From IMG/VR virus record IMGVR_UViG_3300042460_002238, positions 1-39,490 of that record: 39,490 nt of DNA, one strand, 5' to 3'. The number at the start of each line of letters is the position of its first letter. Positions within the stretch are counted from its first letter, which is position 1. Positions 1 through 39,490 of this stretch are shown here, one piece after another. Source of the DNA: a virus. The position numbers and the translations under genes are program-made. Below the pieces are notes generated by a model, which saw only the letters and a program-made list of their open reading frames with translations, had not been told where the DNA came from and did no database searches.

Positions 1-555
1 CTAGAGGAGCGACTTCTGCTCCGGCGCACCCCTCAGAGGCCAGCGCTCGATCTCCTCGTAGGCGGACTCACCTGGCAGCAATGTGCTTCGCATCAGGACG
101 AACTCCGTTGCCTTCCATTCGATTGGGCGGAGGGGGGTCTTTGCCAGCTTCGCCGCGGTGTACTGAACGGTGACGTGCGGGGCAAATGGCAGTCGGTCCA
201 GCTCGAACCCGGCGGCCAGCAGGCGCTTGGACAAGTCGCTTCGCAGCTTGGCCAGCCCTGCCGGGGTCTCCCGGGCGCCGAGCCACCACACCTTCGACTT
301 CTCGAAGCAAGAGGCTATGTCCAGGCGAAGATCGAAGGGCTCGGCCGTGATCTGCCGAGCGGCCTGGATGGCGTTGAACTGCTGGTCGGCGTCCAACTGG
401 TTGCCGAGGAACGCCAGGGTGATGTGGTACTTCGACGGTGGCACCGACCGGCCGCCAGGCGCCATCTTGATCACCAGGTCGCGTGCGGCCTTCTCGCAGG
501 CGACCCGAGCGGGCTCCGGCGGCAGCAGGGCGAAGAAGAGTCGGCTGGGCGTCAT
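1..555 (-). CDS. thpR: 2H phosphoesterase, ThpR/LigT-like (RNA 2',3'-cyclic phosphodiesterase)
   Basis: Protein of 184 aa with the two H-x-T motifs of the 2H phosphoesterase superfamily: HIT at 44-46 and HVT at 127-129. The N-terminus (SRLFFALLPP) is typical of ThpR, whose bacterial members open 2',3'-cyclic phosphates on RNA ends. The start is the ATG at 555-553. A longer reading of this frame continues upstream to about 1326, but that part runs antisense-frame through the SRAP gene and is not coding. The stop codon occupies the first three bases of the window. It is last in a leftward three-gene cluster with SRAP and an unknown gene. Other 2H enzymes in phages (Acb1) destroy cyclic-nucleotide signals, so an anti-defence role is possible; the ThpR-like N-terminus favours RNA ends. 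Family assignment is firm, substrate is not. Confidence 0.88.
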   Translation of the reverse strand: MTPSRLFFALLPPEPARVACEKAARDLVIKMAPGGRSVPPSKYHITLAFLGNQLDADQQFNAIQAARQITAEPFDLRLDIASCFEKSKVWWLGARETPAGLAKLRSDLSKRLLAAGFELDRLPFAPHVTVQYTAAKLAKTPLRPIEWKATEFVLMRSTLLPGESAYEEIERWPLRGAPEQKSLL

Positions 556-566
556 GGCCGCGGATT

Positions 567-1526
567 CTAAGCGGCCAGCCGATGCTCGTAGTAGGGCCGG
601 GCCTTGTCGTCGAGGATTTGCACCAGGCGCTCCCGTGGCGCGCCTGCAGGCGCCAGCCACTCGGCGACGTTCTCTTCCTGCAGCTGGATCACGCAGCGGT
701 CGTGGCCGGTAGCGGCAACCTCTGGCGGCGGCCCGTCGGTGATCGCGGCGAAGGACTCCAGTGGCTCCTGCCCCTGCCCCTCCCAGCGCGACCACAGGCA
801 GGCCACGTACATCTCCTGCTCGGGCTGCGGATTGAAGTGCAGGACCAGGTTCTCTTCCTTCTCGCCCGGCTGCAGCTCGCGGCGCTCGAAGTCGTGGCGG
901 GCCACGTTCTCGTAGAAGCCCGTCATCACCACGACGGCGTGGTGCTCGCCGTACAGGTTCTTCCAGAAGCGCTCGAGGTTGTCCCGGCGGGCGTTGTACA
1001 GGCCGTCGTACTGGCGGTCGTAGGAGGCGGGCTTCCCCATCGGACGGCAATGGTAGCGCATGGGGCGGATCACGAACTCCGATCCCTCGCGCACGATCAC
1101 CGGGGCGTACCAGAAGGGGAAGATGCGGGAGTCTGAGGCCTTGGGCTCGGCGCGTTGCAGGTCGCGGAGCCAGGCAACGTGGCGCTCGATCTTCTCGGTG
1201 GAGATTCGCAGATCGTCCTGGGCCTTTTTCGTCACCTTGGCCTGCAGCGCGCGCTGCGCATCGGCCTGGCGCTTCTTCTGCTTGAACAGCTCCGCCTCGA
1301 GCACCGCGGCGCGCTGCTTGCGGCACTCCATGATCAGCTCGCGGATCCTGCCCTCGGCCGGCGACTGCGGATCATCGAAGTTGGCATCCAGCGCCCGGGG
1401 AATCTTGAGGGACGCATCGATCAAGCGCTGCTCGTACAGCTTCTCGAACGCAGCCAGGTCCGGCGCTGTCGGCACGCGGCGGTTCAGCTTTTTGAACCGG
1501 GCAACCACCATCGCCGAGTAGCACAT
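567..1526 (-). CDS. SRAP domain protein (SOS response-associated peptidase, YedK/HMCES family), long form
   Basis: Protein of 319 aa beginning Met-Cys-Tyr-Ser. Cys2, exposed after Met removal, is the residue that in YedK/HMCES covalently traps abasic sites in single-stranded DNA. Other active-site candidates are Asn178 in NARRDN, Glu206 in GFYEN and His275 in GHDRC. YedK has about 220 residues; the extra length here is a charged, probably helical stretch at roughly residues 20-125 between the catalytic Cys and the core, seen in a long SRAP subfamily of proteobacteria. It follows the gene at 1530 after 3 bases and precedes the 2H phosphoesterase by 11 bases, so the three look co-transcribed. 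The likely role is shielding abasic sites in replicating DNA or dealing with damaged ends. Family confidence is high; the benefit to the phage is inferred. Confidence 0.92.
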   Translation of the reverse strand: MCYSAMVVARFKKLNRRVPTAPDLAAFEKLYEQRLIDASLKIPRALDANFDDPQSPAEGRIRELIMECRKQRAAVLEAELFKQKKRQADAQRALQAKVTKKAQDDLRISTEKIERHVAWLRDLQRAEPKASDSRIFPFWYAPVIVREGSEFVIRPMRYHCRPMGKPASYDRQYDGLYNARRDNLERFWKNLYGEHHAVVVMTGFYENVARHDFERRELQPGEKEENLVLHFNPQPEQEMYVACLWSRWEGQGQEPLESFAAITDGPPPEVAATGHDRCVIQLQEENVAEWLAPAGAPRERLVQILDDKARPYYEHRLAA

Positions 1527-1529
1527 GGC

Positions 1530-1910
1530 CTAGTGGCTCTTGATCGAACCCGCTTTCTGGTCGACCAGGGCGGCAGCCTCGGGCTCGCCAGCAAGGATGA
1601 GCGCCAACTTGAGCAGTGTAGGCGAATCACCGGCTGCGACTTGCAGCTCGAAGCGCAGCTTCTCCGGATCGTAATCCGCCGCCTTGGGGTTGTCCTGAGT
1701 CGCTATCGGACCGGTGAGATTGCTCCAGTTCTCGCCGACCCAGACCCCGACGTCCTCAGGAGAGGTGCCCGGCTCGACCGGTCCGTAGGCATAGCCCGGA
1801 CCCTGCTCGTCAAATTCGACACTCTGAACCTCCCCGGTTGCCAAGAAATCAATCACAGCACTGGCGAAGGCGTAGGCGAACAGCGGGAAGAGGTCTGATG
1901 GGGTATTCAT
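1530..1910 (-). CDS. hypothetical protein, first gene of the SRAP cluster
   Basis: Acidic protein of 126 aa. I do not recognise a family. The first 26 residues are mildly hydrophobic (LFPLFAYAFASAVIDFLA) but lack a convincing signal peptide. The middle is rich in Gly, Pro and Glu, and the C-terminal third (LRFELQVAAG, TLLKLALILAG) looks like a folded domain. It is the first gene leftward from the divergent intergenic region that holds the 10-bp inverted repeat, and its stop lies 3 bases from the SRAP start. Any control acting at that repeat would reach SRAP and the 2H phosphoesterase through it. Confidence 0.7.
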   Translation of the reverse strand: MNTPSDLFPLFAYAFASAVIDFLATGEVQSVEFDEQGPGYAYGPVEPGTSPEDVGVWVGENWSNLTGPIATQDNPKAADYDPEKLRFELQVAAGDSPTLLKLALILAGEPEAAALVDQKAGSIKSH

Positions 1911-1995
1911 GGCTGAGCGTGGTTTCAGGCCCAGCAGGATACCCCGCCCGGCCTAAATTTCGAGCCCACTCAGCCCCCTGGAGTTTCGGCCATAG

Positions 1996-2017
1996 ATACC
2001 TGACGAGCGTCAGGTAT
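1996..2017. promoter_or_regulatory. perfect 10-bp inverted repeat, probable operator
   Basis: Arms ATACCTGACG and CGTCAGGTAT are perfectly complementary around a 2-base centre (AG). The repeat lies between the divergent genes starting at 1910 (minus) and 2028 (plus), ending 10 bases before the latter's ATG. No T-tract follows on either strand, which argues against a terminator. It contains CTG-N8-CAG, which resembles but does not match the gammaproteobacterial LexA box (CTGT-N8-ACAG). Binding by a dimeric repressor is the simplest reading. Confidence 0.65.
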
Positions 2018-2027
2018 AGGGTGAACT

Positions 2028-2441
2028 ATGGACACTTCACGCTTCCGCCAAAGCGGCCAAACCTGCCCGCGGTGCCGGCAGCCTCTGGGAGAGAGCCTGT
2101 ACGGGGAGAAGTACTGCCAAGCTTGCAAGTACACGCGGCCAGCACCCGATCCTGACTCAGTGATCGTCGGCATCCACGGCCGTGCACCCTACGAGGCTAT
2201 CCGGCCCCGGCTGGGGCATCTGGTGCAGAACCTGAAGGTCGGAGGCATCGCGACCCTGTTCGACACCGGAAGCCCTCTCGCCCTGGCCTGGGCCCTGGAC
2301 CGGGAAGTAGACCTGCACCCCTATTCCTGCGGCGCGAAGATGGGCAACTGCTGCTGCGTCATCCTCGTTGGCGAACCGCGAGTTCCTGCAGAGCAGATCA
2401 CGGAGGGCGTGCCCCACAGGATGATCCGCCGGCCCTGGTAG
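2028..2441 (+). CDS. cysteine-rich zinc-binding hypothetical protein
   Basis: Protein of 137 aa. The N-terminus carries a zinc-ribbon-like pair of knuckles, CPRC at about 13-16 and CQAC at about 31-34. The C-terminal half forms an alpha/beta-looking domain with a cysteine cluster (GNCCCVILVG). I cannot name a family for it. A TAGGGTG stretch just upstream serves as a ribosome binding site and abuts the inverted repeat, so a protein bound there would block both transcription and access to this start. It points against the neighbouring tail operon and is followed by another plus-strand gene, as expected of a small independently transcribed accessory (moron-like) unit. Confidence 0.7.
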   Translation: MDTSRFRQSGQTCPRCRQPLGESLYGEKYCQACKYTRPAPDPDSVIVGIHGRAPYEAIRPRLGHLVQNLKVGGIATLFDTGSPLALAWALDREVDLHPYSCGAKMGNCCCVILVGEPRVPAEQITEGVPHRMIRRPW

Positions 2442-2494
2442 GGCCAATTTGCCCTGCCCCTCCCGGAATGGCACCTTCAAGCCTGGGGGAACCA

Positions 2495-2824
2495 ATGAAC
2501 CAGATCATGAAGGGAATGGCAGCGGCGCTACTGCTGGCGCTCGCCGCCTGCGGCCAGGCCGGCGAGACCGTCGAGGTGAAGTACCACGGCAAGGTGAGCC
2601 TGCAGGGCTTCGAGTGCACCGACACCCAGAGCTCTTTCGTGCACCGGATCTGCTACGCCGAGTCCGACAAGTACCTGCTGGTGCAGCTGAAGGACACCTA
2701 CTACCACTACTGCCGGATGCCGCCGCGGGTGGTCAATGCCTGGCTCGCGGCCGAGTCGAAGGGAGGGTTCTACAACGCCAACATCAAGGGGCGGTTTGGG
2801 TGTCGCGAGGGCGGCGTGCCTTAG
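2495..2824 (+). CDS. KTSC-domain-like lipoprotein
   Basis: Protein of 109 aa from the ATG at 2495, preceded by GGGGGA; an earlier in-frame ATG at 2468 would spoil the signal peptide. Residues 1-19 form a lipoprotein signal ending in the lipobox LAAC, with Cys19 the lipidation site. The mature part has the pattern of the KTSC domain: short strands, a Tyr-rich strand (LKDTYYHYCRMP), then VVNAWLAAESKGGFYNANIKGRF, matching the SKG-x-Y/F-x-N-x-x-I-R-x-R-Y end of that family. KTSC domains are usually small soluble proteins of unknown function, so the secreted form is unusual. Its TAG stop interlocks with the TAA of the convergent tail fibre gene (2822-2823 shared). Confidence 0.8.
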   Translation: MNQIMKGMAAALLLALAACGQAGETVEVKYHGKVSLQGFECTDTQSSFVHRICYAESDKYLLVQLKDTYYHYCRMPPRVVNAWLAAESKGGFYNANIKGRFGCREGGVP

Positions 2825-5022
2825 CCGACAACCTCCGTAGTCCGCACCGTGGCCGTCCACTTGAGATTGTGGGAGGCCTCGCCTGTCACCTCTAGCTGGA
2901 GGCAGCCGGTCGATGTGTTCGCCGTGATGGCCAAGGTCCAGGTTGCAGATCCAGCATCCGGGGTTCCGATGTCAGCCTGCGTCACGGCGCCCAGCAGGGC
3001 CGTGGAGGCGGCATTGGCGCCACGCTTGATGGCGCCCTTGAATTCGATGGCCTTGCTATCGCCGGTCGCGTTTTCACGAACCACCAACTGGCCCTGGAAG
3101 GCGAACAGCGAATTGTTCGCCAGAACGATCTGGTTGTTGCTGCTGCCAGGGCTGCCGTTGGTCGAGATGTTTGCCGGCGTTGCATTGGTGGTAGCCCCGC
3201 GCAGGATAAATTCTCGGCACTGGGCGTCGCCGGATGCTGCATGGCCGCCCGATGCACGCGCATGAGCGCCCTGGATTCCCCGTGCGTTGGCGTGATAGCC
3301 GACCGTAGAGGCGTAATCGGCATCCGCTGTCGAAAGTCGGCCGCCAAGACTAGCTGAATACTGTCCCGAAGCCGTGTTCTGCGAGCCGGCGCAAAAGGCA
3401 GCATAGTTCGATGCTGTGTTTCCCTCGCCTCCAGGGATGGTCGAATACTGGCCGCTCGCGGCATTGTTGACGCCGCCGCCTACCGAAGCGTGCGTTTGGG
3501 TGGCGGAGCACCCCTGTCCGCCAGCAATGGTGGCATTGGTCGCGCTCGCCGTATTATTTCGGCCGCCGCCGATCACCGCGTACCCGCCGGACGCAACTTC
3601 AGCAGCGGCGGATCGAAGCTTCTGCCAGTCCGTTGCCTGCACGCCGCGCTTGTTGCCTCCCGCGGTAAGGGAATCCGGAACCTGCGCCAGCGTCGCGCCG
3701 GTGCCCTTGGAGATGAGCGCCGCGTCGACGTTGGTCGCGCCGTTGTTCACCAGCAGGTAGACGACCGGAACGGTGGCATTCGGCGAACTGCTGTTGGCAC
3801 CCTCCGTCCAGTTGGTGAGACCACCACCGCCACCACTCGGAGTATCCCAGGTCGGATTGTTCCCCGAGCCCAGGGTCTTGAGGTACTGGCCGCTCGTACC
3901 GGCTGCCAGCCGATCCCATCCCGCCGCACCTCGATACAGCAGATCGCCCTGCGCCGCGCCGCCCACCAAGTCCAGCACGTCGGTCAGGGTGCCAGACTTG
4001 ATGAGCTTGCCCGTCGTGCCATCGAACAGCGCGACGAGGCCGCTGGTCACCGAGGCCGGGCCCAGCACGGCACCGTCAATGTTCGCCTGGATGATGTTCC
4101 AACTGGCACCTACGGTCGCCTGGTTGCCAGCAGCCGTGCCGTCCGCCAGGCAGATCACCATGTCACCTACCTGGACATTCACTCCGGATGCGCCGCCGAT
4201 CTTTCCGGCGACACTGATGCGGTAGGTATGCCCGGCATCAGCCGCCGGATAGTTCGGGTTGGAGGAGGCGTCGATGGCGCCCTTATAGGCGAGAGAATCC
4301 TGCGCCGCCACGTAGGTGGCGAGGTAGGTCCTGACCGCCTTCTCGGTGGGCAGATTCGCGTCCGAGTTCGCGGCCATGGTGCCGTCGGTCGAGACGGCCA
4401 CTCCGGTATCTGCCAGAACGTCGCCGCCCGTCCCGGAGAAGGCCGCAAGGTTGCCGCTGACCGAAACCCCTGGCCCGGCCACATCGCCGGCACCAGCCAC
4501 CGCCGCATCGACATAGGTCTTGACCGCCTGCTCTGTAGGGAGCTTGGCATCTGAGGCGGCAGCAAGCGTGCCATCCGTGGAGACGGCAACGCCGCTGTCC
4601 GCCAGGGAATCACCGCCCGTGGTATCGAAGATGGCCAGATGCCCGACCGCGGAAGTGCCGGGCCCGATGACGCCGGCGCCGGGGTTGTAGGCACCCCAGG
4701 TCTCGGTATCGCCGTCGTAGGTCCACCACTGCCCCACGTCGGCGACCCAGATCTGGGGCCCCGGAAATGGCAGCATGTATCGCCAACCGCCCACCCACAT
4801 CGCGATCTGCCCGGCGCGGCCGGACCAGAGGCCGGTCGCGCCAGCGGGGATGATGTAGGCATCCGAGTCTGCGGGCGACAGCGGCGGTGACGTCGTGGAA
4901 GCCGAGAGAACGCCGGCAAACAGGGTGCCGGTCTGGACGTTCGCCTCGTTGAACAGCACTTCCTTGTTGAAATCCCCGGCTCGCATCACGGGGTAGCGAA
5001 CGGGGGTCAGCGTGTCTGTCAT
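2821..5022 (-). CDS. tail fibre with DUF2793 N-terminus and YadA-like head repeats
   Basis: Protein of 733 aa, last gene of the tail operon. Residues about 10-110 match DUF2793 (FNEANVQTGTLFAG, then WVGGWRYMLPFPGP and a Trp-rich end), a domain found near the tip of GTA-like tails. The middle holds two related segments with VAVSTDGT and LPTE-x-AV-(K/R)-TY motifs. About residues 480-580 contain consecutive 14-15-residue repeats of the form A-x-(I/V)-x-GG-x-x-N-x-ASG, typical of the left-handed beta-roll of trimeric YadA-type adhesins. The last 150 residues form a separate beta-rich domain. It probably trimerises and binds the host surface. It starts 2 bases after the hub gene stop. Confidence 0.85.
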   Translation of the reverse strand: MTDTLTPVRYPVMRAGDFNKEVLFNEANVQTGTLFAGVLSASTTSPPLSPADSDAYIIPAGATGLWSGRAGQIAMWVGGWRYMLPFPGPQIWVADVGQWWTYDGDTETWGAYNPGAGVIGPGTSAVGHLAIFDTTGGDSLADSGVAVSTDGTLAAASDAKLPTEQAVKTYVDAAVAGAGDVAGPGVSVSGNLAAFSGTGGDVLADTGVAVSTDGTMAANSDANLPTEKAVRTYLATYVAAQDSLAYKGAIDASSNPNYPAADAGHTYRISVAGKIGGASGVNVQVGDMVICLADGTAAGNQATVGASWNIIQANIDGAVLGPASVTSGLVALFDGTTGKLIKSGTLTDVLDLVGGAAQGDLLYRGAAGWDRLAAGTSGQYLKTLGSGNNPTWDTPSGGGGGLTNWTEGANSSSPNATVPVVYLLVNNGATNVDAALISKGTGATLAQVPDSLTAGGNKRGVQATDWQKLRSAAAEVASGGYAVIGGGRNNTASATNATIAGGQGCSATQTHASVGGGVNNAASGQYSTIPGGEGNTASNYAAFCAGSQNTASGQYSASLGGRLSTADADYASTVGYHANARGIQGAHARASGGHAASGDAQCREFILRGATTNATPANISTNGSPGSSNNQIVLANNSLFAFQGQLVVRENATGDSKAIEFKGAIKRGANAASTALLGAVTQADIGTPDAGSATWTLAITANTSTGCLQLEVTGEASHNLKWTATVRTTEVVG

Positions 5023-5024
5023 GG

Positions 5025-8000
5025 CTACTCCATCTCAAGCGCAACCTGGCCGCCGTAGGAGGCCCGGGCGCTGCAGGTAAAGGGGACGTTGGGGGAGTTG
5101 GCGGTGATCTCGAGGCCGCCGACTGCCGGCTCATACGCGGCCGTGAAATCGGCGCCGGTGATCAAGGCCGCCAGCTCGGTGTAGATCGGCGCGAAGTCCG
5201 TACCCACATCGCTGGCATCGGCCGTGTAGGTGTAGTCCACGCCATCCAGGGTGACGACATAGACCTGGCCGGCCTCCACGTTGGTGCCAGCGCCATTGAA
5301 GAACGACACCACGGTGATCTGCGGATCTCCGGAGGGCGAGTCCACCGCACCCTGGACGATCTGGGCCAGCTTCGGATCGAAACCTGAAGGATGGGATCCG
5401 GACTGGTTGCCGAAGCTGTCGTTGCGCACGGCGTAGCTGCCTGTGGCCGAGATGACTACCGCCGGCCGAACCATGGAGCCCGGCACCGAGACCAGGCTCG
5501 CGGTGATCCCTCGGCTAGATAGCTCCGTATTGCTATTGATGGCCGCGACCAGCTCATCCAGGCCGCCCAGGTAGAAGTCGCTGGTGCCGAATACGGACCA
5601 GGAGAGCGGCACCAGCAGCGGCGTCCGTCCCATGGCCTTGTACGTGGCGTAGTCCTTCCAGGTCACCTGGAGAGCGAAGCTCGCCGTGCCGGGTTGCCGG
5701 TAGTTGAGGTCGCTGTTCGGAGACTGCTGCCACTCGGTACCCAGATCCCTGTACAGGTCGATGAAACTCTGCTGCTGAGCTGCGCCATGCGCGGGAGCCG
5801 GGGCCTGGCCGAGGAAGATCGTCGGCGGCGCCGTGACGTTGCCGCTGGCGCGGACATAGCGTGCCTCCGGAAAGGAGACGGAGACCTCAGCACCGTCTAC
5901 GGAGACCGTGGAGCCGGGGAAGTTGGATTCCAGCTGCAGGGCCAGGTCATCGGCGTAGTCATCGAAGCTGGACTTGCCGGAACCCGATACCGTGAGGTAT
6001 CGGCTATCCGCCGCGGAAAAGATCCAGAAGTAGAAGTCGTCCCGGTCATCGAAGGACCCTTCGAACGTGATCTTCCAGGCCACAGACGGCTGCGCGGGCT
6101 CGTTGCCCTCGCTGTCGGTGATGAACGGAAGATCGATGGTCGCCTCTCCGACATAGCCCGTTCCCACCACGGCCGACACCTGCCGGACTTGGAGGGTGTT
6201 GGCTGTCGGCACCACGCCCCAATCGAGCTGCTGCTGTTCCCAGGTGTACAGGTAGCGCGGCTCGTAGACCGTGACCATGCGCGGGGCGTTGCGCTCCGGA
6301 TTCAGGATGGTGACTTGGTACTCCTCGGACGCTTCGTTGAGGGGCACGTCTACCTGGTTGTTCCACTCCTCTCCCAGGCGCGTCCGGCGCTTCCAGGTGA
6401 AGAGGATGTTGTTGCCGGCGTCACGCACGCCCTCGAGGTGGCCCGGGCTGTAAGGTTCGAGCGCCACGCCCTGATTGGTGTGATCCATGGCCGCGGCCGT
6501 CTGCTCGGACATGTCCAGCGTCACGGCTTTCCACTTCGTGGTACGGCCGAGGTCGGCGTTCTCGCCCGCGATGCGGGCTGCTCCTGGGCCCACCAGAACG
6601 AAACGATCGCCATCCTGATGCAGACCCTGCGCCCATTCCGTGCCGCGGCGGCCGCGAAGCAGCGTCTTCACTTCGTATCGGCGCTTGCCGTTGAATACTC
6701 CCAGCAGGGTGGCATCCGCGAACTGCATGGCCTCCCAGCGACCATCGGCGCCGACGAATGCCGGATTGCCGCCGTTGAGCACCAGGTCCTGGGTCTTGGA
6801 TTCCAGGTCGCCCCGATCCAGGTCGATGGTCAGGACCGTTCCATAGTCCCAGACATTCGCGCTGGGGCCCGCCGGCATCACCCCGACAATGCGCCCGACC
6901 GTGGCCGGCGTCAGCAGGGTGACCTTGGCCTTGTAGCTTGCGCCGCCGTCCACCGACAGCATGATCTGGGCCCCGCTCCAGCCGCTGAACTGGCCCCAGG
7001 CAGCCACATAAACCCCGGCATCGTTGGCGGAGCCATCCAGGGCGGGGCCGTCGATGATCAGCAGCTCAGACGGCCCCGCAATGCCCAGAACGTCGCTGGA
7101 GGGCACTGCGGCCGCGCCCAGGGCATAGCTCACATAGACGCCATCATCGTCACGCCGCAGGGACAGCTTGAGGGGACTGAGCGGAGGAGTCATGTTGACG
7201 CCCACGATGCGGGCGCGCTCCACCAGACCCTCTACCGGGATGCCGATGCAGTCGGCGCCTTCCAAGGCCAGCAGCGCCGGAGAGACAGAAGTCTCGTAGG
7301 TCTCCCGTCCCCACCAGTCGTCCTGGTGGATCACCTGGGCGATCTGCATCGCCTTGGTATCGTCCATGTTGATCGCCAGTTGCACATCCTTGGCGTTGAC
7401 CGAGTCAGTGGTCATCCGCGGGGGAGACTGCTGCATGCCTGCCTGGTAGTCCTTGGCGCCCATCTTGTAGTGGACGCGGACCAGGCGCGGCAGCTCCACG
7501 GCTTGCTGGATCTGCGTGGTGACCAGGGGCGGTGCGGGTTCGCCGGCGAAACGGGCGCCCATCTCGTCCGTCGTCAGCGTGTAGACGATGGGCTTTCCGC
7601 GCTTGGGGAACTTCAGCAGGGCATCAGATTCCACACAATCGAAGAACTGGTAGGCCTGCAGCGGCTGGATCGCCTGGCGCGCTGTCATGAGAGTCGAAAG
7701 GCCATAGCCGGGCACGGTGTCCGTCAGGTCGCTGACATCGATCCGGTCCGATGGAACTCCAACTTCCTCGCAGATCTCCCTGACGATGCTGCCCACAGTG
7801 GGCGGAATGGCCTGCAGGGCATGGCGAACATAGCTGCGCACGTAGGCCGTGGTCGGGACAACGGGGTAGTCCACACCATAGACGAGGCCCGTGCGGATCT
7901 TCGCATCGGCTGCAACGGCAGCCGCATACTCCGCTTCCCAGAACGCTTGGGTGTCATCTCCGGAGCCGGCAGCGACCACCGGTCCTAGCGGGTAGTCCGT

Positions 8001-9443
8001 GACGACGCCCACCGCAGATCGAAGGTTGGAAAGGGCCTTGAAGCTGCCTGCCGCCACGCTGTAGCCCACCATGTGCTCGACCCGTCCGTCGATCGCGCAG
8101 TAGTTCGAGTTCTCCGGCAGTAGTGGATAGGCATCCGTGCAATAGGGCGTGCACGGCGGGGCTGGTGCGCGAGGCTTCCGGCGAATCTCGATCAGTACAT
8201 CATCCAGCCGGAAGAGTTGCTGCCCGACACCATAATTCGAGCAATTGGTAACGGCAGACTCGCCGCTCTCGCCAGTACCCGCAGACGCGATCCGCCAAAT
8301 GCCGGCGACGGTCGCCCAGGGAAGGGCGCCGGCATCGGTCAGGCCGGTCCACCAGATGCGCCTCTGGGCCGTAATTCCGGCCTCTGCCATGCTGGTACAC
8401 CCCACTGGGCTGGGACCGGCGGGCAGTTCCGCGGCATAGTCATATCCATCCCGGTAGTCGCCATCGGGAAGATGACGGTTGAAGTGGAGATAAAGCACTT
8501 CCTGCTCGCCCGGGGCGTTCACAGTGAAGGCCCGCCACAGCTCCAAACGGTCAGGGGACCACCCGAGCTGGTAGGCGAGTCGATCCGCGTCGATGCCTCC
8601 AATATCAGCCTTGGCAGCGTCCAGGGAGTCCCGCCAAACGCCGGAGATCGGCGACGAGGGCGAGCCGATCATCCGGTACTGGTGCTCGTTCTTGCAGCTA
8701 CGCGGGTCATCACCGAGGGCCCAGGGATACATGACAGCCGACGCGTGCTCCACCACGGTGGTATCGGCATCGTCGCCTTCCGTGACGATCTCGAACCGCC
8801 AGTTCGGCATGCGCCCGCCGGTGTCGGTCTGATCCTCATCCGTGAAGACGATGTAGGCGCGGCCGCGGTAGGCAGGCGTGTTGCCGACGCCCTTGACCGC
8901 CTCGATGGTGGGGTCCGGCATCTGGTCGGCCGTCCCCGTGTACAGCGTGAAGCCGTCGGCGAAGCTCTCGCTGGCAGCCACGCGCTCGGCGTAGGCGTTG
9001 TCGGTCTCGTCCGACTGCTGCGGCCGGATGTCGTAGACCAGCTTGTCCATGCGCCAGGCCCGCAGCAGGCCCTTGATGGGCCCATTCGGGCAGCGGCATA
9101 GGCCCACGGCATAGCTGCGCGTGGCGGTGTAGTAAACCTGCTTCTGAGTAGGGCCACCCTTGCCGCCGGCCTCCTCGGTGTGCTTGTGATTGATCAGACG
9201 GTCAGCCCATAGGACATTGCCGGCGACCGCATCCTTGCCGAACACCCAGGGCCACGCGGCGCCGATGGCGCTGGTCGTGATCGCCTGGTCCGCGATCTTC
9301 GGTCCCTCCACGGTCGGCAGCTGTGTCGGGAACAGCGCCTGGCCCAGCATGTTGCCCAGCGAGAATCCCAGGCCCGGCATGCCGACCATGCTGCCCACGT
9401 AGAGCCCCACGAGGCTGACCGCCGCCTGGCCGACGTTAGCCAT
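5025..9443 (-). CDS. tail tip/hub protein (GTA gp15-like / J-like host-specificity protein)
   Basis: Protein of 1472 aa, the largest here. The N-terminus has a Gly/Met-rich hydrophobic stretch (VGLYVGSMVGMPGLGFSLG) and the sequence up to about residue 500 matches the GTA TIM-barrel-like and Phage-tail_3 group of baseplate hub proteins. The central part (about 560-760) has VGSIVREICEEVGVPSDRIDVSDL and following hub-like segments. The C-terminal 500 residues are beta-rich, fibronectin-like domains. In lambda the equivalent J contacts the receptor; in GTA-type tails this protein closes the tip below the peptidase. It overlaps the upstream peptidase gene by 8 bases. Assignment rests on size, N-terminus and an unbroken GTA-style gene order. 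Confidence 0.88.
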   Translation of the reverse strand: MANVGQAAVSLVGLYVGSMVGMPGLGFSLGNMLGQALFPTQLPTVEGPKIADQAITTSAIGAAWPWVFGKDAVAGNVLWADRLINHKHTEEAGGKGGPTQKQVYYTATRSYAVGLCRCPNGPIKGLLRAWRMDKLVYDIRPQQSDETDNAYAERVAASESFADGFTLYTGTADQMPDPTIEAVKGVGNTPAYRGRAYIVFTDEDQTDTGGRMPNWRFEIVTEGDDADTTVVEHASAVMYPWALGDDPRSCKNEHQYRMIGSPSSPISGVWRDSLDAAKADIGGIDADRLAYQLGWSPDRLELWRAFTVNAPGEQEVLYLHFNRHLPDGDYRDGYDYAAELPAGPSPVGCTSMAEAGITAQRRIWWTGLTDAGALPWATVAGIWRIASAGTGESGESAVTNCSNYGVGQQLFRLDDVLIEIRRKPRAPAPPCTPYCTDAYPLLPENSNYCAIDGRVEHMVGYSVAAGSFKALSNLRSAVGVVTDYPLGPVVAAGSGDDTQAFWEAEYAAAVAADAKIRTGLVYGVDYPVVPTTAYVRSYVRHALQAIPPTVGSIVREICEEVGVPSDRIDVSDLTDTVPGYGLSTLMTARQAIQPLQAYQFFDCVESDALLKFPKRGKPIVYTLTTDEMGARFAGEPAPPLVTTQIQQAVELPRLVRVHYKMGAKDYQAGMQQSPPRMTTDSVNAKDVQLAINMDDTKAMQIAQVIHQDDWWGRETYETSVSPALLALEGADCIGIPVEGLVERARIVGVNMTPPLSPLKLSLRRDDDGVYVSYALGAAAVPSSDVLGIAGPSELLIIDGPALDGSANDAGVYVAAWGQFSGWSGAQIMLSVDGGASYKAKVTLLTPATVGRIVGVMPAGPSANVWDYGTVLTIDLDRGDLESKTQDLVLNGGNPAFVGADGRWEAMQFADATLLGVFNGKRRYEVKTLLRGRRGTEWAQGLHQDGDRFVLVGPGAARIAGENADLGRTTKWKAVTLDMSEQTAAAMDHTNQGVALEPYSPGHLEGVRDAGNNILFTWKRRTRLGEEWNNQVDVPLNEASEEYQVTILNPERNAPRMVTVYEPRYLYTWEQQQLDWGVVPTANTLQVRQVSAVVGTGYVGEATIDLPFITDSEGNEPAQPSVAWKITFEGSFDDRDDFYFWIFSAADSRYLTVSGSGKSSFDDYADDLALQLESNFPGSTVSVDGAEVSVSFPEARYVRASGNVTAPPTIFLGQAPAPAHGAAQQQSFIDLYRDLGTEWQQSPNSDLNYRQPGTASFALQVTWKDYATYKAMGRTPLLVPLSWSVFGTSDFYLGGLDELVAAINSNTELSSRGITASLVSVPGSMVRPAVVISATGSYAVRNDSFGNQSGSHPSGFDPKLAQIVQGAVDSPSGDPQITVVSFFNGAGTNVEAGQVYVVTLDGVDYTYTADASDVGTDFAPIYTELAALITGADFTAAYEPAVGGLEITANSPNVPFTCSARASYGGQVALEME

Positions 9444-9861
9444 AGGTCACCCCGGGGAAGCGGAATGCGAACTGCGTGCGCCGGCGGAAGGCCTCATCGA
9501 AGCGATGCTCCACCACCTTCCTGAAGTTGCTGGCCGCGTGGATCACCGTTTCGCCGGCGAAAATGGCGACGTGGTGCGGCTCCCGGAACTCCTTCCAGGC
9601 CATCACCAGGATGCAGCCCGGCGAGATGGCCTCGAGCGGGATCTCCAGGAAATACTTGCGGCTCTCCGCGAGCAGCAGGCCTTTGTGCGGCAGCCGGGCG
9701 TAGCCCGTGTAGTTGAAGGACGGCGGCCAGGCGCCCACCTCCGCGCCCACGCCCAGCACCAGGCCAATGCAATCCACTGCCACGCCCCGCAGGCGCGCCT
9801 GGTGCTGGTAGGGCGTACCCAGCCAGCCGCGGGCCGCCAGAACCACGTCTGAGGCGTTCAA
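9436..9861 (-). CDS. NlpC/P60-family tail-tip peptidase
   Basis: The TTG at 9861-9859 overlaps the TGA of the preceding DUF2163 gene, giving 141 aa; upstream extension in this frame encodes Arg/Gly-rich sequence out of keeping with the family. The fold is recognisable: DVVLAARGWLGTPYQHQ, catalytic Cys31 in VDCIGL, and His at about 96-97 in PHHVAIFAG. These enzymes cut peptide cross-links of peptidoglycan and sit in the tail tip to help the tube cross the wall. Rhodobacter GTA has the same gene in the same place (gp14), between the DUF2163 protein and the large hub protein, at similar length. Confidence 0.88.
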   Translation of the reverse strand: MNASDVVLAARGWLGTPYQHQARLRGVAVDCIGLVLGVGAEVGAWPPSFNYTGYARLPHKGLLLAESRKYFLEIPLEAISPGCILVMAWKEFREPHHVAIFAGETVIHAASNFRKVVEHRFDEAFRRRTQFAFRFPGVTYG

Positions 9862-10754
9862 TCGACACCCCTCAGCATCTCCGTGGGCCCAGGCACGTCC
9901 GGCTCCCCGTCGAAGTCCAGCTGGGCACCGAAGCGGTCCCTGCAAGTCTCCCAGCGTCGGTCGCAGCCAGGCTCCAGGCTGAAGGCATCGCCCGGAGCTA
10001 CCGGATAGGGGAACGGCTCGAAGAGCTCGATGCGGCCCAGCACCAGCGGATCCCCGGAGCTGTCCAGCTTCACCTCGCGTGCAAAGCCCGAGTTGGTACC
10101 GCTGGTGAAGGTCAGCAACCCGCCCACGAAGTGCCCGGGCGCAGACGGCGTGGCGCCGAGATCCAGGGTGGTTTCCAGCACGCGCCGGCTGGTAACCGTG
10201 TCCACCATGCCGGTCACCGTCAGCGAGGCTACATCGACGCTGCAGGGCGCCTGGCCCAGGCGCTTGACGCGGCAGGTCAGCGACACCGCAGGCAGCAGCT
10301 GCTGGGCCAACTTCTGCGTCATGCCGCGCAACTCGCCCTTCGCCAAATCGTTAACGAAGGTCTGGAAGTTTCCGACCATACCGTGCTGCAGGATGATCCC
10401 GCTGTCGGTCGGGTCCGCCCAGTTCACGAGGAAAATCGTGCAGGCAACGTTGTCGAACAGGCCGGCGCGAATGTCCGCGACAGTGATTCCAGAAGAAGCC
10501 AAGAGAATCTCGACATCGAGATTGCTGACCGACAGGTCCGAGGTCTGTACGACCTCTGAGGTTTGGATACTCGAAAATGGCTGGTAGACGCCATCGAGGA
10601 CGACATCATTGACCGTTCGCTCTACTACGATTTCCTCGTCGTGGTCAGACGATCGGAAGTAGTCGCCCACGGTGTTCTGAATTTGGAAGCACACCGCCCA
10701 GGTCGCCACGCGCTTCGTTAGGCTGAGTTGATCTGCGAGAGATATCTGCCTCAT
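9858..10754 (-). CDS. DUF2163 tail hub protein (GTA gp13-like)
   Basis: Protein of 298 aa. The C-terminal 80 residues carry the cysteine-containing signature of DUF2163/BR0599-type proteins (GCDRRWETCRDRFG); the N-terminal two thirds are beta-rich and resemble a hub ring domain. In GTA and T5-like tails this protein forms part of the baseplate ring joining the distal tail protein to the tip. It starts within the last codons of the DUF2460 gene (ATGA overlap at 10751-10754) and its stop overlaps the peptidase start, so the four tip genes are translationally coupled. Confidence 0.88.
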   Translation of the reverse strand: MRQISLADQLSLTKRVATWAVCFQIQNTVGDYFRSSDHDEEIVVERTVNDVVLDGVYQPFSSIQTSEVVQTSDLSVSNLDVEILLASSGITVADIRAGLFDNVACTIFLVNWADPTDSGIILQHGMVGNFQTFVNDLAKGELRGMTQKLAQQLLPAVSLTCRVKRLGQAPCSVDVASLTVTGMVDTVTSRRVLETTLDLGATPSAPGHFVGGLLTFTSGTNSGFAREVKLDSSGDPLVLGRIELFEPFPYPVAPGDAFSLEPGCDRRWETCRDRFGAQLDFDGEPDVPGPTEMLRGVD

Positions 10755-11374
10755 GGATTGCGCAACTCCATCAGGGTGTAGGCCACGGATTCAGTTTCGA
10801 ACTCGACCGCGGACACAGGCAACTCGTCTCCGTTGAAGCGGACGGGCACATCGAATTCGCCGCCCCAGGTGGCAGGCGTTCCCACAAAGTCGCCGTTGGG
10901 AGTCAACAAGCCCGTGGTCGCATCGAGACTCCACCGGCTCGACGCCTGCACAACGCCCAGGTGATTGGCAACGAGGATGGAGCCGGCGACCGGCTTGAGA
11001 ATCAGACGATCCTGTGTCAGCGCGCCCTTGGTATAGCGCTTGACCAGTTGGTAGCTGCCACCGGAGGCAATGAGCGGAGCATCCAGAGCCGAGACCGAGG
11101 CCGTGGGTCGGCAGGATTTGTAGTCGGTGGGGTCGCTAAGGCGGAAGCCGATGGCGTCGCCGCCAACCGACATGAAGTGCTCCCGGATATCGTAGACGTC
11201 GTTCTGATGGCGGCTATCGACACTGACCTCAAACCGGTGCAGCGGGTAGGTCCAGCTACGATTGCGGACCTCATCCCCGGAGTCCATCTCGACTTTTTTT
11301 GTCTTAAAACGCGGGATCGAACGAAAACCGTAGGAGGGCCGGATATCGAGCCTTGGCGTCTCGAGGAAATCCAT
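10751..11374 (-). CDS. DUF2460 distal tail protein (GTA gp12-like)
   Basis: Protein of 207 aa with the DUF2460 pattern: an N-terminal YGFRSIPRFKTKKVEMDSGDEVRNRSW-type segment with G-x-E-x-R-N-like spacing, a YPLHRFEVS strand, HFMSVGGDAIGFRLSDPTDYK, and a C-terminal half with FDVPVRF. DUF2460 proteins are equivalents of the distal tail (Dit) ring on which the tip is built. The ATG at 11374 overlaps the stop of the tape measure by one base. Confidence 0.9.
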   Translation of the reverse strand: MDFLETPRLDIRPSYGFRSIPRFKTKKVEMDSGDEVRNRSWTYPLHRFEVSVDSRHQNDVYDIREHFMSVGGDAIGFRLSDPTDYKSCRPTASVSALDAPLIASGGSYQLVKRYTKGALTQDRLILKPVAGSILVANHLGVVQASSRWSLDATTGLLTPNGDFVGTPATWGGEFDVPVRFNGDELPVSAVEFETESVAYTLMELRNP

Positions 11375-13611
11375 CAGCCATTCCTCTGGACGGCAACGCG
11401 CACTGCCCTGCCCGCTTCGGCGCCAGCCTGCATGGCCGTCTGCCTGATGGAATCAGGGGTAGAGCCGTAGAAGTTCTGCTGGACGGTGACGCTGATGGCA
11501 CGTCCGCCACCCGCCTGCATAGCTGCAGTCTCGCCGTTGTTGTAGACGCGCCCAGAGCCGTTGAAGTGGACCAACTCAGGGCCCTGCTCGCCCACCATTT
11601 TCCAGCCGGGGCCGAACAGGCCGCCACTGGCCATGCCAGGCACCGGCAGTCCCGGACCGGCCGCGATCGGGATATCCATGCCCGGCAAGCCGAAGTTCAT
11701 TCCACTGAGGGCCGACATGCCCAGGCTCATGATCCCCTTCATGGTCTCTTGAGCGGCCATGTCCGCCGCCATTCGGCGGAGGGCAGTGCCCATGCTCTGA
11801 ACCATGCCGTCAAGGCCTCGCTCGAAGGGATCGAAGAACAGGTCAGACAGAGCGCTATGCATGTTGCCGGCGGTCCGTCTGGCCATCTCCTCCATGTCTA
11901 TGAAGGCTTCACTAAAGAGGCCACGAACCTTTCCGACCTTTTCCTCTACCCGCGTGGCGGCATTGAAATCGTCCTGAAGCTGGCGGACCCGCCGACCGTA
12001 GACGTCGGTGTCGACGTAGCCGTCCTTGAACTGCTGATTGAGTTCAGCCACCCCGGCCTTGAACTGCTCCAGAGGATTCCGCGTGGCCTTGATCAGTTCA
12101 AGGCGCTCTTCCTCTCTCTCGACTGCCTCTTCGTCGGCCTCCTTCATCTCCTTTTTGAAGTCCAGCTGGCTGGCGAGGCTCTTAAGTTCTTCCTTCTGGG
12201 CTTCCGTGACCTTGCCCATGTGCTGTCCGTCAAGGGCGATCTGCACCTTCTGCAGTTCGGTCAACTCGCCATAAAGATCAACTTGCTCACGCAGATTGCG
12301 AAGCATGCGCTGCGCCTCGGAAAGCTTCTTCGACTTATCGGATTCATCCTCAGTCGTCAGAAGCTTGCTGACCGTCTCCTGCATGCCCTCACCAGGACGG
12401 ACGTATGCTGGCCGCTGGTCGGCGGTCACGTAGTCGGCACGCGGGACAGGGTTGAAGCCCAAAGCCCCCAAGACGTCCTGTTTTCCTACGAGGACATCGC
12501 GAAGGGCGATGGCCTTAGCCAACTCGGTCTGCAAATGAGCCAAGCGGCGCTGATCCGCCTCATAGGACGCGCCGAACAGGCTTCGCAGGCCCTTAGTGTT
12601 CTCCAGCTTGTCGATCTGATACTGCAGCGCCTTGACCGCGTTAATGGAGTCCCGAATTCGGTCCTCCTCGAGCATCTGACCGAGCTTTTCGGTGGTGCTG
12701 TTGGTGAACTGGCCGACCATGGCCGCGGCCTCAACCAGTGCGCCGGCCACCCGAGCCACCCCGGTTGCCGCCGATATCAGGCTTCGCTGAAATTCAGGGT
12801 CAGTAACCGCTTCCCGCAGATCATCAATGGCCTCTACGATCGGAGACGTGCCGGTCTGTCCAACCGTATTGAACAGCACGTTCTTCAGCTGCGTGAACGC
12901 CTGCCCGACCGTTCGATTGATGCTCCCGGCCGCTTCGCTGAGGTCATCCGATCCCTTGAGGAAGGCCTCAAAGAACTCGGCCGACGAGACCTTGCCTTCC
13001 TTGACCAGGGCGCGCAGCCTGCCGACGGAGCCGCCCGCCTTGTCCAGGTTGTTGGCCACCGCGACAAGGATGGTTCGCCCATTGTCGAGAAGTGCGTTAA
13101 ATTCCTGCGCCTGGACGACGCTGCCACCGATCAGCTGAGTCAACTGCAGGATGGCGCTGGAGGCGCCCTGCGTGCTGGTCCCGCTTAGGCGAAGGGCATT
13201 GCCCACACCCTCGGTGAACTTCAGCAACTGCGCCTGTGTCGCCCCAAGCTCGGAGGCCGCGCCAGCCAGGCCGATGTATAGCTCGGTCTGATCCTTAATC
13301 GACGTCGCGGTGCGCTGCGACAGATCGAACAGCTCGCGCTGAACCTTGGTAAGTTCCTCGGCATTGCGCGTGGTGAGCGCCAGGCGGCCCTGCAGCAGCT
13401 GGTAGGAGTCGGCCGTCTGGACGATGCCCGTGGCCATCGTGCCGATGCCGAGGGCAACGAATGCGCCCTTCAGGGCGGACCAGGCGCCGGTCATCCCCTT
13501 GGCCGACTTCTCCGCCTTTCCACCAGCCTCAGTGAGGGTGTCGAGGTCCTTCTTGGCGGTCCTGGCCTGCGCCGAATCTACGGCAAGGACAAGCTTGGCG
13601 TATTCGAGCAT
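11374..13611 (-). CDS. tail tape measure protein
   Basis: Protein of 745 aa. Residues 1-270 match the phage tape-measure N-terminal domain (LVLAVDSAQARTAKKDLDTL, GQAFTQLKNV), followed by small hydrophobic segments, a long charged coiled-coil-like region (about 380-570) and a Gly/Met/Pro-rich C-terminal part (about 610-690). Tape measure length sets tail length; at roughly 0.15 nm per residue this implies a tail near 110 nm, an estimate only. The ATG at 13611 lies inside the predicted -1 chaperone frame, which ends at 13578. Chaperones lie upstream and DUF2460 downstream, as in most siphovirus tail operons. Confidence 0.93.
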   Translation of the reverse strand: MLEYAKLVLAVDSAQARTAKKDLDTLTEAGGKAEKSAKGMTGAWSALKGAFVALGIGTMATGIVQTADSYQLLQGRLALTTRNAEELTKVQRELFDLSQRTATSIKDQTELYIGLAGAASELGATQAQLLKFTEGVGNALRLSGTSTQGASSAILQLTQLIGGSVVQAQEFNALLDNGRTILVAVANNLDKAGGSVGRLRALVKEGKVSSAEFFEAFLKGSDDLSEAAGSINRTVGQAFTQLKNVLFNTVGQTGTSPIVEAIDDLREAVTDPEFQRSLISAATGVARVAGALVEAAAMVGQFTNSTTEKLGQMLEEDRIRDSINAVKALQYQIDKLENTKGLRSLFGASYEADQRRLAHLQTELAKAIALRDVLVGKQDVLGALGFNPVPRADYVTADQRPAYVRPGEGMQETVSKLLTTEDESDKSKKLSEAQRMLRNLREQVDLYGELTELQKVQIALDGQHMGKVTEAQKEELKSLASQLDFKKEMKEADEEAVEREEERLELIKATRNPLEQFKAGVAELNQQFKDGYVDTDVYGRRVRQLQDDFNAATRVEEKVGKVRGLFSEAFIDMEEMARRTAGNMHSALSDLFFDPFERGLDGMVQSMGTALRRMAADMAAQETMKGIMSLGMSALSGMNFGLPGMDIPIAAGPGLPVPGMASGGLFGPGWKMVGEQGPELVHFNGSGRVYNNGETAAMQAGGGRAISVTVQQNFYGSTPDSIRQTAMQAGAEAGRAVRVAVQRNG

Positions 13612-14272
13612 CGGATGGCATCCATGGTGATCAGGGCCTCAAGCTCCCAACGGCATGGCTGCCGTCCGGTGAGCTGGGCCCAGTGATGGAGTTCGGTGTA
13701 GGAGAGTCGCGGCGGGAGTTCGCGCAGCCACTCGATCAGGTACTGCAGTTCTGGCGGAAGCTCTGCCTGCTCAAGCTCTGGCGGCTTCCGCTTTGTGACC
13801 TTCCAGACTGCTTCTAGCTGCTCTCGGACGGTTGGGCCGTCTGGCTTGTTTCTGCGGCAGAGCCGGCCTTCGTCTCTTGCCCAGTCGTAGAGCTGGGCGA
13901 CACGGCGAAAAAAACGGCGTCATCCTCCGCGAAGCGGCTGATCGCGTCGCCGATCTGGGGGGCCTCGCGAAGGAACGTCTGCACGTTCTCTGCCGTGCAT
14001 GGCTCTTCGAAGCTCCAGCCTGCGACAAGGGCTGCCTGCACTACCCCGAGCTCATCCTGAGCCCGCTCCCGTCGCTCTTCCGGATCCTTGATGAGGGCAA
14101 TTTCCTTCGCCCGCAGCTGCAGCGCCGTATCACGCGCCCGGCGGAACTTGTCGGAGTGCTGGCTCAGGATCAGCAGCCAATGCTCGGTTCGCTCGCCATC
14201 AGGGGTGGCCAGATAGAGCTTGCGGCCTTCGTTGGCCTTGGCGCGGGTGTGGAACTTCTCCATGCCGGTCAT
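13578..14272 (-). CDS. predicted -1 frameshift fusion, GT-like tail assembly chaperone
   Basis: The 0 frame runs from 14272 to the slippery heptamer TTTTTTC at 13913-13907; after a -1 slip reading resumes at 13907 and stays open to a TAG at 13580-13578, giving 122 + 109 = 231 aa. The -1 part reads like a real protein: RRVAQLYDWARDEG, then KPPELEQAELPPELQYLIEW, SYTELHHWAQLTGRQPC and RWELEALITMDA, the pattern of T-like tail chaperones (a PPEL start, a WA-x-LTGR motif, an E-x-L-x-x-MDA end). It overlaps the tape measure start by 34 bases, as T usually does. There is no plausible separate start for the T-like part upstream of KPPEL in this frame. Confidence 0.83.
13814..14272 (-). CDS. tail assembly chaperone, G-like (0-frame product)
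   Basis: Protein of 152 aa between the tail tube and tape measure genes, the invariant place for lambda G-type chaperones. It is highly charged and helical (residues about 45-80) and ends in a Ser/Thr/Gln-rich tail. The start ATG overlaps the tail tube stop (TAATG). Codons 120-122 (GTT TTT TTC at 13915-13907) contain the slippery heptamer TTTTTTC in the correct phase, and past it the -1 frame is open where this frame reads the low-complexity tail ATGSTT... type residues to its TAG. In lambda such proteins bind the tape measure and recruit the tube protein. Confidence 0.85.
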   Translation of the reverse strand: MTGMEKFHTRAKANEGRKLYLATPDGERTEHWLLILSQHSDKFRRARDTALQLRAKEIALIKDPEERRERAQDELGVVQAALVAGWSFEEPCTAENVQTFLREAPQIGDAISRFAEDDAVFFAVSPSSTTGQETKAGSAAETSQTAQPSESS

Positions 14273-15435
14273 TACGGGGCGCTCCGGGTGAAGGTCACCG
14301 TCTGGCCGTCAGCGTCCATGCCTGCGGAGTAGGTGAACTGCGGGATGATGGCGCCCGGACCGTTCACACCCTTGTTGGCCTGGACGTACGCGACCTTGCC
14401 CATGGAGAAGCCCAGGGTCTGGGTGCCGTCCGTGAAGGTCGTGCCGAGGCTGGTGATCGTCTCGTCCAGGTGCTTGGCGTAGAGCGTGCCATCCGTGAGG
14501 TAGGCGCTCAGGGAGCCGGTGACGGTGCCCATGCCGTTGGAGATGCAGAAGGCCGCCCGGCTGCCCAGGGCAAACTGCGGCTGCATGCCGTTGTCGAGGT
14601 TGAAGGTGAGCTCGGTAGCGATGCCCAGCGCGGTACCGCCCTCGAGGATCGAGGCATCCGTGGTTACGAACGGGTCGCCTTCGGTCGCGGCGGCGAAGGT
14701 GTCGGCACCGAGGGTGTAGGCCTCCGCTTCCTTGCCGACCAGGCCAAAGGTCAGGTTCACGCGAGCGTTCAGCTGGGCCGAGATCGCCATCGTGGAGGCC
14801 TCGCAGCCCCGGTAGATGTAGTCCAGTCCCTTGTCGGTGTGACGCTCGAGGACGGACAGGGTCCGGCGCGTTGAGCCGATGGTCACCTTGTCGTTCAGGC
14901 TGGTGATCGTCACCGACTCGCCGGCGGCATCGTTCACGATGACGTCGCCGTCCGTCCCGCCGATGGTCATCTTGGCCGCGGTCAGGGCGGTGATGGTGCC
15001 GGAGGCGATGTTGTTGGCCACGTCGCCGGTGAAGCCGGTCACGGCCACCTTCTGGCCCACGGCAAAGCCCGCGGCGAGGAACCCGTTGCCGGAGTCATTG
15101 AAGCTATTGTCGGCGGCTGCGGCGCTGATGGTGGCCGCGGTGATCAGCCCGACCGGCCCCCAGGTGCCCTGCAGCGCAGCCTCGATCAGATCGTCATGGC
15201 TGGCGATGCTCATCTCGGCCGCGACGGTGCCCTGCGTCGAGTACGTACCCTGGCGGGCTACCTCGCGCTGGCGATTCTTGCGCATCTCGTTGGAGTCGAT
15301 CTGCGTGGTGTTCCGGGCAATCTGCTCGGAGACGAAACGGATGGGCTTCCAGGCCGGCGGCACCGGAAGGTCACCGTTCTGGTCCTCCATGCAGTAGAAC
15401 AACTCAGTGGCGATGCCATTGGCGAAACAGGTCAT
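14272..15435 (-). CDS. major tail tube protein
   Basis: Protein of 387 aa of the phage tail tube type (Phage_tube_2-like): N-terminal GIATELFYCMEDQNGDLP and PPAWKPIRFVSEQIARNTTQIDSNEMRKNRQ, and a C-terminal LGFSMGKVAYVQANKGVNGPG segment. An Ala/Gly/Thr-rich insert with repeated V-x-G-F-x-G-D and ITAL strands lies at about 95-180 and may be an extra surface-exposed beta domain on the tube. AGGAG precedes the start. It is first in the tail block after the terminator gene and is followed at once by the chaperone. Confidence 0.88.
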   Translation of the reverse strand: MTCFANGIATELFYCMEDQNGDLPVPPAWKPIRFVSEQIARNTTQIDSNEMRKNRQREVARQGTYSTQGTVAAEMSIASHDDLIEAALQGTWGPVGLITAATISAAAADNSFNDSGNGFLAAGFAVGQKVAVTGFTGDVANNIASGTITALTAAKMTIGGTDGDVIVNDAAGESVTITSLNDKVTIGSTRRTLSVLERHTDKGLDYIYRGCEASTMAISAQLNARVNLTFGLVGKEAEAYTLGADTFAAATEGDPFVTTDASILEGGTALGIATELTFNLDNGMQPQFALGSRAAFCISNGMGTVTGSLSAYLTDGTLYAKHLDETITSLGTTFTDGTQTLGFSMGKVAYVQANKGVNGPGAIIPQFTYSAGMDADGQTVTFTRSAP

Positions 15436-15445
15436 GGTGAAGCTC

Positions 15446-15874
15446 CTAGCGAGTGGTCATTGCCGACCAGGCGATGGAAATGGAACAGCGCAGCCAGCCA
15501 TTGATGGGACGTATGCGGCCGCGAGAACAGCTGGTGATGACGACGCACTGGCCCTGGTAGATGAAGCGGGCACCAGCTTTGAAATGGTCCCGAATCGAGT
15601 CGGCAGCCTTGAGGAACGGCCCGGTGCCAACATTTGCAACGTCGTTGATATCGATCTGCAGTACACCAACATGCTCGTCCTGGCCGCCCTGCCCAAGCGA
15701 TGCGGGGGGCGAATCAGCGGGCAGGCTGAAAACCGAAGCCCACCGCGCCTGGTTGGGCGGCTTAAAGTCCTTGGCCTCGTAGGCAATGTGGCTGTTCGGG
15801 ATGGCTGGCGAAACTAGGGCGATCGCGTCCTTCGCCGCCTGCATAAGGGCAGCGTTGATCTTCAGTTCGCTCAT
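15446..15874 (-). CDS. tail terminator protein
   Basis: Protein of 142 aa, equivalent by position and pattern to lambda gpU / DUF4128-type terminators: N-terminal helix, IAYEAKDFKPP, then DEHVGVLQIDINDVANVGTGPFLKAADSIRDHF, where a strand is followed by an amphipathic helix, and CVVITSCSRGRI. Terminators cap the tail tube and join it to the head. The start ATGA overlaps the stop of the gp10-like gene. Confidence 0.82.
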   Translation of the reverse strand: MSELKINAALMQAAKDAIALVSPAIPNSHIAYEAKDFKPPNQARWASVFSLPADSPPASLGQGGQDEHVGVLQIDINDVANVGTGPFLKAADSIRDHFKAGARFIYQGQCVVITSCSRGRIRPINGWLRCSISIAWSAMTTR

Positions 15875-16275
15875 GACTTGGGCAGATGCTTCTGGAAGCG
15901 GCCGGTCGCCTTGCGCTTGAGCAGGGCTGCGATACGAAGGAAATTCCGGCGAACCATGCCGATGGGCGCCTGCTTGGAAGAGCCTTCCTCCAAAAACTCG
16001 ATATATGGGAGGTTGTTCGTCATGTAGACCGTGTCTCCCAGTTGCCCGAGATTGGCCGCGACCTCGGCCCTGGCGCTGGCCATGGTGCGCTTCTCGATCT
16101 CTCCGTCCTTCGGGGCTCCCACGGTCGTTTGCCAGTTGCCGCGGGCGCGGCCGGTGTCGACCGGGGTGTCGCCGATGACGCTACCGTAGAGCTCGATGAT
16201 TACGGCACGGCGCGTCTCATCCAGGCCACGCCCGATGTTCTGGGCCGCCCGGTTCAGGTCAACGGAGAAGCTCAT
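15871..16275 (-). CDS. HK97 gp10-like head-tail joining / tail completion protein
   Basis: Protein of 134 aa from the ATG at 16275, which overlaps the TGA of the upstream gene. The sequence has the HK97-gp10 family features: an N-terminal helical part, DTPVDTGRARGNWQTTVG, a middle of Ala-rich helix, then YMTNNLPYIEFLEEGSSKQAPIGMVR with the characteristic Y-x-x-x-x-E-x-GSS-KQAP-x-GMV and a C-terminal basic helix. These proteins act at the head-tail interface. A longer reading frame upstream of the ATG is the antisense-like shadow of the preceding gene. Confidence 0.88.
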   Translation of the reverse strand: MSFSVDLNRAAQNIGRGLDETRRAVIIELYGSVIGDTPVDTGRARGNWQTTVGAPKDGEIEKRTMASARAEVAANLGQLGDTVYMTNNLPYIEFLEEGSSKQAPIGMVRRNFLRIAALLKRKATGRFQKHLPKS

Positions 16276-16724
16276 GAGAACTCCACCGAATCGACGCCGA
16301 GAGCGGCATAGTCGGATCGCTTCATGGCGATCTCGATGGCGCGCACCGCCGTAGCGCCGGCCTCCAGCGCGCCCCAGGCAAATTCCTGCCCGGCGCCATG
16401 GGCATAGATGCGCTCCTCCATCGGCTGCCAATGCAGATCATTGGCTAGGCACCAGACATTTCCCTGCTGATCGATGGCCAAGCAGCACTGATCGCCCATT
16501 TGCTGCGGCGTGAACCAAGCGGCGGGGTTCGGGCGCTCGCCCTTGCCCTCCATCCAAGCCAGAACCTGCAGACAGAACGAGGCGGTGCCGCAGAAGCCGA
16601 CCAGTAGCGTCCCCCGCTCCTTGTTGACGATCTTGAACACCTTGCGCACCGTGCGCCGTACACCGCCGGACCACGAGCACTTGTCAGCTGCCAGCGTCTT
16701 CCCGTCCCAAGCAATGGTGGTCAC
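16272..16724 (-). CDS. HslV/proteasome beta-like protein (Ntn hydrolase fold)
   Basis: Protein of 150 aa starting with GTG at 16724 (GTGA overlap with the gene upstream). After Met removal it begins Thr-Thr-Ile-Ala-Trp-Asp-Gly-Lys-Thr-Leu-Ala-Ala-Asp-Lys, the hallmark N-terminus of 20S-proteasome/HslV-type peptidases in which the N-terminal Thr is the nucleophile; VRKVFKI follows where the proteasomal catalytic Lys lies. Length is close to HslV (about 175 aa). It sits among head-tail joining genes, where similar genes occur in other phages. It may cut a head or tail protein, or keep only the fold. No HslU-type ATPase is visible in the window. Confidence 0.82.
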   Translation of the reverse strand: MTTIAWDGKTLAADKCSWSGGVRRTVRKVFKIVNKERGTLLVGFCGTASFCLQVLAWMEGKGERPNPAAWFTPQQMGDQCCLAIDQQGNVWCLANDLHWQPMEERIYAHGAGQEFAWGALEAGATAVRAIEIAMKRSDYAALGVDSVEFS

Positions 16725-17098
16725 TTGCGCACCTGCAGTTCGTACAGAACCGGCGTGCCGGCGGGATTGATTTGCTTGATATTCACGACCTGGTAGGTCT
16801 CCGCGCCCACGATGGCCCTGTCCGACGGTGCGGGGGTGATGGCCAGGCCTTCGGCTGCCAGCAGCATGCGCTTGTCGTCCTGCCGAATCTCCGTGCCATC
16901 GGCGTACTTCACGCCGGAGCCGATGAGCTTGTAGTCGAGCAGCAGGCCACGGACGTTGTAGTCCGTGGCGGCGCCCGCCGTGGTCTCGCCGGTGACAGGG
17001 TCATACGTGCCCTGATCCGGGCGGCGCAGCGTCACCGGGCTGCCCTTGTCCGCGATCAGCCGGGCGGCTGTGGCGGCAAGGTTGGAATAGAACGTCAC
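16721..17098 (-). CDS. head-tail connector / stopper protein
   Basis: Protein of 125 aa with GTG start (GTGA overlap with the preceding gene). Beta-rich, with GSPVTLRRPDQGTYDPVTGETTAG near residues 18-45, a strand-loop pattern common in small phage head-closure proteins (gp16/FII-like), and a C-terminal AETYQVVNIKQINPAGTPVLYELQVRK that also fits them. It lies between the adaptor-like gene and the gp10-like gene, where the head stopper is expected. I assign it by fold pattern and order, not by a named domain. Confidence 0.75.
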   Translation of the reverse strand: MTFYSNLAATAARLIADKGSPVTLRRPDQGTYDPVTGETTAGAATDYNVRGLLLDYKLIGSGVKYADGTEIRQDDKRMLLAAEGLAITPAPSDRAIVGAETYQVVNIKQINPAGTPVLYELQVRK

Positions 17099-17604
17099 GA
17101 GCGGATGACTCGAATCTGGCTGCCGCCCGACTTGAGCAGCGGCGCCAGCAGCGCATCGGCCTTGGCAAAGGATGGCGTTGACCGGGCGACTGCCGGCTCA
17201 GCGTACTTCACCGTGATGACGTCAACCGTCTCTTCCGTGACCGCGCCCTTCTGGGTAGTCGGGTCCACGGTCGGCAGCAGGTCCAGCGACTGGGCCTCGA
17301 TCGCCAGGCTGACCTGGGCATCGATCAGGGCCTGGGGAATGGCGTCCGCGGCGATGTAGAAGCCGTAGACGCAGACGTCAACCCGAGGCCAGGAAACCGG
17401 CTGGGCAGCCTGGACGCGGCTTCCCTTGAAGCGGTCCTCGTAGCTCTGCAGATAGTCCATGGCCTTGATCAGGAGGGCTTCGCAGTCACTGTCGTCGTCT
17501 GGCAGCGTCACGCCGCGCTTGGCGGCATACGCACGAAGATCGTCAACTGTGGCGTAGCTGTCGGCGCCGGCAACAATGCTGCCGTCCTCGATGATCAAGG
17601 CCAT
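17095..17604 (-). CDS. head-tail adaptor, DnaT-like family
   Basis: Protein of 169 aa. The start MALIIEDGSIVAGADSYATVDDLRAYAAKRGV is typical of the phage proteins labelled DnaT-like ssDNA-binding, and LIKAMDYLQSYEDRFKGSRVQAAQPVSWPR is their central signature. In practice these occupy the head-tail adaptor position next to the coat gene, as here, so connector function is more likely than DNA binding. It overlaps the stopper gene by 4 bases. Confidence 0.83.
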   Translation of the reverse strand: MALIIEDGSIVAGADSYATVDDLRAYAAKRGVTLPDDDSDCEALLIKAMDYLQSYEDRFKGSRVQAAQPVSWPRVDVCVYGFYIAADAIPQALIDAQVSLAIEAQSLDLLPTVDPTTQKGAVTEETVDVITVKYAEPAVARSTPSFAKADALLAPLLKSGGSQIRVIRS

Positions 17605-17613
17605 GGGTCTGCC

Positions 17614-17856
17614 TTAGCCCTTCTCGGCGCCGTCGAGCAGAGCCTGCAGGTCGGTCTTGGAGGCGTTGCCCTTGTAGGTGATGCCCTTGGCATCGAGTGC
17701 AGCCTTGATATCGGCAGCGGTCATACTTTTCTGTTCGCTGGAGCCCTTTTCGGCGCCGTCGAGCAGCTCGTGCACGGCGGGGTCGAAGTCGGGCTCACTG
17801 ATCAGCACATGGTCGCCCTGGTCCTTTCCCCAGGGCTTCACTTTGATAACTTTCAT
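17614..17856 (-). CDS. small HeH/LEM-domain protein with duplicated C-terminus
   Basis: Protein of 80 aa. Residues about 45-75 (MTAADIKAALDAKGITYKGNASKTDLQALLDG) form a HeH/LEM-like helix-extended loop-helix motif, common in small phage proteins next to the coat gene. The octapeptide LLDGAEKG occurs twice, once at residues 31-38 and again at the very end, backed by a 25-base direct repeat with one mismatch (17616-17640 and 17742-17766). AGGAGA precedes the ATG. Position matches lambda FI, just after the coat gene and before the connectors. Function is unknown. Confidence 0.75.
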   Translation of the reverse strand: MKVIKVKPWGKDQGDHVLISEPDFDPAVHELLDGAEKGSSEQKSMTAADIKAALDAKGITYKGNASKTDLQALLDGAEKG

Positions 17857-17878
17857 GGTTTCTCCTGAATCGAAAGAA

Positions 17879-17902
17879 GGACCGGGGCCGAAGCCCCGGT
17901 CC
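17879..17902 (-). terminator. rho-independent terminator after the coat gene
   Basis: Stem GGACCGGGGC / GCCCCGGTCC of 10 bp with a CGAA loop (TTCG on the minus strand), followed on the minus strand by TTCTTTC. It lies 11 bases past the coat stop and before the HeH gene, so it would end or reduce transcripts passing from coat into the connector genes. Confidence 0.8.
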
Positions 17903-17912
17903 AGACGCTGGA

Positions 17913-19067
17913 TTAGCCCAGCAGCAGGCCGATGTGCTGGGTCTTCACGGCCGCGGTGCCCCAGGCCAGACCGATCTCGTACTGCATCTGGCGGTACTGG
18001 GCGTACATCGAGACTTCGAACGACAGGCCGCTCACCGGGTCGGTGATGATCTGGCGGTCGATGGCGCTGTCACCCTGGGGCGGCAGGGCCGGGGCGCGGG
18101 TCGCCAGAGCGATGGCCGAACGGGCGAAGCACATATTCCGGGCGGCGGCGGCAACGACCGTGATGTTCGTGGCAGAAGCCGCGATTGCCTTGCGCAGACC
18201 CGGCGCCGCCAGCGTGATCGTGCCGCCGTTGGAGACATCCGCATCACCCGAAGCCACTACGTACTTGTTGCTGTCGCCCGCGAAGGTGATCACATCGCCC
18301 GCCACGATCGTGCCGGTACCCGCCGAGGCCAGGGTGATCACCGTAGCGCCAACCGCATATCCGGCGTTGTTGGTGGTTGCAGAGGCGCCGGTGCCGGCCG
18401 TCGAGGTCTTCACCTGGGCCGATTCGCGGATGGCGAAGCCGTGCACGTCGAGCAGCACGCCGCGACGCAGCAGCGAGGTATCCGCCGCCTCGTTGGCCTT
18501 GCTCAGCTGCGTCAGCGTGCGCATCGCGGCGCCAGCCGAGGTGTCGATCACGCACTGGAGGTCACCCAGCGGAGAGCCGTTGTCGGCCAGCAGCTTGCGC
18601 ATCTGCGCCGTGTCACCGAGGTTGCTGGCGAACGGCGTGGTCCCGGCGGTGCCGTAGGCACGCGAAGCGTAGATGTGCAGCGCCGCCAGATCGGCTTCGA
18701 CCTCGTTCACGAGCGTGCGCATGCCCTGGGCGAACTGATCGCGCAGGATGACGTTGAAGCTGGCGCCGTTGTTGTCGAGGCCCTTCTTTTCCTCGCCGTT
18801 CCAGCGGATCGGTACGCGGCGGGCCTTGGTGATGGTCATGTCGGTCGAACCGATGGTCTGGTCGCCGTCGTTGGGCGGGGTGACCGCCGGGGTGATGTCG
18901 CTCGCGGTGGACGCCGGCGCAACCGGCGAGCGCACGGTCTGGCCCACGGCCGCGCGATCGTAGGTCATGTCCGAGGACACTGCGGGGATGAAGCCGACGA
19001 GTTCGCGCGAGACGACGTCGAGGGCGTTGTAGATGGTGGGGATGAGGCCCGTGAGAGTGTTTGCCAT
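17913..19067 (-). CDS. major capsid protein, P22 gp5-like
   Basis: Protein of 384 aa fitting the P22 coat family: N-terminal MANTLTGLIPTIYNALDVVSRELVGFIPAVSSDM, RAAVGQTVRSPV, ADLAALHIYASRAYGTAGTTPFAS, and the C-terminal FEVSMYAQYRQMQYEIGLAWGTAAVKTQHIGLLLG. A central Ala/Thr/Gly-rich portion (about 225-300) corresponds to an inserted domain, as the I-domain does in P22. P22-type coats assemble on a scaffold without proteolysis, which fits the separate scaffold upstream and the lack of a prohead protease. AAGGA precedes the ATG. Hairpins lie on both sides of the gene. Confidence 0.93.
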   Translation of the reverse strand: MANTLTGLIPTIYNALDVVSRELVGFIPAVSSDMTYDRAAVGQTVRSPVAPASTASDITPAVTPPNDGDQTIGSTDMTITKARRVPIRWNGEEKKGLDNNGASFNVILRDQFAQGMRTLVNEVEADLAALHIYASRAYGTAGTTPFASNLGDTAQMRKLLADNGSPLGDLQCVIDTSAGAAMRTLTQLSKANEAADTSLLRRGVLLDVHGFAIRESAQVKTSTAGTGASATTNNAGYAVGATVITLASAGTGTIVAGDVITFAGDSNKYVVASGDADVSNGGTITLAAPGLRKAIAASATNITVVAAAARNMCFARSAIALATRAPALPPQGDSAIDRQIITDPVSGLSFEVSMYAQYRQMQYEIGLAWGTAAVKTQHIGLLLG

Positions 19068-19091
19068 GTGAGTAGGTCCTTAAATGAGAAA

Positions 19092-19108
19092 GGCCCGCTC
19101 AGCGGGCC
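19092..19108 (-). terminator. hairpin terminator between scaffold and coat genes
   Basis: Stem GGCCCGC / GCGGGCC with a 3-base loop, followed on the minus strand by TTTCTCATTT. It lies between the scaffold stop (19131) and the coat start (19067), where it may attenuate read-through or mark an independent start for the coat transcript. Confidence 0.7.
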
Positions 19109-19130
19109 CTGGATTGCTGTGGTTGAAACT

Positions 19131-19919
19131 TCAGTCTGTGATGACGGTGTCCTTGACCGCCGCGGACTTCGCCACGGGATCCAGGGCATCGAATGCAGCA
19201 CGGGTCATCGTCTTTTTGCCGCCCTGGCCACCACCATTCCCGCCCGCGCCCGCGCCACTTCCGCCCGCTCCCTTGAGGAAGTGGGCCTTGTGCGGGTGCG
19301 CCTCGACCATCAGTTCGATTGCCTCCTCAGCATCAGCCAGTTCGCCGGCACGAACACGCGAGAAGAGCTTGTTGCCCTGCGCGTCGTAACCAACGACCTT
19401 GCCTTCCTCGACCTTCAGGCGACTACCGAACATCGCCTGCGCGATCTCGACGCCAGCCGGGCCGGGAGCTGCGAACTTTTCGGCAATGAACTTGGAGCGG
19501 GAGAACGCGCCGCCGATGAGGTGGCTATCAAGCTGACTCTTCAGTGTGTCGCGCTCCTTGACGACGGGCTCAAACTCGGCACGGACGGCCTTGATGGCCT
19601 CGGCCTTCACCTTCTCGACCTCGCCGGCATCCACCAGCTTCTTGTCGTCCAGGTTCTTCATGGTCGCGAGCGCCTTACGGGCGGCCTCGGCGTCGGTAAT
19701 GCCCTCGAACTTCGTGGTGAAGGTCTTGAGGTCGCCCTCGGCCTTCTCCGCGCGCTCGCGGTGCGTCTTCGCCTCACCGTTGAGACGGCTGATCGTTGCC
19801 ACGGTACCCGCGGCGTCGAAAGGAGACTCGCTCCCGTCATCGCGCACGTAAACCGGCATCTTCACGCCATCTTTCTCGATCAGTATCGCATTGCCCTTGT
19901 CGTCCAGCTTCAGCTTCAT
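19131..19919 (-). CDS. scaffolding protein
   Basis: Protein of 262 aa. The N-terminus (MKLKLDDKGNAILIEKDGVKMPVYVRDDG) and a long charged helical region (about 40-135) match the phage scaffold group often labelled DUF6651. A hinge with FSRSKFIAEKFAAPGPAGVEIAQAMFG follows, then a Gly-rich linker (about 218-237) and a short C-terminal helix (about 238-262) that may contact the coat. It sits immediately before the coat gene, the standard scaffold place. AGGAAA precedes the ATG. Confidence 0.85.
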   Translation of the reverse strand: MKLKLDDKGNAILIEKDGVKMPVYVRDDGSESPFDAAGTVATISRLNGEAKTHRERAEKAEGDLKTFTTKFEGITDAEAARKALATMKNLDDKKLVDAGEVEKVKAEAIKAVRAEFEPVVKERDTLKSQLDSHLIGGAFSRSKFIAEKFAAPGPAGVEIAQAMFGSRLKVEEGKVVGYDAQGNKLFSRVRAGELADAEEAIELMVEAHPHKAHFLKGAGGSGAGAGGNGGGQGGKKTMTRAAFDALDPVAKSAAVKDTVITD

Positions 19920-20009
19920 GGTGATTTCCTACGGGCATCCGCCCTGTTTGCCAGTGGTGCATCCGCACCGGTGCGCCGCGTACATCCGTAGAGGCGGCAG
20001 AAACGAGAA

Positions 20010-20029
20010 GGGCCCGCCGAAGCGAGCCC
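20010..20029 (-). terminator. second of two tandem hairpins upstream of the scaffold gene
   Basis: Arms GGGCCCGC and GCGAGCCC (one mismatch on plus, a G-U pair on the minus transcript) around CGAA (TTCG loop on the minus strand), followed on the minus strand by TTCTCGTTTC. It is encountered after the hairpin at 20040-20059. Confidence 0.6.
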
Positions 20030-20039
20030 AGAAATGCAA

Positions 20040-20059
20040 AACCCCGCCGGAGCGGGGTT
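20040..20059 (-). terminator. rho-independent terminator after the zinc-finger gene
   Basis: Perfect 8-bp stem AACCCCGC / GCGGGGTT with a 4-base loop, followed on the minus strand by TTTTGC. It lies 17 bases past the stop of the 79-aa zinc-binding gene and would separate the terminase-portal-head transcript from the scaffold-coat unit. Confidence 0.75.
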
Positions 20060-20076
20060 CTTGAATATGGTTGCAG

Positions 20077-20316
20077 CTAGAAAATCTCGGTGATGACGCC
20101 GCGGCGCCAACAGTGGGCACAAACCAGCTGCTTAGTGCCGCCTACGACCTTCAGCCCCTTGATGCGGGGACCGATGACAAGCTGGATGCCTGCCGAGGTC
20201 TCGACACCGATGTCGTGCTTGCAGCGCTTGCACGTCCACTGCCTGGCGGCCTCTGCCGCACGCTTGGCTTTGGCCTCGGCGGCCTTTAGGGCCGGGTGCT
20301 TTACGACTTTTCCCAT
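20077..20316 (-). CDS. small zinc-binding head-module protein
   Basis: Protein of 79 aa. A basic Lys/Ala-rich N-terminal helix (about 1-25) precedes a zinc-ribbon-like domain with CKRC at about 29-32 and CAHC at about 65-68. I do not recognise a named family. It lies after the Mu-F-like minor head gene and before the terminators that precede the scaffold gene. A role in binding nucleic acid is possible from the basic helix, but nothing shows it. Confidence 0.68.
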   Translation of the reverse strand: MGKVVKHPALKAAEAKAKRAAEAARQWTCKRCKHDIGVETSAGIQLVIGPRIKGLKVVGGTKQLVCAHCWRRGVITEIF

Positions 20317-20324
20317 ACGGCACT

Positions 20325-21401
20325 TTAGGCCGTCAGACCCGCCCTCGCAAATGCGTCCGGTTCCTTGATCTTCAGCTGCTCCAGCGTCAGTTCATCGCCG
20401 GAGCGGCTCACGAACCGGTCCAAGGTCAGGCCGCCGCGGCGGAACAGCGCCCCCTTGGCATTGCCAAGCACCTCGTCCTGGAATGCCGCCGGCTGCCGCT
20501 GCAGCCAGGACTGGTAGGTCTCCTGCCCCGAAACCGGGCCGTCCTGGGAGGCCCGGGTGCGCCCTTCCGAGAGGAACCCGAAGTCGTCATGCAGGACCGG
20601 GGTCCGAACGCTGCGGCACCCGATGTGTGCCGGCGGCTTGGGCCCCCTCCCTACCGGGTAAACCTCACCATCCCTCGCCCTGCAGATGGCCGTCGTCCGA
20701 GCATCCAGTACGCTGGTCCACCGCTCGCCCTTCAGGATGTCCTCGTTATCCAGGGCCAGGGCCTCCCGGGCGGCACTGCCAACGTGATTCACGGCAGTCC
20801 GGACCATGGCTGCCGCGCCCCGGCGATCAATCTCGAGCAGTCCGTCGGCGTAGCCCAGCGCTCGAGTCCCGCGGATCCGGCGCACCATCTGCTGGACGGT
20901 CTCGCCCTCTACCATGCCCAGGCGAATGGCGTCACGAACCCGAGCAGCTTTGGCAGACTCCAGGCCGGACAGCCATTCCTTCAGCAGCCGCCCCTGGAAG
21001 GGCCGGGACATAGCCGCAGCCGTCACCGTCCGTGGCGCCGGAGCCGTCACCGATATGCCCTTTGGCAGGAGGTCCGACAGCGCGCCGCGCAGCCATCCGG
21101 CTTCGTACTCAGCGAACTTGCGCAATTCGCCGTCCAGGTCCTTGCCTACGGCCTCGTATGCGGCATGGTTGAGCTGGCGAACCTCGGCCAGCAGCGTCTG
21201 GAGCCGCTTTGTGACTGCCGGGCCAGAGTCAAACCCCTTTCCTTCAATCTTGCCGTAGCGAGCCTCGATCTGCCGGACTATGTCGAGGTCCGCCCGATTG
21301 AGAAGGGCAACGACCTTGTTTGCCACCCCACCGCCGTACCGCTGCAGGTAGATGGAATGCCGTACCAGGGCATCCAGAAGACGGCTATTCGCCGTCGCCA
21401 T
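20325..21401 (-). CDS. minor head protein, Mu gpF / SPP1 gp7-like
   Basis: Protein of 358 aa. The C-terminal half has the phage head morphogenesis signature: MVRTAVNHVGSAAREALALDNEDILKGERWTSVLDARTTAICRARDGEVYPVGRGPKPPAHIGCRSV, where DARTT-x-x-C, the G-x-x-x-P-PAHIGCRSV and the two Cys residues match the Mu-F-like domain. The N-terminus is helical. In Mu and SPP1 this protein is a minor head component bound to the portal. It overlaps the end of the portal gene by 17 bases, a usual pairing. Confidence 0.9.
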   Translation of the reverse strand: MATANSRLLDALVRHSIYLQRYGGGVANKVVALLNRADLDIVRQIEARYGKIEGKGFDSGPAVTKRLQTLLAEVRQLNHAAYEAVGKDLDGELRKFAEYEAGWLRGALSDLLPKGISVTAPAPRTVTAAAMSRPFQGRLLKEWLSGLESAKAARVRDAIRLGMVEGETVQQMVRRIRGTRALGYADGLLEIDRRGAAAMVRTAVNHVGSAAREALALDNEDILKGERWTSVLDARTTAICRARDGEVYPVGRGPKPPAHIGCRSVRTPVLHDDFGFLSEGRTRASQDGPVSGQETYQSWLQRQPAAFQDEVLGNAKGALFRRGGLTLDRFVSRSGDELTLEQLKIKEPDAFARAGLTA

Positions 21402-22803
21402 CGCCCGTCACTCCAAGCTTCGGCGGCTCCGAGGCAATCCGCTCGATTTCGTCCGCGAAGCTCACGCCTTGCTGGGCAATCTCACCGCGCTGCAGGTTGT
21501 CGTAGAGCGTTTCGTGGCTGATCGCACCGCCCTGCCAGGCCTTCACCAGGGAATCAATTTCCTGGGCAGACAGGCCCCCGGGCAGGAAATCGGTGTTCAG
21601 GACGACCTTGGCCTCACCAGCTGCAGCCGCCCACTCCGCGGCCCAGGTCAGGCCCTTGGAGATGGCTGCGCCAGCGGCGTTTGCCAGCGAGGCCAGAACG
21701 CTGTTCTCGCCGGCGCGATGTATTGAGGCGGTCTCGGCCGCTTCAGCGGCGCGCTTCTCGGAAGCGAGCATGCGGGCGCCGAGCGCCACCATCATCTGCT
21801 CCTTCTCCTCAAGGCGCTTGGACAGATGCTCCAGGCCCTTGCCTTCGAACTCCAGGTACTCGGCCTTCGCATCGGCATTGGGCAGGCCAATGGCCTTAGT
21901 GCTGCCCAGCGCCAGGCTTTCACCCTGGTTGAACGTGTGCCCGATGATCACCGGCGTCGGCAGACCGGTGAAGTGGAGGCCATGCTCGTAGTCCGCCGTG
22001 GTCCGGTAGTGCGAGAGATTCACCTCGACCAGGTCCATCAACGGCGGCTTAGCCACCTCTTCCGATATGCCCATCGGGCCGCAGATCAGGAACGGAATGA
22101 AATCCAGGGGGCGGCCACCCTTCTGCGGGTATACCGGCTCCCCATCCATCACGAACTGATCACCGCCAGCGGCCCCATCGGCTTTCTTCCAAAGCTCGAC
22201 CTTGTACTTGCCCTCTTCCAGCCGCAGAACACGCCAGCGATCAGACAGGACCGACTCGTAGGGGTCCTTCGGCGTTGCCACCATCTCGTGCAGAACCACC
22301 AGCGTGAGCTGCCAGCGGTTCCCGACCTTCTCCTTCCGCCAGTTGATGATCGACTCGGCAGAGTACTTCACCAAGTAGGGGCGTAGACCGGCAGCCTGCT
22401 CCTCTGCCTGGGTGCGGGCACCCTCCGACCGGGTGTAGTCGGTCAGCAGGCCGAACCGCCCCACCGCCTGCAGGTCCTCGACAGCCTTCTCGCACAGGGT
22501 CTGCAGCGGAGTACCCACGGTATCGACATCGGTCAAGGCGAAGCTAATGCTCTCCGGCACTTCCACCTGCGGCGGCTGGCGGAAGATCAGCCCGGTAAGA
22601 CCGTCCAGCGTGCGCCCCGTGGCGTTGTAGTACAGCGCCCGGCACTTGTAGGCGTCATACTCCTTCTGGTCCTGCTCTTCCAACTTCGGCAGGATCTTGT
22701 CGCCCAGGGCGTGCACGGCATCCTGCCCGGCAACCGCAGCGCGGCACTTCGCCCACTTCGGGAGCGCCTTCGCGTACTCGGTGTGGGTGGAGTTAACCGG
22801 CAT
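21385..22803 (-). CDS. portal protein (DUF4055 family)
   Basis: Protein of 472 aa. N-terminal HTEYAKALPKWAKCRAAVAGQDAVHALGDKILPKL, ALYYNATGRTLDGLTGLIFRQPP and QAVGRFGLLTDYTR correspond to the DUF4055 portal-like family, and the segment NLSHYRTTADYEHGLHFTGLPTPVI to the rest of it. Portals form the dodecameric ring at one capsid vertex through which DNA passes. Between the large terminase and the Mu-F-like protein, this is where the portal belongs. Confidence 0.9.
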   Translation of the reverse strand: MPVNSTHTEYAKALPKWAKCRAAVAGQDAVHALGDKILPKLEEQDQKEYDAYKCRALYYNATGRTLDGLTGLIFRQPPQVEVPESISFALTDVDTVGTPLQTLCEKAVEDLQAVGRFGLLTDYTRSEGARTQAEEQAAGLRPYLVKYSAESIINWRKEKVGNRWQLTLVVLHEMVATPKDPYESVLSDRWRVLRLEEGKYKVELWKKADGAAGGDQFVMDGEPVYPQKGGRPLDFIPFLICGPMGISEEVAKPPLMDLVEVNLSHYRTTADYEHGLHFTGLPTPVIIGHTFNQGESLALGSTKAIGLPNADAKAEYLEFEGKGLEHLSKRLEEKEQMMVALGARMLASEKRAAEAAETASIHRAGENSVLASLANAAGAAISKGLTWAAEWAAAAGEAKVVLNTDFLPGGLSAQEIDSLVKAWQGGAISHETLYDNLQRGEIAQQGVSFADEIERIASEPPKLGVTGDGDGE

Positions 22804-22804
22804 T

Positions 22805-24088
22805 TCAGTGACCTCTCAGCGTGGCGCGCGTCATGCGTGGCGTGATCGGCCACTGCTTGCTGATGAAATAGCCCTGGGCATCATTGGGATGATCGTGGCC
22901 GGTGGTTTTGTCCGGCTCGCCGTTCTTATCCCAGGCCTGCTGCTCCAGGGCCTCGGTCAGCACCGGGCAGCTGTGCGTGTTGACCTTGAATCGCCGATCC
23001 CCTGCATCGTTGAGGATCATGGCGTTGAATGCGTTCACCCGGTCTTTCACCGCCGGGTTGGTCGGATTGACCTCGATCATCAGGCCGGCAGCCTTGAGGA
23101 TCGTGAGATCTGACTCTGCAGCGTTCTTGCTGCTGGTGTTCTGGCCCGAGGCATCGGGGTACACCTTCACGGTGTGGCCCTTGTCCTTGAACCTCTCCTT
23201 CAACAGCTTCGCCATCGCCGGCGTGTCCCTCACCTTGGTGAGTTCAGCCACCGCCAGCGGTAGGCCGTTACGGATGACATTGATGACCGCCGTCATGTTC
23301 AGGACGTTGAAGTCCATCCCGACGTGGATCACCTCGCCGACCTCGATATTGGCGTCGGTGTGGTTGGCCTTGCGGCAGAAGCCCGGGTAGACGCTGCCCG
23401 CGGTCAGGTTGACGAACTTGCCTTCGAGGTAAGCCTCAATCAGCTGGGGCGGATAGGTAGCCCTCAGAGAGGAAATATAGTCCTCGGGCAGATTCAACTC
23501 GTTGTCGTACGTGCTGGCCTGCACCATGCCGTACATGTCCGCCAGATCAGGCTTGGCGCGGACATCGCGCACCCACTGCTGGTAGACGAACTTGAAGCCC
23601 TCTGGGGTCGTTGTGACGTCCAGGCCGTTCAGGCCGTCGAACTTTAGCCTCAAGCGAGCGATCGCCTTCCTCCATGCCTGCTGGGCCTTGGTCAGCTTCA
23701 TGACGTCGAGTTCGTCCATCAGCCCGCGCGCGATCTTGAAACCGATAATCGTCTCGGGCTTTTCCAGCGACCTGCAGATAATAGTGCCGTGGTACCACCG
23801 TCCCCGGTGTACGTGAATCTCGTGGTTCGCCTGGTTGACCCTCACCCTCATCCCGTAGGTGTGGGCGACCTCCTCGAAGGTCGGGTAGTAGATATCGCGG
23901 ATCTGGGCGTATGTGGGCGCGAAGTACCCGAGGTGCGCCCTGGGATGCTCCCAGAAGTGCTCGCACTGCGCAGCGCCGCCTACCCAGGTCTTCCCGGATC
24001 CGAAGCCGCCGACGAAAGCCCTGAACTTGTGCGGCAGGTCGAGGAAGGCGTTCTGTGGGACGTTGAACGTCGGCGTGACCGTGGTCAT
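22805..24088 (-). CDS. terminase large subunit
   Basis: Protein of 427 aa. Walker A GGFGSGKT at 27-34, Walker B RGLMDELD with Asp125-Glu126, then a C-terminal RNase-H-like nuclease domain with candidate metal ligands Asp259 (HVGMDF), Asp312 (VYPDASG) and Asp403 in HDHPNDAQGY. It uses ATP to move DNA into the prohead and cuts it. Start ATG overlaps the stop of the small subunit (ATGA). The portal gene begins just past its stop. Confidence 0.95.
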   Translation of the reverse strand: MTTVTPTFNVPQNAFLDLPHKFRAFVGGFGSGKTWVGGAAQCEHFWEHPRAHLGYFAPTYAQIRDIYYPTFEEVAHTYGMRVRVNQANHEIHVHRGRWYHGTIICRSLEKPETIIGFKIARGLMDELDVMKLTKAQQAWRKAIARLRLKFDGLNGLDVTTTPEGFKFVYQQWVRDVRAKPDLADMYGMVQASTYDNELNLPEDYISSLRATYPPQLIEAYLEGKFVNLTAGSVYPGFCRKANHTDANIEVGEVIHVGMDFNVLNMTAVINVIRNGLPLAVAELTKVRDTPAMAKLLKERFKDKGHTVKVYPDASGQNTSSKNAAESDLTILKAAGLMIEVNPTNPAVKDRVNAFNAMILNDAGDRRFKVNTHSCPVLTEALEQQAWDKNGEPDKTTGHDHPNDAQGYFISKQWPITPRMTRATLRGH

Positions 24089-24534
24089 TGCCGCCGCGCG
24101 TCTTTCACCGAGCGCTCGACCTTTGTCGCTGCTGGAGCTTCCTTCTCCTCGTCGCCGGCACGCTGCCGGTTGACGTAGGCGTCACCGACCTCTTTGGCCG
24201 CCTGCTCCAAGGTCTGTAGCGCTAGCACCATGTTCCGGTTCTTCTCTGCCCGGGCGACGATGCGCTGCATGGTCCGCAGCCGATACGCCTTCTTTGCGAT
24301 CGGGATAGCGGCCACGGCGCCGTCGAACTCGTCTCGGGTCTTCTGGAACAGGTCCCGCCACTGCTTGCTGAGGTTCTTCCCCTGCGCCTTGGTCGGGTTG
24401 TAGGCCTCGATCTGCTGGCGATCCAAATCCAGCCCAAACTCGTCTTTGACTGATTCCGCCACCTGTGACGGCGTATCGTGGCTCGCCAGCGCCGTGACAA
24501 TGAAGGCCTGCACGTCGGCTGTCAGCTTTGGCAT
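24085..24534 (-). CDS. terminase small subunit (DUF2280)
   Basis: Protein of 149 aa. The first 60 residues are typical of DUF2280 (KLTADVQAFIVTALASHDTP, VAESVKDEFGLDLDRQQIEAYNPTK), a helix-turn-helix DNA-recognition domain, followed by a helical oligomerisation region and a charged C-terminus that would meet the large subunit. It should bind the packaging site, which in many phages lies in or near this gene; I cannot point to it here. Confidence 0.88.
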   Translation of the reverse strand: MPKLTADVQAFIVTALASHDTPSQVAESVKDEFGLDLDRQQIEAYNPTKAQGKNLSKQWRDLFQKTRDEFDGAVAAIPIAKKAYRLRTMQRIVARAEKNRNMVLALQTLEQAAKEVGDAYVNRQRAGDEEKEAPAATKVERSVKDARRQ

Positions 24535-24551
24535 GGGTCAAAGCCAGTCAA

Positions 24552-25193
24552 TTAGGCAGCTCGTAACTGGCAAGTGCCGCAGGCCCGGGCAATGTTGATG
24601 CCCGACACCTCCGGTCGCTTGCCGGCAGCGGCCACCAGGTCAGCAACTCGGCCCGCTGCCCCATACCGCCGTACGACGCCTACGAACTCCTCGACATCGT
24701 GCCCTCGGATGGCCAGTTTCGGCGTGCCCCGGCTCCAAAACTTCGGCTGGCCGGCCTCATCATGCTCATGCCCGATGTGGTAGAGCTCATGCTCGACCAG
24801 GGCGCAGAACTCGGCGTCCGAGCACTGGGCGGCATACGAGGCGTCCAGGGTGATCAGGAACTCCGGCACGTTGCCGAACCATTCCCGCATCTGTTGCTCT
24901 TGCCTGCCCTTCTGCCACGGGCCACACCGGAAGGTGATCTGCTCGCACTGGCCGACCACCCGGTTCATCTGCTTCAAAAAGCCGCCAGCAGCCCACAGGA
25001 AGTGGATGTCGGCGTCCGCGAGGTGGCGATGGTCGGAGTTGTAGAGGGTCCCGCCCTCTTCCAATATCTCCCGCCGGGCCCATTCGAGTACTCCCGGGGC
25101 CGGCGTGAAGTTGATGATCGTTTCGTTGTCGCTGAACTGGCCCAGTTGCGCGGGCGGCATGGGCCGCAGGGTGCGCGATTTGGTCTTTGCCAT
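24552..25193 (-). CDS. putative phage zinc metallopeptidase
   Basis: Protein of 213 aa from the ATG at 25193, preceded by GGGGGAG. The zinc motif HELYH is at 135-139 (His135, Glu136, His139), within VEHELYHIGHEHDE, which supplies further possible ligands. The N-terminal part (WARREILEEGGTLYNSDHRHLADADIHFLWA) fits the family of putative phage metallopeptidases. The last residues hold a CGTC pair. It lies between the lysis and packaging genes. Substrate is unknown; a role in head maturation or host protein cleavage would both fit. The frame upstream of the ATG encodes composition unlike the protein and is not included. Confidence 0.85.
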   Translation of the reverse strand: MAKTKSRTLRPMPPAQLGQFSDNETIINFTPAPGVLEWARREILEEGGTLYNSDHRHLADADIHFLWAAGGFLKQMNRVVGQCEQITFRCGPWQKGRQEQQMREWFGNVPEFLITLDASYAAQCSDAEFCALVEHELYHIGHEHDEAGQPKFWSRGTPKLAIRGHDVEEFVGVVRRYGAAGRVADLVAAAGKRPEVSGINIARACGTCQLRAA

Positions 25194-25275
25194 GTTCCAC
25201 TCCCCCGCATCCGCGGTTTGGTGGGCCGCCCATCCGGGCGTGTGCGCAGCTGGCCATCCGGCCGACTGCCTGAAA

Positions 25276-25833
25276 CTAGAACGTGAACCCCACCCGAACC
25301 CGCCCGGCCAGGCCGTGGCGGTCATCCTCGAGGACTTCGGCACCGACTCGGAACCGGCCGATGTCGCGCTCGACCCAGGCGCCGAACTGGTCGCCGCGGT
25401 AGTCCGCGCTGCCGCCGGCCGCCCATTTGCGCGCCGGCGGGGCCGCGAAGGCCCGTTGGATTGGCATATCCAGTGCTTCGATCACCTTGCCATCCGGCGA
25501 GCTGGCGACTACGCGGCGGCCACCGTCGACCTGAACCAGCGACAGATCCAGCCTCACCGGAGCGCTCTCCGGCTTCGACGGCTTCACGGTGACCGCCACG
25601 CGGCGCTCCTCTTTCGAACCCTTCGGGAGCTGGTGCGGTGGCGGCGCAGGCTTGATCGGCGGCGCCGCGCGCTCGGCGACGACGCTGCCGTCCTGCTGCT
25701 TCACGGCCGGCGCCGGGGCGGTGTTCTCCGGCACCACGTCACAGTCGACTAGATGCGCGCCGATATAGGCGCCGCCCAGGCCGGAGACGATCACCGCGGC
25801 CAGGATGACGTAGGCGTACAGGTTGCTCATCAT
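25276..25833 (-). CDS. spanin-like membrane-anchored protein (putative)
   Basis: Protein of 185 aa from ATG at 25833, where ATGA overlaps the endolysin stop. Residues about 4-24 form one membrane segment (YAYVILAAVIVSGLGGAYIG), followed by a Pro/Ala/Lys-rich periplasmic stretch (about 35-80) and a C-terminal beta-rich part ending in GRVRVGFTF, an aromatic-ended strand like those of outer membrane proteins. It takes the Rz/Rz1 place after the endolysin. It has no lipobox and I find no nested lipoprotein gene in it, so it is not a normal two-part spanin. A link between the two membranes is an inference from position and topology. Confidence 0.5.
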   Translation of the reverse strand: MMSNLYAYVILAAVIVSGLGGAYIGAHLVDCDVVPENTAPAPAVKQQDGSVVAERAAPPIKPAPPPHQLPKGSKEERRVAVTVKPSKPESAPVRLDLSLVQVDGGRRVVASSPDGKVIEALDMPIQRAFAAPPARKWAAGGSADYRGDQFGAWVERDIGRFRVGAEVLEDDRHGLAGRVRVGFTF

Positions 25834-26279
25834 TGGCGCTCGCATAGCTCACGCTCGGCGGCACGCCGGCGGGTCAGGCCCGGCAGGACGATGCCCCGAG
25901 CCTTGTTCCAGCGGGAAAGCTCGGCACAGGCCCCGCGGCGGTCACCTGCATTGAGCTTGCGGACCAGGGTGGACCGGCAGAAGGCCGATCCGCCGACGTT
26001 GTAGGTGAACGAGGTGTAGGCGCTGCGCTCACCCGGCGACAACGGCACCTTCACACATGCGACCATCTCGTCATGGGCCTTCAGCAGTTCCTTGCCCAGC
26101 AGTTCCTCGCACTGGGCCCGGGTGGCGGTCTGGCCGAGCTTCACGCCGGCCGTGCTGCCGTAGCAGATGGTCGGGATGCCGACCGGATCCTTGTAGGCGA
26201 CCGTGCGCAGGCCCTCGAAGCTACCGACGAGCACCAGGCAGGTGCCGAGTCCCATAGCTGCGATGCGGGCCTTGCTCAT
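25830..26279 (-). CDS. SAR endolysin, GH24 lysozyme-like (R21 type)
   Basis: Protein of 149 aa with the phage lysozyme triad in the expected spacing: Glu22, Asp31, Thr37 (E-8 residues-D-5 residues-T). The first 20 residues (ARIAAMGLGTCLVLVGSF) are a weakly hydrophobic Gly/Ala-rich segment without a cleavage site, which identifies a signal-anchor-release endolysin: exported by Sec, held in the membrane, and activated when it leaves. The C-terminal VLPGLTRRRAAERELC is usual for GH24. Its start overlaps the pinholin stop (ATGA). It would degrade peptidoglycan after the membrane is depolarised. Confidence 0.92.
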   Translation of the reverse strand: MSKARIAAMGLGTCLVLVGSFEGLRTVAYKDPVGIPTICYGSTAGVKLGQTATRAQCEELLGKELLKAHDEMVACVKVPLSPGERSAYTSFTYNVGGSAFCRSTLVRKLNAGDRRGACAELSRWNKARGIVLPGLTRRRAAERELCERQ

Positions 26280-26506
26280 GTGTGGCTCCGCAGGTCCTTC
26301 ATCCGCTCTTCATGCTCGGCCTGCAGCCGGCGGTCCTCCCGGACCTTGAAGTAGATGTTTACGGCCAGGCCGACAAGGCCGATCACGATGCCGCAGACCA
26401 CACTGAACTCCGAGGACAGCCACCACCCCACTACGGTGGTTCCGGCGCCAGCCTGTGTGGCCTTGCTGCCAAGCGCAGCCACAGTTGCATCAACGCTCTG
26501 ATCCAT
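26276..26506 (-). CDS. pinholin-like holin, S21 type
   Basis: Protein of 76 aa from ATG at 26506 with GGGGGAAGG as ribosome site. A first, weakly hydrophobic Gly/Ala/Thr segment (about 12-30, SAR-like) is followed by a true membrane helix (FSVVCGIVIGLVGLAVNIYF, about 34-53) and a charged tail (KVREDRRLQAEHEER). The pattern and the NIYFKVREDRR end closely resemble the S21 pinholin. Pinholins make small holes that collapse the membrane potential, which releases SAR endolysins, and the next gene is one. An in-frame ATG 19 codons upstream has no ribosome site. Confidence 0.83.
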   Translation of the reverse strand: MDQSVDATVAALGSKATQAGAGTTVVGWWLSSEFSVVCGIVIGLVGLAVNIYFKVREDRRLQAEHEERMKDLRSHT

Positions 26507-26526
26507 CCTTCCCCCGGAAACTGATA

Positions 26527-26547
26527 AGCCCGGCGCTTGGCCGGGCT
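26527..26547 (-). promoter_or_regulatory. hairpin just upstream of the holin ribosome site
   Basis: 8-bp stem AGCCCGGC / GCCGGGCT with a 5-base loop, ending about 11 bases before the holin ribosome binding site on the minus strand. It lacks a real T-tract, so a role in holin translation or mRNA stability seems likelier than termination. Confidence 0.45.
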
Positions 26548-26591
26548 CGTTGAATGTGGTCATGGCAGACCGATGACGCCCATGCATCCGT

Positions 26592-26687
26592 TCATGAGGC
26601 ACCTCGTAGCTGTCGGTGAATCCGATGCAGGATGTAGCCCACCATGGCCACCACGCCGCAGATGAATCCGAGCGCGAAGAGGGCCAT
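26592..26687 (-). CDS. 31-aa single-span membrane protein
   Basis: ATG at 26687 preceded by GGAGGT at good spacing; 31 aa, MALFALGFICGVVAMVGYILHRIHRQLRGAS in outline (one membrane helix about 2-20, then a basic tail with His-Arg-x-His-Arg). It is the first gene after the late leader and lies upstream of the holin. It could be a lysis regulator or antiholin; the sequence shows only an excellent ribosome site and a plausible membrane segment. Confidence 0.55.
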   Translation of the reverse strand: MALFALGFICGVVAMVGYILHRIHRQLRGAS

Positions 26688-26843
26688 GGGAACCTCCAGA
26701 ATTGAGGCCGTCTCGTAGGCCAACGGTCCCGCCGCCGATCCATTCAGCGCTGGAGCAGCGCTACTCGGCACAAGGACTGCCGGTGATACCAAGCCTCTGC
26801 CGGCTCGGCGGGCCCTGGCGGGCGGTGGGACTGCGGAATAAAG

Positions 26844-26862
26844 GCGCCGGATGGACCGGCGC
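26844..26862 (-). terminator. hairpin terminator in the late leader
   Basis: 7-bp stem GCGCCGG / CCGGCGC with a 5-base loop; the minus strand continues CTTTATT. It is the second terminator met by leftward transcripts in the late leader. Confidence 0.6.
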
Positions 26863-26907
26863 TCCCCTCGCTGCCGAGGCAGCAGGACAGGGGGAAGTGG
26901 AAACGAA

Positions 26908-26929
26908 AAACCCGCCTCAGGGCGGGTTT
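26908..26929 (-). terminator. rho-independent terminator in the late leader
   Basis: Perfect 9-bp stem AAACCCGCC / GGCGGGTTT with a 4-base loop, followed on the minus strand by TTTTTCG. It lies 60 bases past the stop of the Q-like gene. Confidence 0.8.
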
Positions 26930-26991
26930 CAGTGCTATTGGGACGGATGTCGCATGCTTACCTTCTTCTTATTCGCATGAGGGGGTCGCCG

Positions 26992-27495
26992 TCAAGCGGC
27001 TTTCGCGGCCTCGTCCTGCCGTTCGTCGGCGAAGGTGAACGGGCCGTAGATGCGCGCGGAGATCTTCGCATGCGCCCCCTTGAGGGATTCGCGCACCGTG
27101 GATTCATCGACGCCGATCCGGCTGGCGACGACCCGGGCGCTACGCGGCCGTTCCCGATGGGGCACCACGTAGGTTTCCCAGATCGCCCGGCGCATGGCCT
27201 GGGGCAGGTGCTGCACGGCCTCGTTCGTCTCGCGGCAGCGGATGTTGTGCGCCAGCTCGCGGCCACGCTGCTCGACCATGGCCGACATGCCGCCGTCCGG
27301 AGGGCAGGACACTACCTCGCCGTCGACCTCGATCAACTCGAAGACGATCCCATCGCCGCGGATGCCGGCGTTCTCCTGCATCTCGGCGATGCGGCCGAAG
27401 GGAGACGATGACCGACTCAGGACAGCCGCCGGCTCCTGGCACCACTGGCCCCACTTCATCAGCCGGTATTGCACAGTGTTTCGCTCGATCTTCAT
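26992..27495 (-). CDS. Q-like antiterminator / late-gene regulator
   Basis: Protein of 167 aa. WGQWCQEP near the N-terminus resembles the WGRW-type start of lambdoid Q antiterminators (phage 21/82 group), and the C-terminal ASRIGVDESTVRESLKGAHAKISARIYG is a helix-turn-helix region like the DNA-binding end of Q or RinA proteins. It is the last gene of the leftward early transcript and lies immediately before a leader rich in terminators and the lysis genes, the position of Q in lambdoid phages. Function follows from position plus partial similarity. Confidence 0.7.
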   Translation of the reverse strand: MKIERNTVQYRLMKWGQWCQEPAAVLSRSSSPFGRIAEMQENAGIRGDGIVFELIEVDGEVVSCPPDGGMSAMVEQRGRELAHNIRCRETNEAVQHLPQAMRRAIWETYVVPHRERPRSARVVASRIGVDESTVRESLKGAHAKISARIYGPFTFADERQDEAAKAA

Positions 27496-27650
27496 GCCGT
27501 TCCCCTCTTCCTCAATCGAATCTCTTTCACCGCCGCCAGCCTTCGTGTCTCACAGCTCTGGCAGATCGCACTGCCCCGCTGCCGGCGCACGAGTTGGTCT
27601 ACTGGCTTGTTCCGGTTGCATCGGCCGCACCAGAAGGTGGCATGGGTCAT
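27492..27650 (-). CDS. 52-aa zinc-ribbon protein
   Basis: ATG at 27650 overlaps the stop of the gene upstream (ATGA) and its own stop overlaps the Q-like start. Two knuckles, CGRC at about 9-12 and CQSC at about 33-36, and a basic C-terminus. It resembles the small Zn proteins scattered in nin regions of lambdoid phages; its activity is unknown. The longer frame upstream of this ATG is a shadow of the neighbouring gene. Confidence 0.68.
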   Translation of the reverse strand: MTHATFWCGRCNRNKPVDQLVRRQRGSAICQSCETRRLAAVKEIRLRKRGTA

Positions 27651-27967
27651 ACCTTCCCCTGCAGCGCCACGACTGCCTTGCAGATGGCGATGGCGGGGGT
27701 TGGGCCGTAGCTGCCCTCTTCTTGGAAGCAGCGACAGGCATACCAACCGGCGCCGTCCGGCCCAACCTGCAGTTTGTGCTTCTCCAGAAGCCTCATCGCC
27801 TCGGCGGGGTTGCGGGTGGGCTGGTAGGGGCCGCCATCGGGCGGGCGAATGGTGTATGTGACGCACATCGGCTTTTCGCCATGCTGGTTGTAGCTGATGA
27901 ATGCGTCCGATATGCCAATAGCATGAGCTACGGCCATATCCAATTCAGCTAGTTCCTGTTCGGTCAC
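27647..27967 (-). CDS. phage ABA-sandwich-type (NinX/DUF2591-like) protein
   Basis: Protein of 106 aa with GTG start (GTGA overlap with the VRR-NUC stop). LDMAVAHAIGISDAFISYN, TYTIRPPDGGPYQPTRNPAEAMRLLEKHKLQV and TPAIAICKAVVALQG match the short alpha-beta-alpha phage family (Phage ABA sandwich, DUF2591-like) found in nin regions. No enzymatic motif is visible. Confidence 0.65.
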   Translation of the reverse strand: MTEQELAELDMAVAHAIGISDAFISYNQHGEKPMCVTYTIRPPDGGPYQPTRNPAEAMRLLEKHKLQVGPDGAGWYACRCFQEEGSYGPTPAIAICKAVVALQGKV

Positions 27968-28266
27968 AGTACCCCTCCCCTCATCGTCGCCAGCACCCGC
28001 AGCGCCCCGTCAACGTCGCTTACCACCGCCAGCGGCCCGCCGCGCCAGGCGCCGTGCCAGTCCAGCTGGTCCGGCGTCAGGGCCCGGGCGCTGGGCGGTT
28101 TCTGGCCGTCCTTCACCTCAACCAGGGCGGTCTGACGCTGATAGCCCACCAGCAGATCCGGGCAGCCGTCGCCGACCATGTGCAGCGGCTGAACGGTCGC
28201 ACCGGCGGCTCGAAGGGCGGCCACGATCTCAGGCTGGTTCCGGTCCACTTTGGCGGCATGGCGCAT
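27964..28266 (-). CDS. VRR-NUC domain nuclease
   Basis: Protein of 100 aa from the ATG at 28266 (TGATG overlap with the gene upstream). The VRR-NUC core is clear: Glu13 (QPEIVAALR), GCPDLLVG (Asp at about 36), and LVEVKDG with the Glu and Lys of the PD-(D/E)XK site, then LTPDQLDWHGAWRGGPLAVVSDVDGAL. Such minimal phage VRR-NUC proteins can act on branched DNA and probably replace a RusA/Rap-type resolvase in the nin region. The longer frame upstream of this start is non-coding. Confidence 0.88.
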   Translation of the reverse strand: MRHAAKVDRNQPEIVAALRAAGATVQPLHMVGDGCPDLLVGYQRQTALVEVKDGQKPPSARALTPDQLDWHGAWRGGPLAVVSDVDGALRVLATMRGGVL

Positions 28267-28754
28267 CAGGCGGCCTCCAGCAGCGCGCCTGTCGCTCCCA
28301 GGGCAGATGCTGCCGGGGGCATGTCCTCGAGCAGGAGCTGAAAGGCGATAAGTCCCTTCTTCGTTTCCCCAGCGCGGCGGAAACCTGCACGCAGGTAGCA
28401 CCGGCCTGGATCGCGCTTGTGGCGTACCTGCGCGGGGTTCACGAAGGTGACCATGCCCAGCGGTGGAACATCCGGCCACTTGGCACGCGTGGCGCTCACG
28501 GCTGCGCGTATCAACTCGGATGACAGGCCGGCCCCCTCGTTGCGGAACAGGGTGTTCATCCAGGCGCCGCGCCAGGCGTGCTGGGCATACTCCGGCCATG
28601 ACGTTACCCACAGGGCACGCTCGCAGCCGGTCAGCAGCACCAGGCAGCGGCCGGGGGGCACAAACTGCGGTGACTCCGCCTTCTGGCGGTTGTAGTGCCG
28701 ATTCGCCAGCGGGAGAGCGGCGCGGTCAAAGCGATGGGAGAGGCGCCAAGGCAT
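28266..28754 (-). CDS. conserved phage protein of unknown function
   Basis: Protein of 162 aa from the ATG at 28754, which overlaps the stop of the DUF1364 gene (TGATG). Recognisable stretches: ANRHYNRQKAESPQFVPPGR, CERALWVTSWPEYAQHAWRGAWMNTLFRNE, LSSELIRAAVSATRAKW and YLRAGFRRAGETKKGLIAFQL. The pattern recurs in many phages of different hosts and its end resembles GNAT-type acyltransferase folds, but I see no acetyl-CoA loop. Function is unknown. A longer upstream frame is a shadow. Confidence 0.72.
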   Translation of the reverse strand: MPWRLSHRFDRAALPLANRHYNRQKAESPQFVPPGRCLVLLTGCERALWVTSWPEYAQHAWRGAWMNTLFRNEGAGLSSELIRAAVSATRAKWPDVPPLGMVTFVNPAQVRHKRDPGRCYLRAGFRRAGETKKGLIAFQLLLEDMPPAASALGATGALLEAA

Positions 28755-29068
28755 CACGCAGCCACCTTCACCAACTCCAGTTCCCAAAGCCGCCGCTGCC
28801 AGCGCCAGTACGCCAGGTTCCAGGCATCGGCCTTCATGCCCTTGTTCATGGTGAAGCCTTGGTCGAGCTCTCGATGACAGGCGGCACACCCGGGCACCGC
28901 GAACTGATCCCCGGCCTTCTCGCTCATCCCCTTGCCGTGCACCAACTGATTGGAGTGGCAGGGGACAGTGTCTTCGCCGCCCCCAGTGCAGCAGGGCAGC
29001 ATCAGCATGCAGGGCTGGCCCTGGCAGAGATCCAGCAGCTTGCGGGAGCGGTAGTTGCCTTTGCTCAC
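28754..29068 (-). CDS. DUF1364 HNH-like nuclease-domain protein
   Basis: Protein of 104 aa with GTG start overlapping the NinB stop (GTGA). Pattern of DUF1364: CQGQPCMLMLPCCTG, VPCHSNQLVHGKGMSEKAGDQFAVPGCAACHRELDQG, with paired Cys and His residues that would hold a zinc in an HNH-like fold (H-S-N and C-x-x-C-H). It lies next to NinB in the nin segment. A nuclease role in recombination is likely for the family but not proven. Confidence 0.82.
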   Translation of the reverse strand: MSKGNYRSRKLLDLCQGQPCMLMLPCCTGGGEDTVPCHSNQLVHGKGMSEKAGDQFAVPGCAACHRELDQGFTMNKGMKADAWNLAYWRWQRRLWELELVKVAA

Positions 29069-29553
29069 GCCGCTTCTCTCAACTGATCCGCATACTGCGG
29101 GTCAGACCACACGATGCGATGCTCGGAGCCGAAGGCGAACAACCAGGTGATGAAGGCCGTCGCCAGCTTCTTCGGGAATCGCCGGGTCTGATCACCCAGT
29201 GCCACGAAGCCATCCCGGCCCATCGCCGGCACCAGCCGCATGTCTCCCATCTGCGCCCAGGCGTCCTGCAGCTCCGGGTAGTTGATGTGGTCGCCCTTCG
29301 TCTCGTGCTTGAAGGCATCCACCAGCAGGCGCTTCATGTCCTCCTGGTGCCACTTCCGGCCGAAGTACTCGTACTGCTCGGCGATGTCCCCGATCATGGC
29401 GTGGTAGCGCTCTTCCTGATCGCGGGTCTTGCTGGCCTTGCGGATGACAACCTCGAAGTCACCCTGCGGGACAGCCTTCTGGGCGTGGCGGTAGGCGCGC
29501 TCCATGACGAAGCGGAGGGACTGCGGGGTCAGCTTTTCGATGAACGCCTTCAT
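29065..29553 (-). CDS. ninB: NinB-like recombination protein
   Basis: Protein of 162 aa from ATG at 29553. Matches the NinB family: N-terminal LTPQSLRFVMERAYRHAQKAVPQGDFEVVIRKASKTRDQEERYHAMIGDIAEQYEYFGRKW, then MKRLLVDAFKHET and LGDQTRRFPKKLATAFITWLFAFGSEHRIVW. NinB is a ssDNA-binding partner in the phage recombination system. The start overlaps the stop of the short Cys-rich gene upstream. Confidence 0.9.
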   Translation of the reverse strand: MKAFIEKLTPQSLRFVMERAYRHAQKAVPQGDFEVVIRKASKTRDQEERYHAMIGDIAEQYEYFGRKWHQEDMKRLLVDAFKHETKGDHINYPELQDAWAQMGDMRLVPAMGRDGFVALGDQTRRFPKKLATAFITWLFAFGSEHRIVWSDPQYADQLREAA

Positions 29554-29750
29554 GCCTCTGCTCCCATGGTCTTGATGTACTGCTCGCGGCTCGGCCGGCG
29601 GTGCTCGCGGCGTACCTGGCCGGTGTGAACGAAGTAGCCGAAGTCCTTGCATGCGATCTGGGCGCCTGCGCAGCGCTGCAGGAAACCGCAGGCATCGCAC
29701 GGGCGCGGGCCACGGGGGGAGAGCATCTGGCGGCGAACAGAGGCGGTCAT
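29550..29750 (-). CDS. 66-aa cysteine-rich protein
   Basis: ATG at 29750 overlaps the TGA of the gene upstream; stop overlaps the NinB start. A cluster PCDACGFLQRC, then C at about 34, could bind a metal or iron-sulphur centre; a basic C-terminus with VRREHRRPSREQYI follows. I do not recognise the family. Overlapping starts and stops on both sides support it as a gene. Confidence 0.6.
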   Translation of the reverse strand: MTASVRRQMLSPRGPRPCDACGFLQRCAGAQIACKDFGYFVHTGQVRREHRRPSREQYIKTMGAEA

Positions 29751-30097
29751 GCGGCTTTCTTCTGCTCTTCGAAAATCAGGGATGCCCACAGCGGGCACGG
29801 GCTCAGGTGGCGCTGTTCCGCGATGGCGTAGCCGTGCTTGACGATCACCCCGTTGCGGGCAGCCTTGCGGAAGATCGATCCGAAGGCTTTAGGCGTCGTC
29901 GGTGCCGTGACCTTGGACTGGGCCCGGAACTGCTCCGACGTGAAGCATTCGTGCCCCCTCGCGAACTCGACCAGGGCCTCGTAGGCGGCATCGCCCCAGC
30001 CGGGTGACACGGATTCGGCATGATCGATGGCGGCTTGGATGCCGCGGTCGCGTTCAACTAGCGCGAGCTGCATGCCTTCTTCGCGGGCGGGGTTCAT
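29747..30097 (-). CDS. hypothetical protein, winged-helix-like, next to the helicase loader
   Basis: Protein of 116 aa, starting at an ATGA overlap with the DnaC-like gene. The middle (ALVEFARGHECFTSEQFRAQSK, PKAFGSIFRKAARNGVIVKHGYAIAEQRH) has the layout of a winged-helix domain with a hairpin wing, a form common in phage proteins near replication genes. It may bind DNA. No specific family recognised. Confidence 0.65.
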   Translation of the reverse strand: MNPAREEGMQLALVERDRGIQAAIDHAESVSPGWGDAAYEALVEFARGHECFTSEQFRAQSKVTAPTTPKAFGSIFRKAARNGVIVKHGYAIAEQRHLSPCPLWASLIFEEQKKAA

Positions 30098-30876
30098 GCG
30101 GCCCTCCGATGCGACTGGCCGGTGAAGATCGCCGCCCGGCCGCCGTTCTCGCGCAGTCGGTCAACCACGCGCTCGTCCAGAACCTTCGGCAATTCCTCGG
30201 CGCTAACATTGCCGCACACGATCGTCGGCAGCATCTTCTCGTAGCGCTCGTTGAGGACATCGAAAAGGATCACGCGCTCGTTGTCGGTGCCGTTGGTGGC
30301 GCCGATCTCATCCAGCACCAGCAGCGGCAGGCTGCCGAAGTACTCGACCATCTGCGTCTCGGTGCGGTCACCCTGCCCCTTCCAGGTGGCGCGGATCTCG
30401 CGCAAGAGTTCCGCCACCGTGCAGTACCGGGCCGCCTTCCCGCTGCGGACAACGTGCTTCAGCAGACCTACGGCAAGGTGGGTCTTGCCGGTACCGACAT
30501 CACCGATCATCACCAAGCTTTCGCCGGTGTTGCACTGCTCCGGCCAGCGCGCGGCGTAGCCCTGCACCATCTCGAAGGCCTCGACGTTGGCATCAGTGGC
30601 CCGGTAGGTTTCCAGTTCGCACGACGCGAAGCGGAGCGGAATCTTGGCGTTCTTCAACCCCAGATCGACCTTCGCTTGCTCTTCCTGGGCCTTCGCCGCG
30701 GCGTCTCGGGACTCGACGCACTTCGGGCAGACCCCGGGCCGGGTGCCAATGGCCTCGCCACCGCTCAGGTACTCTGTCACGGCATAGTCACCGTGGTCAG
30801 CACACACCCGCGATCCGGGCCGCTGCGGGTACTCGCCGCGTGCCGCCTTCAGCGGACTGAAATCAGAACTTCCCAT
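30094..30876 (-). CDS. DnaC-like helicase loader ATPase
   Basis: Protein of 260 aa from the ATG at 30876 (a GTG two codons earlier is possible); a G-rich run precedes it. Walker A GDVGTGKT at 125-132, Walker B LLVLDE with Asp189-Glu190, and an N-terminal pair CPKC (50-53) with earlier Cys/His that may bind zinc. The C-terminal VDRLRENGGRAAIFTGQSHR carries the arginine-finger region. In the place of lambda P, just after the replication initiator, it would load the host DnaB helicase at the phage origin. It overlaps the initiator gene by 14 bases. Confidence 0.9.
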   Translation of the reverse strand: MGSSDFSPLKAARGEYPQRPGSRVCADHGDYAVTEYLSGGEAIGTRPGVCPKCVESRDAAAKAQEEQAKVDLGLKNAKIPLRFASCELETYRATDANVEAFEMVQGYAARWPEQCNTGESLVMIGDVGTGKTHLAVGLLKHVVRSGKAARYCTVAELLREIRATWKGQGDRTETQMVEYFGSLPLLVLDEIGATNGTDNERVILFDVLNERYEKMLPTIVCGNVSAEELPKVLDERVVDRLRENGGRAAIFTGQSHRRAA

Positions 30877-31657
30877 TTGCACCCACCCCCGCGCGATAGT
30901 CCTTCGGGCCGGCGGGCACCATGCCGCCGGTCTTTGCGCCGTTTACGCCATCCTTCGGCGCATACACGTCCTGCCAGTTGTTCCGCGTGGATTTCTCCAA
31001 AATCGCCTTCACGTCGTGGCCGGCATCCCTGAACTTCTCCAACTCCATGACCACCAGTTCGCGGGCACGATCGGTCATGGGCTTTTTTATCTTCAGCCGC
31101 ATTTCCTCGAAATGCCCCCAAGTGGTCGCATCGATCCAACTGGGCAGCACCCAAGGCGCGGCAGCGCCCTTCTTATCTTTCTTCTGGTTACTGGTTACTG
31201 GCTTATGGCTAGGGTTATTTCCAGAAACCACATTGGTTTCGCATTTGGAACCGTCTTGGTTTTCAATGGAAACCGTTTGGGTTTCTGGAAATAACCCGGA
31301 CGGTTCTGGTCCGCGTGGAACATTCCGGCTGAAGTTGGGCGGGCGACCCCCGAGCTTTCCGACCTGGCGGTTCTTCTCGGCTTTGGCGGCATAAGCGCTG
31401 ACTTCCTCGTCACAGCGCTTCTGGCCATATCCTTCCGGGCCTAAGACGAAGTATTCGCCCAGGACAAAGGCGACTGCGGCCCGCTCGTCCTTGGAGTTGG
31501 CGCGCGCCAACTTGCAGCAGACCGACACATCGGCCGGCAGCGGCTTCTCGCGGCTGTAGTACTGGTCAATGAGGCGGCTGTAGATGCCCTCTTCCAGTGC
31601 CGACAAGTGGGCCGTGTCGCGAATCCAGTCTCCGATATGGCGCTTGTAGTGATTCAC
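30863..31657 (-). CDS. replication initiator-like protein, DUF1376 N-terminus
   Basis: Protein of 264 aa from GTG at 31657 (NHYKRHIGDWIRDTAHLSALEEGIYSRLIDQYY), the usual DUF1376 beginning; a GTG at 31675 is an alternative, and both lack a strong ribosome site. The N-terminal domain (1-100) has GYGQKRCDEEVSAYAAKAEKNR, a helix carrying basic residues. A low-complexity linker (about 105-160, SerAsnGlnLys-rich) coincides with a repeat-rich, AT-rich DNA island. The C-terminal domain (ATTWGHFEEMRLKIKKPMTDRARELV, NNWQDVYAPK) resembles phage DnaT/O-type ends. By position next to a DnaC-like gene it takes the role of lambda O. Confidence 0.83.
   Translation of the reverse strand: MNHYKRHIGDWIRDTAHLSALEEGIYSRLIDQYYSREKPLPADVSVCCKLARANSKDERAAVAFVLGEYFVLGPEGYGQKRCDEEVSAYAAKAEKNRQVGKLGGRPPNFSRNVPRGPEPSGLFPETQTVSIENQDGSKCETNVVSGNNPSHKPVTSNQKKDKKGAAAPWVLPSWIDATTWGHFEEMRLKIKKPMTDRARELVVMELEKFRDAGHDVKAILEKSTRNNWQDVYAPKDGVNGAKTGGMVPAGPKDYRAGVGANGKF
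31184..31298. other. candidate replication origin (repeats in an AT-rich island within the initiator gene)
   Basis: Within a GC-rich genome this stretch is A/T-rich and repetitive. It has CTGGTTA at 31184 and 31191 plus CTGGCTTA at 31198; a perfect 18-bp inverted repeat at 31212-31229 and 31280-31297 (GGGTTATTTCCAGAAACC on the left); and three direct units starting TTGG at 31233, 31256 and 31277, each framed GGTTT ... AACC and spaced 23 and 21 bases. Lambda carries its origin iterons in the same place, inside the O gene. Confidence 0.62.
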
Positions 31658-31662
31658 AGCGA

Positions 31663-31872
31663 CTAGATGCCCCACACCGAGCGAATCGACACGCGCTCCT
31701 GCAGCGCCTGGACTTCGAGCCCATCGAGCTTAAGGGCGGCATCCACGCGCAGGCGACGGACACGGTGCGTGTCGATGCCCGCTGCCTCCAACTCGAACTC
31801 GAGGTCGCCGAGCATCTCGCAACGGGCGCGCAGCAGATCCATTCGGATGGTTCGCCAGAGCTTCTTGAGCAT
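31663..31872 (-). CDS. small hypothetical protein before the replication gene
   Basis: Protein of 69 aa with an AGGAGG ribosome site at ideal distance from the ATG. Helical, basic N-terminus (MLKKLWRTIRMDLLRARCEML), then acidic LEFELEAAGIDTHRVRRLRVDAALKLDGLEVQALQERV. The family is not recognised. It sits between the CII-like regulator and the replication initiator. Confidence 0.65.
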   Translation of the reverse strand: MLKKLWRTIRMDLLRARCEMLGDLEFELEAAGIDTHRVRRLRVDAALKLDGLEVQALQERVSIRSVWGI

Positions 31873-31880
31873 GTGTCCTC

Positions 31881-32288
31881 CTAGGCCGCGCGCGTCTCGC
31901 GCAGGAAGTTCTTGATCGTCTGCAGCTCGGCTTCGGCGCGCTCGCGGGCTTCCCGCTCCTGGCGCAGATCGCGCTGCAGTTCGGTTTCTCGCTGGCGCAG
32001 GGACGCCGGGTCATAGCCGCGGCTGTACAGCAGCCACAGCAGCGGCAGCTCGTTGCCGCAGGCGTCCATCAGCCGGTCGAGGAACTCGCCCTTGATGCCA
32101 GCCTCACCCTGCTTGATCCGCGCCCAGGTGGGAGCGTCGATCCCGGTGTCGATCGCCACAGTCTTGTCGATAGAGCCGACCAGTTCCGCGCACTTGGCGA
32201 TGGCTTGGGGCAGACTGCGGATGGTCGGCAGCACCGCCAGATCGATGGCGATGCGCGGGCGACGGACCCGGAGATCCAGTTCAGACAT
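31881..32288 (-). CDS. phage regulator, HTH with coiled-coil tail (CII-like position)
   Basis: Protein of 135 aa from ATG at 32288, preceded by GGAG. Residues about 20-75 hold a helix-turn-helix-like region (IDKTVAIDTGIDAPTWARIKQGEAGIKGEFLDRLMDACGNE), and the last 45 residues form a charged coiled coil (RQRETELQRDLRQEREARERAEAEL) suited to dimerisation. It is in the place of lambda cII, downstream of the Cro-like gene and before the replication genes, so a lysis-lysogeny activator role is possible. No direct similarity to CII is claimed. Confidence 0.68.
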   Translation of the reverse strand: MSELDLRVRRPRIAIDLAVLPTIRSLPQAIAKCAELVGSIDKTVAIDTGIDAPTWARIKQGEAGIKGEFLDRLMDACGNELPLLWLLYSRGYDPASLRQRETELQRDLRQEREARERAEAELQTIKNFLRETRAA

Positions 32289-32522
32289 GAAAGGCTCCAC
32301 AAGGGAATTGCGTGGCGTTGTAAGTCGCGTTCCGGCCAAAATTTTTGGGCCATGAACGATGAAGCGAAGAAAACGGAGCCTGATTGCCCAAGCTCAAGGT
32401 GCGAGGCCGGCGGGTGCCGGCTGCGGAGGAGATGTGCCCGGGTGCCTCTGTCCGCGCCGGGCGCGCGGTTGGGGTTGCTGCCGGGGAGAACGGCAGCGCG
32501 TGCAGAGGCTCACGCTGGGGGA

Positions 32523-33155
32523 TCATGCGGCGCTCCGCTGATGCCAGCCGCGGCCGCTCGCCTTTTCCTGGGAGCGGCGGAGCGAGTGATAGGAAGCGCA
32601 TTCCACGACTTCGACGTTGCCGACTTGGAACGGCAGCGAAAGGTTCTTTCTGGCAAGGAAGTAGTGCCCCGCCCCCTTGCCGCGCTGGTCCCATTTACCC
32701 GACGACTGCCAGACCTCCCACCATTCAGCGAAGGTCAGTTCCCAAGCCACACGGCAATGCTTGGCCTGATTGCGCTGGGAGCGATAGGCCGTTGCGGCAT
32801 CGGTGCCGCAAGGCGACTGAATCTTGCGGGCCGCGTCGTACTCCTCGCGGTTCATGCCGGTTCGGGCAAAGCACCGGCGGTTCAGCCCAGCGGAGTACTC
32901 GGCGGCCTTGGCCCTTTGATGGGCTTGGACCACCTTGCCCCGGCCGTTTTCGTAGGAGATGCCCTTCAACTTGAGGATTTGGCGGACCCGCTCGCGGGTA
33001 ATGCCATGCACATCGCCGATTTCCTGCAGGGTCTTGCCGCCGCGATAGGCGGCGGCCATCGCATCAGCGCGCACGTCAGCAGAAAGCTTCTGCGCCTGCA
33101 TCTGGATAGCGAGGGCTTCCAATGAGCCGCCGCAATGCGGGCAGGACTTGTGCAT
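32523..33155 (-). CDS. HTH protein with phage DNA-binding-like C-terminal domain
   Basis: Protein of 210 aa from ATG at 33155 (TGATG overlap with the Cro-like stop). Begins with CPHC, followed by a clear helix-turn-helix of the sigma-region-4/MarR-type layout (YRGGKTLQEIGDVHGITRERVRQILKLKG, about 38-66). The C-terminal half has WELTFAEWWEVWQSSGKWDQRGKGAGHYFLARKN, a pattern seen in phage proteins related to AP2/HNH-type endonucleases without an obvious catalytic motif. Probably DNA binding, perhaps a regulator or homing-type relic. It is followed by about 230 bases with no convincing gene. Confidence 0.7.
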   Translation of the reverse strand: MHKSCPHCGGSLEALAIQMQAQKLSADVRADAMAAAYRGGKTLQEIGDVHGITRERVRQILKLKGISYENGRGKVVQAHQRAKAAEYSAGLNRRCFARTGMNREEYDAARKIQSPCGTDAATAYRSQRNQAKHCRVAWELTFAEWWEVWQSSGKWDQRGKGAGHYFLARKNLSLPFQVGNVEVVECASYHSLRRSQEKASGRGWHQRSAA

Positions 33156-33412
33156 CACGCCGCCGCCTTGGCCTGGGGGGCGTTGGCGGCTACGGGAGCG
33201 GTGCCGAACATATCCGGCCGCATCTCGTACTTACTGACCTTGCCGCCAGTCGCCTCGTGAATCAGGACCGCAGCTTCGGGTGTCAGGGTGACCATCTTCA
33301 GCCACTTCCAGACGTGACCCTGGCGAACCTTCCCGCCGCAGCGGCGGGCGAGTTCGGATTGGGAGTTGCCGCACAGGCGGATAGCCTTTTGGACGTGCCG
33401 GTTCTGCTTCAT
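33155..33412 (-). CDS. Cro-like repressor, YdaS/Cro family
   Basis: Protein of 85 aa from ATG at 33412. KAIRLCGNSQSELARRCGGKVRQGHVWKWLK (about 7-37) is a YdaS/Cro-type helix-turn-helix, followed by TPEAAVLIHEATGGKVSKYEMRPDMF, the usual YdaS C-terminal part. It diverges from the CI-like gene and is the first gene of the leftward early transcript. The predicted PR -10 hexamer ends just 7 bases before the ATG, so its transcript could have almost no leader. In this position it should compete with the repressor for the three operators and favour lytic growth. Confidence 0.87.
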   Translation of the reverse strand: MKQNRHVQKAIRLCGNSQSELARRCGGKVRQGHVWKWLKMVTLTPEAAVLIHEATGGKVSKYEMRPDMFGTAPVAANAPQAKAAA

Positions 33413-33419
33413 GCCGCCC

Positions 33420-33448
33420 AGACTACTACTGTGGTAGTGGTCAGTCAA
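33420..33448 (-). promoter_or_regulatory. PR promoter of the leftward early operon
   Basis: On the minus strand: -35 TTGACT (33448-33443), 17-base spacer, -10 TAGTCT (33425-33420). The operator at 33422-33438 fills the spacer and overlaps the -10, its centre 13 bases past the last base of the -35, the same as at PL and PRM. Confidence 0.78.
33422..33438. promoter_or_regulatory. operator OR-a
   Basis: ACTACTACTGTGGTAGT, centre 33430; one base different from the perfect palindrome at 35904-35920. It lies in the PR spacer. Confidence 0.82.
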
Positions 33449-33464
33449 CTACCACGGTTGTTTG
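33448..33464. promoter_or_regulatory. operator OR-b, degenerate middle site
   Basis: ACTACCACGGTTGTTTG, centre 33456, 26 bases from OR-a and 24 from OR-c. The left half is a near match and the right half is poor (12 of 17 match the palindrome at 35930). It lies about 41 bases upstream of the predicted PRM start, the place of the activating OR2 in lambda. Confidence 0.6.
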
Positions 33465-33490
33465 AATGACTACAACCACAGTTGTAGTTT
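33462..33490 (+). promoter_or_regulatory. PRM promoter of the repressor gene
   Basis: -35 TTGAAT (33462-33467), 17-base spacer, -10 TAGTTT (33485-33490). The -10 ends 7 bases before the repressor ATG at 33498, which predicts a transcript starting at or next to the start codon. Confidence 0.7.
33472..33488. promoter_or_regulatory. operator OR-c
   Basis: ACAACCACAGTTGTAGT, centre 33480, inside a longer palindrome ACTACAACCACAGTTGTAGT (33469-33488) with 8-bp arms. It overlaps the PRM spacer and -10, so binding there should turn off repressor synthesis, as at lambda OR3. Confidence 0.78.
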
Positions 33491-33497
33491 TCGATAA

Positions 33498-34169
33498 ATG
33501 GAAACGCTAGGACAACGACTTAAGACGCTCCGGGGGCCTGATTCGCAGGCCGCTGCTGCCAAGCGTAGCGGCATCTCCCAACAGCAGTGGTCGAAGCTTG
33601 AGCGCGATCTGATCGACGCCGACGACAGCTCTGTCCTTGGCCGCATCGCCGATGCCTACGGCGTTACCACCGACGAGCTGCGCGGATCTCGACCTCTGAA
33701 GCCCAGAACCCCCGAGACCGTCCGTGTTGGGCAAGGCGATCACGACTCTCCTCTGGTGTATGTCACGAAGGTGACCGGCGCCCACCTTTCCGCCGGGAGC
33801 GGAGAAGTCCTCTGGGACATGGACGAACTACAGAACTCTCACGCCTTCCAGGCCGATTACATGCGGGAAAAGGGCTTGCGGCCCGAGCGGTGCAAAATTT
33901 GGACGGTCCGCGGCGACAGCATGGAACCGCGGTACCGCAGCGGGGGCGTGGTGCTGATCGACATGTCCGACCGCGCACCGGTACATAGCAAGGTCTTCGC
34001 CCTGGTTGGAGAAGATGGCCTGCGCATCAAGCAACTCCGCCGCGGGATCGCAGGTTGGGAGATGCACAGCTACAACCCGGATCAGAATAAGTATCCGCCC
34101 GAGCCAATCGTAGGTGAAAACTACGCGATCATAGGGCGCGTGCGGTGGTATGCAGGGGACGAGGACTAG
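33498..34169 (+). CDS. CI-type repressor, HTH plus S24 (LexA-like) self-cleaving domain
   Basis: Protein of 223 aa. Residues about 4-60 form an HTH_3/Xre domain (LGQRLKTLRG, AAAKRSGISQQQWSKLERDL, LGRIADAYGVTTDEL). The C-terminal half is a peptidase S24 domain: cleavage site Ala99-Gly100 in HLSAGSG, nucleophile Ser141 in RGDSMEP, and general base Lys178 in LRIKQL. RecA-stimulated cleavage would inactivate it on DNA damage and induce the prophage. No Shine-Dalgarno precedes the ATG; the PRM -10 lies 7 bases upstream, which predicts a leaderless mRNA, as for lambda cI from PRM. It is followed by two envelope genes on the same strand. Confidence 0.93.
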   Translation: METLGQRLKTLRGPDSQAAAAKRSGISQQQWSKLERDLIDADDSSVLGRIADAYGVTTDELRGSRPLKPRTPETVRVGQGDHDSPLVYVTKVTGAHLSAGSGEVLWDMDELQNSHAFQADYMREKGLRPERCKIWTVRGDSMEPRYRSGGVVLIDMSDRAPVHSKVFALVGEDGLRIKQLRRGIAGWEMHSYNPDQNKYPPEPIVGENYAIIGRVRWYAGDED

Positions 34170-34177
34170 GAACGACC

Positions 34178-34597
34178 ATGCGTCATTTTTCGATCATCTT
34201 GGCTATTGCCGCGGTTTCAGTAAGCGGGTGTGCAACCTCTCCTGTCTCCTCCAGCAGCGCTCCCGATGTACCGCCGCAACGAATCATCAATTCCAGCCTG
34301 ACAACGCCATTTCAAGGCGCCGCACTACTCGTGGTCACCCGAGATAGAGGACTCATGGGCTCTGCCTGCAATTCTAGAGTGTTCATCGACGGCCAGCCTA
34401 TCGCCGACCTGGCGCCAGGCGAACGTGTCGTGGCATATGTTCTGGAAGGTGAGCACGTAGTAGGAGCGACCGCGACGGGCATTTGCGGTGGCGGTACAGC
34501 CGAGACCGGAGCGGCAGTGAAGGCAGGCCAGTCTAAGGCATACCGCATCAGCTCTGGTCAGGGCGGCGACTACGCTATCAGCGCGACAGCGTTCTAG
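34178..34597 (+). CDS. lipoprotein, probable lysogenic-conversion gene
   Basis: Protein of 139 aa from ATG at 34178 (AGGA upstream). Residues 1-18 are a lipoprotein signal with lipobox VSGC (Cys18); Ala follows, not Asp, so outer membrane sorting is expected. The mature part is Ser/Pro-rich (20-45), then a beta-rich domain with VFIDGQPIADLAPGERVVAYVLEGEHVVGA, a PEGA/DUF2846-like layout, and G-rich end. It starts 8 bases after the repressor stop and should be co-transcribed with it in the lysogen, the place held by rexAB in lambda. A role in surface change or exclusion of other phages is an inference. Confidence 0.8.
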   Translation: MRHFSIILAIAAVSVSGCATSPVSSSSAPDVPPQRIINSSLTTPFQGAALLVVTRDRGLMGSACNSRVFIDGQPIADLAPGERVVAYVLEGEHVVGATATGICGGGTAETGAAVKAGQSKAYRISSGQGGDYAISATAF

Positions 34598-34606
34598 GAG
34601 ACACAT

Positions 34607-34831
34607 ATGGCTGGGATGCTGCAGATTATCACATGGATTCTCTGTTTCTATCTTGTATTGAAGGGTGTCGAAATTCTTCAGATTTCTCTCGCAAGTAGTA
34701 GAGAAAATAGAGCCAGCATGATCATTTGGGCAGTTGTTGTATTAGCTATCTGCATTGTTGCCGCTGGGGGATTTATCGCTATGCAAGACCAGCAGGCGTC
34801 TAGCCTGTCGCAGAACTTCAGGAATCAGTAA
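34607..34831 (+). CDS. small two-span membrane protein
   Basis: Protein of 74 aa with two membrane helices (about 5-25 and 38-58) separated by a short polar loop (SSRENRAS). Codon use is clearly more A/T-rich than in nearby genes, a sign of recent acquisition. GGAGAC lies upstream of the ATG. It is co-directional with cI and the lipoprotein and is followed by a strong bidirectional terminator. No family recognised. Confidence 0.7.
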   Translation: MAGMLQIITWILCFYLVLKGVEILQISLASSRENRASMIIWAVVVLAICIVAAGGFIAMQDQQASSLSQNFRNQ

Positions 34832-34858
34832 AGGCTGGGGTTCAAGCCTGTGCCGCAA

Positions 34859-34890
34859 AAAAGAAACCCGCCTTTCGGCGGGTTTCTTTT
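34859..34890. terminator. bidirectional rho-independent terminator
   Basis: 14-bp perfect stem AAAAGAAACCCGCC / GGCGGGTTTCTTTT around TTTC, with T-runs at both ends. It ends the rightward cI-lipoprotein-membrane transcript and the leftward one of the secreted-protein and barrel genes. Confidence 0.9.
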
Positions 34891-35131
34891 AGCGCTGACC
34901 GTAGGGGTTATAAAGCGGATTGCTCTTGTTGTATGCCGGCGGATTGCTGAACTCATCGCGCTGACTTCCACCATTGGATTATGAGCCATAGTTGTTGTAG
35001 CGGTACTGGTCGGGCTCGCTCTTCATGTGGCCCTGGACGTAGGTGCCATCCTTCCGATAGTAGCCCTGCTGGTAATCAGCCAGAGCTGTAGCGCTCGATA
35101 GCATCAAAACAGAAGCAATCAACAGTTTCAT
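34889..35131 (-). pseudogene. secreted small protein interrupted by an in-frame stop (34979..35131 still open, 50 aa)
   Basis: From the ATG at 35131 a 19-residue signal peptide (MKLLIASVLMLSSATALA) is followed by DYQQGYYRKDGTYVQGHMKSEPDQYRYNNYGS and then TAA at 34981-34979. The same frame continues for 29 codons: SNGGSQRDEFSNPPAYNKSNP, then LYNPYGQR, to a second TAA at 34891-34889, just before the terminator. Composition (Asn, Tyr, Gly, Ser, Gln) is the same on both sides and the length of the restored protein (80 aa) suits this family of small secreted proteins, which repeat G-x-Y-x-RKDGTYV and NNY. TAA could come from CAA (Gln) by one change. Alternatively the 50-aa form is the functional product. 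Confidence 0.72.
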
Positions 35132-35171
35132 ACCCCTCTCCCCATGTGTGCGACTACGGTCGCGGTTGCAT

Positions 35172-35801
35172 CTAGAAGACGAAGCGGGCACCGCCCCTGA
35201 TATCGCTGTAGGTCTCTTCAATCTTCAGGTTGTCGGTCTCCACTTCGGTGCGGCGATATTCGAGGAAGAGCCCAACTGGCTCCAGCTGGTACGCTGCGCC
35301 CGCGCGCGCCTCCCAGCCGTCCGTCTCATCAGTCTTGAGGTAGCCCGCCTCAACATAGCCATAGAACTTGCCTGACCCCGCCGCGACACCAAGGTGGATG
35401 CCGTAGCCGTCCTCATCATCGGCAGCCGTCAATCCGCCTGCGGAGATCTCGCCGTCAAAGCTGAGATACTCGACGCGGCCCCATGCAGCTATCCCAGGCT
35501 GATCAACGAAGCGATATCCGAGGCCTGCCCGCCACTGATCCACCTCCGCCTCAACGTCAACTCCGCCGACAGTGCCATCTGGCTCTGAGTGCTGGTACTC
35601 AGCGGTGAAGAAAGGGCGAGACTTGCCGGCGACGATGCGGACTCCGTAACCAGGCCCAGTCAAATCATCGCCTACCCCATCCACAGTGAACTTCAGGTGG
35701 GAATACAGCAGGTCAATTGTGTTGTGCGCGAACTGATCGGCTTCGGCCAAAGCGACCGGTGATGCGAGTGCAAGGCACAGCGGAAGAGCAAATTGTTTCA
35801 T
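35172..35801 (-). CDS. outer membrane beta-barrel protein (OmpX/Ail-like size)
   Basis: Protein of 209 aa with a signal peptide cut after ALA at about residue 19, then alternating amphipathic strands (TIDLLYSHLKFTVDGV, GYGVRIVAGKSRPFFTAEYQHS, VDQWRAGLGYRFV, AWGRVEYLSFDGEIS, GYGIHLGVAAGSGKFYGYVEAGYLK, AGAAYQLEPVGLFLEYRRTE) and an aromatic C-terminus GGARFVF, the BAM recognition signal. Eight to ten strands fit the length. Phage-encoded Lom/Ail-type barrels alter the host surface and appear in lambdoid prophages. AGGGGAA precedes the ATG. It is leftward, before the secreted-protein gene. Confidence 0.85.
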   Translation of the reverse strand: MKQFALPLCLALASPVALAEADQFAHNTIDLLYSHLKFTVDGVGDDLTGPGYGVRIVAGKSRPFFTAEYQHSEPDGTVGGVDVEAEVDQWRAGLGYRFVDQPGIAAWGRVEYLSFDGEISAGGLTAADDEDGYGIHLGVAAGSGKFYGYVEAGYLKTDETDGWEARAGAAYQLEPVGLFLEYRRTEVETDNLKIEETYSDIRGGARFVF

Positions 35802-35851
35802 GTATTTCCCCTACGTTGCCGGCATGTTGCCCTAACTCTAAAAACTAGAAA

Positions 35852-35871
35852 ACCTGATTGGCGCGTCAGGT
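35852..35871. promoter_or_regulatory. inverted repeat upstream of the outer membrane protein gene
   Basis: ACCTGA-N8-TCAGGT, a 6-bp perfect inverted repeat 50 bases upstream of the barrel gene start. The ACCTGA...GCGTCAGGT elements resemble those of the repeat at 1996-2017, with a spacer two bases longer. It is a possible operator; no protein can be named. Confidence 0.35.
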
Positions 35872-35903
35872 CGAGCCACTACCGTTCGTCGGCTCAGGGT
35901 TTG

Positions 35904-35920
35904 ACTACTACTGTAGTAGT
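35904..35920. promoter_or_regulatory. operator OL-a, perfect palindrome
   Basis: ACTACTACTGTAGTAGT: arms ACTACTAC and GTAGTAGT around a central T, centre 35912. It lies 8 bases upstream of the PL -35, the same offset as OR-b from the PR -35. Confidence 0.88.
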
Positions 35921-35948
35921 TGACATGCCACTACTACGGTAGTAGTTT
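35920..35948 (+). promoter_or_regulatory. PL promoter of the rightward early operon
   Basis: -35 TTGACA (35920-35925, consensus), 17-base spacer, -10 TAGTTT (35943-35948). The first gene starts at 35993. The operator at 35930-35946 fills the spacer. Confidence 0.85.
35930..35946. promoter_or_regulatory. operator OL-b, perfect palindrome
   Basis: ACTACTACGGTAGTAGT: arms identical to OL-a around a central G, centre 35938, 26 bases from OL-a. It fills the spacer of PL and overlaps its -10. Confidence 0.88.
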
Positions 35949-35992
35949 ACTACCCATCACCACCGGGCCACGGCCCACCACAGGGGATCGGG

Positions 35993-36151
35993 ATGAACGA
36001 ACAGCAGAAGGCGCGGATCGAGACTTGGGCCCGCGAGTGCATCAACTCTCTGACCATGGCCAGCATCCGCAAGGACGGCGCCGCGCTCGCCCACTTGGAT
36101 GCCGCCAGCCGCGCCAGCGTTGAAGCCTTCCGCATCGCGCAGGGGGCCTGA
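35993..36151 (+). CDS. first gene of the PL operon, small hypothetical protein
   Basis: Protein of 52 aa, MNEQQKARIETWARECINSL in its N-terminal half. GGGGATCGGG precedes the ATG. Helical and charged, no motif recognised. As the first gene after PL it holds the position of small early proteins of lambdoid phages. Its stop and the next ATG are 3 bases apart. Confidence 0.68.
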   Translation: MNEQQKARIETWARECINSLTMASIRKDGAALAHLDAASRASVEAFRIAQGA

Positions 36152-36154
36152 GCT

Positions 36155-36313
36155 ATGTCCCAGGCCATCACCCCCGGCGCCCTCGTCCGCATCTCCTACG
36201 GCCCCCGTCGCGGCTACCGCGGCGAGGTCATCAAGATCGAAGGCCGACACATCACCGTCAGCACGGTGGGCGGCAACGTCACCCTCCTGGCTTCGCAGTT
36301 GGAGCTGGTGTGA
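36155..36313 (+). CDS. 52-aa SH3-like (KOW-type) small protein
   Basis: Short beta-rich protein: ITPGALVRISYGPRRGYRGEVIKIEGRHITVS and VTLLASQLELV. The G-x-x-V-x-x-x-x-G-x-x-x-G-x-x-G-x-V-x-x-I pattern is that of a KOW/SH3-like barrel, usual in RNA- or protein-binding modules. Its TGA overlaps the next ATG (TGATG). Function unknown. Confidence 0.66.
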   Translation: MSQAITPGALVRISYGPRRGYRGEVIKIEGRHITVSTVGGNVTLLASQLELV

Positions 36314-36741
36314 TGCCCGGCGCCGATCAATTCAACTACGAAGCGGCACTGGAACTGGTCCGCGATGACGTGTCCTTCGTGGACGCCATCACCGACATCG
36401 TTGACACCCTCTCCTACGCGACGATGACCGACGCGCAGATCGAGAAGGCGGCCGGCACCTACCAGGTCGAAATCCGCACCCAGCGCCTGCGGCAGAAGCG
36501 CGCCATCGCACAGCAGGCCTGCCAGGCGCTGCGCTCCATCCTCAGCGACTTCGGCGGCACCAACCTGAGCCCTCGGGAGGCTGCCATCGCCTCTGCCCTG
36601 CACTTCGAGACCCGTGCCTGGGTGGAATCCCGCGCCGAGGTCCTGTCGCGCCGCGACACACCCGAAGCTTGGGCGGAGCACCGCGCCGAACTGGCGGCGG
36701 ACATGAAGCGCGACGACGAGCTGATGCGGAGGGCCGCCTGA
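36313..36741 (+). CDS. hypothetical early protein, helical
   Basis: Protein of 142 aa from ATG at 36313 (TGATG overlap). Mostly helical: DQFNYEAALELVRDDVSFVDAITDIVDTLSYATMTDAQIEKAAGTYQVEIRTQRLRQKRAIAQQACQALRSIL in outline. No named family recognised. Its own stop overlaps the next start (TGATG). Confidence 0.65.
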   Translation: MPGADQFNYEAALELVRDDVSFVDAITDIVDTLSYATMTDAQIEKAAGTYQVEIRTQRLRQKRAIAQQACQALRSILSDFGGTNLSPREAAIASALHFETRAWVESRAEVLSRRDTPEAWAEHRAELAADMKRDDELMRRAA

Positions 36742-36995
36742 TGAGCGCCCGCGGCTACGTACTCGCCGTTCTGCTGGTGATCGCCATGATCTGCCTGCGC
36801 AACTGCGGCTTCGCCGTGCGCGTCACCTTCGTCACGGCACCAAGTGATCAGGCGAGCGCCCCGCTGACGCCCGCCTCCTCCACCTGCAGCCCGGAACCGC
36901 GAGACAAGGGGTCTCGTATGGACCGCAAGCAGATGACTCGCCTGATCACCGCGCGGCCGGGGATGACCTCGGCCGCGCCTCTCCGGATCGCCTGA
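36741..36995 (+). CDS. small membrane protein, early operon
   Basis: Protein of 84 aa. One N-terminal membrane helix (GYVLAVLLVIAMICL, about 4-19), then a Ser/Thr/Pro-rich stretch and a basic C-terminus with MDRKQMTRLITARPG. It begins at the overlap with the previous gene's stop. No family recognised. The C-terminal third could instead be read as a separate start at the internal ATG (MDRKQM). Confidence 0.58.
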   Translation: MSARGYVLAVLLVIAMICLRNCGFAVRVTFVTAPSDQASAPLTPASSTCSPEPRDKGSRMDRKQMTRLITARPGMTSAAPLRIA

Positions 36996-36996
36996 C

Positions 36997-37296
36997 ATGG
37001 CCACTCATATCGTGGAAATCCCTGACGGACACGCCCTCGTAACCCTGCTGGTGCCGAAAGGCATTTCGCAGATGCAGGTCAACCAGGTCATGACCAAGGC
37101 TGCAGCGACGCTTGCCGAGTTGAATGGCATGAACTGCCAGCGCATCGCCGACCCGCAGTACCTGGGCTATCGCGTGTTCCCCATGGAATCGAAGCCCAAC
37201 CCAGCCCCGCCCAAAGTCGTCTCCCTGGACGAGCGCCGCAAAGCATTGGGCCACAGCTTCCGCCTTAACCCCTTCACCCCGCCCAGCGCCGCCTGA
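36997..37296 (+). CDS. hypothetical early protein
   Basis: Protein of 99 aa, start one base after the previous stop. N-terminal half (THIVEIPDGHALVTLLVPKGISQMQVNQVMTKAAATLAEL) suggests a small alpha/beta domain; the rest is Pro-rich and basic (PPKVVSLDERRKALGHSFRLNPF). No family recognised. Confidence 0.62.
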   Translation: MATHIVEIPDGHALVTLLVPKGISQMQVNQVMTKAAATLAELNGMNCQRIADPQYLGYRVFPMESKPNPAPPKVVSLDERRKALGHSFRLNPFTPPSAA

Positions 37297-37318
37297 TCGC
37301 GGCCTCACAGGAGTACCC

Positions 37319-38032
37319 ATGTCCATCAGCACCACGCAGCGTGTCTCCGCGCTGGAACGCACCGTCCGCAAGGACGCCCTGGCCAAGCTGACCGAGGAGG
37401 TCAACACCAGCTTCGCCCCCGCTCTGGCCGCAGCCGCCAACGACGAGAGCCACACCAAGCAGCTGCGCGCCGTCGCCGCCGACATCATCCGCAAGGGCCG
37501 CGCTGGTGCCGAGAAGGCCGCCCTCGAAGCGTTCCTGAACAGCCACCAGCCGGCCGTGTGGATCCTCGACTGCCTGCGCCCCAAGATGTTCCGCATCAGT
37601 GCCGACGGCAAGCGCATGGCCGAGGACGCGCCTGGCGAGCACGTCGCGGTATTGATCCCCAACTACTGCACCGGCCAGGACCTGCTGATCGATGCGCGCG
37701 CGCCTGCGAAGTGCGAAAGCTTCGCGGACGCCGAGAAGAAGGTCACGGCGCAGGAACTGCTCGGCGGCAAGCTCGAACTGCTGGACGACCTGCAGTGGTC
37801 GCTGATCATCGACCGCCGATTCCGCGAGCCGTCGGTCAATCCGGTGTTCTTCCCCAAGAGCCCGACGGAACGCTGGTACTACACCAAGACCCCTCTGACC
37901 GCCGAGAAGGGCAAGTCGCCTTCGGGCTTCGTCTGGGCCGTGCTCCTCACCAACGGCAGCGTCCTCTTCTTCTACCCGAGCGACTACGGGTACGTCCGTG
38001 GTGGCCGGCTCGTGCCCGCCAGTCAGTACTAG
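37319..38032 (+). CDS. hypothetical early protein, 237 aa
   Basis: Acidic-to-neutral protein with a coiled N-terminal half (SALERTVRKDALAKLTEEVNTSF, AAANDESHTKQLRAVAADIIRKG) and a beta-rich second half containing AVWILDCLRPKMFRIS and WYYTKTPLTAEKGKSPSGFVWAVLLTNGSVLFFYPSDYGYV. ACAGGAGTA precedes the ATG. I do not recognise the family. It sits before the Sak4-like and SSB genes; a structural or DNA-protecting role in early infection cannot be excluded. Confidence 0.66.
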   Translation: MSISTTQRVSALERTVRKDALAKLTEEVNTSFAPALAAAANDESHTKQLRAVAADIIRKGRAGAEKAALEAFLNSHQPAVWILDCLRPKMFRISADGKRMAEDAPGEHVAVLIPNYCTGQDLLIDARAPAKCESFADAEKKVTAQELLGGKLELLDDLQWSLIIDRRFREPSVNPVFFPKSPTERWYYTKTPLTAEKGKSPSGFVWAVLLTNGSVLFFYPSDYGYVRGGRLVPASQY

Positions 38033-38072
38033 GCCTTTGGCACTCCCTCTCTAATACCAACCGGAGCTTTCC

Positions 38073-39155
38073 ATGGGCAACTTCCAGCCCGCAACAAACA
38101 CCCAAGCCCGCCTCAAGGCAGGGATCATGGGCTTCGCCGGCGACGGCAAGACCTACACCGCGGCATCGCTGGCCATCGGCCTTGTGCAGCTGATGCGCAA
38201 GCGCGAGATCGCTGACGGCGACAAGCCCGTCATGTTCCTCGACACCGAGACCGGCTCCGACTGGATCAAGTCGCGCTTCGATGAAGCCGGCATCGATCTG
38301 ATGACCGCCAAGACTCGCGCCTTCACCGCCCTGCTGGAGTGCATCAAGGAGGCTGAGGAAACCGGTTGCGTCCTGATCATCGACAGCATCACCCACTTCT
38401 GGCGCGACCTGACGGAGTCCTATGCCAAGAAAAAGGGCCGCAACCGCCTGCAGTTCGAAGATTGGAGCGTTCTCAAGACCGAGTGGGGCAAGTTCACCGA
38501 TGCGTTCGTGAATGCCAACTGCCACGCGATCCTGTGCGGCCGCGCCGGCTACGAGTACGACTTTTTCGAGAACGACAACGGCAAGAAGGAGTTGGAAAAG
38601 ACCGGCATCAAGATGAAGGCCGAGGGCGAGACCGGCTACGAGCCCTCCATCCTGATTCTGATGCAGAAGCACCGCGACATCGAAACCAAGAAGGTCTGGC
38701 GGGAGGCGCACATCATCAAGGACCGCAGCACCCGCCTGGACGGCAAGACGTTCGTCAACCCGACGTTCGACCACTTCATGCCGCACATCGACTTCCTGAA
38801 TCTGGCCGGAAAGCAGTTCGGTGTCGACACGATGCGCGACAGCCAGGAGCTTTTCCAGAACGACGGCCGCCCTCGCTGGAAGTGGGAGGCCGAACAAAAG
38901 GAAATCGCCCTGGATGAGATTGTGGAGCTTCTTGGGAAGCACCACGGCGGGACCAGCAATGACGCCAAGAAGGCTCGTGCCGACCTGGTGGAGAAGCATG
39001 CTGGCTCGCGCTCTTGGGAGCGGGTAAAGACCATGAAGTACGCCGAGGTCGCGAAGCTGCGCAATGACCTCTGGCTGCAGCTGGAAGGAGTCCCGTACAA
39101 GTTCGATCCGCCGGTACCCGGCGCCGCCAACTCTGAGCATCAGGAGGCTGCGTAA
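38073..39155 (+). CDS. Sak4-like recombinase, AAA_24/RecA-type ATPase
   Basis: Protein of 360 aa. Walker A GFAGDGKT at 20-27, Walker B CVLIIDSI with Asp104, and a RecA-like core of about 250 residues, matching the phage AAA_24 group to which Sak4 single-strand annealing proteins belong. [31 protein letters not shown] near the end is a helical C-terminal domain. Sak4 proteins pair with phage SSB, and ssb follows directly with a TAATG overlap. It replaces lambda Bet in the PL operon. GGAG precedes the ATG. Confidence 0.83.
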
Positions 39156-39490
39156 TGGCACGCGGCGTCAACAAAGTCATCCTCATCGGCAACCTGGGCA
39201 AGGACCCGGAAACGCGCTACTTCCCCAGCGGCGACGCCGTCACCAACGCCACGCTTGCCACCACCGAGAGCTGGAAGGACAAGCAGAGCGGCGAAACCAA
39301 GGAAGCCACCGAGTGGCACAACCTGGTGTTCCCCGGGAAGTTGGCCGAGGTCGCCGGCAAGTATCTGAAGAAGGGCTCCAAGGTCTACGTCGAAGGCTCC
39401 CTGCGCACCCGCAAGTGGCAGGACAAGGAAGGCAAGGACCGCTACACCACCGAGATCCGCGTGCAGGACATGCAGATGCTCGACGGCAAG
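39155..39490 (+). CDS. ssb: single-stranded DNA-binding protein, 3' end outside the window
   Basis: Partial; 112 codons of the OB-fold domain are present. [75 protein letters not shown] are standard SSB motifs. It overlaps the stop of the Sak4-like gene (TAATG). The acidic C-terminal tip that binds partner proteins lies past the window edge. Confidence 0.95.

Follow-up and report, generated by a model that had tools for sequence, protein, structure and literature searches.

The window, by which we mean the whole 39,490-base stretch of viral DNA analyzed here (IMG/VR record IMGVR_UViG_3300042460_002238), carries terminase and lysozyme genes together with a divergent pair of regulatory genes, cI and cro, that enclose three related operators. 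The gene cro (33155..33412, minus strand) encodes an 85-aa YdaS-family HTH protein matching PF15943 (7e-14; 51.8 bits, above the cut-off of 30) and phrog_35 (2.2e-16), and the solved structure closest to it, 3bd1, is itself a Cro protein. Its neighbor cI (33498..34169, plus strand) encodes a 223-aa repressor that combines an HTH domain (HTH_31, 1e-9) with an S24 peptidase domain (PF00717, 9.4e-13) and matches phrog_4 (8e-35). CI carries A99-G100, S141 and K178, as expected of a self-cleaving protein, and these residues are also conserved in a sister phage, L030; judged by family and residues, CI fits the class of self-cleaving S24 repressors. The operon behind cro (30094..33158, minus strand), assigned to the predicted promoter PR, encodes a sigma70 r4-like HTH protein, a small HTH protein, a DUF1376 primosomal/O-like protein and a DnaC-like loader. 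A further early operon, assigned to the predicted promoter PL and likewise furnished with operators, begins 1.8 kb beyond cI, and in it small genes precede the recombination genes (38073..39490, plus strand), namely an AAA_24/Sak4-like ATPase (38073-39155) and an SSB (39155 to the contig end). Neither an N-like antiterminator nor a nut site was identified, no nut-like word longer than 11 nt is shared between the PL and PR transcripts, and the PL leader folds no better than expected by chance (z -0.05).

The operators are five copies of a 17-bp unit, for which we count mismatches against the 17-mer ACTACTACnGTAGTAGT. Between cI and cro lie O1 (OR1-like; 33422..33438, ACTACTACTGTGGTAGT, one mismatch) over PR, O2 (OR2-like; 33448..33464, ACTACCACGGTTGTTTG, five mismatches) 5' of both PR and the predicted cI promoter PRM, and O3 (OR3-like; 33472..33488, ACAACCACAGTTGTAGT, three mismatches) over PRM. 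In front of the recombination operon lie an OL2-like operator (35904..35920, ACTACTACTGTAGTAGT) and an OL1-like operator over PL (35930..35946, ACTACTACGGTAGTAGT), both perfect with 0 mismatches. Coordinates and mismatch counts agree with the original prediction, made from the letters of the window, of perfect copies at 35904 and 35930 and altered ones at 33422, 33448 and 33472; the recomputed centers (33430, 33456 and 33480 at OR; 35912 and 35938 at OL) likewise reproduce its center-to-center spacings of 26 and 24 bases at OR and 26 at OL. In shuffled sequence, about 0.01 matches to the 17-mer are expected at no more than three mismatches. When a position weight matrix (PWM) built from four sites was used to scan the 39.5 kb window for the omitted fifth, the five operators were the top five positions and none outside them reached any site, bearing out the expectation that a motif search of the window would find no other copies. 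In this leave-one-out scan O1 scores 26.1 and O2 13.5, both without competitor, and O3 scores 22.6; even the weakest site, at 33448, compares with 10.8 for the best non-site. O2 is the weakest of the five copies and a poor palindrome (4/8 symmetric pairs), yet its core, ACCACGGTTGT, is intact. An ACnACnGTnGT core is common to all five operators and occurs elsewhere in the window only twice, at 8757 and 26435, both times within predicted genes.

Symmetry at O3 needs separate comment. A better axis at 33478.5 yields a perfect 20-mer, ACTACAAC-CACA-GTTGTAGT (33469-33488), read directly from the sequence, and such a wider perfect palindrome is found at O3 only; since the operator word has a 3-bp period, the register of O3 is ambiguous. 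Near PL, the PWM gives only two sites, and a third OL operator, as in lambda, was not found. A possible third half-site, ACTACCGTTCG, starting at 35878, was rejected because it falls inside a short stretch, CTACCnTTCGTCGGCTC, that is conserved in L030, whose operators differ.

Judged by sequence only, the operators overlap the -35/-10 regions of the three predicted promoters: PR (33420..33448, minus strand; TTGACT-17-TAGTCT), the weak PRM (33462..33490, plus strand; TTGAAT-17-TAGTTT) and PL (35920..35948, plus strand; TTGACA-17-TAGTTT). At all three, as had been claimed, an operator center lies at +13 from the last base of the -35 hexamer, the PRM value being register-dependent because of the better O3 axis at 33478.5. 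A second center lies at -13, that is, 8 bases before the -35, at both PR and PL, again as proposed, and at -11 (6 before) at PRM. Robust to the choice of register is the finding that TAGT, the last four bases of the operator, forms the first four bases of the -10 at PR, PRM and PL. The -10 hexamers are weak, each with 3/6 consensus matches (T-12, A-11 and T-7), and a standard consensus promoter scan detected no promoter at the predicted PR, PRM or PL. In the window phage an ATG stands 7 nt past the -10 of each divergent promoter, that of cro after PR and that of cI after PRM; in L030 the distances are 7 nt (cro) and 8 nt (cI). With start codons 7-8 bases past the -10, the mRNAs should begin at or within 1-2 bases of the AUG, and the cI and cro mRNAs are therefore predicted to be probably leaderless in both phages. 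Leaderless mRNAs are known for lambda cI, whose start codon sits at the PRM start, and for PaaR2 (PMC8630535), and in PY54 the cI and cro mRNAs were both mapped as leaderless by RACE (PMC4488713).

L030 (IMGVR_UViG_3300027491_000246) is the only sister phage found. Its DNA identity to the window is 86% over 32434-33196, 80% over 33754-34170, 86% over 34878-35086 and 79% from 35954. Homology is lost over 33197-33753, an interval that comprises the DNA-binding part of cro, OR and the N-terminal domain of cI. Two further stretches without homology are the accessory interval that follows cI and, at 35087-35953, the block in which the PL operators lie. Within the genes, cro diverges upstream of about residue 72 and cI up to residue 86. 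The CI C-terminal regions of the two phages are 83% identical; alignment is poor in the N-terminal domains of CI and in the DNA-binding regions of Cro, and these match different HTH families. At PL the break falls at 35953/35954, only 1-2 bases away from the transcription start predicted at 35955: identity is 64/65 from 35954 on, in the 5' part of the PL transcript (35954..36018, plus strand), versus 24/79 before it.

At the equivalent places L030 has five operators of the TCACAtGGTGTG type in the same 3+2 plan, three at OR (TTACACACCATGTTAAA, GTCAACATGGCGTGAGG and GTTCACATGGCGTGTAC) and two at OL (TTTCACACTGTGTTGAC and ACTCACATGGTGTGTAA). They are spaced 23 bases apart throughout and keep a constant offset of +14/-9 at PR, PRM and PL, the PR equivalent reading TTGACT-17-TGTAAT. 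In leave-one-out scans with the L030 PWM, the L030 operators again take the first five ranks, and the window and L030 PWMs each rank their own five sites first without picking the sites of the other phage. The operators are thus swapped together with both DNA-binding domains, which provides independent evidence for the sites as CI/Cro targets. As read from the two contigs, the predicted CI/Cro switch is complete, with all its specificity parts exchanged together and the rest of the core switch kept, and window and L030 constitute a natural swap experiment on the parts that define immunity specificity. Our tentative reading, at slightly less than even odds, is that immunity specificity in this lineage may be swapped wholesale and in coordination: one place of exchange would take in OR together with the DNA-binding part of cro and the N-terminal domain of cI, and another, some 1.8 kb past cI, the PL operators. 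The CI domain for cleavage and oligomerisation would stay fixed, as would the transcribed portion of the PL operon, with the breaks falling at the boundary between the CI domains and at the start of PL, and both genes would be leaderless.

Other readings of the sites were weighed against the same features. An unlikely though appreciable one takes the operators as real and has CI and Cro share them unequally, Cro acting mainly at O3 as in PY54, so that the switch would be unlike lambda's. It draws on O3 alone having the wider perfect palindrome and a distinctive spacing and axis, and on the single OR3 site bound by PY54 Cro (PMC4488713); however, the ACnACnGTnGT core is the same at all five sites, and the Cro DNA-binding part has been exchanged along with all five, OL included. 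That the palindromes serve another regulator, of host or phage origin, is very improbable. Several further HTH proteins are encoded nearby, but the sigma70 r4-like HTH neighbor is 89% identical in L030 while the operators there are wholly different, making this protein an unlikely reader of the sites, and it is the cro and cI DNA-binding domains that changed together with them. Least probable of all, and close to negligible, is a chance or low-complexity array of ACT-triplet repeats without function. The unit is indeed a 3-bp periodic word, and an exact 17-mer scan of IMG/VR returned 26 unrelated viral contigs, every one with a single isolated copy, which was taken as chance. Yet none of the 26 has a pair 18-34 bases apart, whereas the window, with 0.01 matches expected, has five clustered at two places, each in constant register to a promoter.

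Returning to the CI/Cro switch, we observe the site positions, their uniqueness, the promoter register, the gene identities and the joint replacement with the DNA-binding domains in L030; the five sites very probably act as operators in a lysis-lysogeny switch of the lambda type. The scheme that follows takes binding, relative affinities, PRM activation, looping and induction from lambda. CI dimers on O1 and O2 would shut PR and with it cro and the replication genes, and CI at O2, centered at about -41, would aid RNA polymerase at PRM and thereby boost CI production; the O2 center, 6 bases before the PRM -35 (7 in lambda), is compatible with such activation. The OL pair would shut PL and the recombination genes, and OL-OR looping through the CI C-terminal domain, which is conserved, may be possible over the OR-OL distance of about 2.5 kb. 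Cro would bind these sites too, and its occupation of O3 would turn PRM off and commit the phage to lysis. Upon DNA damage, RecA-stimulated self-cleavage of CI at A99-G100, with S141/K178, would open the switch.

Comparison with lambda supports the proposed description of this locus as the lambda layout built from an unrelated operator sequence: CI-type and Cro genes adjoin the sites, and the offsets are near those annotated for lambda (NC_001416), which are +13/-11 at PR, +13/-11 at PL and +11/-12 at PRM. The two phages share divergent cI and cro, three 17-bp OR operators, OL operators 5' of the left early operon, a PR and a PL operator center at +13 from the -35, and an operator whose last four bases start the -10; all window offsets are within two bases of lambda's. 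The window phage differs in having two OL sites against three in lambda, spacings of 26/24 (OR) and 26 (OL) instead of 24/23 (OR) and 24/20 (OL), and a PRM offset of 13 instead of 11. Unlike in lambda, moreover, the operator sequence is an unrelated one, Cro is a YdaS-family protein, and cro is probably leaderless.

Each element of the switch has a counterpart elsewhere. The immB switches of N15 and phiKO2 have three OR and two OL sites (PMC4488713), but belong to another lineage, the telomere phages, and have OL 5' of repA. In CP-933P, a YdaS-family Cro and the CI analogue PaaR2 share OR/OL operators, as shown experimentally; these shared operators lie over PR, PRM and PL, and the mRNA of the CI analogue is leaderless, whereas PaaR2 is described as without CI sequence similarity, the half-site consensus is GTTTAGTAA, and there are four inverted repeats and three OL sites (PMC8630535). 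PY54 resembles the window phage in its leaderless cI and cro and differs in that its Cro binds one operator (OR3) only (PMC4488713). Pseudomonas phage D3 (AF165214) has an S24 CI with 30% identity and three annotated operators at 24 bp start to start, which are, however, 14-bp ATGGGAATACTCAT-type operators. No simple common offset was extracted from the promoter/operator regions of P22, HK639, D3 and L035, a weak repressor match of the present CI. Given the N15/phiKO2, CP-933P and D3 precedents, this architecture and its use with unrelated operators are not unusual, and the switch type is already known, its elements being present in lambda, N15/phiKO2, CP-933P, PY54 and D3. Nothing known is overturned by this switch. 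Collectively, these results confirm that the observation behind the original prediction is real and was correctly interpreted, and the sister phage adds to its usefulness. They also suggest a constraint in which operator position relative to the -10/-35 is constant within a phage and near lambda's, and the operator sequence itself is unconstrained. The two operator/protein sets could be used as orthogonal repressor parts.

Among isolated phages, the best CI identity is about 30%, and megablast of 27000-39490 against 50,697 phage records gave no match. Scans with the repressor, Cro, the sigma70 r4-like neighbor and the PL leader returned no immunity-region relative other than L030; the weak repressor matches (L035-L039) are 27-34% identical. 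From the scan of genome contigs came a single weak match, to an Oscillospiraceae MAG; it covered the HTH only and was left aside. The switch adds a fully legible CI/Cro system with a new operator specificity, from a lineage that lacks isolated relatives in this region.

The OR3-like operator copy over PRM, O3, doubles as a 20-mer inverted repeat (33469–33488) whose arms match perfectly around a 4-bp centre, a symmetry absent from the other four operator sites. Because the operator word is 3-bp periodic, several half-site spacings are possible, and the choice among them might set the preference of CI apart from that of Cro.

The predicted PL transcript opens with 65 nt, containing CACCGGGCCACGGCCCACCACAGGGGAT, that are near-invariant between the two phages compared, i.e., the window (35954–36018) and its sister phage contig L030 (7587–7651), whereas the surroundings are ~79% alike. 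The segment shows no unusual folding, and a search for a copy of it in the PR transcript found none; it might act as an antitermination or translation signal. The PL operon encodes related proteins ending in an FVRxxRRVPASQ-like C-terminal motif (window 37319–38032; L030 7950–8555 and 9014–9901), with at least two paralogues in L030.

Between the predicted repressor gene cI and PL, the accessory genes (34190–35801), partially replaced in L030, encode a lipoprotein-like protein, a small membrane protein and, on the minus strand, an outer-membrane beta-barrel protein, and resemble genes for lysogenic conversion or exclusion. Within this interval, a small and probably secreted protein with the C-terminal end DYQQGYYRKDGTYVQGHMKSEPDQYRYNNYGS, encoded on the minus strand in both phages (window 34979–35134; L030 6933–7175), is strongly conserved despite differing neighbours.

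The gene after cro (32523–33158, minus strand) encodes a sigma70-region-4-like HTH protein with a CxxC motif, 89% identical to its L030 counterpart and a candidate for the CII role.
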